This document shows positions 1-64,000 of a DNA stretch of 64,000 nt, one piece after another (positions within the stretch are counted from its first letter, which is position 1; every line of letters starts with the position of its first letter). The position numbers and the translations under genes were made by a program. The notes below the pieces were generated by a model that was not told the DNA's origin, ran no database searches, and saw nothing but the letters and a program-made list of their open reading frames with translations. The DNA lies in the NCBI RefSeq assembly GCF_000196615.1, contig NC_014306.1, positions 3,658,001 through 3,722,000 on the forward strand, written 5' to 3'. This DNA comes from Erwinia billingiae Eb661. GTDB lineage: Bacteria > Pseudomonadota > Gammaproteobacteria > Enterobacterales > Enterobacteriaceae.

Positions 1-967
1 CGTCAGCGATAATGGTACTGTCGATATTCGATTTATTGACCGAAATCGGCGTTAATAACCAGGACTTCACCTCTTTAGCGCCATTATTTAATGTGGCATT
101 ACTTTCTGGCTGCTGGCCCGAACCTAATTGCACCGCAATTTTCGCCGCGTCATCGGCCAGCTTGCTGATCGGTTTATACACCGTCATGGTTTGGGTGCCC
201 GCCTCAATGCGTTTCACCGCCGCCAGGTCTGCATCCTGCCCCGAGATCGCCACTTTCCCCGCCAGCCCCTGGGCCGATAACGCCTGAATCGCCCCGCCCG
301 CGGTCGCATCATTCGACGCCACCACCGCATCAATGTGGTTATTGTTGGCGGTCAGCGCATTCTCCATAATCTTCAGCGCGTTCTCTGGCAGCCAGCCGTC
401 GACCCACTGATCGCCCACCACTTTGATTTTCCCGCTATCGATCAGCGGCTTGAGCACGGTCATCTGCCCCTGACGGAACAGCTTGGCGTTGTTATCCACC
501 GGCGAGCCGCCCATCAGGAAGTAATTCCCCGTAGGCACGCGCTGTACCAGGCTTTGCGCCTGCAGCTGCCCGACCTTTTCGTTATCGAAAGAGATATAGA
601 AATCGATGTCGGCGTTGTTGATCATCCGGTCATACGCCAGCACCTTGATGCCTTCGCGTTTGGCTTCTTTGATCACGTTGCTCAGCACCTGGCCGTTGTA
701 AGGAATGATCACCAGCACATCGACCCCGCGATTAATCATGTTCTCAATCTGCGCCATCTGCGTCTCTTCGTTGCCGTTGGCGGACTGCACAAATACGTTT
801 GCGCCCAGCGACTCGGCCTTCTTCACAAAAATATCGCGATCTTTCTGCCAGCGCTCCAGACGCAGATCGTCAATCGCCATCCCGATTTTGATTTCTTTAC
901 TGTATCCAGGCTGGCTGGCCAACACTAACAGCGCACAGGCAGAGAGTAAGAGGTGCTTGAATTTCAT
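1..967 (-). CDS. xylF: D-xylose-binding periplasmic protein XylF (3' end outside window)
   Basis: This is the periplasmic receptor of the high-affinity xylose ABC importer XylFGH. About 322 codons are visible; the C-terminus lies beyond base 1. The N-terminus is a signal peptide (MKFKHLLLSACALLVLASQPGYS) followed by mature KEIKIGMAIDDLRLERWQ, typical of XylF. The pentose-binding Peripla_BP_4 fold is recognisable from motifs such as NGNEETQMAQIENMI and VVASNDATAGG. The ATG at 967 is preceded by a GGGTAATAAAA ribosome site. It is divergent from xylAB, as in E. coli, so xylG and xylH are expected just outside the window. Family assignment is firm; ligand specificity is inferred from the family and the neighbours. 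Confidence 0.95.
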   Translation of the reverse strand, partial: MKFKHLLLSACALLVLASQPGYSKEIKIGMAIDDLRLERWQKDRDIFVKKAESLGANVFVQSANGNEETQMAQIENMINRGVDVLVIIPYNGQVLSNVIKEAKREGIKVLAYDRMINNADIDFYISFDNEKVGQLQAQSLVQRVPTGNYFLMGGSPVDNNAKLFRQGQMTVLKPLIDSGKIKVVGDQWVDGWLPENALKIMENALTANNNHIDAVVASNDATAGGAIQALSAQGLAGKVAISGQDADLAAVKRIEAGTQTMTVYKPISKLADDAAKIAVQLGSGQQPESNATLNNGAKEVKSWLLTPISVNKSNIDSTIIAD

Positions 968-1320
968 TTTTATTACCCTTTTTTATTGATGGTGTCGGGG
1001 AAATAGAGGTCACGAAACGTCCAGCGGATTGTTGTCAATTGCTTCCGGTTGAGCAATTACTGATTCTTACCCGTTGATTACGATTTTTGGTTTAGTTTTT
1101 GTTTTATGACCACGGTCATGTTTTGCTGTCATCATTCACCTTCAGCGCATTTAAAAATGCGGCACCGGCTGAAGTTAACTTTTCCCGCTGAATAATGAGA
1201 TCTCACGCACAGTTAATAATTCTCTGAATTTGAGTGTGAAATAACGTAATTGTGGTTCGGCCGCTGAACTCCGAAGATGCCCCTATCCCGCCAGACGGGC
1301 CAGCTACCCAGGAGTCAACC
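968..1320. promoter_or_regulatory. xylF-xylA divergent control region
   Basis: This 353-base gene-free stretch must carry the divergent promoters of xylF and xylAB. Its clearest element is the dyad ATGACC-AC-GGTCAT at 1106-1119, roughly midway. In E. coli this region holds XylR and CRP sites. I cannot match a convincing CRP box: the TGTGAAATAACGTAAT near 1234 has only a good left half. The upstream in-frame extension of xylA from 1252 is judged non-coding. Role of the dyad is inference. Confidence 0.5.
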
Positions 1321-2640
<1,320 letters not shown>

Positions 2641-2657
2641 TACAAGGACACGCCCCT

Positions 2658-4121
2658 ATGTATATCGGCATCGATCTCGGCACCTCCGGGGTGAAGGCTA
2701 TCCTGCTCAGTGAAAGCGGGCAGCTGCTTGCCACGCACGGTGAGCCGCTGACGATTTCACGCCCGCAGCCATTATGGTCCGAGCAGTCGCCTGCTGAATG
2801 GTGGCAGGCAACGGATAAGGCGATGCAGGCGCTGGCGAAACAACAGGATTTGCAGCAGGTGAAGGCCATCGGCCTGACCGGACAAATGCACGGCGCCACG
2901 CTGCTGGATGCGCGCCAGCAGATCTTACGTCCGGCGATCCTGTGGAACGACGGCAGAAGCGCGGCGCAATGTCGGGAACTGGAACAGGCGGTTCCGGCCT
3001 CGCGTGATATCACCGGCAACGTGATGATGCCGGGGTTCACTGCGCCCAAGCTGCTGTGGGTGAAGCAGCACGAGCCGGAGATTTTCAGCCAGATCGACAA
3101 AGTGCTGCTGCCGAAGGATTACCTGCGCTGGCGGATGACCGGTGAATTCGCCAGCGATATGTCCGATGCGGCGGGAACGATGTGGCTGAACGTCCGTCAG
3201 CGTGACTGGAGCGATGAACTGCTGTCCGCCTGCGGCCTGTCCCGCAACGCCATGCCTGCGCTGTTTGAGGGCAACCAGATAACCGGCAAGCTGCACGCCG
3301 AACTCGCCGAGCATTGGGGGCTGGCGGGTAGCTTACCGGTGGTGGCGGGCGGTGGCGATAATGCCGCCGGCGCGATTGGCGTTGGGCTGTATCAGCCGGG
3401 CCAGGCCATGCTGTCGCTTGGCACCTCGGGGGTTTATTTCGCGGTGAGCGACGGCTTCAGGAGCAATCCGGAAAGTGCGGTGCACAGCTTCTGCCATGCG
3501 CTGCCGGAAACCTGGCATCTGATGTCGGTCATGCTGAGCGCGGCGTCCTGCCTGGACTGGGCCTGCAAGCTGACCAATATTCGCGATGTGCCGACGCTGC
3601 TTACGTTGGCGGAGCAGGCCAAACCGGTTGATGCGCCGGTGTGGTTCCTGCCCTACCTTTCCGGAGAACGCACGCCGCATAACAATCCGCAGGCGAAAGG
3701 CGCTTTCTGGGGGCTGACGCATCAGCACGGTGCCGAACATCTGGCGCGCGCCGTGCTGGAAGGGGTGGGTTTTGCGCTGGCGGACGGCATGGATGCGCTG
3801 CATGCCAGCGGCCTGCAACCGCGCAGCATCACGCTGATCGGCGGCGGTGCGCGAAGTGCCTGGTGGCGGCAGATGCTGGCGGATATTTGCGGACATGCAC
3901 TGGAGTACCGCACCGGCGGTGACGTGGGTCCTGCGCTGGGTGCGGCCAGGCTGGCGCAAATCGCGATCAATCCTCACAAGCCGCTCAGCGAGATGTTGCC
4001 CGAGCTGCCGCTGGAACAACGCCATACGCCGGATGCGGAAAATCATCAGCATTATGCCCAACAGCGGGAAACCTTCCGCCAGCTGTATCAGGCGCTGTTG
4101 CCGTTTATGACTGAGGAGTAA
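2658..4121 (+). CDS. xylB: Xylulokinase XylB
   Basis: FGGY-family kinase that phosphorylates D-xylulose to D-xylulose 5-phosphate, feeding the pentose phosphate pathway. It has 487 residues (E. coli 484). The first FGGY lobe starts at the phosphate-binding MYIGIDLGTSGVKA; the substrate motif GQMHGA lies at about 75-80. The catalytic base is Asp234 in GGGDNAAGAIG, and the second-lobe motif IGGGARS is near residue 395. The gene has its own RBS (AAGGACACG) and follows xylA closely. Its product is used by the transketolase encoded at 20266. Confidence 0.97.
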   Translation: MYIGIDLGTSGVKAILLSESGQLLATHGEPLTISRPQPLWSEQSPAEWWQATDKAMQALAKQQDLQQVKAIGLTGQMHGATLLDARQQILRPAILWNDGRSAAQCRELEQAVPASRDITGNVMMPGFTAPKLLWVKQHEPEIFSQIDKVLLPKDYLRWRMTGEFASDMSDAAGTMWLNVRQRDWSDELLSACGLSRNAMPALFEGNQITGKLHAELAEHWGLAGSLPVVAGGGDNAAGAIGVGLYQPGQAMLSLGTSGVYFAVSDGFRSNPESAVHSFCHALPETWHLMSVMLSAASCLDWACKLTNIRDVPTLLTLAEQAKPVDAPVWFLPYLSGERTPHNNPQAKGAFWGLTHQHGAEHLARAVLEGVGFALADGMDALHASGLQPRSITLIGGGARSAWWRQMLADICGHALEYRTGGDVGPALGAARLAQIAINPHKPLSEMLPELPLEQRHTPDAENHQHYAQQRETFRQLYQALLPFMTEE

Positions 4122-4155
4122 TGCCGGTTGAGGAAGGATCTGTGAGCAGGGAATT

Positions 4156-4177
4156 AAGCCCCTTTCGTGAGGGGCTT
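4156..4177. terminator. Hairpin between convergent xylB and yfeX
   Basis: An 8-bp stem (AAGCCCCT / AGGGGCTT) with a 6-base loop lies between the convergent stops at 4121 and 4186. There is no strong T-run on either side, so efficiency is uncertain; position and symmetry suggest a bidirectional terminator. Confidence 0.55.
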
Positions 4178-4185
4178 ATTGCGTA

Positions 4186-5082
4186 TTACAGGGCGGCTAA
4201 CTGCTGCTGAGAAGGCGCATAGAAATAGCTGCCGCTGACCGGCTTGGTAAAGCGCAGCATGGCATCGAACTTATTGTCCAGCTCGCCGAACATGCTTAAC
4301 AGCTGCTTTTCAATGTTGTAAAGCGTGGCGCAATAGGCGAGGAAGAACAGCCCGTTGGTGCCGCTGGCCGTACCGTATGGCAGGCTCTGGCGCAGAATTT
4401 TCAGGCCTTTGCCGTCCTCTTTCAGGTCGACACGGGCCACGTGCGACGTGGCCGGGCGGTCGTCGCCTTCCAGCTCTTCATTGCTCTCTTTGGTGCGGCC
4501 CATAATCTGCTCCTGCTTATTCACCGCCATGCGGTTAAACATCTTCAGATTATGTTCCCAGCGCTGGCTCAAGACGTAGCTGCCACCGGCATTTTCGCCT
4601 GCGCCAATCAGTGCCACCATCGGCCGCTGCTCGCCCTGCGGGTTTTCCGTACCATCAACAAAGCCGCTTAAATCGCGATCTTCCACCCAGCGGAAACCGT
4701 GGGTTTCTTCCACCACGGTAATCGCTCCGCCAAATGCCGCCACCGCCGCCTGCGCCAGGCTGAAGTTCACGTCATGGCGTAAGGACTGAATATGGATCAG
4801 CAGATCGCGCTGCGTGGCGGGTGCCATGCCCTTCCCCAGCGGCTGAAAGTCTTTCAGCTCAGCAGTGCTGTTTGCAGGGTTCAGATCGTTCCATAACGCC
4901 GGGCCAAAGGCGATAACCGCACCCAGTCCCGCATCCGGCCAGCGCTGTTGCAACTGCTCAAGCTGCTGCAGGAAAAGAGGAATACCCTGACGAAAGGCGG
5001 CTAAATCGCCCTGCATCATCGCTTCAAGGTAAACAGCAAAACGGCGATGTTCTAATAAAATGCCGCTCTGGGACTGGGACAT
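4186..5082 (-). CDS. yfeX: Dye-decolorizing heme peroxidase YfeX
   Basis: DyP-type heme peroxidase of 298 residues (E. coli YfeX 299), cytoplasmic. The family GxxDG motif is at 140-144 (GFVDG, catalytic Asp143), and the proximal heme ligand is His214 in DRPATSHV. The C-terminal motif [17 protein letters not shown] is typical. E. coli YfeX has been proposed to act on porphyrinogens or heme, but its physiological role is debated. The ATG at 5082 has AGGAGAG upstream. It lies 15 bases after yfeY in the same direction, as in E. coli. Confidence 0.95.
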
Positions 5083-5097
5083 GGTGTGGCTCTCCTG

Positions 5098-5715
5098 CTA
5101 TTTTTGCCAGATGATTTTACTGATGGTCCATTTCTGCAGCGCCTCATCCGACGGCATCAGGCCTTCCGGACCGTGCCATTCGCCGGTAAAGACGTAGCTG
5201 ATATGCTGACTGCCTGGCGCATTACACTCCACGCCGTCGCTGTCTTTGCCGGTGCCTTTCTGGCAGGCGCCGAAGGCTTTGCGGAACAGATCGCTGAACG
5301 GCGTACCGATTTTATTGCCGTCGGCGGAGGCGATGCTGCTGTCGGTCACCTCAATACGGTCGACGGTCGACTGCCCGCTCACTTCCACCTTAACCTTGGC
5401 ATCTTTCACGGCCTGGAAGAAGGTCACCACGTTGCCATTATCACTACGCATCCCTTTGCGCACCTGATAGTTGCCGTTGAGGCCGTCACTGATAGCCTCT
5501 TCGGTCATGGCGGTGCTGCCATTCAGCGTGCCGACGCCCTGCTCTTCAACGGTGAGCGAGGAGCCAAACCAGTGCCATGGCGCCAGGCTGGACCACGAAT
5601 AGGTCAGCGGATTCCACCAGGTCGCGCCGTTGGACGGCTGGGGTGAAGGGCCTGAACTGGCGCAACCGGCCAACAGCAAAGCGACGGCGATCAGTGCCGG
5701 GCGAACAGATTTCAT
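5098..5715 (-). CDS. yfeY: YfeY family lipoprotein
   Basis: Predicted lipoprotein of 205 residues, function unknown. It begins MKSVRPALIAVALLLAGC; the LLAGC lipobox gives a lipidated cysteine at residue 18. The frame is open five codons further upstream (ATG at 5730), but the start at 5715 is chosen because ACAGGAGTTGCA precedes it and it gives a proper signal peptide. The remainder is a soluble domain with no catalytic motif that I recognise. It is placed directly upstream of yfeX, probably cotranscribed; the pairing is conserved with E. coli but does not reveal a function. Confidence 0.85.
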   Translation of the reverse strand: MKSVRPALIAVALLLAGCASSGPSPQPSNGATWWNPLTYSWSSLAPWHWFGSSLTVEEQGVGTLNGSTAMTEEAISDGLNGNYQVRKGMRSDNGNVVTFFQAVKDAKVKVEVSGQSTVDRIEVTDSSIASADGNKIGTPFSDLFRKAFGACQKGTGKDSDGVECNAPGSQHISYVFTGEWHGPEGLMPSDEALQKWTISKIIWQK

Positions 5716-5831
5716 TGCAACTCCTGTCATGGTGACTCAAAACGTCTGAACTGGTTGGAGTGTTAATCCGTGAAAAAGTTTTATCCGGCTCACAGAGTCG
5801 GATAAAAACCTGAAAGTGCCAGGCAACAGGT

Positions 5832-6278
5832 TTATGCCATATTGCTGGCAGGATCAAAACAGGCTTTTAACCGCCGGTTGAAAGCCAGCCAGTACAGCGC
5901 CAGCAGATCAAAACCGGTAAACAGGATCACCAGTGGTGAAACGGCGTCGTCGCCGTGCCACAGGGTGAAAGCCTGTAACGCCAGCATCGCCACCAGGGTC
6001 AGCATCAGCACCCAGCGCCAGGCCTGCCAGAGTTTCGGTGCGCGCTGGCGATAGCCGGTTAACAGCAGGCCCAGCGCGGCGGGCACGCCTAATCCCAGCC
6101 CCAACCAGAAGGCATGGGTGTCAGGATAGAATAACGCCAGCAGCGAAGTCCCTTGCTGACGCGAGGCGCCAGCCATCACAAACAGCACCCAGGTGCGGGC
6201 CTGTAACAGCAAAATCGCCCAGAAGCCCAGCGGTAATCGCAGCTGGCCTCGGGCATCGTAATCGTCAGGGGAATACAT
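5832..6278 (-). CDS. yfeZ: DUF2919 inner-membrane protein YfeZ
   Basis: Small integral membrane protein of 148 residues, function unknown. It opens with the family signature YSPDDYDARGQLRLP. Four hydrophobic segments are visible at about 16-36, 57-77, 86-107 and 117-136. Length and position between yfeY and ypeA match E. coli YfeZ. No catalytic residues are recognisable. Confidence 0.85.
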   Translation of the reverse strand: MYSPDDYDARGQLRLPLGFWAILLLQARTWVLFVMAGASRQQGTSLLALFYPDTHAFWLGLGLGVPAALGLLLTGYRQRAPKLWQAWRWVLMLTLVAMLALQAFTLWHGDDAVSPLVILFTGFDLLALYWLAFNRRLKACFDPASNMA

Positions 6279-6334
6279 CAGGTTATTTCACATCACAGGC
6301 AGGAACGTCGGGTGACTCTGCGCCACCCGAGCGA

Positions 6335-6760
6335 TTAATATTCGCGATCTTCAATCAGGCGTTTGCCGAGCAGCGCGCTGTCCACCGCTTCATAATCGAG
6401 CTTTTCATAAAAGCCCATTACCGCATCATTTTCTTCACGCACCATCACGTGGATTTTCGGACATCCGCGGGCGATCAGCTTTTTCTCCAGCCGGTTGATC
6501 AACGCGTTAGCAAAGCCACGGCCCTGATAATCGGGATGAACGCCGAGATAGTAAGCCGACCCACGATGACCGTCGTAACCGCCCATCAGCGTGCCGACAA
6601 TTACCCCACCGACGACCGCCACCAGAAACAGATCGGGATCGTGATTGAGCTTACGCTCGATATCCATTTCCGGATCGTTCCAGGGACGTAATAGATCGCA
6701 ACGCTCCCACAGGGTAATCACTTCTTCAAAATCGTCCTGGCTAAATACGCGAATTTCCAT
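6335..6760 (-). CDS. ypeA: GNAT-family N-acetyltransferase YpeA
   Basis: Acetyltransferase-fold protein of 141 residues, as in E. coli YpeA. The N-terminus [20 protein letters not shown] and the body [11 protein letters not shown] are nearly identical to E. coli. The acetyl-CoA loop is QGRGFANAL in motif A. The frame opens 25 codons upstream (6835), but only the ATG at 6760 gives the conserved N-terminus. Its acceptor substrate is not known. It is divergent from amiA, with about 210 bases holding both promoters. Confidence 0.93.
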
Positions 6761-6971
6761 GGCGTTGCCCCAGATGTTAACCACAATTTGCTGATTATCA
6801 CGCTTTCTTTCGGCGGTGCAAGCCTCAACCATCATTAAGAGCGAAAAAAACGCCCGAGCCCATCTGTTAGCCTGCTGAAATGGAAAGTAAAAAGTTGAAA
6901 TAGTTCCCTCCTCGCGCGGGAGCTATTGTTACGATATAACAATAAGCACTTTGTGCCCTGAGGATGTGTTG

Positions 6972-7850
6972 ATGAAAAAGTTTGGCCAGATGACCCCGTT
7001 AACTTCCCGACGTCAGCTGCTGCTTTCCGGCCTGGCGTTGGTTTTACTGGCCAATAAACCGGCAAGGGCGAAAGAGGAAAGCGCGTCGCTAAAACTCGCT
7101 TCGGCACGGGCTAAAGCCAACACCCCGCCACCGCCGTCCGCCAACGGCAAAAAAATCGTGATGATCGATCCGGGCCACGGCGGCATTGACTCCGGTGCGG
7201 TGGGCGAAGAGGGTTCCGAAGAGAAACATGTAGTGCTGGAAATTGCCAATCATATCCGCACCATGCTCAACGACCATCCGCATATCGAAGCGCGGCTCAC
7301 CCGCGAGTCCGACCACTTTATTCCGTTGGGTGAACGTGTCGAAATCGCCCATCAGCACGGCGCGAACCTGTTTATGTCGATCCACGCCGACGGCTTTACC
7401 AGCCCCGATGCCAACGGGGCTTCGGTGTTTGCCCTGTCCAATCGCGGGGCCAGCAGCAGCATGGCGCGCTACCTGTCGCAGCGTGAAAATGCCGCCGATG
7501 ACGTCGGTGGCGTCAAAGCCGCCGATAAAGACCACTATCTGCAGCAGGTGCTGTTCGACCTGGTACAGACCGACACCATCAAAAACAGCCTGACGCTGGG
7601 CAAACACGTGCTGGGCCAAATTCGTCCGGTGCATCACCTGCACAGCCAGCATACCGAACAGGCGGCGTTTGCCGTGCTGAAGTCCCCGTCGATCCCGTCG
7701 GTGTTAGTGGAAACCTCCTTTATTACCAACCCGGCTGAGGAGCGTCTGTTAGGCACCACCGCCTTCCGGCAAAAAATCGCCACGGCGATTGTCGGCGGCA
7801 TCGTCAGCTACTTTAATGAGTTCGATGCCAATAACAGACGCCCCAGCTGA
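6972..7850 (+). CDS. amiA: N-acetylmuramoyl-L-alanine amidase AmiA
   Basis: Periplasmic zinc amidase that cleaves the peptide stem from peptidoglycan at the septum during daughter-cell separation. It has 292 residues. The twin-arginine signal TSRRQLLLSGLALVLLANKPARA means Tat export. Amidase_3 zinc ligands are visible as His69 (DPGHGG), Glu84 (SEEKH) and His138 (SIHADG), with catalytic Glu247 in VETSF. The start at 6972 is chosen over 6951 because GAGGATGT precedes it and it places the Tat motif correctly. hemF follows after 50 bases, as in E. coli, and is probably cotranscribed. Confidence 0.95.
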   Translation: MKKFGQMTPLTSRRQLLLSGLALVLLANKPARAKEESASLKLASARAKANTPPPPSANGKKIVMIDPGHGGIDSGAVGEEGSEEKHVVLEIANHIRTMLNDHPHIEARLTRESDHFIPLGERVEIAHQHGANLFMSIHADGFTSPDANGASVFALSNRGASSSMARYLSQRENAADDVGGVKAADKDHYLQQVLFDLVQTDTIKNSLTLGKHVLGQIRPVHHLHSQHTEQAAFAVLKSPSIPSVLVETSFITNPAEERLLGTTAFRQKIATAIVGGIVSYFNEFDANNRRPS

Positions 7851-7897
7851 CCCATTTTGGCGTATACTGCGCGCGTCAATTTTCATCAGCAAGGTAA

Positions 7898-8809
<912 letters not shown>

Positions 8810-8817
8810 GCTAAAAA

Positions 8818-8846
8818 AAGGGGCGATAACACGCTTATCGCCCCTT
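8818..8846. terminator. Bidirectional terminator, hemF / maeB
   Basis: A 12-bp perfect stem (AAGGGGCGATAA / TTATCGCCCCTT) with a CACGC loop. Read on the minus strand it ends in a run of seven T, making it an excellent intrinsic terminator for maeB. On the plus strand the tail after hemF is poorer. Confidence 0.9.
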
Positions 8847-8869
8847 GCATCTTCTTCGGCCGCGCGGCT

Positions 8870-11149
8870 TTATAACGGTGCCGTTTGCGCCTCAACCACC
8901 GCCAACGCCACCATATTGACGATACGCCTGACCGAGGCGATTGGCGTCAGCACATGCACCGGTTTGGCAATCCCCATCAGTACCGGACCGACGGTCACCC
9001 CTTCCGAACAGGACACGCGCAGCAGGTTGTAGCTGATCCGCGCCGCCTCAACGTTCGGCATAATCAGGATATTCGCCGCGCCTTTTAACGGGCTGTCCGG
9101 CATCAACTCCTGACGGATGCTTTCCACTAACGCCGCATCGCCATGCATCTCACCGTCTATTTCCAGCTCCGGCGCGCGCGCTTTCACCAGCGCCAGTGTT
9201 TCCCGCATCTTACAGGCGGCCGGTGCGTTGGAGGTGCCGAAGCTGGAGTGTGAGAGCAGCGCAACTTTCGGTTCGATACCAAACCGGCGCACGGTTTCCG
9301 CCGCCATCAGCGTCAGCTCGCACAGCTGTTCCGGCGTGGGATCCTCATTGACGTAGGTATCGGCGATAAAGGTATTGCCGGCAGGCAGCAGCAGCGCGTT
9401 CATCGCTCCGGCGACCCTGACGCCTTCGCGGAAGCCAAACAGCTTTTCGATTACGTCGTAATGCTCTTTAAAGTCGCCAATGGTGCCGCAGATCAGCGCA
9501 TCCGCTTCACCGCGATGTACCATGATTGCACCAATCAGCGTCGGGTTGCCGATCACCGCGCGCTGGGCCTGTTCCGGCGAGACGCCGCGCCGCTTCATAA
9601 TCTGGTAATACTCACTCCAGTAGGCTTTAAAACGCGGATCGGATTCGTTATTTACCACGTCAAAATCCTTTCCGGCTTCAATCTTCAGCCCCAGTTTTTT
9701 CAGCCGCATGTCAATCACGCTCGGGCGGCCGATCAGGATCGGTTTCGCCAGCCCCAGCGAGACCAGTTCCTGGGTGGCATGCAGCACTCTGGCTTCCTCG
9801 CCTTCCGCCAGCACAATCCGTTTCGGATCTTTTCGTGCCTGCGAAAAGATCGGCTTCATAAACAGATTGGTTTTATAAACAAACTCGCTGAGCTTTTCGC
9901 GATAGGCGTCCATATCCTCGATCGGCCGCGTCGCCACGCCCGAATCCATCGCTGCCTGCGCCACCGCCGGCGCTATCTGCACAATCAGCCGCGGATCAAA
10001 GGGTTTGGGGATCAGGTAATCCGGGCCAAACGCCAGTTCTTCATCGCCATAGGCGGAAGCCACCACGTCACTCTGCTCTGCCAGCGCCAGTTCGGCGATA
10101 GCATGCACCGCAGCCAGCTTCATCTCTTCATTAATCGCCGTCGCACCGACATCCAGCGCGCCACGGAAAATAAACGGGAAGCACAGCACGTTATTCACCT
10201 GGTTGGGATAGTCGGAACGTCCGGTGCAGATAATGGCATCCGGCCGCACCGCTTTTGCCAGCGGCGGCAGAATTTCAGGTTCCGGATTGGCCAGCGCAAG
10301 GATCAGCGGATCGCGCGCCATTTTTTTTACCATCTCCTGCGACATCACGCCGGGACCCGAACAGCCCAGGAAGATATCGGCCCCTTCAATCACCTCATTC
10401 AGCGTGCGTTTGCCGCTGTCCTGCACCGCATACGCCGCCTTGGTTTCCGCCATATTCGCTTCACGGCCCTGGTAAATCACCCCTTTGGAATCGCAGACCA
10501 CGATGTTGTGTTTTTGCATTCCCAACGCCACCAGCAAATTCATGCAGGCGATGGCGGACGCACCGGCGCCCGAAACCACCAGCCGCACGTCGGAAATGGT
10601 TTTCTTCACCACCCGCAGCCCGTTGAGTACCGCGGCAGTACAGATAATGGCGGTGCCGTGCTGATCGTCATGGAACACCGGAATATTCATCCGCTCACGC
10701 AGCGTTTTTTCGATATAGAAGCACTCGGGCGCTTTGATATCTTCCAGATTGATGCCGCCAAAGGTCGGCTCCAGCGCGGCAATCACGTTGATCAGCTTGT
10801 CGGGATCCAGTTCATCAATTTCGATATCGAACACGTCGATGCCGGCGAACTTTTTAAACAGCACGCCCTTCCCTTCCATCACCGGCTTACCTGCCAGCGC
10901 ACCGATATTGCCCAGCCCCAGTACCGCGGTGCCGTTAGAGATCACCGCCACCAGATTTCCCCGCGCGGTGTACTTAAAGGCGGCCAGCGGATCGGCGGCA
11001 ATTTCCAGACAGGGTGCCGCCACGCCCGGCGAGTAAGCCAGTGCCAGATCGCGTTGTGTTGCCAGGGGTTTCGTCGGTGAGACCTGAATTTTTCCCGGAA
11101 CCGGGAACTGATGAAAATCGAGCGCACTCTGCTTCAGTTGTTCGTCCAT
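8870..11149 (-). CDS. maeB: NADP-dependent malic enzyme MaeB
   Basis: Oxidative decarboxylation of malate to pyruvate with NADP, 759 residues as in E. coli. The N-terminal malic domain (about 1-430) shows the proton-relay region [10 protein letters not shown] and [10 protein letters not shown], followed by an NAD-binding fold ([12 protein letters not shown]). The C-terminal 330 residues are a phosphotransacetylase-like domain (PTA_PTB family), which in E. coli is regulatory rather than catalytic. The ATG at 11149 follows AAGGATCC. It is transcribed alone, ending at the strong hairpin 20 bases beyond its stop. Confidence 0.97.
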
Positions 11150-11361
11150 TATCAGGATCCTTGTTTTCTACGGAGGGAGTCAACGCGTCAGTATAAAAGG
11201 GCTTCGCCGGGCAAAACTTGAAGCAGTGCATAAAACCGCCAGGAATTCAGGTTTTATGGAAATGGTTTCCAGTAATCAGCAACAGCGAATAAAACCCGCC
11301 CGGCGTCAGCAACGTGGCGCCTTCAAAGACGGGATAAATGCATGCGGGGGAGAAAAGGCAG

Positions 11362-11380
11362 AGCAGCCATAAAGGCTGCT
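11362..11380 (-). terminator. Possible terminator after the SorC-type regulator
   Basis: A 7-bp stem AGCAGCC / GGCTGCT with an ATAAA loop lies about 65 bases past the regulator's stop. On the minus strand it is followed by CTGCCTTTTCT, a modest T-rich tail. The surrounding 11150-11444 otherwise holds the maeB promoter region. Confidence 0.45.
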
Positions 11381-11444
11381 ACAGAGTAAATCAGCGAGGA
11401 AAGGGCTATCGTTGAACGCCGCGATATCCGGGCGCGTTCCAGCG

Positions 11445-12407
11445 TTACTTGGTCATATTCAGCAAGGTGCGAATGTTCTGCGCCGAGCTGGCAATAATAT
11501 CGATAGCGCCGGTTCTTAACGCGCCAAGAATGGCCATGGCTTTGGTATTTTCCGAGGCGATGGCAATCACGCAGGGTATTTTGCGCAGCTCTTCGATACT
11601 CAAACCGATCACCCGATCGTTCATCACCGTATCAACGTGCTGGCCCTGCGCATTAAAGAAGTCATAGCCCGCCACATCCCCGGTGACGCCCTGATTCAGG
11701 CTGGCATCAATAATTTCATGCGGCGTAAACCAGCCGAGCTTCACCATATAGCTGTTCTCGTTCATGTCACCAATGCCGACCAGCGCAATATCGGCTTTGC
11801 GGGCGCGATCGAGGGTCTCTTTAATGGTGCCGTTCTGCATAAAGGACTCTTTCAGCGCGCGGTTTTCCACGTAGGCCGGGGCATACAGCGTTTCGCTGAT
11901 GCCGCCGAACTTGCGCGCCAGGCGGCGGCTGATATGGTCGGCGTTGATCGCATCGCCAGGACGATGGGTGCCGCCAATGCCGCTGATAAAGTGGCAGTTG
12001 CGGATCGGCACGTTGCCGGGATGATCGGCCACCGCGGCGATATTGCGTCCCTGTCCCACGGCGACCACCGCGTTATCCTTCAGCGTCTGCGCCAGATGCG
12101 CGGAAACCAGCGCCGCAACCTGACGGCGCTGCTCTTCTTCATCCTGATAATCCAAAGCGATTAAGGCACGTTGCAGCGGAAAACGCTCCAGCAGCTGCTG
12201 TTCCAGGCGGGTACTGAACACCGGGTGATAGCGCACGTTGATTTCAACAATGCCCTCTTCCTTGGCCCGCTTAAGCAAGCGACCCACTTTGATGCGGGAA
12301 ATACCGAATTTACGCGCGATCTCTTCCTGGGTAATTTCGTCCTGATAGTAGGCAACGGCAATTTCCGTCAGCAGTTCTGTATCCTGAGAAGGCGAGTTCT
12401 TTTCCAT
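11445..12407 (-). CDS. SorC-family transcriptional regulator of the apionate-type cluster
   Basis: Regulator of 320 residues. The N-terminal helix-turn-helix spans about 25-52 (ITQEEIARKFGISRIKVGRL). The C-terminal SorC sugar-binding domain (from about 60 to the end) shows VGQGRNIAAVA, the family motif ALVGIGDM and GLSIEELRKIPCVIAIA. Such proteins usually bind a phosphorylated sugar intermediate. It is the last gene in the minus-strand series starting with the MFS transporter, separated from the oxidoisomerase gene by two hairpins. Its effector and targets are inferred to be the cluster; repeated TGAACATATGA motifs upstream of the transporter are candidate operators. Confidence 0.85.
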   Translation of the reverse strand: MEKNSPSQDTELLTEIAVAYYQDEITQEEIARKFGISRIKVGRLLKRAKEEGIVEINVRYHPVFSTRLEQQLLERFPLQRALIALDYQDEEEQRRQVAALVSAHLAQTLKDNAVVAVGQGRNIAAVADHPGNVPIRNCHFISGIGGTHRPGDAINADHISRRLARKFGGISETLYAPAYVENRALKESFMQNGTIKETLDRARKADIALVGIGDMNENSYMVKLGWFTPHEIIDASLNQGVTGDVAGYDFFNAQGQHVDTVMNDRVIGLSIEELRKIPCVIAIASENTKAMAILGALRTGAIDIIASSAQNIRTLLNMTK

Positions 12408-12458
12408 CCGGGTTCTCTTGAGCTGGAGATAAGTCGGTGCCTGGCGGGCAACAAAGCC

Positions 12459-12480
12459 CGGGCGGCACTCGGGCCGCCCG
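12459..12480 (-). repeat. GC-rich hairpin before the SorC-type gene
   Basis: A perfect 8-bp stem (CGGGCGGC / GCCGCCCG) with a 6-base loop lies in the 154-base gap between the oxidoisomerase and the regulator. There is no long T-run, so it may be a weak terminator or an mRNA-stabilising stem. Confidence 0.5.
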
Positions 12481-12507
12481 CACGGTATAGACCGGATTTA
12501 TACCACT

Positions 12508-12553
12508 TTCCCCCGGCGATGAGCCAATGATTGCCCATTCTTGCCCGGGGGAA
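12508..12553 (-). repeat. Long inverted repeat at the 3' end of the oxidoisomerase gene
   Basis: TTCCCCCGG (12508-12516) pairs perfectly with CCGGGGGAA (12545-12553), enclosing a partly self-complementary 28-base interior with CCAATGATTG. It starts 8 bases beyond the stop at 12562. No T-tail follows, so an RNA-protecting 3' structure or a processing site is more likely than a simple terminator; this is inference. Confidence 0.55.
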
Positions 12554-12561
12554 GCTCACAA

Positions 12562-13419
12562 TTAGCGGCGGATTGCGTCAATTTTCAGCATACGGGCAAT
12601 GACGATATCCAACTCTTTCTCGTCAAAAATCTGCTTCCAGTCGGGTTTCACAATCTTCTCACGGCCATATTCCATGGCGATCATGCAGGCATCCGAGAAC
12701 GGGTTGGTGGCGCGGAAAGCCACCGCCAGCGCAATCTGAATATGTCCGTAGAGCATCGCTTTCGCAGCGGCTTCCGGCACGCCAGAATGCTTGACCGTTT
12801 CGTCCAGCGCTTCTTTCATAAAGGCACCGACCATACAGGCCACGGTTTCCACTAACGTTGGCTCCAGATAGGCCAGCTGCTTCACCGTCACCCAGTGCAC
12901 TTCCTCAACCGGGCCGTACATCACGCTGACCACCTTGCTCAGCTCGGCTTTTTGCGCGTCGCTGCCGGTCTCATAGGATGCGGCAATGTGCTGGATGGCG
13001 GCCACACCCCCGAACGCATCGGCATGTTCTTCTTTGGTGTAACGCTCGAGGAATACCGAGGGATGGCAAGGGTGCGCAACCGCGTACTCAATGCCGTCGC
13101 GCTGGGCGATCAGGTTGGCATAGGCGGCAGCCGGATCCAGCGTTAACAGGATGCCGCCGGTTTTCATCTGCGGCACCACGATTTCAGACACTTTGCCCAA
13201 CACGATGTCCGGCACCGCGAGGATCACCACATCACTGACCGGCACCACCGATTCAGCGGCTGACAGTTCACGGCCCTGGGCGGTGACCTGTTCCTGCGCC
13301 TGTGGCGCGCTCTCACAATAGAAGACCTGATAATCACTTTTTTGCAGATTGGCTGAGATGCGCATGCCCATTTTGCCGCCGGCGCCAATAACGGTAATTG
13401 TTTTTAATTGTGTGCTCAT
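12562..13419 (-). CDS. apnO: D-apionate oxidoisomerase-like dehydrogenase (ApnO family)
   Basis: NAD(P)-dependent dehydrogenase of 285 residues. The Rossmann motif is VIGAGGKMGMRI at 10-21. The C-terminal half is of the phosphogluconate-dehydrogenase C-terminal type (HPCHPSVFLERYTKEE, YLEPTLVETVACM). This family includes ApnO, which converts D-apionate to 3-oxo-isoapionate. The assignment rests on the overall family and on neighbours that supply the next four steps. AGGAGTGATTTT precedes the ATG; the gene starts 4 bases after the decarboxylase stop. It could instead act on another branched or C5 acid; the substrate is inferred. Confidence 0.72.
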   Translation of the reverse strand: MSTQLKTITVIGAGGKMGMRISANLQKSDYQVFYCESAPQAQEQVTAQGRELSAAESVVPVSDVVILAVPDIVLGKVSEIVVPQMKTGGILLTLDPAAAYANLIAQRDGIEYAVAHPCHPSVFLERYTKEEHADAFGGVAAIQHIAASYETGSDAQKAELSKVVSVMYGPVEEVHWVTVKQLAYLEPTLVETVACMVGAFMKEALDETVKHSGVPEAAAKAMLYGHIQIALAVAFRATNPFSDACMIAMEYGREKIVKPDWKQIFDEKELDIVIARMLKIDAIRR

Positions 13420-13423
13420 AAAA

Positions 13424-14230
13424 TCACTCCTGGAATTGATGTTTCGCTAAATAATCGACGCTTTGTTGAGTCCACTGCTGTTCCAGCTGGCAGGTGCGTT
13501 GCGCATCCTGCTGCCAGGGTAACCAGTGCTCGACGATTTGGTTGATGCCTCTGCTGTCCGGGCGCACGCGCTCAATCAGCTGGCGATAATTCAGTAAGCC
13601 TTCGCCCATCGGACTGCCGGCGAGGGTAAAGCCGACCCAGCCATCCTGACGCGAGAAAGCAAAATCTTTGACATGCAGGTTCAGTACCCGATCGACGGTG
13701 TTTTCAATCACCTGTTCAGGCAGTTCCAGCGCGGCCACGCAGTTGGCCGGATCGAGACATACGCCCAGAGACGGGGAGTCGAAGCGGTTGATCACCGACA
13801 TCATGTCGGCGCTGCGCACCTGCTCGTAGGTTTCCAGACAGAGTTTGACCTGCTGCTGCTCAAATTTTGGCAGCACGGTTTCGATCATCGCGCCCGCTTC
13901 GGCCAGCGTCGGTCGTGACGTCGCGCTGTTGAACATCGACCGCAACACGGTGACCTCAAGCGCATCGGCCAGTTCGAGGTAGCGTTGCAGATGCCCGGCC
14001 TGCAGGCCACGCGTGCCCAGCTCAAGCGCCATGCCCAGCTGGTCAGCCTGCTGCCGCAGCGCCTGAAGCTGCGCCGCGCTCCAGCTCTCAATCTGCGGAT
14101 AGTCGCAAATCTGGAACAGCGACACGCCCATCTCAGCCGTGTGCTGCAGGACCTGTTGCAGGGTCATCGGTGCCGGGACTTTTTCTGACATCCGCCAGAA
14201 ATAGGCGTAGGTGCTTAAGCCTGTTGCCAT
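13424..14230 (-). CDS. oiaC: 3-oxo-isoapionate decarboxylase-like TIM-barrel protein (OiaC family)
   Basis: Sugar-phosphate isomerase/epimerase-type TIM barrel, 268 residues. The usual metal set is visible: Glu133 (CLETYE), Asp160 (CLDPANC), His186 (LHVKDF) and Glu210 (PMGEG). OiaC proteins of this fold decarboxylate 3-oxo-isoapionate to L-erythrulose, which fits the order of genes here. AGGAGG sits four bases before the ATG at 14230, inside the end of the upstream isomerase gene; the 16-base overlap implies coupled translation. A hydroxypyruvate-isomerase-type role is the main alternative. Confidence 0.7.
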   Translation of the reverse strand: MATGLSTYAYFWRMSEKVPAPMTLQQVLQHTAEMGVSLFQICDYPQIESWSAAQLQALRQQADQLGMALELGTRGLQAGHLQRYLELADALEVTVLRSMFNSATSRPTLAEAGAMIETVLPKFEQQQVKLCLETYEQVRSADMMSVINRFDSPSLGVCLDPANCVAALELPEQVIENTVDRVLNLHVKDFAFSRQDGWVGFTLAGSPMGEGLLNYRQLIERVRPDSRGINQIVEHWLPWQQDAQRTCQLEQQWTQQSVDYLAKHQFQE

Positions 14231-15009
14231 GCTGCCTCCTGAGATGTAGCCAGTTCGGCGGCTTCATCAATAATTGACGCCAGTGCCACCGGCTGATGGG
14301 CAAAGCGTCCAAGGAACAAACCGTCAACGTGGTGACCCAGACGGCGTAATAAGCCCGGCCCCGCGCTGCCGCCATAAATCACGCTGAAGGTGAATTCCCC
14401 CAGCCCGCTGAACGCACGCAGGCCGTGGCAGACCTCAGCGATAAAATCGTCGGGCGCGGAGGTGGCCGCGCCAATCGCCCACTGCGGTTCATAGGCCAGA
14501 ACGATGTGGCCGGAAAGCTGTTGCTGGCGGGCCGTCAGCAGATAAGCGTCCAGCTGCTGACGACAAACGGCAATCGCCTCCTGACTGGTGCCCTGTTCTG
14601 GCTCCCCCAGACAGAGCACCGGCGTCAGGCCATTGCGCAGCGAAGCGGCCAGCTTGGCGGCAATCAGCCTGTCGTCTTCGGCAAAGTAGCGACGGCGCTC
14701 GGCATGACCGATTTCGGCGAAGCCACAGCCCATTTCCGCCAGCATCGCGCCGCTGACTTCACCGGTCCAGGCACCGTTATCTTCCTGACACAGATCCTGC
14801 GCACCGACCAGCACATTGCTGCCGGCAAATGCCTCAAGCACCGGCGGCAACGCGGGAAACGCGGGCAGGACAAACAGCGCCACCTCACCACTGATTATTG
14901 CCGGATGGTTGCGGGCAATGGCCGCGACCGCCTGACTCCACGCCAGCGTCTGCTGATAGCTGAAATACATCTTCAGGCTAACGCCCAGCGTTATACGCGG
15001 CTGTGTCAT
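14215..15009 (-). CDS. lerI: Triose-phosphate-isomerase paralogue, probable L-erythrulose-1-phosphate isomerase (LerI)
   Basis: TIM-family barrel of 264 residues. The catalytic residues are present: Lys13 (SLKMYF), His102 (EIGHAERR) and Glu174 (AYEPQWAIG), with the phosphate loop YGGSAGPG. The normally invariant Asn of the Asn-x-Lys motif is Ser11 here, so this is unlikely to be the housekeeping TpiA. Paralogues of this kind in tetrose pathways convert L-erythrulose 1-phosphate to D-erythrulose 4-phosphate. The start overlaps the kinase stop by one base (TGATG). Function is inferred from context. Confidence 0.75.
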   Translation of the reverse strand: MTQPRITLGVSLKMYFSYQQTLAWSQAVAAIARNHPAIISGEVALFVLPAFPALPPVLEAFAGSNVLVGAQDLCQEDNGAWTGEVSGAMLAEMGCGFAEIGHAERRRYFAEDDRLIAAKLAASLRNGLTPVLCLGEPEQGTSQEAIAVCRQQLDAYLLTARQQQLSGHIVLAYEPQWAIGAATSAPDDFIAEVCHGLRAFSGLGEFTFSVIYGGSAGPGLLRRLGHHVDGLFLGRFAHQPVALASIIDEAAELATSQEAAWQQA

Positions 15010-16760
15010 CAGTGCACTCCCTGCAGGCGGGCTTCGGTCTGCGCGGTCAACTGTTGATGAATTCTGTTAACGATCAGCGCCAGTGAGACGGCACCGGCAT
15101 CCGGCGTGCCGACGCTTTTTTCGGCCAGCGGGCGGGCGCGGCCCATTTTCGGCACCATTTGACGGGTGGCTTCGGCACTCAGCGTCGCCTGCCTGGCGGC
15201 GGCGGCCCAGGCGTCATTCAGCGAGTCACCGGCCTCAACGCGGGCGCTCAGCGTTTCGCTGAACGGCACCAGCACATCGACCAGGGTTTTATCGCCGACC
15301 TTCGCCTTACCAAAGTGCATGATGCCCTCTTTGGCATGCTGCACGCCCAACGCCACGCGATGCGCATTCGGCGACTCAGTGTCACCCAGCGCGGAGCCAA
15401 TAGCGGTTAACGCCACGCCCCACAATGCGCCCGAGGTGCCACCGGCTTTATCCGCCCAGGCATCGGCCGCGCGGCAAAGTAAGGTGCCGGCGCCCGCGTG
15501 GCGCTGGTGCATTTCGACCGCCTTTTCCACCGCCCCGGTCACGCCGCGCGCCATACCAATGCCGTGGTCGCCGTCACCGGCCACCGCATCGATGCGGCCT
15601 AGCTCTTCTTCATGCTGATAGATAACCTCTGCCATCGCCTTCACCACCGCCAGCACGCAGCGCGCGGACTGTTGTGACGCTTGCGAGGCGTTCGGGACCT
15701 CATCCACCTGCGGCAAAATCAGTTCGGCTGCGCTCAGCGGTTCAGCCACCAGCACGCTGCCTTTGCGGAAGGCCGGGGCATTGGCCGGCGCGCGCCAGAA
15801 GGTTTCCAGCTCGTCATCCAGCCACACCAGGGTTAATGACGCGCCGGCCATATTGAAGCTGGTGACAAATTCACCCACCTCGGGTTCAACCACTTCCAGT
15901 CCGGCGTCTTTCAACAGCTGGGCAACGCGGCGATAGACCACAAACAACTCTTCATATTTTACCGAGCCAAGGCCGTTGAGGATCGCCGCCACGCGCTGAC
16001 CGCGCGGTTCGCCAATCTCTTGCGGACACTCTTTCAGCAGGTGCTCAACAAACAGCTCCGCCAGCGTATCGGCCGGTGGAATGGCACATTCGCTGATGCC
16101 CGGTTCGCCGTGAATGCCCATGCCGAGTGCCATGGTGCCGTGCGCCACTTCAAACAGCGGCTGGCTGGCGCCGGGCAGCGTACAGCCGGAAAAGGCCACG
16201 CCGAGGGAACGGGTGCGGTGGTTGGCATGGCGTGCCAGCCGGGTAACCTCGGCCAGCGAGTAACCCGCTTCAGCCGCGGCGGCAACGGCTTTAAATACCG
16301 CTAAATCACCGGCGACGCCGCGTCGCTTTTCCTGCTCGGACAGCGATGCGCTGGAGATATCGTCGGTGACCGCCAGCAGTTCACAGGGAATGCCTTCGGA
16401 TTTCAGGCGCTCACAGGCCTGGCCAAAATGCAGCACATCGCCGGCATAGTTGCCGAACGCCAGCAATACGCCGCCGCCATTGTCGGCCGCGCGGGCCACG
16501 TTATAAATCTGCTGAGCGGAAGGTGAGGCAAACAGGTTACCCATCGCCGCACCGTGCGCCATCCCCTGCCCGACCAGGCCAGAAAATGCCGGGTAGTGCC
16601 CGGAGCCGCCGCCGATAACAATCGCCACGCAGCCCGGCTTGCTGCGCGTGCTGCGCACCACGCCGCCCGCCACCTGACGCACTTTGTCCGCATTCGCCGC
16701 CACAAACCCTTCGATCAGTTCATTGGCAAACGCAGAGGGTTGGTTAAAGAGATAGGTCAT
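15009..16760 (-). CDS. lerK: One-chain DhaK-DhaL kinase, probable L-erythrulose kinase (LerK)
   Basis: ATP-dependent dihydroxyacetone-kinase family protein of 583 residues. The DhaK domain (about 1-330) has GGGSGHYPAF and the substrate-binding His217 (GIHGEPGI). The DhaL nucleotide domain (about 365-575) has Asp391 and the DGDHG metal loop at 396-400. Fusion in one chain indicates ATP rather than PTS phosphate. In tetrose pathways the equivalent phosphorylates L-erythrulose at C1. The ATG overlaps the transporter stop (ATGA), with AGGAG upstream. It could also phosphorylate dihydroxyacetone. Confidence 0.8.
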   Translation of the reverse strand: MTYLFNQPSAFANELIEGFVAANADKVRQVAGGVVRSTRSKPGCVAIVIGGGSGHYPAFSGLVGQGMAHGAAMGNLFASPSAQQIYNVARAADNGGGVLLAFGNYAGDVLHFGQACERLKSEGIPCELLAVTDDISSASLSEQEKRRGVAGDLAVFKAVAAAAEAGYSLAEVTRLARHANHRTRSLGVAFSGCTLPGASQPLFEVAHGTMALGMGIHGEPGISECAIPPADTLAELFVEHLLKECPQEIGEPRGQRVAAILNGLGSVKYEELFVVYRRVAQLLKDAGLEVVEPEVGEFVTSFNMAGASLTLVWLDDELETFWRAPANAPAFRKGSVLVAEPLSAAELILPQVDEVPNASQASQQSARCVLAVVKAMAEVIYQHEEELGRIDAVAGDGDHGIGMARGVTGAVEKAVEMHQRHAGAGTLLCRAADAWADKAGGTSGALWGVALTAIGSALGDTESPNAHRVALGVQHAKEGIMHFGKAKVGDKTLVDVLVPFSETLSARVEAGDSLNDAWAAAARQATLSAEATRQMVPKMGRARPLAEKSVGTPDAGAVSLALIVNRIHQQLTAQTEARLQGVH

Positions 16761-18097
16761 TGTGAAGGCTCCTGTGAAAGACGGGCAGACTGCATTCCTG
16801 AACGTTTGGCGTTGAGCAACAGCATCAACACGGCGGAGAGCAACATAAAGCCGCCGACCACCATCATCGACACGGTGTAGCTGCCGGTGGCGTCTTTTAG
16901 CATCCCGGTCAGATAGCCCGCAGAGAATCCGGCCACGTTGCCCAGCGTGTTAATCAGGGCAATCGCCGCGGCTGCTGAAGCGCCGGTCAGGAACTGCGTA
17001 GGTAAAGTCCAGAAGTTAGGTAAGGCAGCAAAGATTGAGCTGGCGGTGATGGAAATCACCAGAATGGTCGCCATCGGCGAGTCCATATACAGCGCCAGCG
17101 GCACGCTGATGGCACCGGTCAGGGCCGGCAGCGCGATATGCCAGGTTTTGCAGCCACGACGTGACGCATCACGCGACCAGAAGAACATCACCACCGCCGC
17201 AAAGATGTACGGCACGCCGGTAATCAGCCCTTTCTCAATCACGTTAAACGAGGTGCCGAACTGCTGCTGGAAGCCAGAGATAATGGTTGGCAGGAAGAAG
17301 GCCAGCGCGTACAGGCCATAGATGAAGCCGAAGTAGATCAGGCACAGCATCCACACGCGGCCATTAAACAGCACGCTGCGCAGGCCTGGATGGGCGTTGC
17401 CCTGCTTCTGGTCACGCTCTTTTTCCAGCTCGCTGCTCAGCCACGCTTTTTCTTCGGCGTTAAGCCACTTAGCCTGACGCGGCGAGTCGGCCAGATAGAA
17501 CCAGGTGACGATGCCGATGACGATGGCCGGGATCGACACGCCAAGGAACATCACCCGCCAGCCGGATAAACCAAACAGGCCATGCTGTTCGATCAGCGCG
17601 GCGGCCAGCGGTGCACCAAACACCACCGTCAACGGCTGCGCCAGATAGAACAGCGACAGCACCTTGCTGCGATGGCGCGCCGGTACCCACATGCTCAGGA
17701 ACAGAATGGCGCCGGGGAAGAAGCCGGCTTCCGCCACGCCCAGCAGCATCCGCAAGGTGTACAGGCCTTCGACGCTGCTTACCCAGGTAAACAGTAACGA
17801 GACGATGCCCCAGCTGACCATGATCCTCGCCAGCCACTTGCGTGCGCCGAAGCGATGCAGCGCAAGGTTGCTTGGCACCTCCAGCAGGATATAGCCAATA
17901 AAGAAGATGCCCGAGGCGAGGCCGAACTGCGCGGCGTGCAGCCCCAGATCCTCGCTCATGCCGTTTGGCCCGGCGAAAGAGATCGCCGTGCGGTCAAGGA
18001 AGTTGATGAAAAACATCAGCGCCACAAAGGGCACCAACCGCAGTGAGACTTTGCGGATAGCCGATTTTTCGACGGCCGATTGCAGATGAGTTGTCAT
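16757..18097 (-). CDS. MFS transporter, anion:cation symporter type (putative apionate uptake)
   Basis: Major facilitator of 446 residues with twelve predicted helices, of the ACS type that imports sugar acids. Landmarks are FINFLDRTAISFAGP in helix 1, the loop motif RFGARKWLARIMV, and GVAEAGFFPGAI. The frame opens at 18226, but the start at 18097 (MTTHLQSAVEK) gives a normal N-terminus and follows AAGGGGT. It is the first gene of the minus-strand series and overlaps the kinase by four bases. Import of D-apionate or a related acid is inferred from the catabolic genes behind it. Confidence 0.83.
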   Translation of the reverse strand: MTTHLQSAVEKSAIRKVSLRLVPFVALMFFINFLDRTAISFAGPNGMSEDLGLHAAQFGLASGIFFIGYILLEVPSNLALHRFGARKWLARIMVSWGIVSLLFTWVSSVEGLYTLRMLLGVAEAGFFPGAILFLSMWVPARHRSKVLSLFYLAQPLTVVFGAPLAAALIEQHGLFGLSGWRVMFLGVSIPAIVIGIVTWFYLADSPRQAKWLNAEEKAWLSSELEKERDQKQGNAHPGLRSVLFNGRVWMLCLIYFGFIYGLYALAFFLPTIISGFQQQFGTSFNVIEKGLITGVPYIFAAVVMFFWSRDASRRGCKTWHIALPALTGAISVPLALYMDSPMATILVISITASSIFAALPNFWTLPTQFLTGASAAAAIALINTLGNVAGFSAGYLTGMLKDATGSYTVSMMVVGGFMLLSAVLMLLLNAKRSGMQSARLSQEPSQ

Positions 18098-18230
18098 GCC
18101 ACGACCCCTTTTGCCACCGGCATCAAGGAAGAAACGGCTAACGTTGTGTAGGGCGATGAACCTGGTTGAAAGTGAATTTGACGCATGGTTTGAGTCCTCA
18201 GTGGGTCTTCTTGTGCATTGCATCAATGCG

Positions 18231-18241
18231 TGAACATATGA
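18231..18241. promoter_or_regulatory. Candidate operator copy 1 (TGAACATATGA)
   Basis: TGAACATATGAACACT lies 134 bases upstream of the MFS start in the 415-base divergent gap 18098-18512. The same 11 bases recur at 18411. TGAACA-type half-sites are known for some SorC/DeoR regulators, so binding by the adjacent SorC-family protein is a reasonable inference. Confidence 0.5.
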
Positions 18242-18287
18242 ACACTACCTGTATCAATGCTCATTGCCCACGGGACAATCACAAAAG

Positions 18288-18303
18288 TGTGAGCGACCTC
18301 AAA
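18288..18303. promoter_or_regulatory. Candidate CRP site
   Basis: TGTGAGCGACCTCAAA matches the CRP core TGTGA-N6-TCACA at nine of ten conserved positions. It lies between the two candidate operators, which fits catabolite control of a carbon-source cluster. Confidence 0.5.
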
Positions 18304-18410
18304 ACCTTTCATTTTTCCGACTTACGCCGAATAAAAGCGCATTTAAGCGACACTCGTCACCATACCTCGCGTAATAATCTCACGATCAAAAAAAACAAAA
18401 GAACATCTAT

Positions 18411-18421
18411 TGAACATATGA
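18411..18421. promoter_or_regulatory. Candidate operator copy 2 (TGAACATATGA)
   Basis: TGAACATATGAGCATT is the second copy, exactly 180 bases from the first and about 90 bases upstream of the rpiB-type start. A related GAACATCTAT half-site is immediately adjacent at 18401. Paired placement next to both divergent genes suggests co-regulation or looping. Confidence 0.5.
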
Positions 18422-18512
18422 GCATTTTTATGCGAGGGTAATAGCAGTTCGCCGTCGACCGGTTTTCCTGACGTCAGGATGCCCAGCGGCCCCCTTACCC
18501 GTGGAGTAACCT

Positions 18513-18971
18513 ATGACTTCTATTGCAATTGGTGCTGATGATGCGGCGCTGGAATTAAAAAACCTGATTAAACAGTACCTTCAGACGCTGAATCTGGATG
18601 TCAGCGACTACAGTAATGATGCGCAGACCGATAAACCGATCTACCCGGACATCGCATGGACGCTGGCCAATGCCATTAAAGACGGCAAGCATGAACGTGG
18701 GATTTTGATTTGCGGCACCGGCATTGGCATGGCGATCGTCGCCAACAAGGTGCCGGGCATTCGTGCGGCGCAGTGCCACGACACCTATTCGGCCGAGCGC
18801 GCCCGCAAAAGTAACAATGCGCAGGTGATGACGCTGGGTGCGCGAGTGATCGGCCCTGAACTGGCGCGATCGATTGTATCCAGCTGGTTGAATTCGGAAT
18901 TTGAGGGCGGCGGTTCGTCGGAGAAGGTCGATAAAATCAGCTATTACGAGCAGCACGCCGGCGCGAAATAA
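18513..18971 (+). CDS. derI: RpiB/LacAB-family isomerase, probable D-erythrulose-4-phosphate isomerase (DerI)
   Basis: Sugar-phosphate isomerase of 152 residues. The RpiB active-site loop ICGTGIGMAIVANKVPGIRA carries catalytic Cys67; Asp9-Asp10 follow the first strand, and CHDTYSAERARKSNNAQ is the family signature. Canonical RpiB uses ribose 5-phosphate. In erythrulose pathways the same family (EryI/DerI) turns D-erythrulose 4-phosphate into D-erythrose 4-phosphate, which is the expected last step here. GTGGAGTAACCT precedes the ATG. It is divergent from the other cluster genes. Ribose-5-phosphate isomerase is the alternative. Confidence 0.78.
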   Translation: MTSIAIGADDAALELKNLIKQYLQTLNLDVSDYSNDAQTDKPIYPDIAWTLANAIKDGKHERGILICGTGIGMAIVANKVPGIRAAQCHDTYSAERARKSNNAQVMTLGARVIGPELARSIVSSWLNSEFEGGGSSEKVDKISYYEQHAGAK

Positions 18972-19290
18972 GCCTGCCGTTGGCGCGCAACCGTGCGCGC
19001 CATCACGAAATCCCAGGGAAGTGCTACACTGAAAAGTGCGGCATTTTTTTCGTCCGCGCGGCCTGACCATTGGGCGAACCCATTGCAATAATCAGAGAAA
19101 ACGCATTTCTATTACAGGACGTCTGATGCAATGTTTGGCCTGAGAACAGAAAACCCTGTCGGGCAGACCGGCTGTTAGCCACTGAAAATTCCCCCTTATG
19201 AGAAGATTCAAGGCTGGATAGTTGGCCTTCAGCCCACGTTGTCCGCAAGGGTCGTAAACGTATGCAGATTGCACATCAAGGAGCCAAGAG
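18972..19290. other. Gene-free leader region before talA
   Basis: This 319-base gap begins with a GC-rich stem TGGCGCGC / GCGCGCCA (18981-19002) just after the rpiB-type gene, with no T-run, possibly a weak terminator. The rest should hold the talA promoter and a long leader. A short stem GGCTG/CAGCC is visible around 19213-19235. I see no ORF worth reporting. Confidence 0.5.
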
Positions 19291-20241
19291 ATGAACCAGC
19301 TAGACGCACTGAAACAATACACCACCGTGGTGGCTGACAGTGGCGATATCGAATCCATCCGCAATTATCACCCGGAAGATGCCACCACCAACCCGTCTCT
19401 GATCCTGAAAGCCTCCAGCCTCGATTCTTACAAACACCTGATTACCGACGCTATCGACTACGCCAAAAAACAGGGCGGCAGCAAAGAGACTCAGATCATC
19501 AATGCCAGCGACAAGGTCGCGATTAACCTCGGTATGGAAATTCTGAAAAGCGTTCCAGGACGCGTTTCAACCGAAGTGGATGCACGCCTGTCGTTCGATC
19601 GCGGTATGTGTGTCACCAAGGCTGAGAAGCTGGTCAGAATGTACGAAGACAACGGCATTGACCGTTCGCGCATCCTGATCAAACTGGCTTCCACCTGGGA
19701 AGGTATCCGCGCTGCGGAAGAACTCGAAAAGAACGGCATCAACTGTAACCTGACGCTGCTGTTCTCCTTCGCTCAGGCGCGCGCCTGTGCTGAAGCCGGC
19801 GTGTTCCTGATTTCGCCGTTTGTTGGCCGTATCTTCGACTGGTACAACAGCCGCAAGCCGATCGACCCGTATGTCGTTGATGAAGATCCGGGCGTAGTGT
19901 CCGTACGCAACATCTACGAATACTACAAACAGCATCGCTATAACACGGTGATCATGGGTGCCAGCTTCCGTAAAGTTGAGCAGATCCTGGCACTGGCCGG
20001 CTGCGATCGTCTGACTATCTCCCCTAACCTGCTGGAAGAACTGCAGGCCAGCGATGCGCCGGTTGAGCGTAAGCTGAAGCCGTCAACCGAGGCCTTTAAC
20101 CAGCCAACGCCGATGACTGAAGCCGAGTTCCGTTGGGAGCACAATCAGGATCCGATGGCGAATGACAAGCTGGCAGAAGGTATTCGTCAGTTCGCCGTTG
20201 ACCAGCAGAAGCTGGAAGACGTGCTGTCCGCCAAGCTGTAA
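19291..20241 (+). CDS. talA: Transaldolase TalA
   Basis: Non-oxidative pentose phosphate enzyme exchanging a dihydroxyacetone unit between sedoheptulose 7-phosphate and glyceraldehyde 3-phosphate, giving erythrose 4-phosphate and fructose 6-phosphate. It has 316 residues (E. coli 316). The Schiff-base lysine is Lys131 in [11 protein letters not shown], with Asp16 and Glu95 as catalytic partners. AAGGAGCC precedes the ATG. tktB follows after 24 bases. The talA label rather than talB is based on synteny with maeB and tktB. Confidence 0.95.
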
Positions 20242-20265
20242 CACTCAATAACCAGGGAGAAAAAT

Positions 20266-22266
20266 ATGTCTTCACGTAGAGAACTGGCTAATGCCATCCG
20301 TGCATTGAGTATGGATGCGGTACAGAAAGCCAATTCCGGTCACCCAGGTGCCCCAATGGGCATGGCAGATATCGCCGAAGTGTTGTGGCGCGAGTTTATG
20401 CATCACAACCCGACCAACCCACTGTGGGCCGATCGCGACCGTTTTATCCTGTCTAACGGCCACGGTTCAATGCTGCTGTACAGCCTGTTGCACCTCACCG
20501 GCTACGATTTGCCGATTGAAGAGCTGAAAAACTTCCGTCAGCTGCACTCTAAAACGCCAGGTCACCCGGAATACGGCTATACGCCGGGCGTCGAAACCAC
20601 CACCGGCCCGCTGGGCCAGGGTCTGGCCAATGCGGTCGGTATGGCGATTGCGGAACGTACGCTGGGCGCGCAGTTTAACCGCCCGGGTCACGATATCGTC
20701 GACCATAACACCTACGTCTTCATGGGCGATGGCTGCCTGATGGAAGGGATTTCCCATGAGGTCTCTTCTCTGGCCGGTACGCTGGGTCTGGGTAAACTGA
20801 TCGGTTTCTATGACCACAACGGCATATCGATTGATGGCGAAGTGGAAGGCTGGTTCAGCGATGATACCGCCAAGCGTTTTGAAGCCTACAACTGGCATGT
20901 GATCCACGAAATTGATGGTCACGATGCCGATGCCATCAAAAATGCCATCAAAGAAGCGCAAAGCGTTACCGATAAGCCTTCACTGATTATCTGCAGAACG
21001 GTGATTGGTTTTGGTTCGCCGAACAAAGGCGGCAAGGAAGAAGCGCACGGTGCCGCACTGGGCCCTGAAGAAGTGGCGCTGACCCGTAAGCAGCTCGGCT
21101 GGAACTACCCTGCCTTTGAAATCCCGAAAGACATTTATGCCCAGTGGGATGGCAAAGAAGCCGGTGCGAAATACGAGAAGTCGTGGAACGAGAAATTTGC
21201 TGCTTATCAAGCTGCGCATCCGGAACTGGCGAAAGAGTTTTTACGCCGTATGGCCGGCGATCTGCCGGACGTCTGGGAGCAGGAAACGCAGAAGTTCATT
21301 ACTGAACTGCAGGCTAACCCGCAGAAAATTGCCAGCCGTAAAGCGTCACAAAATACGCTGGAAGCCTACGGTAAGCTGCTGCCGGAATATCTGGGCGGCT
21401 CCGCTGACCTGGCGCCAAGTAACCTGACCATCTGGTCTGGCTCTAAGTCGATCAAAGAAGACCATGCCGGTAACTATATTCACTACGGCGTGCGCGAATT
21501 TGGTATGACCGCCATTGCCAACGGTCTGGCGCTGCACGGTGGCTTTATCCCGTACACCGCGACCTTCCTGATGTTTGTGGAATATGCCCGTAACGCCGTG
21601 CGTATGGCCGCGCTGATGAAAGCCCGTCAGATTATGGTTTATACCCATGACTCGATTGGTCTGGGCGAAGATGGCCCGACGCACCAGCCGGTTGAGCAGC
21701 TTGCCAGCCTGCGCGTCACGCCAAATATGAGCGTCTGGCGTCCGTGTGACCAGGTTGAGACCGCCGTGGCGTGGAAACATGCCGTTGAGCGCCATCATGG
21801 GCCAACCGCGCTGATCCTGTCACGTCAGAACCTGTTGCAGCCTGAGCGTAGTAAAGAGCAGGTCGACAACATCTCTCGTGGTGCTTACGTGCTGAAAGAT
21901 TGCGAAGGCACGCCGGAAGTGATCCTGATTGCCACCGGTTCAGAAGTGGAAATCACGCTGGGCGCAGCGGCGAAACTGACCGCCAGCGGCCATAAAGTGC
22001 GTGTGGTGTCGATGCCGTCGACCGAGCTGTTTGATAAGCAGGAAGTGGGTTACCGTGAATCGGTGCTGCCATCCAACGTCACCGCGCGTGTTGCGGTGGA
22101 AGCGGGCATTGCAGATTACTGGTTCAAATACGTTGGCCTGAACGGCGCTATCGTCGGCATGACCACCTTTGGTGAGTCAGCGCCTGCCGATAAGCTGTTT
22201 AACGAGTTTGGCTTCACGGTTGAGAATATCGTCAGCCATGCTGAAGCACTGCTGAAACCTCACTGA
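20266..22266 (+). CDS. tktB: Transketolase TktB
   Basis: Thiamine-diphosphate transketolase of 666 residues. It shows His26 (NSGHPGAP), the ThDP/metal motif [12 protein letters not shown], the catalytic Glu411 (GVREFGM), and the pyrimidine-domain [15 protein letters not shown]. It uses xylulose 5-phosphate, the XylB product, and erythrose 4-phosphate, the expected end product of the 11445-18971 cluster. The tktB label is by position after talA; sequence alone does not separate it from tktA. The AGGGAGAAAAAT ribosome site is strong. Confidence 0.93.
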
Positions 22267-22316
22267 GGTGACTGACCGTTACGATCGCTGACTGAAGGCG
22301 ATCGCTGATGGACAAC

Positions 22317-22351
22317 AAAAAGCCCGGCAATCTGATTGCCGGGCTTTTTTT
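22317..22351 (+). terminator. Terminator after talA-tktB
   Basis: A perfect 10-bp stem AGCCCGGCAA / TTGCCGGGCT (22321-22330, 22336-22345) with a TCTGA loop is flanked by A and T runs; the T-run reaches 22351. Symmetry would also serve ypfG on the opposite strand. Confidence 0.92.
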
Positions 22352-22404
22352 ATGCCGCGAGAAGCGGCTCTGATGGCTTCATCACCGGGCTTCCCGCTAG
22401 GAGG

Positions 22405-23496
22405 TTAAGGCGTCATTTCCACATTACCGGTTGGCGTCACCGGCAAGGTTTTGCTGGTCCACAGCGTTGGCCAGTCATCGCTGCCGTGCCAGGCGTCGCA
22501 GGTGCCCTCTTCCGCAAACTCGGCCAGCACAAACTGACGTCCGTTGAACTGCCAGCGTGACGCGGTGCCACAATCTCCCAGCCCGCGATCCTTGCTGAAG
22601 GTCAGCAGCTCTCCCGAGTTGGCGTCATATTCCGCGTTAATCAATTCCAGCTGCTTATCACCGTGGCCAGGCGGCACAAACGGCAAGGTCAGCGTGATGC
22701 CCTTGGCAATATAGGGTTCGCTGCGGCTGACTTCAAAAGCCAGATCGATGACGTTGTACGCTCCCATCTCACAGCTCACCAGCAGCAGCGCTTTCTGATC
22801 GGATAACGGGGCGACGCTGACTTCACGACGCTGCGGATCCAGCGAGCACTCATCGGTATTGATCCGCCAGGTACCAAAATCAATCAGGCCGGTGGTTTCT
22901 TCGCGCGTCAGCGGTAAAGGCGGACGCGGCGGCGGAATGATTTCAGGCATCGCCGGCTCAGGCGGCACATCCATCGCCGCACGATCGCCCCGCTTAATCC
23001 AGGCGCTCATGCCATTAACCCGTCCCTGAACGTCGTCCATCAGCAGCAGCGCCGCTTTCAGCCCGTGCAGGGAAATGGTGGCGTTTGGCCGGTACAGCAA
23101 CTGGATATTATCCGCGTCCATCACCTGCGCCAGAAACTCATCGATGGAGATGTTATGCGCGGTGGTCAGATGATGGGGTTCTACTTCCCAGTGCTTCAGG
23201 TCGGGCTTCAGTCGCTGCCCGTCCAGCAGCAGGTTATCCTTCAGCGCGGCGCCCTTCAGCTCACCGGTATAGCGGTTGCCATAATCAATGCGCAGCAGCG
23301 GCCGGTCATTAATTCCGGCATTACGGCTGAGGGTCATCACCAGGCCATCATCGCCGGGGAAATTACGCACCACACAACCATTAAGGTTATTGCAGGTAAT
23401 CTGCCAGTCGGAAAAGACTTTTTGCAGCGGCTCGGCATGTAGCGAAGCAGCAAACAGCAGCAGCGAAGCAAAAGGTAATTTCATCCAGTAAGGCAT
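22405..23496 (-). CDS. ypfG: DUF1176 periplasmic protein YpfG
   Basis: Exported protein of 363 residues, function unknown. The N-terminus has a signal peptide MKLPFASLLLFAASLHA after a four-residue lead. The mature part begins EPLQKVFSDWQITCNNLNGCVVRNF, typical of DUF1176; paired cysteines at intervals suggest periplasmic disulfides. A proline-rich linker (PPEPAMPEIIPPPRPPLP) joins two halves. The frame opens at 23553, but the start at 23496 gives a normal signal peptide; the ribosome site there is weak, so 23484 is possible. Its position after tktB matches E. coli. Confidence 0.85.
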   Translation of the reverse strand: MPYWMKLPFASLLLFAASLHAEPLQKVFSDWQITCNNLNGCVVRNFPGDDGLVMTLSRNAGINDRPLLRIDYGNRYTGELKGAALKDNLLLDGQRLKPDLKHWEVEPHHLTTAHNISIDEFLAQVMDADNIQLLYRPNATISLHGLKAALLLMDDVQGRVNGMSAWIKRGDRAAMDVPPEPAMPEIIPPPRPPLPLTREETTGLIDFGTWRINTDECSLDPQRREVSVAPLSDQKALLLVSCEMGAYNVIDLAFEVSRSEPYIAKGITLTLPFVPPGHGDKQLELINAEYDANSGELLTFSKDRGLGDCGTASRWQFNGRQFVLAEFAEEGTCDAWHGSDDWPTLWTSKTLPVTPTGNVEMTP

Positions 23497-24153
23497 TGAA
23501 AACGTGTATCCCAGGGTGACGTAATGGCGACGGAAACGTGCGGATAAGATCAAAAATTCGATACCGCTATGATGACGTCTGCAGGCGGGCAGCTCAATCG
23601 GATTTTTCGGACAGTGTTAGTAAAACGTTAAATCAGTCAAATCCACACATTCGGTCAAAAGCGGTCATGTTATTCTGATTCGGCAATAAGACCGTAGCCG
23701 ACTATTTCTCTGCGGCACCGTGCTGCAATAGCGAAATAATGTGATGTGGTTCAAGTTGCGGACTTAAAAACATTGCCATTCAATGATTTAAATTAATGAC
23801 CCTCGCATCAGAAAATGACTTAACTGCGGTTAATTCATTGATCCGGTTTATTTACTGAAGGGATATGCGTTTAGCGCTTGTTTAAACGCCTCATGCTTTT
23901 TTCCGGCAAAGAAAATATTTATTAAGGATATCCGAAAATTGCTGATGTTCTTCTTCCCGTATTTGCTATTAGCCTATGGGAGCTTTTAATTATCAGTATG
24001 CTGAGAGAGAGTCGATCTGATTAATCGGGTTGATGTACCCCGGCAAATGTTGACTTTATTTTGCAACAATAGCGGCATGACGCGGCAGTTTAGCTGCCGC
24101 TATCTGGGAAAAGTCCGGCCGCGATGCTCTCCGCGTAAGCCGGTCAGAGAGGG
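23497..24153. other. AT-rich gene-free stretch between ypfG and nudK
   Basis: About 650 bases without a supported gene. The middle (23640-24060) is clearly AT-richer than its surroundings. A 7-bp stem GCGGCAG / CTGCCGC is at 24082-24100 and could end nudK transcription, though no T-run follows. No small ORF with a ribosome site was found. It should contain the ypfG promoter near 23520-23640. Confidence 0.5.
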
Positions 24154-24732
24154 TTACAGTTTCAGCCAGCCTTCCAGCAAGGCGTGCTGAAACAGCATCA
24201 CCGTTTTGCCGTCCTTGATGCGCCCCTCTTTGACCATCGCCCAGGCCTTGGGGAAAGGAATTTCCATCACATCGATATCTTCATCGTCCACGCCGCCGCC
24301 CGCATTGGCGCGCAGGGCATCATTGTATTCTGCGGCGAAGAAGTGGATCAGTTCGGTCACGCCGCCCGGCGACATATACATTTCGTACAGCTTCTCAACG
24401 TGGCCGACCTCGTAGCCGGTCTCCTCAATCGCTTCCTTACGGATGCAGTCTTCCGGCGAATCATCGTCCAGCAGCCCGGCGCAGGTTTCAATCAACATGC
24501 CGGTTTCATTGCCGTTAACAAAGGTCGCAATACGGAACTGACGGGTGAGGATCACGCTGTTTTTTTCGCGGTTATACAGCAGGATGGTCGCGCCATTGCC
24601 GCGGTCATAAACCTCGCGCTTGTGGCGGATAGTGGAGCCATCGTTGGCGGTAAGATCGTAGGTAAAATTACGCAAAACGAACCAGTTTTCTGACAGGATT
24701 TTATTCTTAATCACTTCGATTTTGGCTGACAT
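24154..24732 (-). CDS. nudK: GDP-mannose pyrophosphatase NudK
   Basis: Nudix hydrolase of 192 residues (E. coli 191) that splits GDP-mannose into GMP and mannose 1-phosphate. The Nudix helix region is at 86-107 ([21 protein letters not shown]), preceded by the family signature [32 protein letters not shown] completes the NudK pattern. The ATG at 24732 has GGAG upstream. Order ypfG-nudK is as in E. coli; the aegA gene that should follow is replaced by an ABC/M20 operon. Confidence 0.94.
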
Positions 24733-24795
24733 ACAGGCTCCGTTGCGTTTTTAAGGAGCCTGTCATCATAAGGCCAGGCTTAGCGGAAAACTATC

Positions 24796-26124
24796 CTAAT
24801 TCAGGCTTTGTTGCGGGCCGCTCCAGCGGGCGATCGCCAGCGCGATGGCGGTGGTGCAGGCAATCAGGTCAGCCACCGGAACATGTTCATTGGGCTGATG
24901 GCATAACGCCGGGTCGCCGGGGCCAAAGTTGACGGTCGGCGTGCCGAATAATCCCGGCAGGCCAATATCACTGTGTGCACCAAAGCCGACCAGCGCCGGC
25001 GGCATTGCCGCTTCGGTGACCGCTGACTGGAAGGTGGTGACGAAAGGATGGTCGGCGGGCACTTCCGCGCAGTCGGCATCGAGGATCCATTCAATGCGCG
25101 CCGGATGCTGCTGCAAATAGGGATCGACCGCGCAGACCCGCGCCAGATAGTCTTCCAGCTCGGCCTTAACGTGGCCGCCGAGACCGAATTGATCCTTTTC
25201 CGCCGGCAGATACTGCACGTCAATAATGATTTCGGCCCGTCCGGCGATCGACGCCGGATGCTCACCGGCCTTCAGCTGCGTGACGATGATCTGATTCGGC
25301 AGATCCATCAACGGATGATTTTTGCGTGGGTCGGTCTGCCAGCGGCGATTCAGAATATCTATCGCATCGAGCATCTGGCGGCACAGCATAATGGCGTCGA
25401 CCGGCCCGCTGCTGTTCCAGGCGTTCGGCGTCAACTCCGCGTGGCCACCGATGCCCTCCAGCACAATTTTGCTCCACAGCACGCCATGGCAGATCGGCGC
25501 GATGCGGTTGGCGGTCGGTTCGGTCATGATCCCGGCATCGGCCTTAAAGCCGCGATCGACCATCGCCAGCGATCCCATGCCACCAATCTCTTCGTCTACC
25601 ACCGTAGTGAAAACCACATCTCCGGCCAGCGGAATGTTCAACTCTTTGAGAAACGTCAGCGCCATCAACATGCAGGTGACGCCGCCTTTCATATCTACCG
25701 AGCCACGTCCATACACCGCACCGTCCTTCACCACCGGGGTAAAAGGATCGGTGTGCCAGTGCTCCGCAGCACCCGGCGGCACCACGTCGACATGGCCGTT
25801 GAGCATGATTGAACGCCCGCCGCCGCTGCCCGCCAGAATCCCGCCCAGATTCGGCCGTCCTTCAAAGGTGCGGCCTTTATTGGCGCCCGGTCGGCCCTGG
25901 TATTTGGCGTACAGCGCCGGGCCATCGGAATCCCACAGATCGGTGGTCATGCCTAATGCCTGCAGCCGTTGCTGAAGGTAAAGCTGGCAGCCACGCTCGC
26001 CCGGCCCGGCTTCACGCGGATCGACTTTGACGATCGATGGGAAGGCGATCAGATCGCAAAGCGTCTGCACCAGACGATCGGTGTTGGCCTCAACGTGACG
26101 CGCAATCTGCTGTGCTAATGTCAT
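24796..26124 (-). CDS. M20-family (ArgE/DapE-type) zinc amidohydrolase
   Basis: Cytoplasmic metallohydrolase of 442 residues, no signal peptide. The di-zinc site is clear: His111 and Asp113 (NGHVDVVPPG), Asp144 (SVDMKGG), the catalytic Glu178-Glu179 pair (VVDEEIGG) and a late His in LCHQPNEHV. The ArgE/DapE family removes acyl groups or cleaves amide bonds from amino-acid-like substrates. It starts 3 bases after the last ABC permease stop, with GGAGATAATTT upstream, so it should process what the transporter brings in. The substrate is not known to me; it is not argE or dapE, since dapE is at 39162. Confidence 0.8.
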   Translation of the reverse strand: MTLAQQIARHVEANTDRLVQTLCDLIAFPSIVKVDPREAGPGERGCQLYLQQRLQALGMTTDLWDSDGPALYAKYQGRPGANKGRTFEGRPNLGGILAGSGGGRSIMLNGHVDVVPPGAAEHWHTDPFTPVVKDGAVYGRGSVDMKGGVTCMLMALTFLKELNIPLAGDVVFTTVVDEEIGGMGSLAMVDRGFKADAGIMTEPTANRIAPICHGVLWSKIVLEGIGGHAELTPNAWNSSGPVDAIMLCRQMLDAIDILNRRWQTDPRKNHPLMDLPNQIIVTQLKAGEHPASIAGRAEIIIDVQYLPAEKDQFGLGGHVKAELEDYLARVCAVDPYLQQHPARIEWILDADCAEVPADHPFVTTFQSAVTEAAMPPALVGFGAHSDIGLPGLFGTPTVNFGPGDPALCHQPNEHVPVADLIACTTAIALAIARWSGPQQSLN

Positions 26125-26127
26125 AAA

Positions 26128-27072
26128 TTATCTCCGGTAAGATGAGAAGCGGTCGGCCAGCAGCACGGCGATCAGTAACACCCCCACCACGCCCACTTGC
26201 CAGACCGTATTGATGCCAAACTGCAACAGGCTGGTTTTGATCGCCACCAGCAACAGGGTGGCGGCAAACACGCCCACCACACCGCCCCGGCCACCAAAGA
26301 TCGCCATGCCACCCAACAGCGCGGCGGTCAGCGATTCCAGCTCCAGATTCACGCCGACATTGGGGCGTCCGCTGCCCAGCCAGGCCAGAGTAATAAATCC
26401 GGCACAGCCCGCCAGCGCACCGCAAATGCCGTACACCAGCATGCGCAGACGATCGACAGGAATGCCCACCAGCCTGGCCGAACGTTCGTTGAATCCCATC
26501 GCATAAATCCATCGGCCCCAGCTGGTAAAGCGCAGGATTGCCCAGGCGATAACAAACGCGGGGATCACACAGCAGAGGAACGGCAGCGGAATGGCCGCCA
26601 GTACGCCGCGTCCCCACGGCAAAATATCGCGCGGGACGCCGGATTGGGCGGCCCCGCCGGTCAGCGCCAGTGCCAGACCGGACCAGGCGTAGAACGTGCC
26701 CAGCGTGACGATCAGCGGCCAGATTTTTAGCTTCGCCACCAGATAGCCGTTGAACAGGCCAAGCAGGAAACCGCAGAGCAGGCAAATAACCGGCAGCAGC
26801 ACCGGCGGTAAACCGGCGTGCAGCGCCATCATGCCCGCCACTGCCGAGAGCGAAACGTTGCCACCGACCGACAAATCGATCCCGGCGCCGCCGGCCAGCA
26901 CCACCAGCGCCTGGCCTAATGCCACCAGCGCCAGTACGGTGGCAAATTGCAGGATGGTGGTCAGGGTTATCGGGTCCAGCATGCCGGGTTGCAGAATCAA
27001 TACCGTGCCCAACAGCAGACACCACAACAACACCAGCAGAGAGGTCACCAGATGCGCACGTAAAAATTTCAT
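26128..27072 (-). CDS. CUT2-type ABC transporter permease (second)
   Basis: RbsC-family inner-membrane permease of 314 residues with about eight to ten helices. The family signatures GQALVVLAGGAGIDLSVGGNVSLSAV and VGIPVDRLRMLVYGICGALAGCAGF are visible. ATG overlaps the preceding permease stop by four bases (ATGA). With its partner it forms a heterodimeric channel, as in transporters with two distinct RbsC-like subunits. Substrate is unknown; sugars and sugar derivatives are typical of the class. Confidence 0.85.
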   Translation of the reverse strand: MKFLRAHLVTSLLVLLWCLLLGTVLILQPGMLDPITLTTILQFATVLALVALGQALVVLAGGAGIDLSVGGNVSLSAVAGMMALHAGLPPVLLPVICLLCGFLLGLFNGYLVAKLKIWPLIVTLGTFYAWSGLALALTGGAAQSGVPRDILPWGRGVLAAIPLPFLCCVIPAFVIAWAILRFTSWGRWIYAMGFNERSARLVGIPVDRLRMLVYGICGALAGCAGFITLAWLGSGRPNVGVNLELESLTAALLGGMAIFGGRGGVVGVFAATLLLVAIKTSLLQFGINTVWQVGVVGVLLIAVLLADRFSSYRR

Positions 27073-28046
27073 GCCCTTCCCCGCTTCAGTCCATTCAGGT
27101 TTACGCGTCCGCTAATCACTTCCGCACTCAACACCAGCAATAACAACACGCCCGTCACCACCGTCTGCCACAGCGACGGCACGCCCACCAGCAGCAGGCC
27201 GTTTTGCAAAATCCGCAGCAGCAGAACGCCTAACACCGTGCCCAGCAAACTGCACTGCCCACCGGTGATGCGGGTTCCGCCCAGCACCACCGCCGCAATG
27301 GCTTCCAGCGCCAGCGTGCTGCCGACGGTCATCTCCACGTTGCGGTAGGTGGCCACATAAAAGGTGGCTGCCAGCCCGCACAGCAGGCCGCTCAACATAA
27401 AGGTGATAAAGCGCACCCGGGTGACCGGTACGCCGGACAGGCGGGCTTTCTCTTCCGAATGGCCAATCGCCAGCAGATGCGGGCCATAGGCCGTGCGCCG
27501 CAACGCCAGCCAGACCAGCAGATAAGCCAGCGCTATCAGCCACGCCATCAGCGGCAGGCCAAGCAAGCGGCCATCCACCCAACGCGTCAGCCCATCGGGC
27601 AGACCCGATAACCACTGACCGCCGAGTAAGGCAAAAATGGCGGTGCGGTAGACGCCGTACAAACCCAGCGTGCCGACAATGGCCGGGATGCGTCCCAACA
27701 CCACCACCACCGCCGTAAAGGCACCGACCAGCATGCCAATCAGCGGGCCGGCAATCGCTGCGGCCAACACCGCGTTCGCCCCCAATAACTGTCCCACGCC
27801 CCAGGCCGCCAGCCCCATCACCACGCCGACGGAGACATCGACGCCGCCCATCGCCAGAATCAACGTCATCCCCAAACCAATCAGCAGCAGCTCAACGCTG
27901 TTACGCAATACCGTGCTCAGGTTATCGACGGTGGCAAACCAGGGTGAGGCCAGCGAGAAGATCGCGCAGGCCAGCAGGCAAACGATGGCAAGGGTGATTT
28001 CACGCGCCGACCAGCGCCACAGGGCTCCTTTCAAATTCATCCTCAT
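27069..28046 (-). CDS. CUT2-type ABC transporter permease (first)
   Basis: RbsC-family permease of 325 residues. The signature region is GLGMTLILAMGGVDVSVGVVMGLAAW, and the cytoplasmic coupling region is ARLSGVPVTRVRFITFMLSGLLCGLAATFYVATYRNVEMTVG. Translation is coupled to the binding-protein gene by a TGATG overlap at 28046. A second in-frame ATG two codons later (28040) is a possible start. It pairs with the permease that follows. Confidence 0.85.
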   Translation of the reverse strand: MRMNLKGALWRWSAREITLAIVCLLACAIFSLASPWFATVDNLSTVLRNSVELLLIGLGMTLILAMGGVDVSVGVVMGLAAWGVGQLLGANAVLAAAIAGPLIGMLVGAFTAVVVVLGRIPAIVGTLGLYGVYRTAIFALLGGQWLSGLPDGLTRWVDGRLLGLPLMAWLIALAYLLVWLALRRTAYGPHLLAIGHSEEKARLSGVPVTRVRFITFMLSGLLCGLAATFYVATYRNVEMTVGSTLALEAIAAVVLGGTRITGGQCSLLGTVLGVLLLRILQNGLLLVGVPSLWQTVVTGVLLLLVLSAEVISGRVNLNGLKRGRA

Positions 28047-29029
28047 CAGAAGTGATACTGATCGACGTTATCTTTGGTGAATACCGCCGGAGCGCCCAGC
28101 AACAGGATGCCGGTTTTACTGTCATAGCTGACCGGCTTAGCAAAGCCCGGCACGCTGTTTTCCGCCGCAAACTTTTTGCCGTCGATCAGCTCTTTGCCAG
28201 CCCAGACGGTCAGGTAGCCCAGTTTCTCCGGGTCCCACAACACGCTGTAACCAAAGGCACCGCTCTTCAGATAGGCGCGCGCGGTATTTGGGCTGCAGTA
28301 GCCGGCACCAATCACCTTGCCGATTTTTCCGGCGGTTTCGATGGCCTGCGCCACGCCAGGACAGGTGGTGGACGCGACGGCAATAATGCCTTTCAGGTCA
28401 GGATTGGAAGACATCAAATCGGTGGAGATTTGTGCCGCACGACTGGCGGTGCCACCGGCAAACTGCGGTGCCAGTAAGGTAACGTTCGGGTATTTCGCTT
28501 TCACCCTCGCCTGCATAAACCCGATCCAGGCGTTGAGATTCGATGCGGTCGCTTCGCCAGAGACGATGCCAATTTTGCCGCGATCGCCTACCCGTTTAAC
28601 CATCTCATCAATGATGCTTTCGCCCAGTCCCTGATCCGTGGCCTGGGCAACATAGACCGCACGGCCGCTGTCCGGCGCATCGCTGTCGCTGGTGTACAGC
28701 GAGATGCCGCGTGATTTGGCCTGTTCAACCACCGGGGCCAGGCTGGAGGCATCCAGCACGCTTACCGAGATGGCCTTCACGCCCTGCGCAATCAGGTTCT
28801 GCACGATTTGCAGCTGATCCATCGGGTTGGTGTCCACCGGGCCGGAATAGATAAAATCGACGCCCAGTTCCTTCGCCGCACGGTTGCCACCGTCCTGCAT
28901 CGCCTGGAAGTACGGAATGCCGACTATCTGCGGCACAAAGGCCACTTTCGGTTTGTCGGCAGCGCTGACCAACTGGCTGACAAGGTAAACAGAAGACGCA
29001 AGCAGTGTAAGAGTGACGCGTTTCAACAT
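28046..29029 (-). CDS. Periplasmic sugar-type substrate-binding protein
   Basis: Peripla_BP_4 receptor of 327 residues with a signal peptide ending near LVSQLVSA-ADKPKVAFVPQ. It belongs to the ribose/autoinducer-2/rhamnose-type branch (IPYFQAMQDGGNRAAKELGVDFIYSGP; QLQIVQNLIAQGVKAISVS). It determines what the importer takes up. The residues lining the site cannot be read for ligand identity from sequence alone. It follows the ATPase gene after 33 bases. Confidence 0.85.
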   Translation of the reverse strand: MLKRVTLTLLASSVYLVSQLVSAADKPKVAFVPQIVGIPYFQAMQDGGNRAAKELGVDFIYSGPVDTNPMDQLQIVQNLIAQGVKAISVSVLDASSLAPVVEQAKSRGISLYTSDSDAPDSGRAVYVAQATDQGLGESIIDEMVKRVGDRGKIGIVSGEATASNLNAWIGFMQARVKAKYPNVTLLAPQFAGGTASRAAQISTDLMSSNPDLKGIIAVASTTCPGVAQAIETAGKIGKVIGAGYCSPNTARAYLKSGAFGYSVLWDPEKLGYLTVWAGKELIDGKKFAAENSVPGFAKPVSYDSKTGILLLGAPAVFTKDNVDQYHF

Positions 29030-29062
29030 AGTTAAATTCCACCCAGAGAAAGGAACGATTGG

Positions 29063-29836
29063 TTAGTCACGGCGTTGTTCAAAGGCGCGCGCATCGGGAT
29101 GCGCGCCGGTGATCAGCGAGACGATTTCATCCGGCGAGGTCTCTTCCCGTCGCCGTTCGGCAATTTTGCGGCCACGGCGGAAAACCACCATGCGATCGGC
29201 CACTTCAAACACGTCGCTGATGTTATGGCTGATCAGCACCACGCCACAGTTACGCTCGGCCAGCCGCCGCGTCAGTGAAAGCACCTTGCGGGTTTCGGCT
29301 ACCGCCAGCGCGGCGGTCGGTTCGTCCATGATCACCAGCTGGGCATTGAGGTTCAGCGCGCGGCAGATCGCCACCGCCTGACGTTGACCGCCTGACAGGC
29401 TGCCTACCGGCGCTTCCGCATCGGAGATATGCGCATCCAGTTCGGCCAGCAGCTGTTGCACCCGTTCACGCATCGCCTGCATACGTAAAAATGGGATGCC
29501 CAGCACCTGCCGTTTCAACTCGCGACCGAGAAAGACGTTTTCGGCAATCGACAGGTTTTCCGCCAGCGCCAGCTCCTGATAAATGGTGGCGATGCCGCAG
29601 TCGGACGCCTCTTTCGGCGAGGAGAAACGCACGCTTTTACCGGAAACAACCAGCTCGCCTTCCGTGGCGCTGTAGGCACCCGACAGGACTTTGGTAAAGG
29701 TCGACTTTCCGGCGCCGTTATCCCCTAGCAGCGCAAGCACCTCTCCCCGGTTGATCTCCATGTTGACGCCGTTGAGCGCGGTCAGCGCGCCAAAGCGCTT
29801 GGTAATGTTGGTAGCTTTAACCAAAACGTCACCCAT
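29063..29836 (-). CDS. ABC transporter ATP-binding subunit, single domain
   Basis: ATPase of 257 residues. Walker A is GDNGAGKST at 38-46, the signature is LSGGQRQAVA, Walker B is LVIMDEPTAAL and the H-loop is SHNISDVFEVAD. Unlike RbsA or XylG, it has one nucleotide domain rather than a tandem pair, as in FrcA-like systems, so it must dimerise. The frame opens at 29893; the start at 29836 is chosen because it has AGGGAAACCGTT upstream and gives the usual N-terminus. It is the first gene of the five-gene operon, 30 bases downstream of a perfect LacI-type operator. Confidence 0.87.
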   Translation of the reverse strand: MGDVLVKATNITKRFGALTALNGVNMEINRGEVLALLGDNGAGKSTFTKVLSGAYSATEGELVVSGKSVRFSSPKEASDCGIATIYQELALAENLSIAENVFLGRELKRQVLGIPFLRMQAMRERVQQLLAELDAHISDAEAPVGSLSGGQRQAVAICRALNLNAQLVIMDEPTAALAVAETRKVLSLTRRLAERNCGVVLISHNISDVFEVADRMVVFRRGRKIAERRREETSPDEIVSLITGAHPDARAFEQRRD

Positions 29837-29866
29837 AACGGTTTCCCTGATGCTGGCAATAAACGA

Positions 29867-29880
29867 GTAAACCGGTTTAC
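29867..29880. promoter_or_regulatory. LacI-type operator, proximal copy
   Basis: GTAAACCGGTTTAC is a perfect 14-bp palindrome with the CG centre typical of LacI/GalR-family operators, 30 bases upstream of the ATPase start. The 324-base gap 29837-30160 contains this site, the operon promoter, the distal operator and the ansP terminator. Confidence 0.7.
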
Positions 29881-30016
29881 CCCTTTTCAACATCCCGGGC
29901 TTACGGCGGTGGTCTTATGGAGGATTATTAAGCAGTTCGCGTGCCAGTTCAGAGGGGTTATGACAAATATAAAAGCCAGGCGACTGAAAACCCTGCACTA
30001 ATTTGTGAATGGTCTG

Positions 30017-30030
30017 GTAAACCGGTTCAC
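30017..30030. promoter_or_regulatory. LacI-type operator, distal copy
   Basis: GTAAACCGGTTCAC differs from the proximal operator by one base and lies exactly 150 bases upstream of it. A pair like this is the usual arrangement for repression by DNA looping. No LacI-family gene lies beside the operon. Confidence 0.62.
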
Positions 30031-30112
30031 GTGTCAGCAGCGGGAATTTTCCGTGTTAAATCAAGGATGCAACATCGTTGTGCATAATTGCGCCAGTGTG
30101 AGGCACGGGCAT

Positions 30113-30145
30113 AAAAAAAGGCGACCTGTAAAAGGCCGCCTTTTT
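30113..30145 (-). terminator. Terminator after ansP
   Basis: A stem of about 10-12 pairs with one mismatch (AAAGGCGACC / GGCCGCCTTT) ends 16 bases after the ansP stop. On the minus strand the stem is followed by seven T. Confidence 0.88.
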
Positions 30146-30160
30146 CTGAACGTCTCAGGA

Positions 30161-31630
30161 TTACTTCGCTGAGGTTTCCTTCACCGGTGCATGCTCGGTT
30201 TGCGCCACCGCATGCACGCGCTTGCGCACGCCAAACCAACCGAGGATCAGGATCAACGCAATCAGCGGCACGGCAGCAATGGTGTAAGTCCCGTTAGGGT
30301 AATCAAACGCCATCAGCACCAGCACGCTGGCCAGGAACACCAGCGTCAGCCATGAGGTGAACGGTGCCCACGGCATTTTGAAGCTGACGTCTTCCGCTTT
30401 CCCTTCTTTGATCGCTTTACGCAGACGCATCTGGCAAACCACGATAAAGCCCCAGGAAGAGATGATGCCCAGTGAAGCGATATTCAGCACGATCTCAAAC
30501 ACGCGCGATGGCACGATATAGTTGAGGTAAACCCCAATAATATAGACGCCAATCGTCACCAGGATGCCCATGTAAGGCACCTGCTGACCGCTCATTTTTG
30601 ACATGAACTTAGGTGCCGAGCCGCCCATCGACATCGAACGCAGAATGCGGCCGGTGGAGTACAGGCCGGAGTTAAGGCTGGAAAGCGCCGCGCTCAGCAC
30701 CACGATATTCATGATGCTGCCAACGTAAGGCACGCCCAGTTTCGAGAAGAAGGTGACGAACGGGCTCTGTCCTGCCTGGTAAGCATTCCACGGCAGTAAC
30801 AGCACCAGCAGCACCACCGAGCCAACGTAGAACAGGCCAATACGCCAGATCACGCTGTTGATAGCCTTCGGCAGCATGGTTTTCGGGTCTTTACATTCGC
30901 CGGCCGCCGTCCCCACCAGTTCAATGGAGGCAAAGGCGAAGACCACACCCTGCACCAGCACCAGCGCCGGTAACAGACCGTGCGGGAAGAAACCGCCGTT
31001 ATCGGTGATCAGGTGGAAGCCGGTTGAGTTGCCGTCCAGCGGTTTACCGGTGCCGAGGAACACCACGCCGACAATCAGGAAGATGGCGATAGCCAGTACC
31101 TTGATCAGCGCGAACCAGAACTCCATTTCGGCGAACCACTTTACGCCGATCATGTTCATGGTGCCGACAATCGCCAGCGCGCCCAGCGCGAACACCCACT
31201 GCGGCACATCGCCGAACGCGCCCCAGTAGTGCATATACAGCGCCACCGCCGTGATATCCACGATACCGGTCATAGCCCAGTTGACGAAGTACATCCAGCC
31301 CGCCACGTAGGAGGCTTTTTCGCCAAGGAATTCACGCGCATAGGAAACAAAGCTGCCGCTTGATGGGCGGTGAAGAACCAACTCACCCAGCGCACGCAGG
31401 ATAAAGAAGGAGAAGATGCCACACACTAAATAGACGATTGCCAGCGCCGGGCCGGCAATCTGCAGACGGGCTCCCGCACCAAGAAACAGTCCTGTCCCTA
31501 TCGCCCCACCAATCGCAATCATCTGAACGTGACGATTGTCCATGGCCTTGTGATAGCCAGAGTCATGAGAATTTAACCAACGTCTTCTTGCGGCGCGTTT
31601 GTCTGCGACCGCTGTTTTATCAGCTTTCAT
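30161..31630 (-). CDS. ansP: L-asparagine permease AnsP
   Basis: APC-superfamily amino-acid permease of 489 residues with twelve predicted helices, very close to E. coli AnsP. Landmarks are [35 protein letters not shown] at the N-terminus and [27 protein letters not shown]. The open frame continues upstream to 31888, but the ATG at 31630 has AGGAAAGAAA and gives the family N-terminus. It is transcribed alone. The gene is elsewhere in E. coli, so its place between the ABC operon and narQ is part of the local rearrangement. (L-asparagine specificity is inferred from similarity.). Confidence 0.9.
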
Positions 31631-31949
31631 TTTCTTTCCTATTATCCTGTCCACAGTATTACGGTTACCCGTCCCAGGTATCCTGATGTCTGTCGCCAAC
31701 CAAACGATTGCGTCGCAGCACAAACGTCTGGGCAAAAGCCGACTTCCTGTAATTATATTCTTGACGGAAGCGGCAAAATTGCGGCGATGCATCCTAACCG
31801 TTCTGGAAAGCTGACGCAAAAGTTCCGCGCGTGAAATCGTGAGCTTTTGTAATTTTTGCCGGATGGCGCATAAAAAAACCGACCGCAAAGGGCGGTCGGT
31901 TCAGTGAAATCACTAAGGCTACACAGGGGTAAAACGGAGAGGGTACAGC
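31631..31949. other. ansP promoter region and upstream terminator
   Basis: A 319-base gap. The half near 31631-31800 must hold the ansP promoter. The other half carries the terminator of the DUF1471 gene at 31877-31901. No other gene is seen. Confidence 0.5.
31877..31901 (-). terminator. Terminator after the DUF1471 gene
   Basis: A perfect 10-bp stem AACCGACCGC / GCGGTCGGTT with an AAAGG loop; on the minus strand it continues into seven T. It lies about 50 bases beyond the stop at 31950. Confidence 0.92.
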
Positions 31950-32225
31950 TTAACGGTAAATCTCTGCGTTACCGCTCCACAGGCTTGAATCACCCGGGGT
32001 ATCAGCGCGGATAACACGATAGTGCGTGGCGCCCATTTCAGATGCTTTCTGAGAAAGCTGATGGGTTGCGTCATCCAGCGAACCGCTAACGGCCGAGACG
32101 GACACCGTACCCATTGATTGCAGATTCTGGCTCTGCTGCGCATCGACCTGAGTAGCGGCCAATGCTGAGAAAGAGGTTGCAGCTAAAAGAGTGGCGGCGA
32201 CAAGCGCAGGTATTTTGATATTCAT
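31950..32225 (-). CDS. DUF1471 (YdgH/BhsA/McbA-type) periplasmic small protein
   Basis: Small exported protein of 91 residues. The signal peptide ends at FSALA-ATQVDAQQ. The mature domain follows the DUF1471 pattern, with MGTVSVSAVSGSLDDATHQLSQKASEMGATHYRVI. Members such as BhsA, McbA and YhcN are stress-induced and influence biofilm and membrane permeability; which member this is cannot be said. AGGAAATCAATT precedes the ATG, and a strong terminator follows, so it is a single-gene unit. Confidence 0.88.
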   Translation of the reverse strand: MNIKIPALVAATLLAATSFSALAATQVDAQQSQNLQSMGTVSVSAVSGSLDDATHQLSQKASEMGATHYRVIRADTPGDSSLWSGNAEIYR

Positions 32226-32604
32226 AATTGATTTCCTCGTCGAAAGTTATCATTCGTCAGAAAGTTGATGTTGGTTACGGAATCAATTATGACCATGCTA
32301 ATGAAAAGCAGGGTGAGCGAGGGGTAAAGGTGTTTAAGGATTGTGAAGAGATCGCGGATTTATCTTAAGAAGCGTCAATAAAAGTTACATTTAACCTGGG
32401 ATGTAAACAGAGGTGTCAAACCGCACGGGGGAGATACATTTAATCGGGTATTTTAAGCAGTGAAACCACTGTATCCGGGTTGCCACGGCGCTTCAAGCGA
32501 TACACCGCACGTTTTGAACATTCTTTTTTGCAGCCGCTTCAGGTCAGTATTTTGCTTGTGGGTTGCGGCTATACTGACCGCCTCTCTGATAAAGGATAAG
32601 CCGG
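32226..32604. promoter_or_regulatory. Intergenic region between DUF1471 gene and narQ, with interlocked inverted repeats
   Basis: The 379-base divergent gap carries promoters for both genes. Close to narQ, GGTCAGTAT (32542-32550) pairs with ATACTGACC (32571-32579), while AGCCGC (32532-32537) pairs with GCGGCT (32565-32570). The two stems interlock, so an RNA could form a pseudoknot or one stem at a time. The second arm ends 25 bases before the narQ start codon. No function is known to me. Confidence 0.5.
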
Positions 32605-34263
32605 ATGTTTAAACGTTCCGTCACTGGCAGCCTCGCCCGCGCGCTGTTCGCCATTGCCCTGCTTTCAGTGCTGTCGACCGGTCTGGCGCTGCTGACGCTC
32701 TCCACCAGCCTGCGCGATGCGGAAGCGGTGAACATTGCCGGATCCCTGCGGATGCAAAGCTATCGACTGGCGTGGGATGCTGCCAGCCAGCGGTCTGAAT
32801 TGCCGAAAGATATCGCCGCGTATCAGAAATCCGTGCAGGCGCCGCCTTTGAAAGCGTTGGATCGGGCCTATGTGCCGGAGAGTGTCCGGGCCCGCTATCA
32901 TGCCCTGCTCCATGACTGGCAGAGCCTGCAGCCGGCGTTACTGGCGGGAGAGACTCAGCACTACCAGCAAAACGTCTCCTTATATGTCGCGCAGATCGAT
33001 CGCTTTGTGCTGGCGCTGCAGCACTGGGCCGAACTGAAGATGAAACTGGTGGCCGGCGTCAGCCTGCTCGGCTTTATCGCCATCGCCCTGCTGGTGTTTC
33101 TGACGTTAAGACGGGTGAAGCGCCAGGTGGTGATCCCGCTGAATAAGCTGGTGAACGCCAGCCATGAGATTGAGCAGGCCCATTTTCAGCACGCGCCGCT
33201 GGATACCGGACTGAGCAACGAACTGGGCGTGCTGGCCCGCGCCTTCACCAGCATGTCGGCTGAACTGGATAAGCAGGTGCAACGCCTCGAACAGGCGGTA
33301 AAAGAGAAAACCAGCGACCTGAGTCAGGCTAACCGCCATCTGGCGCTGCTCTATCACTGCTCGGAAACCCTTAACCGCCACCTGAATCCTGCCGACGCCT
33401 GGCCGGAGGTGCTGGAGAAAGTCATTGAACATCAAGGCCTCAGCGCGATTGAACTGAGCGCCGATCCCCACGGCACGCTGAGCGCTGGCCAGCCGAATCC
33501 CCATCTGCCGTGGCTGAGCCTGCCGCTGGCGGAGAAGCCCGCATCGGCATTACGCTGGCAGGCAACAACCAGTGAGCCGCAACTGATGCAGGGACTGGCC
33601 ACCATGCTGGCCCGTTCGCTGCAACTCGATCGCGCGCAGCAAAGAGTTCACCATCTGCTGGTGATCGAGGAGCGCGCCACCATCGCCCGCGAGCTGCATG
33701 ATTCCCTGGCACAGTCCCTCGCCTATCTGCGCATTCAGCTCGCCAGGCTGAAACGGGTGGTCGACAGCAAGGCGGAACAGGCGTTGGCGATTGTGGCTGA
33801 GATCGATCGCGCCCTGACCGAAGCGAATATTCAGCTGCGCGAGTTACTGACCACCTTCCGCCTGTCGGTTGAACCCGCAGATTTAGCCACCGCGCTGCGC
33901 CAGGCGATCGCCACCCTGCGCACGCAGTCCAGCGCTGAAATCGTGTTAGAGAGTGAGCCAGCAGTACAGCACCTGGAGGCACAACAGCAGGTTCATGTGC
34001 TGCAAATCGTGCGCGAAGCCCTGCTCAATGCCATTCGTCATGCCCAGGCATCGCGGATTGTGATCCGCTGCAGCCGCATGGATTCGGGAGAAAATCTGAT
34101 TGAAATTCATGATGATGGTGTCGGTATCGCCGACGCGGCCTCGCCACCCGGGCATTACGGCCTGTCGATTATGCAGGAACGGGCCAAAAGCCTGCGCGGC
34201 GGCATAACCATCTGTTCCGCCGGCCACCAGGGGACCACCGTCTCATTACGCTTCCCGGCATAG
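32605..34263 (+). CDS. narQ: Nitrate/nitrite sensor histidine kinase NarQ
   Basis: Membrane sensor of 552 residues (E. coli 566) that phosphorylates NarL/NarP. Helix 1 is at about 10-32, followed by the nitrate-binding P-box (DAEAVNIAGSLRMQSYR, 38-54). The periplasmic domain reaches about 146 and helix 2 is at 148-168. A HAMP segment, a GAF-like region and a HisKA_3 domain follow; the phospho-acceptor is His365 in ARELHDSLAQ. The ATPase domain has HDDGVGIAD and HYGLSIMQERA. AAGGATAAGCCGG precedes the ATG. No narL/narP or nitrate reductase is in the window. Confidence 0.95.
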   Translation: MFKRSVTGSLARALFAIALLSVLSTGLALLTLSTSLRDAEAVNIAGSLRMQSYRLAWDAASQRSELPKDIAAYQKSVQAPPLKALDRAYVPESVRARYHALLHDWQSLQPALLAGETQHYQQNVSLYVAQIDRFVLALQHWAELKMKLVAGVSLLGFIAIALLVFLTLRRVKRQVVIPLNKLVNASHEIEQAHFQHAPLDTGLSNELGVLARAFTSMSAELDKQVQRLEQAVKEKTSDLSQANRHLALLYHCSETLNRHLNPADAWPEVLEKVIEHQGLSAIELSADPHGTLSAGQPNPHLPWLSLPLAEKPASALRWQATTSEPQLMQGLATMLARSLQLDRAQQRVHHLLVIEERATIARELHDSLAQSLAYLRIQLARLKRVVDSKAEQALAIVAEIDRALTEANIQLRELLTTFRLSVEPADLATALRQAIATLRTQSSAEIVLESEPAVQHLEAQQQVHVLQIVREALLNAIRHAQASRIVIRCSRMDSGENLIEIHDDGVGIADAASPPGHYGLSIMQERAKSLRGGITICSAGHQGTTVSLRFPA

Positions 34264-34363
34264 CGATGAGGTCACGGTCGTCAGATCAGATATTGCTGAT
34301 GGCACAAGGGCTGACGGCGTACGTCTGCGGACGAATTAGCACGATAATTTACACTTTCTCCTC

Positions 34364-34380
34364 ATTTTCTCCACGATTCT
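34364..34380. promoter_or_regulatory. Candidate BaeR box upstream of acrD
   Basis: ATTTTCTCCACGATTCT resembles the BaeR recognition sequence TTTTTCTCCATDATTGGC reported for E. coli acrD and mdtA. It lies about 145 bases upstream of the acrD start. Resemblance by eye only. Confidence 0.4.
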
Positions 34381-34525
34381 TCACAATGCTGAGGGTAAAG
34401 TGTTTGCTGCCGAAGCAGTTTGAATAAACTAGAAAAATTTGCGGCGGACCGGATTTCAGAAGCCCGCGCCCAAGAATAAGGCCGGCGCATTTCCTTTCCC
34501 GATTACTTGCCAGGAGCCTTTTTCA

Positions 34526-37500
34526 ATGGCGAATTTTTTTATCGATCGCCCGATCTTCGCGTGGGTGATAGCGATTTTACTTTGCCTGACCGGCACACTG
34601 GCTATTTTAAAACTCCCCATTGAGCAATATCCCGACCTGGCTCCGCCTAACGTCCGCATCACTGCCAACTATCCTGGTGCCTCCGCCGAAACGCTGGAGA
34701 ATACCGTAACCCAGGTTATCGAACAGAATATGACGGGCATCGATAACATGATGTACATGTCTTCCCAGAGCAGTAATACCGGGCAGGCAACCATCACCCT
34801 GACCTTTACCGCCGGAACCAACCCGGATGAAGCGCGCCAGCAGGTGCAGAACCAGCTGCAGGCCGCGCTGCGTAAGCTGCCGCAGGACGTGCAGACCCAG
34901 GGCGTCACGGTCACCAAAACCGGTGACACCAATATTTTGATGGTGGCGTTCGTCTCCACCGACGGCAGTATGGATAAGCAGGATATTTCCGACTACGTCG
35001 CCAGTAACGTGCAGGATCCACTTAGCCGTATTGATGGCGTGGGTGAAGTGGATGCTTACGGTTCGCAGTACGCGATGCGCATCTGGCTCGATCCCAACAA
35101 GATGATCAATTACGCCCTGACCACCTCGGATATTGTTTCGGCGATTGAGTCGCAAAACAGTCAGGTGGCCGTGGGTCAGCTGGGCGGCCTGCCGTCTGTC
35201 GATCGCCAGGCGCTGAATGCCACCATTAACTCGCAATCCCTGTTAAACACGCCGCAGCAGTTCCGCGATATCACCCTGCGGGTAAACCAGGACGGGTCAG
35301 AAGTAAAACTCGGCGACGTGGCGGATGTGGCACTGGGCGCGGAGAAATATGACTTCCTCAGCCAGTACAACGGCCAGGCCGCCTCCGGTCTGGGGATCAA
35401 GCTGGCGTCCGGCGCGAATGAGCTGCAAACCGATGAGCTGGTGCGCGCCCGTATTGAAGAGCTGTCGCACTTCTTCCCACACGGGCTGAAAGCAGAGGTC
35501 GCTTATGAAACCACGCCGTTTGTTAAAGCGTCGATTGAGGACGTGGTCAAAACCCTGATTGAAGCGGTGATCCTGGTATTTGTGGTGATGTATCTGTTTA
35601 TGCAGAACTTCCGCGCCACGCTGATCCCGACCATCGCCGTGCCGGTGGTGTTGCTCGGGACCTTTACCATCCTGTCTGCCTTCGGTTTCAGTATCAACAC
35701 CCTGACCATGTTCGCCATGGTGCTGGCAATCGGGCTGCTGGTCGATGACGCCATTGTGGTGGTGGAGAACGTTGAGCGAATAATGAGTGAAGAAGGACTC
35801 TCGCCGCGTGATGCCACCCGAAAATCGATGGGACAGATTCAGGGCGCGCTGGTGGGGATTGCGCTGGTGCTGTCAGCGGTATTTATTCCGATGGCCTTCT
35901 TTGGCGGCACCACCGGAGCAATCTACCGTCAGTTCTCGGTGACCATCGTGTCCGCCATGGTGCTGTCGGTGCTGGTGGCGATGATCCTGACCCCTGCCCT
36001 GTGCGCCACGCTGCTTAAACCTATCGCTAAGGGCCATCATCATGGTCGCCGCGGGTTCTTCGGCTGGTTCAACCGCATGTTCAACCGTAATGCCGAACGC
36101 TATGAACGTGGCGTGGGCAAAATTCTGGCGAAAGCCGGACGCTGGATGGTGCTCTATGTGCTGCTGATCGCCGGGATGGCCTTTATGTTCCTGCGCTTGC
36201 CGACCTCCTTCCTGCCGCTTGAAGACCGTGGCGTGTTCACCACCCAGGTGCAGTTACCGCCGGGTTCCACGCTGCAGGAAACCAATAAGGTGGTTAATAA
36301 GGTTGAGCAGTACTATCTGACCGAGGAGAAGAACAACGTGCTGTCGGTGTTCTCGACCATTGGTGCCGGTCCAGGCGGGAATGGTCAGAACGTGGCGCGT
36401 ATGTTTGTCCGCTTAAAAGACTGGGGAGACCGCCCAGGCGCCGAAAACACCTCCTTCGCGATCATTGAACGGGCAACGGCCGCCTTTAAGAAGTTCAAAG
36501 AAGGCCGCGTGATTGCCAGCAGCCCGCCGGCCATTACCGGGCTGGGGAACTCAGCCGGATTTGATATGGAATTGCAGGATCACGCCGGCCTGGGCCACGA
36601 TGCGTTGATGAAGGCGCGCGATCGGCTGCTGACCGCCGCCGAGGGCAATACCTCGTTAGTGCGCGTGCGCCATAACGGTCTGGATGATACGCCGCAGTTA
36701 CGGATTAACGTCGACCAGCATAAAGCTCAGGCGCTGGGGGTTTCCATTGATGATATCAATAACACCCTGCAGACCGGCTGGGGCTCGACCTACGTTAACG
36801 ATTTCCTTGACCGTGGCCGCGTGAAGAAGGTCTATGTTCAGGCCGCAGCAAAATACCGCATGTTGCCGGACGACATCAGCAAGTGGTACGTCCGCAACAG
36901 CAGCGGCGGCATGGTGCCGTTTACCGCATTCGCCACCACCAGTTGGGAAACCGGTTCGCCACGCCTGGAGCGCTATAACGGCTATTCCGCGGTGGAAATT
37001 GTCGGTGAGTCCGGTCAGGGCATCAGTACCGGTACCGCCATGGACGTGATGGAAAATCTGGTCAGCAAACTGCCTACCGGCTTTGGCCTGCAATGGACCG
37101 GCGCGTCCTATCAGGAACGGATGTCCGGCTCGCAGGCGCCTGCGCTGTATGCTATTTCTCTGCTGGTGGTGTTCCTCTGTCTGGCGGCACTGTATGAGAG
37201 CTGGTCGATTCCGTTCTCGGTGATGCTGGTGGTGCCGCTCGGCGTGATCGGCGCGCTGGTGGCCACTTGGGCACGCGGTCTGGAAAATGACGTTTACTTC
37301 CAGGTTGGCCTGTTGACGGTTATCGGCCTGTCGGCGAAGAATGCCATTCTGATTGTGGAATTCGCCAATGAAATCAATTCAAAAGGCCGGGATCTGCTGG
37401 AATCGACCCTGGAAGCCTCGAAACAGCGTCTGCGTCCGATTCTGATGACCTCACTGGCCTTTATCTTTGGCGTATTGCCGATGGTGATCAGTAACGGGGC

Positions 37501-37642
37501 CGGCTCCAGTAGCCAGCATGCGGTGGGCACGGGCGTGATGGGCGGTATGATTTCCGCCACGGTGCTGGCGATCTTCTTTGTCCCGCTGTTCTTTGTGTTA
37601 GTCAGACGGCGCTTCCCGGTACAGGAAAAACCCGGCAAATAA
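34526..37642 (+). CDS. acrD: Multidrug efflux RND pump AcrD
   Basis: Inner-membrane proton-driven pump of 1038 residues (E. coli AcrD 1037), which exports aminoglycosides and other amphiphilic compounds with AcrA and TolC. It begins [19 protein letters not shown]. The proton-relay Asp-Asp pair is in [22 protein letters not shown], and the second repeat ends with [22 protein letters not shown]. The frame opens at 34439, but CCAGGAGCC supports the start at 34526. It stands alone without a membrane-fusion partner gene, as in E. coli. A close terminator follows. Confidence 0.95.
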
Positions 37643-37648
37643 ACGAAC

Positions 37649-37679
37649 AAAGGCAGCACCGAGGTGCTGCCTTTTTCTG
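37649..37679 (+). terminator. Terminator after acrD
   Basis: An 11-bp stem AAAGGCAGCAC / GTGCTGCCTTT (37649-37659, 37664-37674) with a CGAG loop and a TTTTTCT tail. Confidence 0.92.
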
Positions 37680-37727
37680 TTCTGGAGGTGGCCGGTGTTG
37701 CCCGATCCGCCTTACTTAAAGAAGGTG

Positions 37728-37790
37728 TTATTTACGCGTTAACATTGCTTCGATAAAGTCTTTCCAGGTCCCCATTTCTGTATCAATCAT
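37728..37790 (-). CDS. ypfM: Small protein YpfM (20 residues)
   Basis: A 20-codon gene encoding MIDTEMGTWKDFIEAMLTRK, clearly the homologue of the 19-residue E. coli YpfM (which contains NWKDFIEVMLRK) and in the same place downstream of acrD. AGAGGTGATTT is an excellent ribosome site before the ATG at 37790. Its function is unknown; the conserved core is the W-K-D-F-I-E-x-M-L stretch, which could form an amphipathic helix. It is convergent with acrD. Confidence 0.9.
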   Translation of the reverse strand: MIDTEMGTWKDFIEAMLTRK

Positions 37791-37979
37791 AAATCACCTC
37801 TCTTTTATTGTGGGTCCATTATAGGATTAATCCTAAGGCGAAGTGAATCATTTTCGCTCACCCATACCATCGGCAGTTTCGATCAAAACTGTAATTTGCG
37901 TGGCAGGACACAGTTCTGCCGTTATCATTGGCAGACTAATCAATAGCGTGATTATCGTTCGAAAACCAGAGGGAAAAGC

Positions 37980-38423
37980 ATGATTCAGATGGTACTGACG
38001 ACCTCTTACGAAAAACCTGACGTCGACTGGCAGGAACTGGCCGATCTTATCGAGCGCGCCGGCCTTAGCCGCCGCGATCCGCACACTCTTCAGCGCGCCT
38101 ATCAGCATTCTCAGTTTGTCTGGTTTGGCTACGTCGAAGGTAAGCTGATGGCGACGGCGCATGCCATTAGCGACATGACCTATGCTTCCTACCTTTCCGA
38201 TGTGATTGTCGACGCGACTTTCCAGGGCAAGGGATATGGCGGGCAATTGATGGCGGCGATTATGCAAGCGCTGGCGCCCTGTGGAAAAGTCTTTATCTAC
38301 TCAATGCCGGACAAAATCAGCTTCTATAAGAAACTGGGCTATGCGCCATTAACGACCGGGATGATTTATGCAGAAGGGACGGCATTACTGAGGTTGCAGG
38401 AGAAGGGATTCGTCAGCGGATAG
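37980..38423 (+). CDS. GNAT-family N-acetyltransferase
   Basis: Acetyltransferase-fold protein of 147 residues. The acetyl-CoA loop is FQGKGYGGQL in motif A after SDVIVDA; the later SFYKKLGYAP is the usual motif B. GAGGGAAAAGC precedes the ATG at 37980. It has no counterpart here in E. coli (where yffB follows ypfM). The acceptor is unknown; it is not adjacent to an antitoxin or resistance gene that would hint at it. A GC-rich hairpin without a T-run follows at 38429-38447. Confidence 0.85.
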   Translation: MIQMVLTTSYEKPDVDWQELADLIERAGLSRRDPHTLQRAYQHSQFVWFGYVEGKLMATAHAISDMTYASYLSDVIVDATFQGKGYGGQLMAAIMQALAPCGKVFIYSMPDKISFYKKLGYAPLTTGMIYAEGTALLRLQEKGFVSG

Positions 38424-38461
38424 AACCTGGGGGGCCCTGCGCCCCCCATCCACGTCCACTG

Positions 38462-38656
38462 TTATTTCAGAACTATCACTTTATCGTAGCCGCCGCTCTC
38501 GCTGTCGATATGCGTTTTGGCATCGGGATGGTCCAGCATCACCGCCTCAACGATGTGATTGAACTCATCACACCGGCTGGTTTTCTTCCGCACGATCACG
38601 ATCATTGATTGTGTCTCTTCAACCGAATGGGCGGAAGACGCTTTCATATAGTTCAT
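38462..38656 (-). CDS. Small hypothetical protein (64 residues)
   Basis: I do not recognise a family. The protein has 64 residues, no signal peptide or membrane segment, a hydrophobic strand MIVIVRKK in the middle and a C-terminal GGYDKVIVLK. The start at 38656 is supported by the strong site AAGGAGGGACAAT; a second ATG three codons later is also possible. The alternating strand/helix pattern suggests a small compact alpha-beta fold. It is divergent from yffB and convergent with the acetyltransferase. Confidence 0.72.
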   Translation of the reverse strand: MNYMKASSAHSVEETQSMIVIVRKKTSRCDEFNHIVEAVMLDHPDAKTHIDSESGGYDKVIVLK

Positions 38657-38799
38657 ATTGTCCCTCCTTACGCTAAGTCTCTGTCTGGGTGATGATATTC
38701 TGTGCTTCCCTGCTGCCTCGCAGGCGCATCCGTTGTAGACTAACCGCCTGAACAGTATCGAATATAGTTGAAACCCACAGAAAAAAGAAGGGAACCGTC

Positions 38800-39159
38800 A
38801 TGCTTACAATGTACGGCATCAAAAATTGCGACACCATTAAGAAGGCGCGAAAGTACCTGGAAGCTGAGGCGGTGGCCTATCAGTTTCATGACTACCGCGC
38901 CGATGGCCTGGACAGCGCAACCTTACAGGGCTTCATCGACGTGCTGGGCTGGGAAGCCTTGCTGAATACCCGTGGCACCACGTGGCGCAAGCTCAGCGAA
39001 GAAACGCGCAATGGGGTGAATAATGCGGCAACTGCTCGCGAACTGATGCTGGAACAGCCGGCAATCATCAAACGCCCGTTGCTCTGCAGCGCAGACGGCT
39101 CTATGCTGCTGGGCTTTAGTGAAGCAACCTACCAGCCATTTATTTCGGAGAAGTCCTGA
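38800..39159 (+). CDS. yffB: Spx/ArsC-like thioredoxin-fold protein YffB
   Basis: ArsC-family protein of 119 residues with one conserved cysteine, Cys10 in [17 protein letters not shown]. coli YffB resembles arsenate reductase but lacks the full arginine set and its role is not established; reduction of glutathione-linked substrates has been proposed. [15 protein letters not shown] and IIKRPLL are the family signatures. It is immediately upstream of dapE (2 bases), and probably cotranscribed with it as in E. coli. Confidence 0.92.
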
Positions 39160-39161
39160 TT

Positions 39162-40289
39162 ATGTTTTGTCCGGTCATCGAGCTGACGCAGCAGCTTATT
39201 CGTCGCCCTTCCCTCAGCCCGGATGATGCCGGCTGTCAGGCTATTTTGATCGAACGCCTTAAGGCGCTAGGCTTCACCATTGAGCCGATGAACATTGGCG
39301 ATACCCTGAATGTCTGGGCTTGGCGTGGCCAGGGCGAGACGTTGGCCTTTGCCGGGCATACCGACGTAGTGCCAACCGGCGATGCCAGCCGCTGGATCAA
39401 CCCGCCGTTTGAACCGACCATCCGTGATGGCATGCTGTACGGGCGCGGCGCGGCCGATATGAAAGGCTCGCTGGCGGCGATGATTGTCGCGGCGGAGCGC
39501 TTCGTAACCAGCAATCCGAATCATAAAGGCCGTCTGGCTTTCCTGATTACGTCTGACGAAGAAGCCAGCGCCACCAATGGCACAGTGAAAGTGGTTGAAG
39601 CGCTAATGGCGCGCAAAGAGCGCATGGATTACTGTCTGGTCGGCGAACCGTCCAGCACCGAAATCGTCGGCGACGTGGTGAAAAATGGCCGCCGCGGATC
39701 GATGACCGCCAATCTGACCGTGCATGGCGTTCAGGGTCACGTGGCCTATCCTCATCTGGCCGACAACCCGGTTCACCGCGCGCTGCCGGCGCTCAATGAG
39801 CTGGTCGCCACCGAGTGGGACCAGGGCAATGAATTCTTCCCGCCGACCAGTATGCAGATTGCCAACGTGCAGGCCGGAACCGGCAGCAACAATGTGATCC
39901 CCGGTGAATGCTTTGTGCAGTTTAACTTCCGCTTCAGCACCGAGCTGACGGACGCGATGATTAAGCAGAAAGTGCAGGAGCTGTTGGATCGTCACCAGCT
40001 GCGTTACACGCTGGAGTGGAATGTTTCCGGCCAGCCGTTCCTGACGTCTCGCGGTAAGTTGGTCGATGCGGTAGTAAATGCCGTTGAGCACTATAATGAA
40101 ATTAAACCGCAGTTGCTGACCACCGGCGGCACTTCAGACGGTCGTTTTATCGCCCGAATGGGTGCGCAGGTGGTTGAACTGGGTCCGGTGAATGCCACCA
40201 TTCATAAAATCAATGAGTGTGTCAAAGCCGCCGACCTGCAACTGCTGAGCCGCATGTACCAGCGGATTATGGAACAGCTAATCGCTTAA
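39162..40289 (+). CDS. dapE: Succinyl-diaminopimelate desuccinylase DapE
   Basis: M20 zinc amidohydrolase of 375 residues (E. coli 375) in the lysine/diaminopimelate pathway: it removes succinate from N-succinyl-LL-diaminopimelate. Metal motifs are [22 protein letters not shown] and the catalytic pair in [20 protein letters not shown] is typical of DapE. GGAG lies before the ATG. With dapA at 45517 it serves the same pathway from a separate unit. Confidence 0.97.
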
Positions 40290-40306
40290 GCGAATAAGGT
40301 GAGAAT

Positions 40307-40495
40307 ATGGAATGGCTGAAAGAGTATTGGTGGCTGTTGGTGATTGTGCTGATGGTAGGCGTGCTGATGAACGTCTATAAAGATCTGAAGCGCATCGATC
40401 CGAAAAAATATATGGCGAACAAACCGGATTTGCCACCGCATCGGGATTTTAACGATAAGTGGGATGACGACGACGACCTGCCGAAAAAGAAATAA
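40307..40495 (+). CDS. ypfN: UPF0370 membrane protein YpfN
   Basis: A 62-residue protein with one N-terminal membrane helix ([18 protein letters not shown], about 7-24) and an acidic, charged cytoplasmic tail ([11 protein letters not shown]). Function unknown; conserved directly downstream of dapE in enterobacteria. AAGGTGAGAAT precedes the ATG. It is the last gene before a TTCG hairpin; the E. coli ypfH that follows it is absent here. Confidence 0.92.
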
Positions 40496-40498
40496 ATC

Positions 40499-40521
40499 GC
40501 AGGGGCTTCGGCCCCTGCTTT
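40499..40521 (+). terminator. Terminator after yffB-dapE-ypfN
   Basis: A perfect 8-bp stem GCAGGGGC / GCCCCTGC closed by a stable TTCG tetraloop, followed by a short CTTTACC tail. It also lies 35 bases past the convergent tmcA stop. Confidence 0.8.
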
Positions 40522-40554
40522 ACCCTTCCCGTTCTATCCGCTCACTTTCCTGAA

Positions 40555-42576
40555 TTACGATAATGCTTTGATTGCCTCTATCACGCTCTGCCAGCGTTGG
40601 CTGGCTGCGGCATCCAGGCCCGTTAACGCTCTTTGCGTCTCCTGTCGCCAACCGGCCAGCAGTGCCTTGCGGCCAGACAGGCCAAAGTGCTGATTGAGTT
40701 CCGCTGCCGACTTCTCCCCCACCATCGCCCCGTTAAGCAACGGCAGATCGCTCTGGCACTGGCTGACCAGCCGCCCCAGCGCGCCAAAGCTGGCTTCAAA
40801 CGGACGGTGGCCCCAGGCAAAGCCTGCCAGCTCGCGCCAGTCTTCTTCATTCAGCTGCCGATCGTCCGCCTCAGGCAGTTGCAGTGCGATGCCGGGAACA
40901 AGTCGCTGTAACCACGGCCAGTCGCGTTGAAGCCGTTTTTCGGCACAGGCCTGCAGCTGTTCAGCCGGTTCACTTAATGGCAGGATCGCCATCGCCGTAA
41001 AACAGCCGCTGCTGGCTTCACGCTGGCTGCCCAGCCGCATTAGCTTAAAGCCGCAGGATTGCCAGAAGGCCCAAAGCTCTGCGGTATACCCAAAGCTGAC
41101 CGACAAATAATCCAGCCCGTCGGCATCTTCCCTGCTCCGTTCCACCATTTGACGGCCGATGCCCTGGCGCCGCCGTTCAGGTGCAATGGCAATCCGACTG
41201 ATACGCCGGGAACGAAGCTGGGCGGCTGCGGGCCAGCCACCATGAGCGGCTAGAGACTGCGCCACCAGATTTCCCCGGGGACGCCGAAAGCCGGCCCAGA
41301 CCGCCTCGGACAGAGCGGCTGTCAAACCACCTTCATCAACCAGTAGCATCGCCCCCTGCACGGTATTGCCCTGCGATGCCAGGCTGAAATGCATGCCTGG
41401 CGCATCCATCATCCGCCGCAAATCCAGCGGCGAAGTACGGTAGTGGGCGCTCGCCAGCAGCTGATACATGGCGGACAATTGTTGCGGCTGAGTCAGCCAG
41501 GCGGATTGCTCAGGGAACGAAAACTGCAGCGGCAGCGTGCTTTGCTCTGGCTCCGCTTCCGCAATCAGCAGCGCCTGATTAATAAAGCGCTCCAGCGGAT
41601 CATCGGCTGACCAGCGCAGCGGCTGATCCAGTTTACGCAGCGTCACCTGCGGCAGGCTGGCACAGAATTTCAGCATAAAGCCGCGACCGGTGCCTTCGTA
41701 ACCCTGCAAGGTCGAGGTCAGCAACACGCGGGGATACAGCGCCACCAGCTGCCGCAGGATCGGCGCCGGTATGGCTGCGGCTTCGTCCACCAGCAGCCAG
41801 TCGATCGGCTGCGGCCGCTGTTCAGGGCTGAGAGCCAGCAGCCGGTCCGGTGCGATAAACTCAAAAGCGTCGCCGGCGAATTCTGCCAGCACATCGGTGG
41901 CCACTTTGGCCGGTGCGGTTATCAGGCAACGCCCTGGCCAGCGTGCCGCCAGCAGCCCGGCCAGCGCAGACTTTCCTCTGCCGCGCGGTGCGACAATCAC
42001 AGAGATACCGGGCTCGCTGGCCAGCAACGCATCTAGCACTGCCTGCTGCTGTGACGTATCATCAGGCCGCCAGGCAGGCGATGTGGGCAGAGACGGTAAG
42101 GTGAATGGCTGATGCTGCTGGAGCAGCGCAATGCTGTCGTCCTGCTCAACCAGTTGCTGAAAACGACGGATAAAATTACAGGAAGGAATGGCCGAAGCCT
42201 GTTCGCTCCAGCGCAATGAATCGGTGTCTGGTAAGGTGGCCCAACGCGACCAGTCGGGCACCAGCATCAGCAGCCAGCTGCCTGCTTTTAGCGTGCCGGA
42301 AAGTGCGGCCAGCGCTTCGGCATGAAAACCGCTGCGGGCATCAAACACCGCGTGCAGAAACTCGCGCCCCAGCAGGGTTCTTGCCGCCGCCGGCGCGCAG
42401 TTCAGCGGACTGTGGGGTGCATCGCCCAGCCACATCCAGTCGCCCGGTAACCAGGCCATCCACTGCTCGGCCTGATGCTGGCACCAGCTATCGTCGCCGC
42501 TGATCACCAGGATTTGCCGCAGCCCGTGCTGCCTGAGATGTTCGCTATGGCGTAGTGTGTCGTTAACCCCGGCCAT
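40555..42576 (-). CDS. tmcA: tRNA(Met) cytidine acetyltransferase TmcA
   Basis: Makes N4-acetylcytidine at the wobble position of elongator methionine tRNA, using acetyl-CoA and ATP. It has 673 residues (E. coli 671). An N-terminal DUF1726 domain is followed by an RNA-helicase-like module with Walker A APRGRGKSALAG near 200 and Walker B LLVDEAAAIP. A GNAT domain has IAIAPERRRQGIGRQM around 460, and a tRNA-binding tail follows. It starts 2 bases after ypfJ ends, so the two are coupled. Confidence 0.95.
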   Translation of the reverse strand: MAGVNDTLRHSEHLRQHGLRQILVISGDDSWCQHQAEQWMAWLPGDWMWLGDAPHSPLNCAPAAARTLLGREFLHAVFDARSGFHAEALAALSGTLKAGSWLLMLVPDWSRWATLPDTDSLRWSEQASAIPSCNFIRRFQQLVEQDDSIALLQQHQPFTLPSLPTSPAWRPDDTSQQQAVLDALLASEPGISVIVAPRGRGKSALAGLLAARWPGRCLITAPAKVATDVLAEFAGDAFEFIAPDRLLALSPEQRPQPIDWLLVDEAAAIPAPILRQLVALYPRVLLTSTLQGYEGTGRGFMLKFCASLPQVTLRKLDQPLRWSADDPLERFINQALLIAEAEPEQSTLPLQFSFPEQSAWLTQPQQLSAMYQLLASAHYRTSPLDLRRMMDAPGMHFSLASQGNTVQGAMLLVDEGGLTAALSEAVWAGFRRPRGNLVAQSLAAHGGWPAAAQLRSRRISRIAIAPERRRQGIGRQMVERSREDADGLDYLSVSFGYTAELWAFWQSCGFKLMRLGSQREASSGCFTAMAILPLSEPAEQLQACAEKRLQRDWPWLQRLVPGIALQLPEADDRQLNEEDWRELAGFAWGHRPFEASFGALGRLVSQCQSDLPLLNGAMVGEKSAAELNQHFGLSGRKALLAGWRQETQRALTGLDAAASQRWQSVIEAIKALS

Positions 42577-42578
42577 AA

Positions 42579-43451
42579 TCAGCGACTAAAGGTGTCGCAC
42601 TGGCCCGGATTACCGCTATCAAACCCTTTTTTGAACCAGCTGTAACGCTGCTCTGACGTCCCATGGGTAAAGCTGTCCGGTACTACCCGACCCTGACCAC
42701 GCTGTTGCAGACGATCGTCACCGATCGCTTCAGCGGCGTTAAGCGCTTCCTGCAAATCGCCAGGTTCAAGGATATTTTGCTTTTGCATGTAGTAACCCCA
42801 CACGCCCGCAAAGCAGTCCGCCTGTAACTCCATTTTCACCGAAAGCTGATTAGCCTGAGTCTGGCTTGCACCCTGCTGCATCTGGCGGACTTTTTGCTCA
42901 ATGCCCAACAATCTCTGTACGTGGTGACCCACTTCATGAGCAATAACATATCCCTGGGCGAAATCTCCGTCCGCCCCCAGCTTGTTTTTCATTTCATCGT
43001 AAAACGACAGGTCAATGTAAACCGTGGTATCAGCCGGGCAGTAAAAAGGCCCCATCACTGACTGACCGGTACCACAACCTGTGCGGGTCGCCCCGCGATA
43101 CATCACCAGCTTTGGTGGTGTATAGGTTTTACCCATTTTCTGAAAAAGCTGCTGCCAGGTATCTTCCGTGGTAGCCAGGATCACTGAGGTAAATTTGGCC
43201 GCTTCATCCTGCTGCGGCTTGATGCTGCTCTGGCGTTGCGGGGCTGGCTGAGAAACGCTGCTGCTTTCACCGGTCAGCAACGGGCTAAGGTCATAGCCAT
43301 AGTAGCTGGCGATCACCACCACAATCAGCAGAATGATGCCGCCTTTGCCCCGGGGAATGCGCATTCTTCCCGCCCCCATTGATGGCGACGAACCAGAATC
43401 ATCACGGCGATCGTCCACATTGTCGCTCTCGCGGCGCCCTTGCCAACGCAT
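42579..43451 (-). CDS. ypfJ: Membrane-anchored neutral zinc metallopeptidase YpfJ
   Basis: Protein of 290 residues of the KPN_02809 metallopeptidase family. A charged cytoplasmic N-terminus ([20 protein letters not shown]) precedes one membrane helix ([19 protein letters not shown], about 37-55). The periplasmic domain carries the HExxH zinc motif in [12 protein letters not shown] and the later [16 protein letters not shown]. The [25 protein letters not shown] end is the family signature. Substrate unknown. GAGGTAAGGT precedes the ATG at 43451. Confidence 0.93.
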
Positions 43452-43623
43452 ACCTTACCTCTCGTTATGTCCATTTCACGGCTGTTAGATTGATTTTAGA
43501 CGTGTGTCTCAGGTAACACCAGCTAACCGGGCGTAACCTGCGATTTGAGTTAATCAGACGGGGAGAATACGGGCAATGCGAGGGAAAAGAAAGGCTGCGG
43601 TATGAGCGCCGCAGCCACAAATC

Positions 43624-44337
43624 TTAGTCGAGCTTCACACCCAGACGGGTGGCGACTTCTTCATAGGCTTCAATCAGGCCGCCCAGACTCTGACGGTAAC
43701 GGTCTTTGTCCATTTTGTTCAGGGTGTCTTTATCCCACAGGCGCGCGCCGTCCGGCGAGAACTCATCGCCCAGCACCACTTCACCCTTGAACAGGCCAAA
43801 CTCCAGCTTGAAGTCCACCAGGATCAGGCCAGCATCGGAGAACAGCTTGCTCAGTACTTCGTTCGCTTTGTAGGTCAGCTCACGCATACGGGCCAGATTC
43901 TCTTTGTTCACCCAACCAAAGGTTTCGCAGTAGGATTCGTTAACCATCGGATCGTGCTTGGCATCATCCTTCAGGAACAGGTCAAACAGCGGTGGGTTGA
44001 GGATCATTCCCTCTTCCACGCCCAGACGCTTCACCAGCGAGCCAGCGGCACGGTTACGCATCACGCACTCTACCGGGACCATATCCAGCTTTTTGACCAG
44101 CGCTTCGTTATCAGACAGCAGCGCTTCCATTTGCGTTGGGATACCGGCTTCCTGCAGTTTAGTCATGATGAAATGGTTAAACTTATTGTTAATCATTCCT
44201 TTGCGATCAAACTGTTCGATACGTTCACCGTCCAGTGCTGACGTATCGTTGCGGAATTCGAGTACCAACAGATCCGGGTTTTCGGTGCTGTAAACGGTTT
44301 TCGCTTTGCCGCGATACAACTCAGCTTGCTTTTGCAT
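43624..44337 (-). CDS. purC: SAICAR synthetase PurC
   Basis: Phosphoribosylaminoimidazole-succinocarboxamide synthase of purine synthesis, joining aspartate to CAIR with ATP. It has 237 residues, as in E. coli. It starts [18 protein letters not shown]; the [15 protein letters not shown] and LVDFKLEFG signatures are present. The frame opens at 44352, but the ATG at 44337 gives the conserved N-terminus, with GGAG nine bases before it. A PurR box lies 73 bases upstream. The bamC terminator separates it from bamC. Confidence 0.97.
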
Positions 44338-44409
44338 CTTCTTAAACTCCAAAAATAGAACGGGAAAAATTGTGCTGTGGCTAGTTTATTCTCTGTGGCG
44401 AAAAAATCG

Positions 44410-44425
44410 AAGCAATCGTTTACGT
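44410..44425. promoter_or_regulatory. PurR box of purC
   Basis: AAGCAATCGTTTACGT matches the PurR operator consensus ACGCAAACGTTTGCGT at 13 of 16 positions and lies just upstream of purC, where E. coli also has one. Confidence 0.75.
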
Positions 44426-44439
44426 ACAGAGGAATAAAA

Positions 44440-44461
44440 AAGGCCGGAGAGATCCGGCCTT
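44440..44461 (-). terminator. Terminator after bamC
   Basis: A perfect 9-bp stem AAGGCCGGA / TCCGGCCTT with a GAGA tetraloop, followed on the minus strand by a T-run. It starts six bases after the bamC stop. Confidence 0.92.
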
Positions 44462-44466
44462 AGGGT

Positions 44467-45501
44467 TTACTTGCTAAAGGCTGCGTTAAATACGGCAACC
44501 AGTGCGTCGTTTTGCGACTGGGTCAACGTATGGCCTTTAGGATCGAGGAACTGCAGGCTGCTGCGGTTATCCAGATCGCCGACCTGCAGCTTATAATCGC
44601 CGTTGGTCAGACCCGGATCTTTCGCGCCCAGCGCGTCCCACTCATCACTGCCCAGCGTTTTGTAAGTCACGTTCAGGCTGCCCTGAGAACGGTTAGTATC
44701 GGTGACTTTCCAGCCTGCGCGTTGCAGGGCTGCTGGCAGACGTTCCCACACGGTGTTGAACGGTGCGCGAACAATCAGATCCGGCAAGCCGGTATCATCT
44801 GCGCCGCTCTGCACGTCAATCTGCGCGGAACTGCGTTTAGCTGCCGCGTTTTCACGTGAGGTTTCGTTTTTATCCAGACCGCTGCTCAGCTCGTTCAGCA
44901 TCTGCGCGGTGTAGCGCTGCAGCTGGACCGGTGAGTTCACGCCTTTGCCTTCCTGCTGCAGTTCCAGCAGTTTGACCGACAATGCCTGCTGATAACCCTG
45001 CTGCTGCACGCTGATCTGGTAGCGGCCACGATACTGGTGATCTTCATCAGCACGGTTCCACTGCACCCAATCGGTGGTCAGCGTCTGGGTGGCATCAGTC
45101 CGGCTGGCAATCGGGTAATTCTTCGCCTGCACCACATCGACAACCTGCGGCCACAGTGAACCGGTACGCGCGCTGTCCAGCAACAGGACGCCAGAATTAC
45201 CGGCAAACTGCGTCCGGGTGCCGTTCATCAACGCCAGTGGCTGAGCCGGTGGACGGATGTCCAGCTGCTTGCCAATCGCGCCGGTGGTGCTGGCGGAAGG
45301 AATGTCGAAATCGCCATTCTGCAACGGCATCACCATCCCTGCCGGGGCGTGCAGATCGCTTACATCAGCCGCTTTCAGATAAGATTCATCGCCGCTGACC
45401 TGACGCTTGTAACGCTGGTCGCTGGAACATGCTGCCAGCAGCATCACCAAAGAAAGCCCTACCACTTTTGCTACCGTGGACTTTTGTACTGAATAAGCCA
45501 T
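44467..45501 (-). CDS. bamC: Outer-membrane assembly lipoprotein BamC
   Basis: Lipoprotein of the BAM complex that inserts beta-barrel proteins into the outer membrane, 344 residues as in E. coli. The signal peptide ends in the lipobox LLAAC with Cys25. An unstructured lead that contacts BamD ([25 protein letters not shown]) is followed by two helix-grip domains separated by a linker around 215-225. It starts 15 bases after dapA ends and is in the same operon, as in E. coli. Confidence 0.96.
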
Positions 45502-45516
45502 TAAAACTCCCTAAAT

Positions 45517-46395
45517 TTACAGCAGACCTGCGCTTTTCAGTGCCTGCTCAACAACCGGACGACCGGCATCAGTCATCGGCGTCATCGGCAGACGCAGCGT
45601 GTCGGTTGCAATTAATCCTAACTGCTTAGCAGCCCATTTAACCGGGACAGGATTAGGCTCAATGAATAGCTTCTGATGCAGATGCATCAGGCGCTGATTA
45701 AGGCGTCGCGCTTCGGTAAAATTGCCCTGGCTGGCCAGTTTGCACAATTCTGCCATTTCACGCGCGGCAATGTTTGCCGTCACAGAGATTACGCCCTGTC
45801 CGCCAAGCTGCATGAAGTCGAGGGAAGTCGCATCGTCGCCACTTACCAGGATGAAATCTTCATCAACCAGCTCTTGGATCTGACTAACCCGCGATAAGTT
45901 CCCGGTAGCCTCTTTGATTCCGATAATATTTTTTATTTTCGCCAGGCGACCCACCGTTTCTGGCAGCATATCGCAACCCGTACGTGACGGGACGTTATAC
46001 AGCATTTGCGGCAAATCGGTGCTTTCAGCAATGGCTTTGAAGTGCTGATACAGCCCTTCCTGAGTGGGACGGTTGTAGTATGGCGTCACGGTCAGGCAGC
46101 CTACCACGCCGCTTTTTTCAAAGCGTTTGGTCAGAGCAATCCCTTCAGCGGTGGCGTTAGCGCCGGTTCCGGCGATCACCGGAATGCGGCCGTCGGCCAG
46201 TTCCAGCGTCATCATCACCACGTCACCATGTTCGTCATGGCTTAATGTGGCGGATTCACCGGTAGTCCCTACTGAGACAATTGCCGCGGTTCCGCTGGCA
46301 ACATGATAATCAATCAGTTTTTTCAAACTCGCACGGCAGACAAACCCTTTGTCATCCATCGGCGTGACGAGTGCAACAATACTTCCCGTGAACAT
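45517..46395 (-). CDS. dapA: 4-hydroxy-tetrahydrodipicolinate synthase DapA
   Basis: First committed enzyme of diaminopimelate and lysine synthesis, condensing pyruvate with aspartate semialdehyde. It has 292 residues (E. coli 292). Active-site features are the TTGES loop, Tyr in YNVPSRTG and the Schiff-base lysine in IGIKEATG. The frame opens at 46413, but [17 protein letters not shown] at 46395 is the family start and follows GGAGGGGATGG. It is divergent from gcvR. Confidence 0.97.
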
Positions 46396-46553
46396 TAGCC
46401 ATCCCCTCCACAAACAAGTCCTTCATGGTACGGTTTACGGCACTCTAAAAGCAAGCAGACAAGCCCCCCAGGCCACTTGGCATAGGGTATTTTTTATGTT
46501 TACCTTAGAGTTATCACAATTGCTAATCATCATGACGGACAGGAAGCATCATT

Positions 46554-47147
46554 TTGCCGCAGTCACAGCAACATCATCTGGTTATCACCGCACTGGGGGT
46601 TGACCGCCCGGGGATCGTTAACACCATCACCCGCCACGTCAGCAGCTGCGGTTGCAACATTGAAGATAGCCGTCTGGCCATGCTGGGTGAGGAATTCAGC
46701 TTTATCATGCTGCTTTCCGGCAGTTGGAACGCGATTACGCTGATTGAATCCACCCTGCCGCTAAAAGGCGCGGAGCTGGAGCTGCTGATCGTGATGAAGC
46801 GCACCACCTTCCGCGAACGGCCGCCCATGCCCGCCACGGTCTGGGTTCAGGTGGAAGTAAAGGATTCACCGCATATTATTGAGCGCTTCACCGATCTGTT
46901 TGATTCCCATCAGATGAACATCGCCGAGCTGGTGTCCCGCACGCAGCCCGCGCAAGAAAATCAGCCGCCTTTACTCTATATTCAAATTACCGCTCACAGC
47001 CCCGCAAGCCAGGATGCCTCATTTATTGAGCAGGCATTCAACAGGCTATGTACAGAACTGCAGGCGCAAGGCACTATTAACGTCGTCCAGTACCCACAGC
47101 ATGATGAAAAAATGGAGAGTAGTGATGAATCCACTGAAAGCCGGTGA
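46554..47147 (+). CDS. gcvR: Glycine cleavage repressor GcvR (TTG start)
   Basis: Regulator of 197 residues made of two ACT domains (about 8-85 and 95-180) that binds glycine and antagonises GcvA. ITALGVDRPGIVNTITRHVSSCGCNIEDSRLAMLGEEF is nearly identical to E. coli. The start codon is TTG at 46554, preceded by AGGAAG; no ATG lies in frame nearby. It overlaps bcp by 23 bases, indicating coupling. gcvA and the gcv operon are not in the window. Confidence 0.95.
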   Translation: MPQSQQHHLVITALGVDRPGIVNTITRHVSSCGCNIEDSRLAMLGEEFSFIMLLSGSWNAITLIESTLPLKGAELELLIVMKRTTFRERPPMPATVWVQVEVKDSPHIIERFTDLFDSHQMNIAELVSRTQPAQENQPPLLYIQITAHSPASQDASFIEQAFNRLCTELQAQGTINVVQYPQHDEKMESSDESTESR

Positions 47148-47592
47148 TACCGCACCGAAATTTAGCTTGCCCGATCAGGATGGCGAACAAGTAAATTTGA
47201 CCGACTTCCAGGGACAGCGCGTTCTGGTGTATTTCTACCCGAAAGCGATGACGCCAGGTTGCACCGTTCAGGCTTGCGGTCTGCGTGACAGCATGGATGA
47301 GCTGAAAAAAGCCGGTGTTGATGTGTTAGGGATCAGCACCGATAAGCCAGAGAAACTGTCGCGATTTGTTGAGAAAGAGCTGCTGAACTTTACGCTGCTT
47401 TCCGATGAAGACCATCAGGTCTGCGAACAGTTTGGCATCTGGGGTGAGAAGACGTTCATGGGCAAAACCTATGATGGCATCCACCGGATCAGCTTCCTGA
47501 TTGGCACCGATGGCAAGGTTGAGCATGTGTTTGATGACTTCAAAACCGCCACTCACCACGACATCGTGATGGACTACCTGAAGAGCGCCTGA
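47125..47592 (+). CDS. bcp: Thiol peroxidase Bcp (peroxiredoxin Q)
   Basis: Thioredoxin-dependent peroxiredoxin of 155 residues that reduces hydrogen peroxide and organic peroxides. The peroxidatic Cys46 and resolving Cys51 are in MTPGCTVQACGLRD. The frame opens at 47014 within gcvR, but GGAGAGTAGTG and the family start MNPLKAGDTAPKFSLPDQDG fix the start at 47125. It lies at the end of a gcvR-bcp unit before a large structured terminator. Confidence 0.97.
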   Translation: MNPLKAGDTAPKFSLPDQDGEQVNLTDFQGQRVLVYFYPKAMTPGCTVQACGLRDSMDELKKAGVDVLGISTDKPEKLSRFVEKELLNFTLLSDEDHQVCEQFGIWGEKTFMGKTYDGIHRISFLIGTDGKVEHVFDDFKTATHHDIVMDYLKSA

Positions 47593-47608
47593 TCCCAGGC
47601 GCAACATA

Positions 47609-47686
47609 AAAAGGGCAGAAGAGAGTGCCCCTTAATCTCCGGTTTGTCGCCGAAGATTAAGGCACAGCGCCGCTTCTGCCCTTTTC
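47609..47686. terminator. Nested two-tier hairpin between bcp and perM
   Basis: The outer stem AAAAGGGCAGAAG (47610-47622) pairs perfectly with CTTCTGCCCTTTT (47674-47686). An inner stem GTGCCCCTTAATCT (47626-47639) pairs with AGATTAAGGCAC (47655-47666), with a two-base bulge. A- and T-runs on the flanks make it a bidirectional terminator for the convergent genes. Confidence 0.85.
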
Positions 47687-47694
47687 TTATCCCG

Positions 47695-48768
47695 CTATGT
47701 GCGTTTTTTCGGCTCGACGTTCAGCTCATCAGGCCAGGCATGCACCACCGCTTTGATCAGCGTGGCCAGCGGAATGGCGAAGAACACCCCCCAGAATCCC
47801 CACAGCCCGCCAAATATCACCACCGACAGAATGATCACCAGCGGATGCAGATTGACCGCTTCTGAGAACAGCACCGGCACCAGAATATTGCCGTCCAGCC
47901 CCTGAATAATCAGATAGACGATAATCATCGTCCAGAAGTCGCCGCCGAGGCCCCATTGTGCCAGGCCCACGCCGATGACCGGAATGGTCACCGCCAGCGC
48001 GCCGACATACGGGATCAGCACCGAGAAGCCAACCAACACCGCCAGCAGCAGCGCATAGTTCATGCCGATCGCGAGGAAGCCAATCCAGGTGGCGATACCG
48101 ACCACCACCATCTCCAGCACTTTGCCGCGAATGTAGTTGGAGACCTGCTGGTTCATCTCTGCCCACACCTGACCGGCCAGGCCACGGTTGCGCGGCAGAA
48201 CGCGGCTGATGGCCGCCAGCATCTGATCTTTGTCCTTCAGCAGGAAGAACACCATCAGCGGCACCAGCACCAGATAAATCGCCAGGGTCATAATGCCCAC
48301 CAGCGAAGCCAGCGAGTACTTCACCAGCTGGTCGCCCATGCCGCTCAGGCGGCTGCGCAGGTTCTCCACCACGATATCGACGATGCCCACGTCCATCAGC
48401 GTTGGGAAGCGCTCCGGTAAGCGGGTGGCATAGTGATACAGGCCGTTAAGCATGGTCGGCAGTTCATGCGCCAGGTTAATCCCCTGTTGCCAGGCAACGG
48501 GCGCGACCACCAGCACTAACACCATTAATAAAGAGGCAAAGATAATCAGGATGATGGCGGTCGCCCAGGTACGGGAACAGCCCAGGCGTTCGAGGCGCAC
48601 CGTTGGCCACTCCAGCAGATACGCCACCACTAACGCCACCAGCAGCGGGGCCAGCAGGCCGTTAAAGAAAAACAGAATACAAAAGGCGGCGATCAGGATG
48701 GCCAGCAAGGCGATAGCCTGTGGATCGCTGAAGCGGCGGCGATACCACTGAATTAAGAGGTCCAGCAT
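47695..48768 (-). CDS. perM: AI-2E family inner-membrane protein PerM
   Basis: Polytopic membrane protein of 357 residues with about eight helices, of the AI-2 exporter (TqsA/PerM) family. Two helices open the protein (AIALLAILIAAFCILFFFNGLLAPLLVALVVAYLLEWP). The hydrophobic C-terminal half includes the family motif ILVPVLFSEAVNLHPLVIILSVVIFGGLWGFWGVFFAIPLATLI. The transported substrate is not established. In E. coli it lies next to bepA; here 9 kb intervene. Confidence 0.92.
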   Translation of the reverse strand: MLDLLIQWYRRRFSDPQAIALLAILIAAFCILFFFNGLLAPLLVALVVAYLLEWPTVRLERLGCSRTWATAIILIIFASLLMVLVLVVAPVAWQQGINLAHELPTMLNGLYHYATRLPERFPTLMDVGIVDIVVENLRSRLSGMGDQLVKYSLASLVGIMTLAIYLVLVPLMVFFLLKDKDQMLAAISRVLPRNRGLAGQVWAEMNQQVSNYIRGKVLEMVVVGIATWIGFLAIGMNYALLLAVLVGFSVLIPYVGALAVTIPVIGVGLAQWGLGGDFWTMIIVYLIIQGLDGNILVPVLFSEAVNLHPLVIILSVVIFGGLWGFWGVFFAIPLATLIKAVVHAWPDELNVEPKKRT

Positions 48769-48873
48769 GTGAAACGTCCTTGCGTACTAAGGGGGGAAAC
48801 AGTCTACCTGAAGGGTGAGGCTCTGTCGCGTGGCTGTCCGGCGTGGCGGGATGCCAGGCCGGACGGGTGAGGA

Positions 48874-50481
48874 TTAGCCGCTGTGACGTTGCGGGTGCAT
48901 CTCAAGCTGCGGTTCTGGCTGGCTGGCTATAACACGGTTACGTCCGGCATTTTTCGCCTGATAAAGCGCATCATCAGCCTGCTTGAACACCCGCTCCATC
49001 GAGATTTCATCCGGTGACCAGAACGCCACGCCAATCGAAATCGAAATATGCCCAACGGTCGGTAATTCCAGCTGCTCAATCTTTCTTCTGACGCGCTCGG
49101 CAATCGCCATCGCCACATCACGATCGGCGCCAGGCATGATCATCAGAAACTCTTCCCCGCCGTTACGGCAGACAACGTCGGTCTGTCGGGAGCTATTACC
49201 CAGCTGATCGGCGACGCTTTTAATCACGTTATCGCCCACATCATGACCCCAGGTATCGTTCACCCGCTTAAAGTGATCGATGTCCACCGCCAGCACGGCA
49301 AACGGCTGACGGGTCGCGAGGAAATATTCCAGCACCGCGTTCAGGCCGCGACGGTTAAGCAGTTCGGTCATTGGATCGGTCTGCACTTCGAACTTCAGCC
49401 GGCCGATTTTATCCTGCAACAAACCAATCCCGGCCAGCATCGCGCGTTTGATTTGCGACGATTCATAATACCAGGAGCGGATGCCGTTAATCTCTTTCGA
49501 CACGCCTGGCGCGTCCATCTGGCTGGCCTTACGGGCCAGTTGCCATAGCGGTAACGCAATCAGGCGCGCAAGGATCCAGGCACAAATCAGGGTCAGTAGC
49601 GCGAAGGGAACCGAATGCTGCAGCACCTTCATCAACAGGCTGTTCAGCGGTTCAAGGGTGGTCTGCGTCGGTTTAAGCGCGACGATGGTCCAGCCCGGCG
49701 TGGAGACCGTGGCGTAACCTGCCAGCATCGGTTCGCCGCTGGCTTTCGGGATCTGCTGGTAGCCGTTGCTGTTCTTCTCCCGGACATCGTCCGCGATCAG
49801 CGGGGCAATTTTCTGCCCAATCAGTTTGGCGTTCTGGTGGTAGAGCACCCGGTTGTCGCCATCAACCACATACAGTGACGAACCATCGCGGTAGAACTGC
49901 TCGCCGAGCAATTCATTCAGAATACTTTTTTTCTTCAGGTAGATCGTGCCGCCGACAAAGCCCAGATAGCTGCCGGTTTTTGACCAGACAGGATAAGAGA
50001 CAAACACCATCAGGTTGTTGGCCGCCGAAATGCTCGGTTTGCCGATCAGCGGTTTGCGCTCAGCCAGTGCCTGCGTGGTGCTGCTGCTGGTCAGATGCAT
50101 GCCTTTCAGCATCAGAGACTCGGGCGAAATCGCTTTCACCCAGCCATTGGCGTCGACAATCACCACCGAGTTAAAGCTGTTAGTCTGTTCGCGCAGGCGA
50201 TCGACCTCACTTTGCAACGCCGCATCGTTATCCATACCGTCGCCCAGCACTTTGGCACTGAACGCCAGCTGTGACTGCGCCAGCTGAAAAAACATTTCAG
50301 TGGTGGAGGCCAGTTTCGTGGCGTAAACGCGGTTGGATTCGAGCGTATTATTGATCAGCACTTCACGCTGTACTCGCCAGGTGGCGTACAGTGAGTTGGC
50401 CAGTGTAATCACGATGCTGGCCACGGCTAATAATGTAATAAGCGTGCGTAAGTCCGTCTTGGGGCGACTTAGCCTCAACAT
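48874..50481 (-). CDS. Membrane CACHE-domain diguanylate cyclase
   Basis: Makes the second messenger c-di-GMP from GTP, 535 residues. Helix 1 is at about 13-35. A double-CACHE periplasmic sensor domain spans about 40-280 (VVIVDANGWVKAISPE, MVFVSYPVWSKTGSYLGFVGG). Helix 2 is at 290-312. The GGDEF domain spans about 362-525, with an intact active site GGEEF at 441-445 and an intact inhibitory I-site RQTD at 432-435, so the enzyme should be active and feedback-controlled. No EAL domain is present. It is a single-gene unit of unknown ligand, absent from this place in E. coli. Confidence 0.9.
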   Translation of the reverse strand: MLRLSRPKTDLRTLITLLAVASIVITLANSLYATWRVQREVLINNTLESNRVYATKLASTTEMFFQLAQSQLAFSAKVLGDGMDNDAALQSEVDRLREQTNSFNSVVIVDANGWVKAISPESLMLKGMHLTSSSTTQALAERKPLIGKPSISAANNLMVFVSYPVWSKTGSYLGFVGGTIYLKKKSILNELLGEQFYRDGSSLYVVDGDNRVLYHQNAKLIGQKIAPLIADDVREKNSNGYQQIPKASGEPMLAGYATVSTPGWTIVALKPTQTTLEPLNSLLMKVLQHSVPFALLTLICAWILARLIALPLWQLARKASQMDAPGVSKEINGIRSWYYESSQIKRAMLAGIGLLQDKIGRLKFEVQTDPMTELLNRRGLNAVLEYFLATRQPFAVLAVDIDHFKRVNDTWGHDVGDNVIKSVADQLGNSSRQTDVVCRNGGEEFLMIMPGADRDVAMAIAERVRRKIEQLELPTVGHISISIGVAFWSPDEISMERVFKQADDALYQAKNAGRNRVIASQPEPQLEMHPQRHSG

Positions 50482-50640
50482 GGACTCACCTCGGTGAGAC
50501 GTTTCATAATGTAGCGCCTTATTATTTTATGTGCGCATTTGATAAGTGCGTGTTATGCCCTGGTAAAGCACACGCCAATTGTACACCTCTCGTTCGTTTT
50601 GGGAATATTCTGACGCCCTTTATACCAATAATAATTTGGT

Positions 50641-51474
50641 TTAATCGATAAGCCCGTTGGCATCATAGAAGGGATAAGGGCCATCAAATTGCCCGACGAC
50701 GCACTGATGGGTGACCACCCCCTGCTCCGGCGTCCAGCGGTGCAGTAAATAACCGGCGGGCTCCAGGCAGAAGTTGGCCGGGCCGTCGGTTTGCAAATCA
50801 AACGCCACCTGATGGGATACACCTGGCGCGCTGCACGCCAGCGTACCGGCAAACCTGACCTGCATACTGCGATGAAGATGCCCGCACAGCACCCTTTCCA
50901 CCTGCGGATGGCCCTTGATCACCGCAGCTAACGGCTGGGGATTACGCAGCCGCTGGCGATCCATATGGTCAATCCCACTGATAAACGGTGGATGGTGCAG
51001 CATCACTATTGTCGGCCGCAGCGGTTGTTCCTTTAGCCTGTCAGACAGCCAGCCCAGACGTTCTTCGCAGAGTTCCCCTTGCGGTTGCTGTGGCACGGTG
51101 GAATCCAGTGCCAGCAGGCGTAACGGCCCGCATTCGCCTTCCCACTCAATGAATTCGTGGTGCTGAAAAAGATGCGTTTGGTCGGCAAAGATTTTTCGCA
51201 TCATCTGACGATCGTCGTGATTGCCCGCCATCAGCCAGTACGGCAATTCAAGGTGGGATAACGCTTCCTTCAGCGTCAGATACTCTTCTTCGTGGCCAAA
51301 GTCGACCAGATCGCCGGTAATCACCACCGCATCAGGGCGTGGCAACAGCGCATTCAGTCGGGCAATCACCTGGCGTAATGCACCAAGGGTATCCACTTTG
51401 CGGTAGGACAATTTGCCGTGGGCTTTAATGTGTAAATCACTGATCTGGGCCAGTAACACCGCTTGCTGAGTCAA
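50641..51474 (-). CDS. GpdQ/CpdA-type metallophosphodiesterase (TTG start)
   Basis: Calcineurin-like binuclear phosphoesterase of 277 residues, cytoplasmic. All five metal motifs are present: ISDLH, GDLVD, GNHDD, LHHPP and GHLHRS. Length and order resemble the glycerophosphodiesterase GpdQ more than a cAMP phosphodiesterase of known role. The start is TTG at 51474 with AAGGGATC upstream. It lies 23 bases after the ATPase gene and is the last gene of the LacI-controlled ABC operon, so it probably hydrolyses an imported phosphodiester. cAMP is the alternative substrate. Confidence 0.82.
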   Translation of the reverse strand: MTQQAVLLAQISDLHIKAHGKLSYRKVDTLGALRQVIARLNALLPRPDAVVITGDLVDFGHEEEYLTLKEALSHLELPYWLMAGNHDDRQMMRKIFADQTHLFQHHEFIEWEGECGPLRLLALDSTVPQQPQGELCEERLGWLSDRLKEQPLRPTIVMLHHPPFISGIDHMDRQRLRNPQPLAAVIKGHPQVERVLCGHLHRSMQVRFAGTLACSAPGVSHQVAFDLQTDGPANFCLEPAGYLLHRWTPEQGVVTHQCVVGQFDGPYPFYDANGLID

Positions 51475-51497
51475 AATAACGATCCCTTAATCCCGAA

Positions 51498-52478
51498 TTA
51501 AAAATGCATCACCCGTTCGTCGGTGATGATCAATCCTACCCTCTGACCGGTCTGCCAGACCTCACGGGCAGAACGTTCGACCTGAATCGGTTTTTCGCTG
51601 CCGATATCAATCAGCAAGCGCTGGCTGGCACCGAGAAACAGTTGTTCGACGATACGGCCCTGACGCAGACCGGCATCCGGCTGACCAAGCTGAATATCTT
51701 CAGGCCGGCAGAAACGGGCCGGCGTGCCGTATCCGGCTGGCTGAATGCAGTTGATGGCACCGACAAAATCAGCGACAAACCGGGTGGCAGGCTGCTGATA
51801 AATGGCACGCGGCGTGTCGATCTGCGCGATCCGTCCACGCTCAAGCACCGCAATCCGGTCGCCCAACGCCATTGCTTCCTGCTGATCGTGCGTGACATAG
51901 ACGGCAGTGATGGCCAGCGTTCTCAGCAGATGGCCGATATCCTCACGCAGGCGCTCACGCAGCTTCACATCAAGCGCCGCCAGCGGCTCATCAAACAACA
52001 GAACCTTTGGCCGGGCTGCCAATGCGCGGGCCAGCGACACGCGCTGCTTTTGCCCACCGGAAAGCGCCTGCACCGGGCGATGAGCAAAGGGCAACAGATC
52101 GACCATCGCCAGCATCTCATCCACCCTTTCCTGCCGTTCCGCTTTGGGCACACCCTGAATACGCAGGCCGTAGCCGACGTTATCCGCCACGTTTAAATTG
52201 GGGAACAGCGCATAGTTCTGGAACACCATGCCAACATTGCGCTTCTCAATCGGCAAGTGGGTGACGTTACGATCGCCAAACCAGACTTCACCGCCAGCGT
52301 CTGGCGTTTCCAGGCCGCTGATGATGCGCAGCGTGGTGGTTTTCCCGCAGCCAGACGGTCCCAGCAGCACCAGCGTTTCGCCAGCCACAATGTCGAGATC
52401 CAACGGGTGCAATGCCACTGAACCGCCGGCAAAAGTGCGTGAACAGTGACGTAAATGAATACTCAGGGAGTCTGCCAT
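51498..52478 (-). CDS. ABC transporter ATPase (ferric/sugar-phosphate/phosphonate type)
   Basis: ATPase of 326 residues with a C-terminal TOBE domain. Walker A is GPSGCGKTT at 40-48, the signature LSGGQKQRVSLARALA, and Walker B VLLFDEPLAALD. This type (FbpC/PhnT/PotA-like) serves importers of iron, phosphonates, sugar phosphates or polyamines. It is coupled to the second permease by a TGATG overlap. The C-terminal domain (about 235-326) may sense substrate. Confidence 0.87.
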   Translation of the reverse strand: MADSLSIHLRHCSRTFAGGSVALHPLDLDIVAGETLVLLGPSGCGKTTTLRIISGLETPDAGGEVWFGDRNVTHLPIEKRNVGMVFQNYALFPNLNVADNVGYGLRIQGVPKAERQERVDEMLAMVDLLPFAHRPVQALSGGQKQRVSLARALAARPKVLLFDEPLAALDVKLRERLREDIGHLLRTLAITAVYVTHDQQEAMALGDRIAVLERGRIAQIDTPRAIYQQPATRFVADFVGAINCIQPAGYGTPARFCRPEDIQLGQPDAGLRQGRIVEQLFLGASQRLLIDIGSEKPIQVERSAREVWQTGQRVGLIITDERVMHF

Positions 52479-53299
52479 CAGACGGTTTCCTTAACGGGTA
52501 ACGCTCGCGCATCTGCCCGGCGCTGAGCAAACTGGGTGACCCAGCTCAGCGCCAGCAACAGCGGCAAAATAATCGCGAGGAAAATCAGGGTATAGGCCGA
52601 GCCCACTTCCAGACGCATTGAGGCATAGCTGTCCGCCAGACCCACCGGCAGCGTTTTCGTCAGCGGCGTGTGCAGCATCCAGGTGATATTGAATTCACCT
52701 ATCGACAGCGTCAGCACCATAAATGCCCCGGCAAGAATGCCGTTACGGCAGTTCGGTACGATGACGGTAAAGAACCGACGCCAGAAACCGGCGCCCAGGC
52801 TGGCGGCCGCTTCTTCCAGCTGCAGCAGCTGGCTGGCGCGCATCACCGACAGGACCGGACGCACCATAAAGGGCAGAGTGAACAGCACATGGCCGATCAA
52901 AATAAACAGCCAGCTGCTGCGTAAACCGTGGAAGCCGCCATAAATGACAATCAGGCCGAGCGCCGTGGCCAGTCCGGGTAATGCCACCGGCAGCAACAGA
53001 AACTCTTCAATGCGGCTGGCCCAACGTGAGGGGGTTTTCAGTAATCCCCATGCGGCTGGCACGCCTAATACCAACACGCAACCGAGGCAGCTGACGGCGA
53101 TCAGTAGCGACAGCCAGATCGTGCCGGCGTACAGCTCCCAAACCTGGGCAACCCAGCGCAGCGTCAGCCCGCTTTTCAGCCCGATAAAATAGTTCTCCGT
53201 CACCCCTGCCAGCAGCGAAAGGACGATGGGTACCACCATAAACAGGCACAGGCTGAGCGTGAAAATCAGCTGTAACCAGAACAGTCCGGTGCGTTTCAT
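52478..53299 (-). CDS. ABC transporter permease (second)
   Basis: Inner-membrane BPD_transp_1 permease of 273 residues with six predicted helices. The ATPase-coupling EAA loop is EEAAASLGAGFWRRFFTVIVPNCRNGI at about 177-203. Its start overlaps the first permease stop by one base (TAATG). Closest annotated relatives are permeases labelled as 2-aminoethylphosphonate or iron type, but those labels are often propagated without evidence. Confidence 0.85.
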   Translation of the reverse strand: MKRTGLFWLQLIFTLSLCLFMVVPIVLSLLAGVTENYFIGLKSGLTLRWVAQVWELYAGTIWLSLLIAVSCLGCVLVLGVPAAWGLLKTPSRWASRIEEFLLLPVALPGLATALGLIVIYGGFHGLRSSWLFILIGHVLFTLPFMVRPVLSVMRASQLLQLEEAAASLGAGFWRRFFTVIVPNCRNGILAGAFMVLTLSIGEFNITWMLHTPLTKTLPVGLADSYASMRLEVGSAYTLIFLAIILPLLLALSWVTQFAQRRADARALPVKETV

Positions 53300-54177
53300 T
53301 ACGCCATCTCCTTATGTTCACCGGCCAGCCAGCGCGCCAGAATCAACGCCAGCCAGGCGACACCGCCCATCGCCACGGACAATGCGGCCGCCGTGGCAAA
53401 ATTGGCGTAATTGGTGAACTCACCGTAAATCGTCAGCGGCAAAACCTTCAGGTCGGTGCCAAGAGTAAACGCGGTGCCAAAAGCACCCATACTGGTGGCA
53501 AAGCAGATGGCGCCGCTGGAAAACAGTGCCGGCGAGATCCCCGGCACGATCACATCCCACACCACTCGCCACTGGCTGGCACCAAGGGATCGCGCTGCCT
53601 CCTCCAGCGACGGATCGAGTTTTTCGCAGGCGGCGACCAGCGTCATCACCACGCGAGGGATGGAGAAATAGAGATAGCCCACGAACAGCCCCGCCAGCGA
53701 ATAGGCAAACATCCAGCGTTCGCCGAACAACGTCAGGCTAATTTGCGCAATCAGCCCCTGGCGTCCCGCCAACATCACCACCAGAAAGCCCACCACCACG
53801 CCTGGAAAAGCCAGCGGGAAAGTTAACACCGCCAGCAACAGCGAGCGCCCGGCAAAGCGGTGACGCGCCAGAAAACAGCCGACGATGGCACAAATCGCCA
53901 CCGCCAACAGGGAAACCAACAGCGACAGCAGTACCGTCACCCCGAGGCTGCGCAGGTATTGCGGCTGCGTCAGAATGGTCCAGTACGCATTCACACCGGT
54001 GCTGTTATCGGCTTCGGTGCCCATCATGATCAGGGTGGCGAAAGGCAGCAGCCAGAACGCCGCAAAAAACAACAGGGCGGGAACCAGCATCCACTGCACC
54101 TTTATCCGGCGGAGAAATGGCGCGGCGCGCGCCCCGACATGGGGACGCGAACCGCTGCTGACTAATGGCGCAGACAT
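53299..54177 (-). CDS. ABC transporter permease (first)
   Basis: Permease of 292 residues with six helices after a basic cytoplasmic lead (SSGSRPHVGARAAPFLRRIKVQ). The EAA loop is EEAARSLGASQWRVVWDVIVPGISPAL near 190-216. It is coupled to the binding-protein gene by a TAATG overlap at 54177. With the other permease it forms the channel. Confidence 0.85.
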   Translation of the reverse strand: MSAPLVSSGSRPHVGARAAPFLRRIKVQWMLVPALLFFAAFWLLPFATLIMMGTEADNSTGVNAYWTILTQPQYLRSLGVTVLLSLLVSLLAVAICAIVGCFLARHRFAGRSLLLAVLTFPLAFPGVVVGFLVVMLAGRQGLIAQISLTLFGERWMFAYSLAGLFVGYLYFSIPRVVMTLVAACEKLDPSLEEAARSLGASQWRVVWDVIVPGISPALFSSGAICFATSMGAFGTAFTLGTDLKVLPLTIYGEFTNYANFATAAALSVAMGGVAWLALILARWLAGEHKEMA

Positions 54178-55196
54178 TACTGGATCTCACTCAGATAACG
54201 CGCGGAAAAGGCTTTTTGCGCGTCAGCCATCTGCTGATAATCGACGGTTTTGGCGCGGGCATAATCACTGTCAGGCAGGAAGCGTTTCTTCGCCTCAGCC
54301 GACATCGCTTCCGGCCGGACCGGGCGCAGATAAGCATTGGCCCAAATCGCCTGCCCTTTGTCGGACAGCACGTAATCAATCACCTTTTTGCCGTTATCCG
54401 CGTGTGGCGCGTTTTTTACCAGGCTGATGACGTACGGCACGGTAATGGTCCCCTCTTGCGGGATCACAAAGGCGACGTTGGCATGGTCGGTGTATTTCGC
54501 GCGATAGGCATTGAAGTCATAATCCAGCAGGATTGGGATTTCGCCGGACAGCAGACGCGCATAGGCGGTTTGCTTCGGCACAATCGGCTTATTGGCTGAC
54601 AGTTTTTTAAAGTACGCCAGGCCAGGTCCGAAGTCCTGCAGGGTGCCGCCCATCGCCAGGTTCGCGGCGACCGCGCCCACGTAACCGACGAACGCGCTGG
54701 AAGGGTCGAGGAAGCCAATCATGCCTTTATATTCCGGCTTCAACAGGTCATTCCAGGATTGCGGCACCGGCAAGCCGCCTAAGGCATCGACATTGACCAT
54801 AAAGCCCATGGTGCCAGAGTGCAGCGCGACCCACTTCCCGTCTGGATCCTTCATGCCAGCCGGGATCGCGTTCCATCCGGCGGGCTTATACGCCTCCACC
54901 ACGCCCGATTTTGCCGCCTGAATACCAAAGGTGACGCCCAGATAGGCCACATCGGCCACCGGGTTGGCTTTTTCCGCCACCATCTGTGCCAGCGCCTGAC
55001 CGGAGTTTTTATTGTCCTGCGGCACGTTGATGCCGGTATCGGTGGCAATCGCTTTTAACTGCGTGCCCCAGTCAGCCCATTCTGGCGGGCAGTTATAACA
55101 AATGGCATCGGCTGCTGACGCCAGCTGGCTGACCATTGCACTCCCCGCCAGCAGCGCGGCGACGGCAATCTTGCTGAACTGTTTACGCTGTAACAT
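54177..55196 (-). CDS. ABC transporter periplasmic binding protein
   Basis: Receptor of 339 residues with the signal peptide MLQRKQFSKIAVAALLAGSAMVSQLASA. The mature protein begins ADAICYNCPPEWADWG and is of the SBP type 1/6 fold shared by iron, AfuA sugar-phosphate and aminoethylphosphonate receptors (KPIVPKQTAYARLLSGEIPILLDYDF). No tyrosine cluster typical of ferric-binding FbpA is apparent, so a phosphate-bearing organic ligand is more plausible than iron; this is inference. The frame opens at 55325, but GGGAAAACTT supports 55196. It lies 34 bases after the lacI-type gene. Confidence 0.83.
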   Translation of the reverse strand: MLQRKQFSKIAVAALLAGSAMVSQLASAADAICYNCPPEWADWGTQLKAIATDTGINVPQDNKNSGQALAQMVAEKANPVADVAYLGVTFGIQAAKSGVVEAYKPAGWNAIPAGMKDPDGKWVALHSGTMGFMVNVDALGGLPVPQSWNDLLKPEYKGMIGFLDPSSAFVGYVGAVAANLAMGGTLQDFGPGLAYFKKLSANKPIVPKQTAYARLLSGEIPILLDYDFNAYRAKYTDHANVAFVIPQEGTITVPYVISLVKNAPHADNGKKVIDYVLSDKGQAIWANAYLRPVRPEAMSAEAKKRFLPDSDYARAKTVDYQQMADAQKAFSARYLSEIQ

Positions 55197-55230
55197 AAGT
55201 TTTCCCGGATGTTGGTGTAATAAAAAAAGG

Positions 55231-56244
55231 TTAAGGCAAAGGCAGAACTGGCGGCGGCGCGATGCTTTCACCCAACCGCAGTTGCACCGGTAGCGGCGCA
55301 ACAGGATCCGGACGCTGACCGGCAATTAATGCCAGCAGATGGGCAATGGCCTGCGTTCCCATGTTCTGTAAAGGTTGCACCACGGAACTGAGCGAGGGAT
55401 AAACCAGCCGCCCGAGATCGATTCCGTCGAAGCCAATAATTGAAATTTGCTGCGGTACGCGATAGCCCGCACGAAGCAGCTCGCCGATCACGCTTATGGC
55501 CAGCAGATCGTTAGTGCAGAGCAGCGCGGTCATCGCCTGATGGCCCTGTAAGGCGGGTTGCAGCGTCTGCAGGTCTGAACGGGTATGGCTGGGCATTTCC
55601 AGCACCGCGGCGGGCGTCAGACCGGCGGCGTTCATCGCATCGCAGTAGCCCTGATAACGCTGAAGCGCGCGGTCAGATTGCAGGATTGGCCCGGCAATCA
55701 TGCCGATGTGGCGATGCCCAAGGCCAAGCAGGTGCCCGGTGGCCTGACGCATGGCCTGGCGGTTATCAACACACACCGACGGCAGCGTGATTTTTTGCGG
55801 CGCGTTGTGGACCAAGACCACCGGCACATCTTCCCGCTGAAGGTTGGCGAGAACCTGGCTGCTGTCGGCATCGGCGACGGTCAGCACCAGCCCATCAACG
55901 CGCTGGCGGAGCATATTTTCCACGATGTCCGCTTCGCGCTGCGGCTGATAATCACTGGTGGCAATCAGCAGCCCGTAGCCTCTTTGCTGAGCAGCCACTT
56001 CCATCGCCTGAAGCTGTTCAGCAAAAACGGGGTTACTTAACGAAGGCAACAACACCCCCAGCGTGCGGGAAGATTGGGTGCGGAGCTGGCGGGCAATAAG
56101 ATTTGGCCGGAAGCCAAGCGCATCTGACGCAGCAAATACTTTCAGCCGGGTCTCTTCACGCACCAGCTCAGGCGAAGAGAAAGCCCGTGCTGCCGTAGCG
56201 CGTGAAACGCCCGCCAGTTTTGCTACCCGCAATAAATCCGTCAT
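55231..56244 (-). CDS. LacI-family regulator of the ABC/phosphodiesterase operon
   Basis: Repressor of 337 residues. The helix-turn-helix and hinge are at 4-50 (VAKLAGVSRATAARAF), followed by a periplasmic-binding-protein-like effector domain (GVLLPSLSNPVFAEQL, ISIIGFDGIDLGRL). It is the first gene of the operon, with no room for a separate promoter before the binding-protein gene (34 bases), so it probably controls itself and the transporter together. A 20-bp perfect palindrome lies 15 bases upstream of its start. The ligand is unknown. AGGTGAGCGA precedes the ATG. Confidence 0.88.
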   Translation of the reverse strand: MTDLLRVAKLAGVSRATAARAFSSPELVREETRLKVFAASDALGFRPNLIARQLRTQSSRTLGVLLPSLSNPVFAEQLQAMEVAAQQRGYGLLIATSDYQPQREADIVENMLRQRVDGLVLTVADADSSQVLANLQREDVPVVLVHNAPQKITLPSVCVDNRQAMRQATGHLLGLGHRHIGMIAGPILQSDRALQRYQGYCDAMNAAGLTPAAVLEMPSHTRSDLQTLQPALQGHQAMTALLCTNDLLAISVIGELLRAGYRVPQQISIIGFDGIDLGRLVYPSLSSVVQPLQNMGTQAIAHLLALIAGQRPDPVAPLPVQLRLGESIAPPPVLPLP

Positions 56245-56259
56245 TCGCTCACCTTTTCA

Positions 56260-56279
56260 CCATGAGATCGATCTCATGG
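56260..56279. promoter_or_regulatory. Operator palindrome of the LacI-type operon
   Basis: CCATGAGATCGATCTCATGG is a perfect 20-bp palindrome with a central CG, immediately upstream of the lacI-type gene. It is the natural candidate for autorepression of the whole operon. Confidence 0.75.
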
Positions 56280-56387
56280 CAGGCAAGTTAACAACGATTT
56301 ATGACAGAAAAATGATCGCAGAATGGGCCGTGCAGCGGCTCAGGGAAGGTGATCAACGAAAGGCGGCAGAAGCCTGAGTGCGGATTT

Positions 56388-56404
56388 GCGGGCCAGCGGC
56401 CCGC
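56388..56404 (-). terminator. Possible terminator after the DsrE-type gene
   Basis: A 7-bp GC stem GCGGGCC / GGCCCGC with a 3-base loop, 22 bases past the stop at 56426. There is no clear T-run, so termination is uncertain. Confidence 0.45.
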
Positions 56405-56425
56405 GTTATCGCAGGGACAGCAGAA

Positions 56426-57031
56426 TTACATCGCGAGGAAGGCATAGCCCTGGTTTTCCAGGGTTGAAACCGTGGTCGGGCTGGACAGCGCATGGGTAAC
56501 GGATTTATCGATCCAGTCATGCTGGAAATGGTGGAAGGCGACAGACTGATCGCAGACCGAGACATCCACTCCTTTGGCCCGCAGCTGGCTGATGAGCTTC
56601 AGGTTAGGATTATCCATACCAAACATTTTTTTATACTGTTCGTTATTTAACATCGCCGGGGTGCCATCACCGGTGACAGAAACCACGAACTTCAGCTGGT
56701 CGACCGGCACGCCAGAAGCGACATACAGATTCACAACCCTGGCAACACGCTCCAGGCCGAGATTAGGATCGTTGGGGCCATTTTCCGCTTTGGTGATCTG
56801 GAAAACGATTTTATTACTCTCACCCACAGCCGGTTTATACGCCACGTCTGATTCGTAATGAATTTTGCCGTAACCCTCAATGGTTGGAGTTGACCAGAAA
56901 CCTGCGGGATCGGCAGCCGGGGTGCCAAAACGGGCACTGATTTTATCGGCAATATCGGGGGCCTTTGAAAAACTGGCGCCGACAAAACCGGCTACAACAG
57001 CGATGACTAAATAGGATACGACAGGACGCAT
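56426..57031 (-). CDS. DsrE-family exported/membrane-anchored protein
   Basis: Protein of 201 residues with an N-terminal hydrophobic segment (MRPVVSYLVIAVVAGFVGASFS) that is either a signal anchor or an uncleaved signal. The periplasmic part is a DsrE-like alpha-beta domain (RVVNLYVASGVPVDQLKFVVSVTGDGTPAMLNNEQYKKMFG; ISQLRAKGVDVSVCDQSV). The single conserved Cys is in VDVSVCDQS. Function unknown. The frame opens at 57100, but GGAGAGCATCCT supports 57031. It is a single-gene unit. Confidence 0.82.
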   Translation of the reverse strand: MRPVVSYLVIAVVAGFVGASFSKAPDIADKISARFGTPAADPAGFWSTPTIEGYGKIHYESDVAYKPAVGESNKIVFQITKAENGPNDPNLGLERVARVVNLYVASGVPVDQLKFVVSVTGDGTPAMLNNEQYKKMFGMDNPNLKLISQLRAKGVDVSVCDQSVAFHHFQHDWIDKSVTHALSSPTTVSTLENQGYAFLAM

Positions 57032-57436
57032 AGGATGCTCTCCGCAACAGGGCAACGAGTCAGATGGCTCACGGATAAAAAGGCTGTAGAGTGTCGCCAA
57101 CTGCGGCGATAACAGGATCTATACCATAGCTTTGACGAATTGTTTGCGGCTGAAAAAAGCATAAGAGCGCAATTAGTTTAGCGATGAAATCATTGATATT
57201 ATGCAATATCAAAAAAATATTGAAAGTTACTGATTACAACAGGTTGCGCAAAGATCCAGCCAGTGCTCAGCCCATTAAATAGAGTATATTTTTTATCGTC
57301 ATGGTTAATATCCAGAATTAAAATTTAACTTAAGTTATTAATGGTACTGTTAGTTAACAAATAAATTAATTATTGGCACGATTTAATTTCTGATATCAGT
57401 CCAAATAAAGCAATTATGCTAATAAACACCTCGTTC

Positions 57437-57463
57437 ACTCCCCGGTTCATTGGGGGTATTTTT
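57437..57463 (+). terminator. Orphan terminator-like hairpin in the AT-rich island
   Basis: A short stem (six pairs including one G-T) with a 9-base loop, followed by ATTTTTA. No gene precedes it on the plus strand, so if functional it would end an unannotated transcript or small RNA. Confidence 0.35.
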
Positions 57464-57541
57464 AGGACTAAACCTAATCAAATTCCATGCCATCATCAGA
57501 TTAATTGAATAAATTTACCTAACTTTAAGGAAAGCACAGTT

Positions 57542-57688
57542 ATGATTCGCCGATTGGTAAAATTTATTTGTGATCGGGGACGCAGTAAAAGCAGAAATAT
57601 CAGGCGCTGCCTGTTGTGCTCAGAGCAAAGTGCGTTAAGCCGCGTAATTGGGGTTTGCGATGAGATAGTCAATTTTTTACGGCAATAA
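57542..57688 (+). CDS. Possible small basic protein (48 residues)
   Basis: An ORF from ATG 57542 to TAA 57688 encodes 48 residues beginning MIRRLVKFICDRGRSKSR. It is strongly basic, with a CLLC pair in the middle and a C-terminal CDEIVNFLRQ. TAAGGAAAGCACAGTT provides a reasonable ribosome site. No family is recognised. It is downstream of the orphan hairpin and upstream of bepA in the same direction. Coding status is uncertain. Confidence 0.4.
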   Translation: MIRRLVKFICDRGRSKSRNIRRCLLCSEQSALSRVIGVCDEIVNFLRQ

Positions 57689-57854
57689 TGGCCGTTTTGC
57701 AGAAAATCATTCAGTAACCGTCTGTTGCAACCGTTTCCTTCCGACTGACTTGTGATTAAGATACCCTGCGAAAAGTGCAACGATTGCCCACGGCTGCCAG
57801 AACATTTGGTCAGACTGTCGGTCGAAAGAAGACGTCATCAGAATGGGATTCCGC

Positions 57855-59315
57855 ATGATCAGTAGATTGAAGAAGTGTGCTCTGGCCTCACTCATCTTTT
57901 CTCTTTCGGCCGCTTCACTGCCGTTGAAAGCGGACGTCAGCGACAATCTGCCGGATATCGGTACCACGGCAGGCAATACGCTTTCCATCGGCCAGGAAAT
58001 GCAGATGGGTGACTTCTATGTGCGCCAGCTGCGTGGCAGCGCGCCGTTGATCAACGACCCGCTGTTAAACGACTACATCAATCAGTTAGGCCAACGGCTG
58101 GTCGCTCACGCCTGGTCGGTAAAAACGCCGTTCCACTTCTTCCTTATCCGTAATGATGAAATTAACGCCTTCGCCTTCTTTGGCGGCAATGTGGTGCTGC
58201 ACTCTGCCCTCTTCCGCTATACCGACAATGAAAGCCAGCTGGCCTCGGTGATGGCGCACGAAATCTCGCACGTCACCCAACGACACCTGGCGCGCGCGAT
58301 GGAAGAGCAGCAGCGCAATGCCCCGCTGACCTGGGTGGGTGCGCTGGGCTCGATCCTATTGGCCATGGCCAGCCCGCAGGCGGGCATGGCGGCGTTAAGC
58401 GGAACGCTGGCGGGCGCGCAGCAAGGGGTGATCAGCTTTACCCAACAAAACGAGCAGGAAGCCGATCGCATCGGCATTCAGGTGTTGCAGCGCTCGGGCT
58501 TTGATCCAGAAGCAATGCCGAACTTCCTGCAAAAACTGGCCGATCAGTCCCGCTTCTCCTCCAAGCCGCCGGAGATCCTGTTGACGCACCCGTTACCGGA
58601 TAGCCGCCTGTCGGATGCCCGCAACCGCGCCAACCAGATGAAGCCGGTGGTGGTGCAGTCGTCACAAGACTATTACATGGCGAAAGTCCGCGCGCTGGGC
58701 ATGTATTCCACCGGACAAAACCAGCTAACCGATGATCTGCTGGATACGCTGAATAAAGGCAACACGCGGGAGCAGGCGGCGGGACAGTACGGTAAAGCCG
58801 TGCAGTTTTTACAGGCCAAAAGCTTCGCCAATGCCAAAAAAATCATTGCGCCGTTACTGGCAAAGCAGCCGGACAACGTCTGGTATCTGGATATTATGAG
58901 CGATATTGATATCGGGCTTAATCAGCCGCAGCAGGCAATCTCGATGCTGCTGGCCGCGAAAGGCGTCAGTGCCAGCGCGGTGGTTCAGCTCAACCTGGCG
59001 AATGCCTATGTTGAAGCGAAGCAGCCGGCCGAAGCCAGCAAGATTCTCAATCGCTATACCTGGGCGCACAAAGACGATCCTAACGGCTGGGATTTACTGG
59101 CGCAGGCCAGTGCCGATCAGGGATTAACCGACGAAGAGCAAGCGGCCAGAGCGGAGAGTTTGGCGCTGAACGGCCAGCTCGATCAGGCGATCAGAAGTCT
59201 GAGCAGTGCCAGTGCCTCGGTGCCGTTGGGTAGCCTGAAGCAGGCAAGATATGATGCGAGAATCGATCAGCTGCGTCAGTTACAGCAGCGGTTCAAGCCT
59301 TATATGCGATCCTAA
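57855..59315 (+). CDS. bepA: Periplasmic chaperone-protease BepA
   Basis: M48 zinc metalloprotease that assists LptD assembly and degrades stalled outer-membrane proteins, 486 residues (E. coli 487). The signal peptide is [26 protein letters not shown]. The HEXXH motif is His135-Glu136 to His139 ([12 protein letters not shown]), with the third ligand in [14 protein letters not shown] region fills the C-terminal half (about 310-480). The ATG four codons upstream (57843) is also possible; 57855 is chosen for the family length and a GGGATTCCGC site. yfgD, which follows in E. coli, is absent. Confidence 0.94.
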
Positions 59316-59349
59316 TCCGGGCGGGCTGACGCAGCGGCCCGTTGCCGAA

Positions 59350-60051
59350 CTACAGACCGAGCGCTTCTTTCACAAAAGGAATGGTCAGCTTACGCTGGGC
59401 ACTGATTGAAGCGCGGTCCAGCTTATCAAGCGTTTCAAACAGCGTGCGCATCTCCCGATCCAGCCTTTTCAGCAGAAAACGGCCCACGTCTTCCGGTAGT
59501 TCAAAACCTCGCAGTCTGGCCCGCAGCTGCAGCGCCTGTAACTTATCCTCATCGGATAACGGCTGCAGGCGATAAATCTGCCCCCAGTCGAGGCGGGAAG
59601 CCAAATCGGCTAACTTGAGGTTTAACTGGCGGGGAGGACGATCGGCGGTGATCAGTAAGCGGGTGCGGCCGGTTTCCAGAATGCGGTTATAGAGATCGAA
59701 AATCGCCATTTCCCAGGGTTCATCCCCGGCAATGCATTCAATATTGTCGATGCAAATCAGCGGCAGCTGCTCCATGCCATCCAGCACTTCCGGCACAAAC
59801 CAGGTGCGCTTATCCAGCGGCACATAGCCGACGGCCTCGCCACGGGCGGAGAGCTCGGCGCAGGCGGCATGCAGCAAATGGCTGCGACCTCCCCCTTCAC
59901 GCGACCAGAAATAAAAATAGCTGCCGTGCTCCTGTTGCAGCGCACTTTGCAGCGCGGCAATCAGCGACGGGTTTTCCCCCGGCCAGAAGCTGGCGAAGGT
60001 TTCGTCATCGGGCAAATACAAGGGCAAAGACAGCTGTGCCGGTGTGTTCAG
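59350..60051 (-). CDS. hda: DnaA regulatory inactivator Hda (CTG start)
   Basis: AAA+ protein of 233 residues, as in E. coli, that stimulates ATP hydrolysis by DnaA together with the DNA-loaded beta clamp. The N-terminal clamp-binding motif QLSLPL is at 6-11. AAA+ features include [24 protein letters not shown] and [14 protein letters not shown] place the start at CTG 60051: GAGG lies five bases before it, whereas the GTG at 60057 directly abuts the GAG and could not use it, and the CTG gives exactly the E. coli N-terminus [12 protein letters not shown]. Confidence 0.92.
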
Positions 60052-60138
60052 AAGCACCTCAGTGTTGATCGGGCAAAATCCGGCTGGAGTTTATCACAAC
60101 TTTCTTCTGTTAATAAACGCAGGCCGGATTGCCGTCGC

Positions 60139-61422
60139 TTACAGGCGATCGCGATCCTGCGGATCGAGCACCACTTCTTCAGGGCGGATCAGGCCGATCG
60201 CCTTGAAGATCAGGCTCAGCAGAATGCCGATGATGGTGGCCAGCGCCATGCCTTTCAGCTCCGCCGCACCGATATGCACCGATGCGCCGCTCACGCCGAT
60301 AATCAGGATTACCGAGGTCAGGATCAGGTTCTGCGCCTTGTTATAGTCAACCTTCGACTCAATCAGCACGCGAATACCGGAAGCGCCAATCACGCCGTAT
60401 AACAGCAGTGATACGCCGCCCATAACCGGCACCGGTACCGCCTGGATCACCGCGGCCAGTTTACCGACGCAGGACAGCAGGATCGCTAGAATGGCCGCGC
60501 CGCCAATCACCCAGGTGCTGTAGACGCGGGTGATGGCCATTACGCCAATATTTTCACCGTAGGTGGTGTTGGGCGTGGATCCAAAGAAGCCGGAGATGAC
60601 CGTAGAAATGCCGTTGGCAAACATCGAGCGATGCAGACCCGGATCTTTCAACAGGTCCTTTTTCACGATGTTGGCGGTGACCACCAGATGACCGACATGC
60701 TCGGCAATCACGACCAGCGCGGCCGGCAGGATAGTTAACATCGCATACCATTCGAAACGCGGCGTATAGAAGGTGGGCAGCGCGAACCAGTGCGCGGCTT
60801 CTACCGAAGACCAGTCGACAATGCCCATCGCCGAAGAGAGCGCATAACCGGCAATCACCCCAATCAGGATCGGGATAATCGCCAGAAAGCCGCGGAACAG
60901 CACCGAGCCAAACACCGTTACGCCCAGCGTCACCATCGAGATGATAATGGTTTTGCTGTCAACGGAAGCGCCGTCAGCGGGCAGCAGTCCGGCCATTTTC
61001 GCCGCCACGCCCGCCAGTTCCAGCCCGATAACCGCCACAATCGCGCCCATTGCCGCCGGTGGGAACATCACGTCCAGCCAGCCGGTGCCAGCTTTTTTGA
61101 CAATCAACGCCACCAGGCAGAACAGCACGCCGCAGAGAATAAAGCCGCCGAGCGCCACTTCATACCCGAGCGGCAACAGCAGTAACACCGGAGAAATAAA
61201 GGCAAAGCTTGAACCGAGGTAAGCCGGGATTTTGCCCTTACAGATAAAGAGATAGAGCAAGGTGCCGACGCCGTTAAACAGCAATACCGTGGCCGGATTG
61301 ATATGGAACAGGATTGGCACCAGCACGGTAGCGCCAAACATCGCAAACAGGTGCTGGAAGCTGAGTGGGATGGTTTGCAGCAGCGGTGGCCGCTCGCTGA
61401 CGCCAATTGCACGACGTGTCAT
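60139..61422 (-). CDS. uraA: Uracil permease UraA
   Basis: Proton-coupled uracil importer of the nucleobase-ascorbate family, 427 residues with fourteen membrane segments. It starts MTRRAIGVSERPPLLQTIPLS; the substrate region includes VVIAEHVGHL (Glu) and the NAT signature GFFGSTPNTTYGENIG. The frame opens at 61554 in the upp region, but AAGGGGTAATACT supports 61422. It follows upp across a hairpin and forms the upp-uraA salvage operon. Confidence 0.96.
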   Translation of the reverse strand: MTRRAIGVSERPPLLQTIPLSFQHLFAMFGATVLVPILFHINPATVLLFNGVGTLLYLFICKGKIPAYLGSSFAFISPVLLLLPLGYEVALGGFILCGVLFCLVALIVKKAGTGWLDVMFPPAAMGAIVAVIGLELAGVAAKMAGLLPADGASVDSKTIIISMVTLGVTVFGSVLFRGFLAIIPILIGVIAGYALSSAMGIVDWSSVEAAHWFALPTFYTPRFEWYAMLTILPAALVVIAEHVGHLVVTANIVKKDLLKDPGLHRSMFANGISTVISGFFGSTPNTTYGENIGVMAITRVYSTWVIGGAAILAILLSCVGKLAAVIQAVPVPVMGGVSLLLYGVIGASGIRVLIESKVDYNKAQNLILTSVILIIGVSGASVHIGAAELKGMALATIIGILLSLIFKAIGLIRPEEVVLDPQDRDRL

Positions 61423-61447
61423 AGTATTACCCCTTGTTTTACCCATT

Positions 61448-61472
61448 AAAAAGCCGACTCTGCGGTCGGCTT
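61448..61472 (-). terminator. Hairpin between upp and uraA (attenuator-like)
   Basis: An 8-bp stem AAGCCGAC / GTCGGCTT (61451-61458, 61465-61472); on the minus strand it leads into a TTTTT run. It lies 18 bases after the upp stop, so it should reduce uraA transcription relative to upp. Confidence 0.8.
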
Positions 61473-61489
61473 GTCTCGTTGATGACGGC

Positions 61490-62116
61490 TTATTTGGTGC
61501 CGAAGATCTTATCGCCTGCGTCACCGAGGCCCGGAATGATATACCCTTTCTCATTCAGACCCTGATCGATAGACGCGGTGTACAGCTCAACATCCGGGTG
61601 CGCTTTTTCCAGCGCGGCAATGCCTTCCGGTGCGGCGACCAGCACCAGCACTTTAATGCTGGTACAACCGGCTTTTTTCAGCAGGTCGATGGTGGCAATC
61701 ATTGACCCACCGGTAGCCAGCATTGGATCCACCACCAGCGCCATGCGCTCTTCGATATTGGAAACCAGCTTCTGGAAATACGGGACCGGCTCCAGCGTCT
61801 CTTCATCGCGGTAAACACCGACAACGCTGATGCGCGCGCTTGGCACGTGCTCGAGTACGCCTTCCATCATGCCCAGTCCCGCACGCAGGATCGGCACAAC
61901 GGTGATCTTCTTACCTTTGATTTGCTCGATTTCTACCGGACCATTCCAGCCTTCAATGGTCACCGTTTCGGTGGCTAAATCAGAGGTGGCTTCGTAAGTC
62001 AGCAGACTTCCCACTTCTGAGGCGAGTTCACGAAAACGTTTGGTGCTTACGTCATGCTCACGCATCAGACCCAGTTTATGTTTGACCAGCGGGTGTTTGA
62101 CTTCCACGATCTTCAT
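61490..62116 (-). CDS. upp: Uracil phosphoribosyltransferase Upp
   Basis: Salvage enzyme making UMP from uracil and PRPP, 208 residues as in E. coli. It begins [20 protein letters not shown]. The PRPP-binding loop is [17 protein letters not shown]; the uracil-binding region is [18 protein letters not shown] at the C-terminus. Starts at ATG 62116 after CTCCGGGAGTACAACA-type spacing. It is divergent from purM. Confidence 0.97.
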
Positions 62117-62142
62117 TGTTGTACTCCCGGAGTGTTAAGCTG

Positions 62143-62165
62143 CAAAAAAAAATCGCGAGATTATA
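62143..62165 (-). promoter_or_regulatory. upp promoter with UTP-sensitive start region
   Basis: On the minus strand a perfect TATAAT -10 (62165-62160) is followed after CTCGC by GATTTTTTTTTG (62154-62143), a start region with nine T. E. coli upp has an equivalent GATTTTTTTTG start, where UTP level selects between productive and reiterative transcripts. Confidence 0.8.
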
Positions 62166-62277
62166 GCGCCATTTACGCTCCACGCCATATGACTTAGTGC
62201 AACTTTTGATTAAACCGTCCCTACCCGTCAATAATTAGCTAAAATCCAGTTATCCGCAACGCGTCTGAAGATGGCAC

Positions 62278-62293
62278 TCGCAAACGTTTGCCT
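62278..62293. promoter_or_regulatory. PurR box of purMN
   Basis: TCGCAAACGTTTGCCT matches the PurR operator ACGCAAACGTTTGCGT at 14 of 16 positions, 67 bases before the purM start codon. Confidence 0.85.
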
Positions 62294-62359
62294 GCGCTGT
62301 TAGAATTGCCGCGCTTTATTTTCCATACCACCAACCGCAAACCGCGTGGGGATTTCGCA

Positions 62360-63400
62360 GTGACCGATAAGACCTCTCTCAGCTATAAAGACGCCGGCGT
62401 AGATATCGACGCGGGTAATGCTTTAGTCGATCGTATTAAAGGCGTAGTGAAAAAGACTCGTCGCCCGGAAGTGATGGGTGGACTAGGCGGTTTCGGTGCC
62501 CTTTGTGCGCTGCCGCAAAAATACCGCGAGCCGATTCTGGTTTCCGGCACTGACGGCGTCGGCACCAAGCTGCGTCTGGCGATGGACCTTAAACGCCACG
62601 ATACTATCGGTATCGATCTGGTCGCGATGTGCGTGAATGATTTGGTGGTTCAGGGCGCCGAGCCGCTGTTCTTCCTGGATTACTATGCCACGGGCAAACT
62701 GGAAGTCGACACCGCAGCCAGCGTGATCACCGGCATTGCTGAAGGCTGCTCGCAGTCTGGCTGTGCGCTGGTCGGCGGCGAAACCGCAGAGATGCCGGGC
62801 ATGTACCACGGCGAAGATTACGACGTGGCAGGCTTCTGCGTTGGCGTGGTTGAAAAATCAGAAATCATCGATGGCAGCAAAGTTCAGGACGGCGACGTAC
62901 TGATTGCCCTCGGCTCCAGCGGCCCGCACTCCAATGGCTACTCGCTGGTACGTAAAATTCTGGAAGTCAGCAACACCAATCCGGAAACGACGCAGCTGGA
63001 AGGCAAGTCGCTGGCCGATCATTTGCTGGAACCTACCCGCATCTATGTGAAGAACATCCTCAGCCTGATCGAACAGGTTGATGTTCACGCGATTGCTCAC
63101 CTGACCGGTGGCGGCTTCTGGGAAAATATCCCACGCGTGCTGCCAGACAACACCCAGGCGGTGATTGAAGAGTCAAGCTGGCAGTGGCCGGCCGTCTTCG
63201 GCTGGATGCAGGAAGCGGGCAACGTCAGCCGCTTTGAGATGTACCGCACCTTTAACTGCGGCGTGGGCATGTTAATCGCCCTCAGCGCAGACGAAGCTGA
63301 TAAAGCGGTACAGCTGATGACTGACGCGGGCGAAAAAGCCTGGAAAATCGGCGTGATCAAAGCGTCCGATTCTGAAGAGCGTGTGGTCATTAACGCATGA
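62360..63400 (+). CDS. purM: Phosphoribosylformylglycinamidine cyclo-ligase PurM (GTG start)
   Basis: AIR synthetase of purine synthesis, closing the imidazole ring with ATP, 346 residues (E. coli 345). It begins at GTG with [26 protein letters not shown]. Motifs include [12 protein letters not shown] and the glycine-rich [13 protein letters not shown]. The open frame reaches 62288 but covers the PurR box; the family N-terminus and GGGG at proper spacing support GTG 62360. It overlaps purN by four bases (ATGA). Confidence 0.96.
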
Positions 63401-64000
63401 AACGGCTAGTCGTGCTGGTTTCCGGCCAGGGAAGCAATCTTCAGGCAATCCTGGATGCCTGCCAGCAAGGCCAGATCCACGGCAGCGTCGCTGCCGTGTT
63501 CAGCAACAAGTCGGACGCGTACGGTCTGACCCGCGCGCGTGAGGCCGGTGTTCCGGCCCATGCGCTCGCCGCTTCCCAGTTTGCTGACCGTGAAGCGTTC
63601 GATCGCCAGCTGATGCTGGAAATCGATGCTTATGCGCCCGATTTAGTGGTGCTGGCCGGTTACATGCGGATCCTCAGCCCGGCCTTCGTCCAGCACTATG
63701 CCGGACGCATGCTGAACATCCACCCTTCCCTGCTGCCGAAATACCCGGGTCTGCACACTCACCGCCAGGCGATTGAAAATGGCGATGAAGAGCACGGCAC
63801 CTCGGTGCATTTCGTTACCGAGCAGTTGGACGGCGGCCCGGTGATCCTTCAGGCGAAGGTGCCGGTGTTTGCAGAAGACAGCGAAGAGGATGTGAACGCC
63901 CGCGTTCAGCATCAGGAGCACGCTATTTATCCGCTGGTGGTCAGTTGGTTTGTCGATGGCAGACTGGCGATGCGTGATGATGCGGCGTGGCTGGACGGTG
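63397..64000 (+). CDS. purN: Phosphoribosylglycinamide formyltransferase PurN (3' end outside window)
   Basis: GAR transformylase using 10-formyltetrahydrofolate. About 201 codons are visible of an expected 212. It begins [22 protein letters not shown] (phosphate loop). The catalytic Asn-His-Asp set is represented by [19 protein letters not shown] and [13 protein letters not shown]. The start overlaps the purM stop, as in E. coli, so the pair is coupled. Confidence 0.95.

Follow-up and report, generated by a model that had tools for sequence, protein, structure and literature searches.

Gene content and layout of the block

D-apionate is an acid related to apiose, a sugar of plants. Its use, which has received little study as a final part of the breakdown of plant cell-wall sugars, would by our prediction occur in enterobacteria. 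In the 64,000-nt stretch of Erwinia billingiae Eb661 DNA analysed here (the window), the genes between maeB and talA-tktB raise the question of what they degrade and how they came to occupy this site. We consider it probable that they form an intact operon whose predicted role is to take up D-apionate and to convert it in five likely steps to D-erythrose 4-phosphate, and that the operon fills a slot where related bacteria bear other predicted sugar-degrading sets beside a related SorC regulator.

Read directly from the window, the block (11445-18971) holds five enzymes, one MFS transporter and one SorC regulator. A preliminary description had counted six enzymes; its claim of a complete gene set beside talA-tktB held, as all genes have open frames and the family matches are strong. 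Beyond maeB (8870..11149, minus strand), the other border of the slot, the minus strand encodes a SorC-family sugar-binding regulator with an HTH and PF04198 (11445..12407; PF04198, 3.4e-77), a predicted ApnO-like D-apionate oxidoisomerase (12562..13419; PF16896, 4.4e-62, with a weak KARI_N match), a predicted OiaC-like 3-oxo-isoapionate decarboxylase with a xylose-isomerase-like TIM barrel (13424..14230; PF01261, 1.4e-18), a predicted LerI-like L-erythrulose-1-phosphate isomerase of the TIM family (14215..15009; PF00121, 7.3e-53, with the Lys, His and Glu motifs present), a predicted LerK-like L-erythrulose 1-kinase of fused Dak1-Dak2 type (15009..16760; Dak1, 1.1e-113; Dak2, 8.5e-48) and an MFS transporter, the predicted D-apionate importer (16757..18097; MFS, 3.7e-46). 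The coordinates confirmed the coupled overlaps claimed earlier: a 4-nt gap separates ApnO from OiaC, and overlaps of 16, 1 and 4 nt join OiaC/LerI, LerI/LerK and LerK/MFS, respectively. Three promoter-like sites were found within the block versus 4.0 expected. The MFS start is more likely ATG 18097 (446 aa) than TTG 18226, since the Pantoea counterpart has 447 aa.

A predicted DerI-like D-erythrulose-4-phosphate isomerase of the RpiB family (18513..18971, plus strand; LacAB_rpiB, 3.6e-52) is divergent from the rest of the operon and is followed on the plus strand by the transaldolase gene talA (19291..20241) and the transketolase gene tktB (20266..22266). Because DerI is divergent and lies 319 nt from talA, there is no tight coupling between the two in the window. 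Among the named genomes, all seven genes were detected by tblastn at 40 of 47 ApnO loci, and tal or tkt was present on 36 of the 47.

Assignment of the enzymes and the transporter

In the proposed route, the MFS protein would import D-apionate and ApnO would oxidise and rearrange it, by a reverse ketol-acid-reductoisomerase-like shift, to the beta-keto acid 3-oxo-isoapionate. OiaC would decarboxylate this to L-erythrulose, LerK would phosphorylate the latter to L-erythrulose 1-phosphate, and LerI and DerI would isomerise the product in turn to D-erythrulose 4-phosphate and to erythrose 4-phosphate, which transaldolase and transketolase could then consume. Degradation of D-apionate via ApnO-OiaC-LerK-LerI-DerI, with a decarboxylase of the xylose-isomerase family, has reportedly been described already, in the work of Carter et al. 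in 2018 (Nat Chem Biol). That route is reported to unite the same five enzyme families in one cluster. The Eb661 block shows a divergent DerI, an MFS transporter, a SorC regulator, no upstream apiose genes and an adjoining talA-tktB.

The pathway assignment fits the families, and the identity of the substrate is what we infer from them. A relative of ApnO at 93% carries the JGI name D-apionate oxidoisomerase, and in a Rhizobium cluster whose OiaX is named by annotation and whose ApnL is identified by a curated HMM, the PF16896 protein shares 38% identity with ApnO (E 6.8e-64). Relatives of OiaC at 58% and 61% identity bear the JGI name 3-oxoisoapionate decarboxylase, and neither Hyi nor OtnI of E. 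coli matched OiaC at E<=1e-4. Its residues E133, D160, H186 and E234, which we take from the superfamily to be the metal site, are invariant in 25/25 sequences. Among the Pfam and NCBIfam models matching block proteins none is named ApnO or OiaC, so these two names rest on context and on the JGI names. LerI finds its best PDB match in an L-erythrulose-1-phosphate isomerase (126.9 bits; next, 122.7; 184 matching PDB sequences), with triose-phosphate isomerases ranking behind it. LerK scores 768 bits against a cut-off of 492 on a dihydroxyacetone kinase family model. DerI reaches 179.6 bits on the NCBIfam DerI model, which is named for Rhizobium and has a cut-off of 240, and 193.5 bits with the broad ribose-5-phosphate isomerase B model; with a protein from Rhizobium that clears the DerI cut-off it shares 55% identity. 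The models nearest to the MFS protein, HpaX and the D-galactonate transporter, are both below cut-off. The pathway first proposed for this block stood up to the ApnO, OiaC and LerI comparisons, and its chemistry stays a prediction.

A related system, the RuBisCO-like OiaK-OiaX route on a plasmid of Rhizobium sp. BT03, shares ApnO (38%), LerI (40%) and DerI (55%) with the window, but has OiaX and a four-carbon acid sugar kinase in place of OiaC and LerK. Neither a RuBisCO-like protein nor such a kinase is among the block's seven proteins. Unlike the window, the Rhizobium cluster includes an ABC importer, ApnL and a GFO/IDH dehydrogenase.

Exchange of gene sets between maeB and talA

SorC relatives occur in 62 of 392 bacterial-family genomes (E<=1e-110) and in 66 of 394 bacterial-order genomes (E<=1e-90); the named, order and family collections have members in common. 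In the bacterial-family sample, 23 of 61 sampled SorC loci sit between maeB and talA, and these are 13 apionate sets, six ADH-MFS-DhaKL sets, one PdxA-DtnK set, one bare locus and two loci recognised by inspection as apionate remnants. This count leaves aside L210 (maeB 6.7 kb off), L246 (a stretch without talA) and L259. Locus classes were set by distance and identity thresholds. One locus so placed in class C, L221, proved on inspection to be the remnant of an apionate set, with OiaC at 37% and ApnO missing; at L217, LerI alone is left between SorC and DerI. In the bacterial-order sample, 19 of 62 SorC loci have neither tal nor tkt inside the distance limits applied, and 9 of these have no recognised partner.

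Exchange at the slot is directly visible at L202, where SorC and TalA are 92% identical to those of the window and fall inside its clades, and DerI is only 69% identical and accompanies an ADH-DhaKL set. In trees that took in 38 DerI, 39 SorC and 35 TalA of 39 chosen rows, the DerI of this locus falls outside the apionate Erwinia group, at weak forks (93/73). In our reading the exchangeability of the slot, which had escaped the preliminary description, is new here; the paper listings searched showed no description of a SorC-tal-tkt exchange slot.

A broader interpretation, to which we give even chances, is that in Enterobacterales the stretch between maeB and talA serves for the exchange of pathways that all lead to tetrulose phosphate and erythrose 4-phosphate. 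In this view an ancient SorC, originally tied to transaldolase-transketolase, would sense a tetrose or tetrulose phosphate and would govern any plugged-in set via a single conserved operator, by which newly arriving C4/C5 sugar-acid pathways would come under regulation at once. More broadly, plug-in metabolism can be tested here on a natural example, in which substrate modules are swapped at one site and have in common the regulator family, the predicted operator and an exit into the pentose phosphate pathway.

A predicted SorC operator

An earlier search for exact inverted-repeat words gave several candidates, and a motif model was used instead. The motif sets excluded rows with <150 nt upstream or a truncated match and were dereplicated, which reduced the training set of apionate loci from 64 to 37. 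The resulting motif (width 18; core TGAACA-W-ATGARCA) lies in the divergent MFS/DerI promoter, where SorC, which probably answers to a tetrulose or tetrose phosphate that the gene sets share, is predicted to bind two plus-strand sites with perfect core matches, site 1 at 18231..18248 (29.1 bits) and site 2 at 18411..18428 (14.2 bits). The motif occurs in 36 of the 37 training loci. Its recurrence beyond them was observed directly: of the 45 other SorC loci, 30 have it upstream of DerI (28/43 without the two remnants) and the remaining 15 are without a match there, as against 0/45 in shuffled controls and a Markov mean of 1.4, highest 5, in 20 rounds. The same motif was recovered de novo from these 45 loci.

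Such recurrence might instead reflect promoter DNA passed down by descent, or a site bound by some regulator other than SorC. The intergenic regions are partly homologous, common ancestry of the promoters could account for some of the recurrence, and the status of the motif as a SorC operator is a prediction. In tal-only loci the signal is weak (6/30 versus 2/30 shuffled; Markov mean 0.85, highest 3) and independent of the SorC recognition helix, with the motif at 0/4 loci bearing the window's helix and 6/19 bearing SRAKVGR. A different operator in these loci owing to a different helix was hinted at in a selection of 24 and was not borne out over 30, which makes the alternative very slightly likelier than we had first judged. 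Against it, the motif also occurs in a different promoter, the PdxA|LerI gap, at 6 of 7 PdxA-DtnK loci of the bacterial-family sample, although the gaps of L183 and L256 lack it; the two sites in the MFS/DerI promoter are the only perfect matches in the Eb661 genome; and the one training locus missing the motif, L044, is without SorC. The motif was found before talA at 0/17 type-A loci and in 0/23 hemF and 0/45 tkt upstream regions; the talA result taken singly favours the alternative, and the three together speak against it. Overall we judge inherited DNA or another regulator unlikely, if still to be reckoned with, and prefer a SorC operator. The same talA result and the 319-nt gap leave a direct regulatory link to talA-tktB in the Eb661 genome less well supported than the pathway assignment. 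The motif gives a handle on further modules, namely the ADH-DhaKL, LerK-LerI/TIM-barrel and PdxA-DtnK sets.

Substrate of the operon

The best support for D-apionate comes from three non-enteric genomes (L044, L045 and L049), in which relatives of ApnO (71-75%), OiaC (57-60%) and the transporter (72-77%) lie <=10 kb from a relative of the apionolactonase ApnL and a GFO/IDH dehydrogenase, the latter 50-53% identical to one in the Rhizobium OiaX/ApnL cluster. Against this stands the reading that the true substrate is another acid, branched or 2,3-dihydroxy, which would undergo the same oxidation-shift and decarboxylation, with D-apionate as no more than a side substrate. The modest OiaC identity to the ApnL-bearing loci agrees with this reading, as does the remainder of the genome, in features that the preliminary description had missed. 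No ApnL was found in the Eb661 genome by a search that was positive in 3/3 ApnL-bearing genomes; D-apiose dehydrogenase (ApdH) has no close relative there, only partial GFO/IDH matches at 24-31%; and the pair of ApnL and GFO/IDH dehydrogenase was not found. The same genome has a separate AptAB-type D-apiose cluster with a split transketolase, an FGGY kinase and a ribose-type ABC importer. The closeness of ApnO and the transporter to proteins encoded near ApnL, and the fit of the same five-step end route, weigh the other way, and another acid as the main substrate seems to us rather improbable. If D-apionate is the substrate, the failure to find ApnL or a close ApdH relative means that free D-apionate would have to be supplied from outside or arise by some other route. 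Its source is in question, as no known means of turning apiose into apionate was found in these enterobacteria; a search for an apiosidase (PF13204) found 0/1 in the Eb661 genome.

The relative of the AptAB cluster lies outside the block and represents another apiose-family route. PMC13001218 places this non-oxidative D-apiose cluster in E. coli ST131/STc14 and Pectobacterium; the SE15 cluster, with split transketolase, FGGY kinase and ABC importer, is without ApnO or OiaC. An operator-like site with one mismatch occurs at C3:2102749, 3.4 kb past the Eb661 apiose cluster and before a gene that by eye resembles a porin gene; we take it as chance, as there were three one-mismatch matches versus one for the reversed control.

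Age of the block and comparison with sister operons

The block had been described as inserted where E. coli has nothing between maeB and talA. The E. coli part is true of strain 2016C-3878, the one region read, where nothing is annotated between maeB and tal, and the ApnO gene had no blastn match in 5,426 E. coli genomes. The word inserted is doubtful. That E. coli region, the presence of the operon on a plasmid of Pantoea and, at other places, together with a tal or tkt of its own, and the exchange at the slot would all suit a recent horizontal insertion. Yet the operon and its flanks vary together in their identity to the window (r = 0.94 over 27 maeB-talA loci, some genomes entered twice, as also in the DerI-talA spacing data), and Erwinia, Pectobacterium and Rouxiella all have the operon at this one site. 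As the operon and flank identities fall together, the block looks old in this lineage, and we regard a recent arrival as quite improbable.

That the block is an L-erythrulose or C4-polyol operon is most improbable: LerK, LerI and DerI would suffice for L-erythrulose and one sister operon includes an alcohol dehydrogenase, but ApnO and OiaC would then stand idle, although these and the transporter are the part kept together in L045 and L049, and no polyol dehydrogenase family is present among the block proteins. The sister operon, a SorC-linked ADH-MFS-DhaKL // RpiB-tal-tkt arrangement on E. coli plasmid pEM20-18-50_2, has a different front end, with no ApnO, OiaC or LerI, and we would guess a C4 polyol as its substrate. 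To the window's proteins its SorC is 77%, its DerI 70%, its Tkt 77% and its Tal 65% identical.

Gene content and proposed route

All genes of the block at 11445-18971 are intact. The minus-strand genes for an MFS transporter (16757-18097), a fused Dak1-Dak2 kinase (LerK-like, 15009-16760), a TIM-family isomerase (LerI-like, 14215-15009), a xylose-isomerase-like barrel (OiaC-like, 13424-14230) and a PF16896 oxidoreductase (ApnO-like, 12562-13419) are tightly coupled, and a SorC regulator (11445-12407) follows on the same strand, 154 nt past the PF16896 gene. The plus strand carries an RpiB-family isomerase (DerI-like, 18513-18971) and, 319 nt beyond it, talA and then tktB. Five enzymes were counted in the block, rather than the six of the preliminary description. 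The transporter probably starts at the ATG at 18097, since the resulting length agrees with that of its Pantoea counterpart; the frame from a TTG at 18226 is 43 residues longer and appears too long. The closest named genome in the scan was that of Erwinia typographi (ApnO, 97%).

We take the chemistry of the block to be that of the known D-apionate pathway. D-apionate would undergo C2 oxidation with a hydroxymethyl shift to a beta-keto acid, decarboxylation would give L-erythrulose, and phosphorylation with two isomerisations would then lead to erythrose 4-phosphate. A hydroxymethyl shift by ApnO is consistent with the weak KARI_N match in this protein. For comparison we used the apionate cluster on a plasmid of Rhizobium sp. 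BT03, which contains an annotated OiaX, a TIM-family protein, a DerI and a D-apionate lactonase above their curated cut-offs (256.9 vs 240 and 1059.8 vs 750, respectively), and a GFO/IDH dehydrogenase. ApnO is 38% identical to the PF16896 protein of this cluster (E 6.8e-64), and a 93% relative bears the JGI name D-apionate oxidoisomerase. LerI shares 40% identity with the Rhizobium TIM protein, and its top match among 184 matching PDB sequences is an L-erythrulose-1-phosphate isomerase (126.9 bits), narrowly ahead of triose-phosphate isomerase (122.7 bits). DerI is 55% identical to its Rhizobium counterpart and scores under the cut-off of the curated DerI model, while LerK exceeds the cut-off of the general dihydroxyacetone-kinase-family model only. 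The top-scoring models for the MFS protein, HpaX and D-galactonate transporter, both under cut-off, suggest that its substrate is an acid.

At a limit of E <= 1e-4, OiaC matched neither Hyi nor OtnI of E. coli. Among its 120 listed relatives, two (58% and 61%) carry the JGI name 3-oxoisoapionate decarboxylase, and the named ones are mostly annotated as TIM barrel protein or as sugar phosphate isomerase/epimerase. Residues E133, D160, H186 and E234, presumably the metal site by analogy with the superfamily, are invariant in 25/25 aligned sequences. Among the 50 best matches listed for the predicted structure (pLDDT 88.4) are sugar 3-epimerase/isomerase barrels, which share 12-19% identity with it. 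The listing also includes OiaC relatives from Escherichia fergusonii and Salmonella enterica (P0223, P0231; 54-55%), although a blastn search of 5,426 E. coli genomes found no ApnO gene.

Relation to apiose utilization

The most telling context for the pathway assignment is that of the non-enteric loci among the 47 named ones. In Halotalea (L045) and Salinicola (L049) the block is represented by MFS, OiaC and ApnO alone; Pseudomonas sp. JUb42 (L044) lacks SorC but has the transporter and the enzymes. The ApnO-OiaC-MFS trio travels with probable apiose-to-apionate genes, because all three loci carry, within 10 kb, an ApnL relative and a GFO/IDH dehydrogenase that shares 50-53% identity with that of the Rhizobium cluster. 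The L049 ApnL relative matches the ApnL model alone among the NCBIfam models, at 395 bits (cut-off 750); that of L044 (16768-18725 of the locus) is split over two overlapping frames.

No ApnL was found in the E. billingiae genome by protein search, which detected it in 3/3 ApnL-bearing genomes, or by the curated model, which matched in 0/14 control genomes, and GFO/IDH dehydrogenases gave only partial matches (24-31% identity). The family sample contained ApnO in 29/392 genomes and ApnL matches in three, all under cut-off: 599.6 bits in a genome with ApnO (G449), 562.8 bits in one without (G588), and a trace. Contig C3 of the E. billingiae genome carries an AptAB-type D-apiose cluster at about 2090.1-2099.4 kb (L099, L137), with identities to the E. 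coli SE15 cluster of 45% for AptA/AptB, 67% for the FGGY kinase, 85% for the substrate-binding protein, 82% for the ATPase, 87% for the permease, 61% for DUF2291 and, over part of its length, 79% for the SDR. Since no ApnL was found and this cluster lies at another locus, D-apiose and D-apionate probably follow separate routes here. The cluster adjoins genes resembling, by eye, a type VI secretion region.

The D-apionate pathway is already known, reportedly from Carter 2018, and the operon adds a new member to it. Published work describes the steps of ApnO, OiaK, OiaX and the lactonase together with growth on D-apiose (PMC11747546), the RuBisCO-like steps of the apionate route (PMC6302742) and growth on D-apiose of strains carrying the SE15-type cluster (PMC13001218).

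Residence at the maeB-talA site

All seven genes are present in 40/47 named loci, the exceptions being L021 and L025, which are cut by contig ends, L036, L044, L045, L049 and L048, whose operon looks decayed; tal or tkt is present in 36/47. In L048, from a stink-bug symbiont Pantoea, fragments of LerK, OiaC and ApnO lie beside a full-length SorC match. The block had been described as inserted. A recent arrival between maeB and talA is not favoured, as the operon and its flanks lose identity to the window in parallel across Erwinia, Pectobacterium and Rouxiella (r = 0.94; 27 maeB-talA loci, some genomes counted twice), a pattern expected from long residence there. Away from maeB, tal or tkt usually lies close behind DerI: the median gap, in overlapping collections, is 36 nt without maeB in the region (n=52) and 231 nt with it (n=39), compared with 319 nt in the window.

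Exchange of gene sets beside SorC

SorC relatives occur in many more genomes than ApnO does, in 66/394 of the order sample (ApnO, 5/394) and 62/392 of the family sample (ApnO, 29/392), with unequal E-value limits for the two proteins. Mapping covered 62/67 order places (L138-L199; all but the window and four apionate loci) and 61/64 family places (L200-L259 and L199; all but the window, G018 and G126). The order places comprised SorC whose only recognised partners are tal and/or tkt (39), a C4-type gene set (14) and nothing recognised (9), with tal or tkt in 43/62. SorC beside tal and/or tkt alone was seen in L105, L106 and most of L138-L176 and L195-L198 (Vibrio, Salinivibrio and others). The family places, 53/61 with tal or tkt, held apionate (21), ADH-MFS-DhaKL (10), LerK-LerI (10, including the apionate remnant L221), PdxA-DtnK (7), PdxA plus DHA kinase (5), DhaKL only (3), LerI only (2), tal/tkt only (2) or no set (1).

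At the maeB-talA site itself, 23 SorC loci carried apionate (13), ADH-DhaKL (6) or PdxA-DtnK (L258) sets, apionate remnants (L217, L221) or nothing (L206). Exchange is clearest in L202, with an ADH-MFS-DhaKL front end. Its SorC and TalA are each 92% identical to those of the window and fall inside the same clade (support 97/90) and the same wider clade (100/98), respectively, while its DerI is 69% identical, against 86-91% for apionate relatives with similar flanks, and lies outside the apionate Erwinia group on weak forks only. The TalA of L258 shares 96% identity with its counterpart in Pectobacterium L043, whereas the top SorC and DerI matches reach just 72-74%.

LerK-LerI sets with a second xylose-isomerase-like barrel and an MFS protein, mostly with tal/tkt, occur in L101 (with an additional 2-hydroxyacid dehydrogenase), L236, L239, L240, L243, L247, L250 and L251; their substrate is perhaps another acid decarboxylating to L-erythrulose. 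The PdxA-DtnK set of L103 includes an odd fusion (5649-7367), in which a four-carbon acid sugar kinase is joined to the N-terminal domain of a sorbitol-PTS EIIBC; a KDG permease and a PTS IIA protein are encoded next to it.

A predicted common operator

A motif of width 18 (.GAACAaATGAACA.TAc) was trained on the 350 nt upstream of DerI in 37 dereplicated apionate loci. At a threshold of 8 bits it was found in 36/37 training loci (shuffled, 1/37), the sole miss being L044, the locus without SorC, and in 30/45 non-apionate SorC loci (28/43 without the two remnants), compared with 0/45 shuffled and a mean of 1.4 and highest count of 5/45 in 20 first-order Markov rounds. Widths of 14 and 22 gave 30/45 and 28/45, and a de novo search of the 45 loci recovered the same word. 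The operon of PdxA-DtnK loci includes DerI, and there the motif stands between PdxA and LerI in 6/7 of the family sample and in L103; this gap lacks it in L256 and L183. The signal was weak in tal-only loci (6/30 vs 2/30 shuffled and at most 3/30 in Markov rounds), where another de novo word, TGAGTAAATGATG, precedes tal. A dependence of motif presence in these loci on the SorC recognition helix was considered and rejected (SRAKVGR, 6/19; SRIKVGR, as in the window, 0/4). Promoter ancestry could account for part of the recurrence; the motif is nevertheless predicted, from sequence, to be a shared SorC operator. Our literature search, with subscription papers mostly outside its reach, returned no account of gene sets exchanged at one slot beside a single regulator family and sharing a predicted operator, though one may be in print.

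The motif was found upstream of talA in 0/17 apionate loci, upstream of hemF in 0/23 and upstream of tkt in 0/45. In E. billingiae the link of the block to talA-tktB is by position only, because no operator was found before talA and 319 nt separate it from DerI; no plus-strand terminator was called in this gap. The SorC ligand is likely D-erythrulose 4-phosphate or erythrose 4-phosphate, because SorC and DerI are common to gene sets with and without LerI. Within the 5.37-Mb genome, one-mismatch core hits numbered 3 (1 for the reversed pattern), and the only two perfect core matches both lie in the block, at 18231 and 18411.
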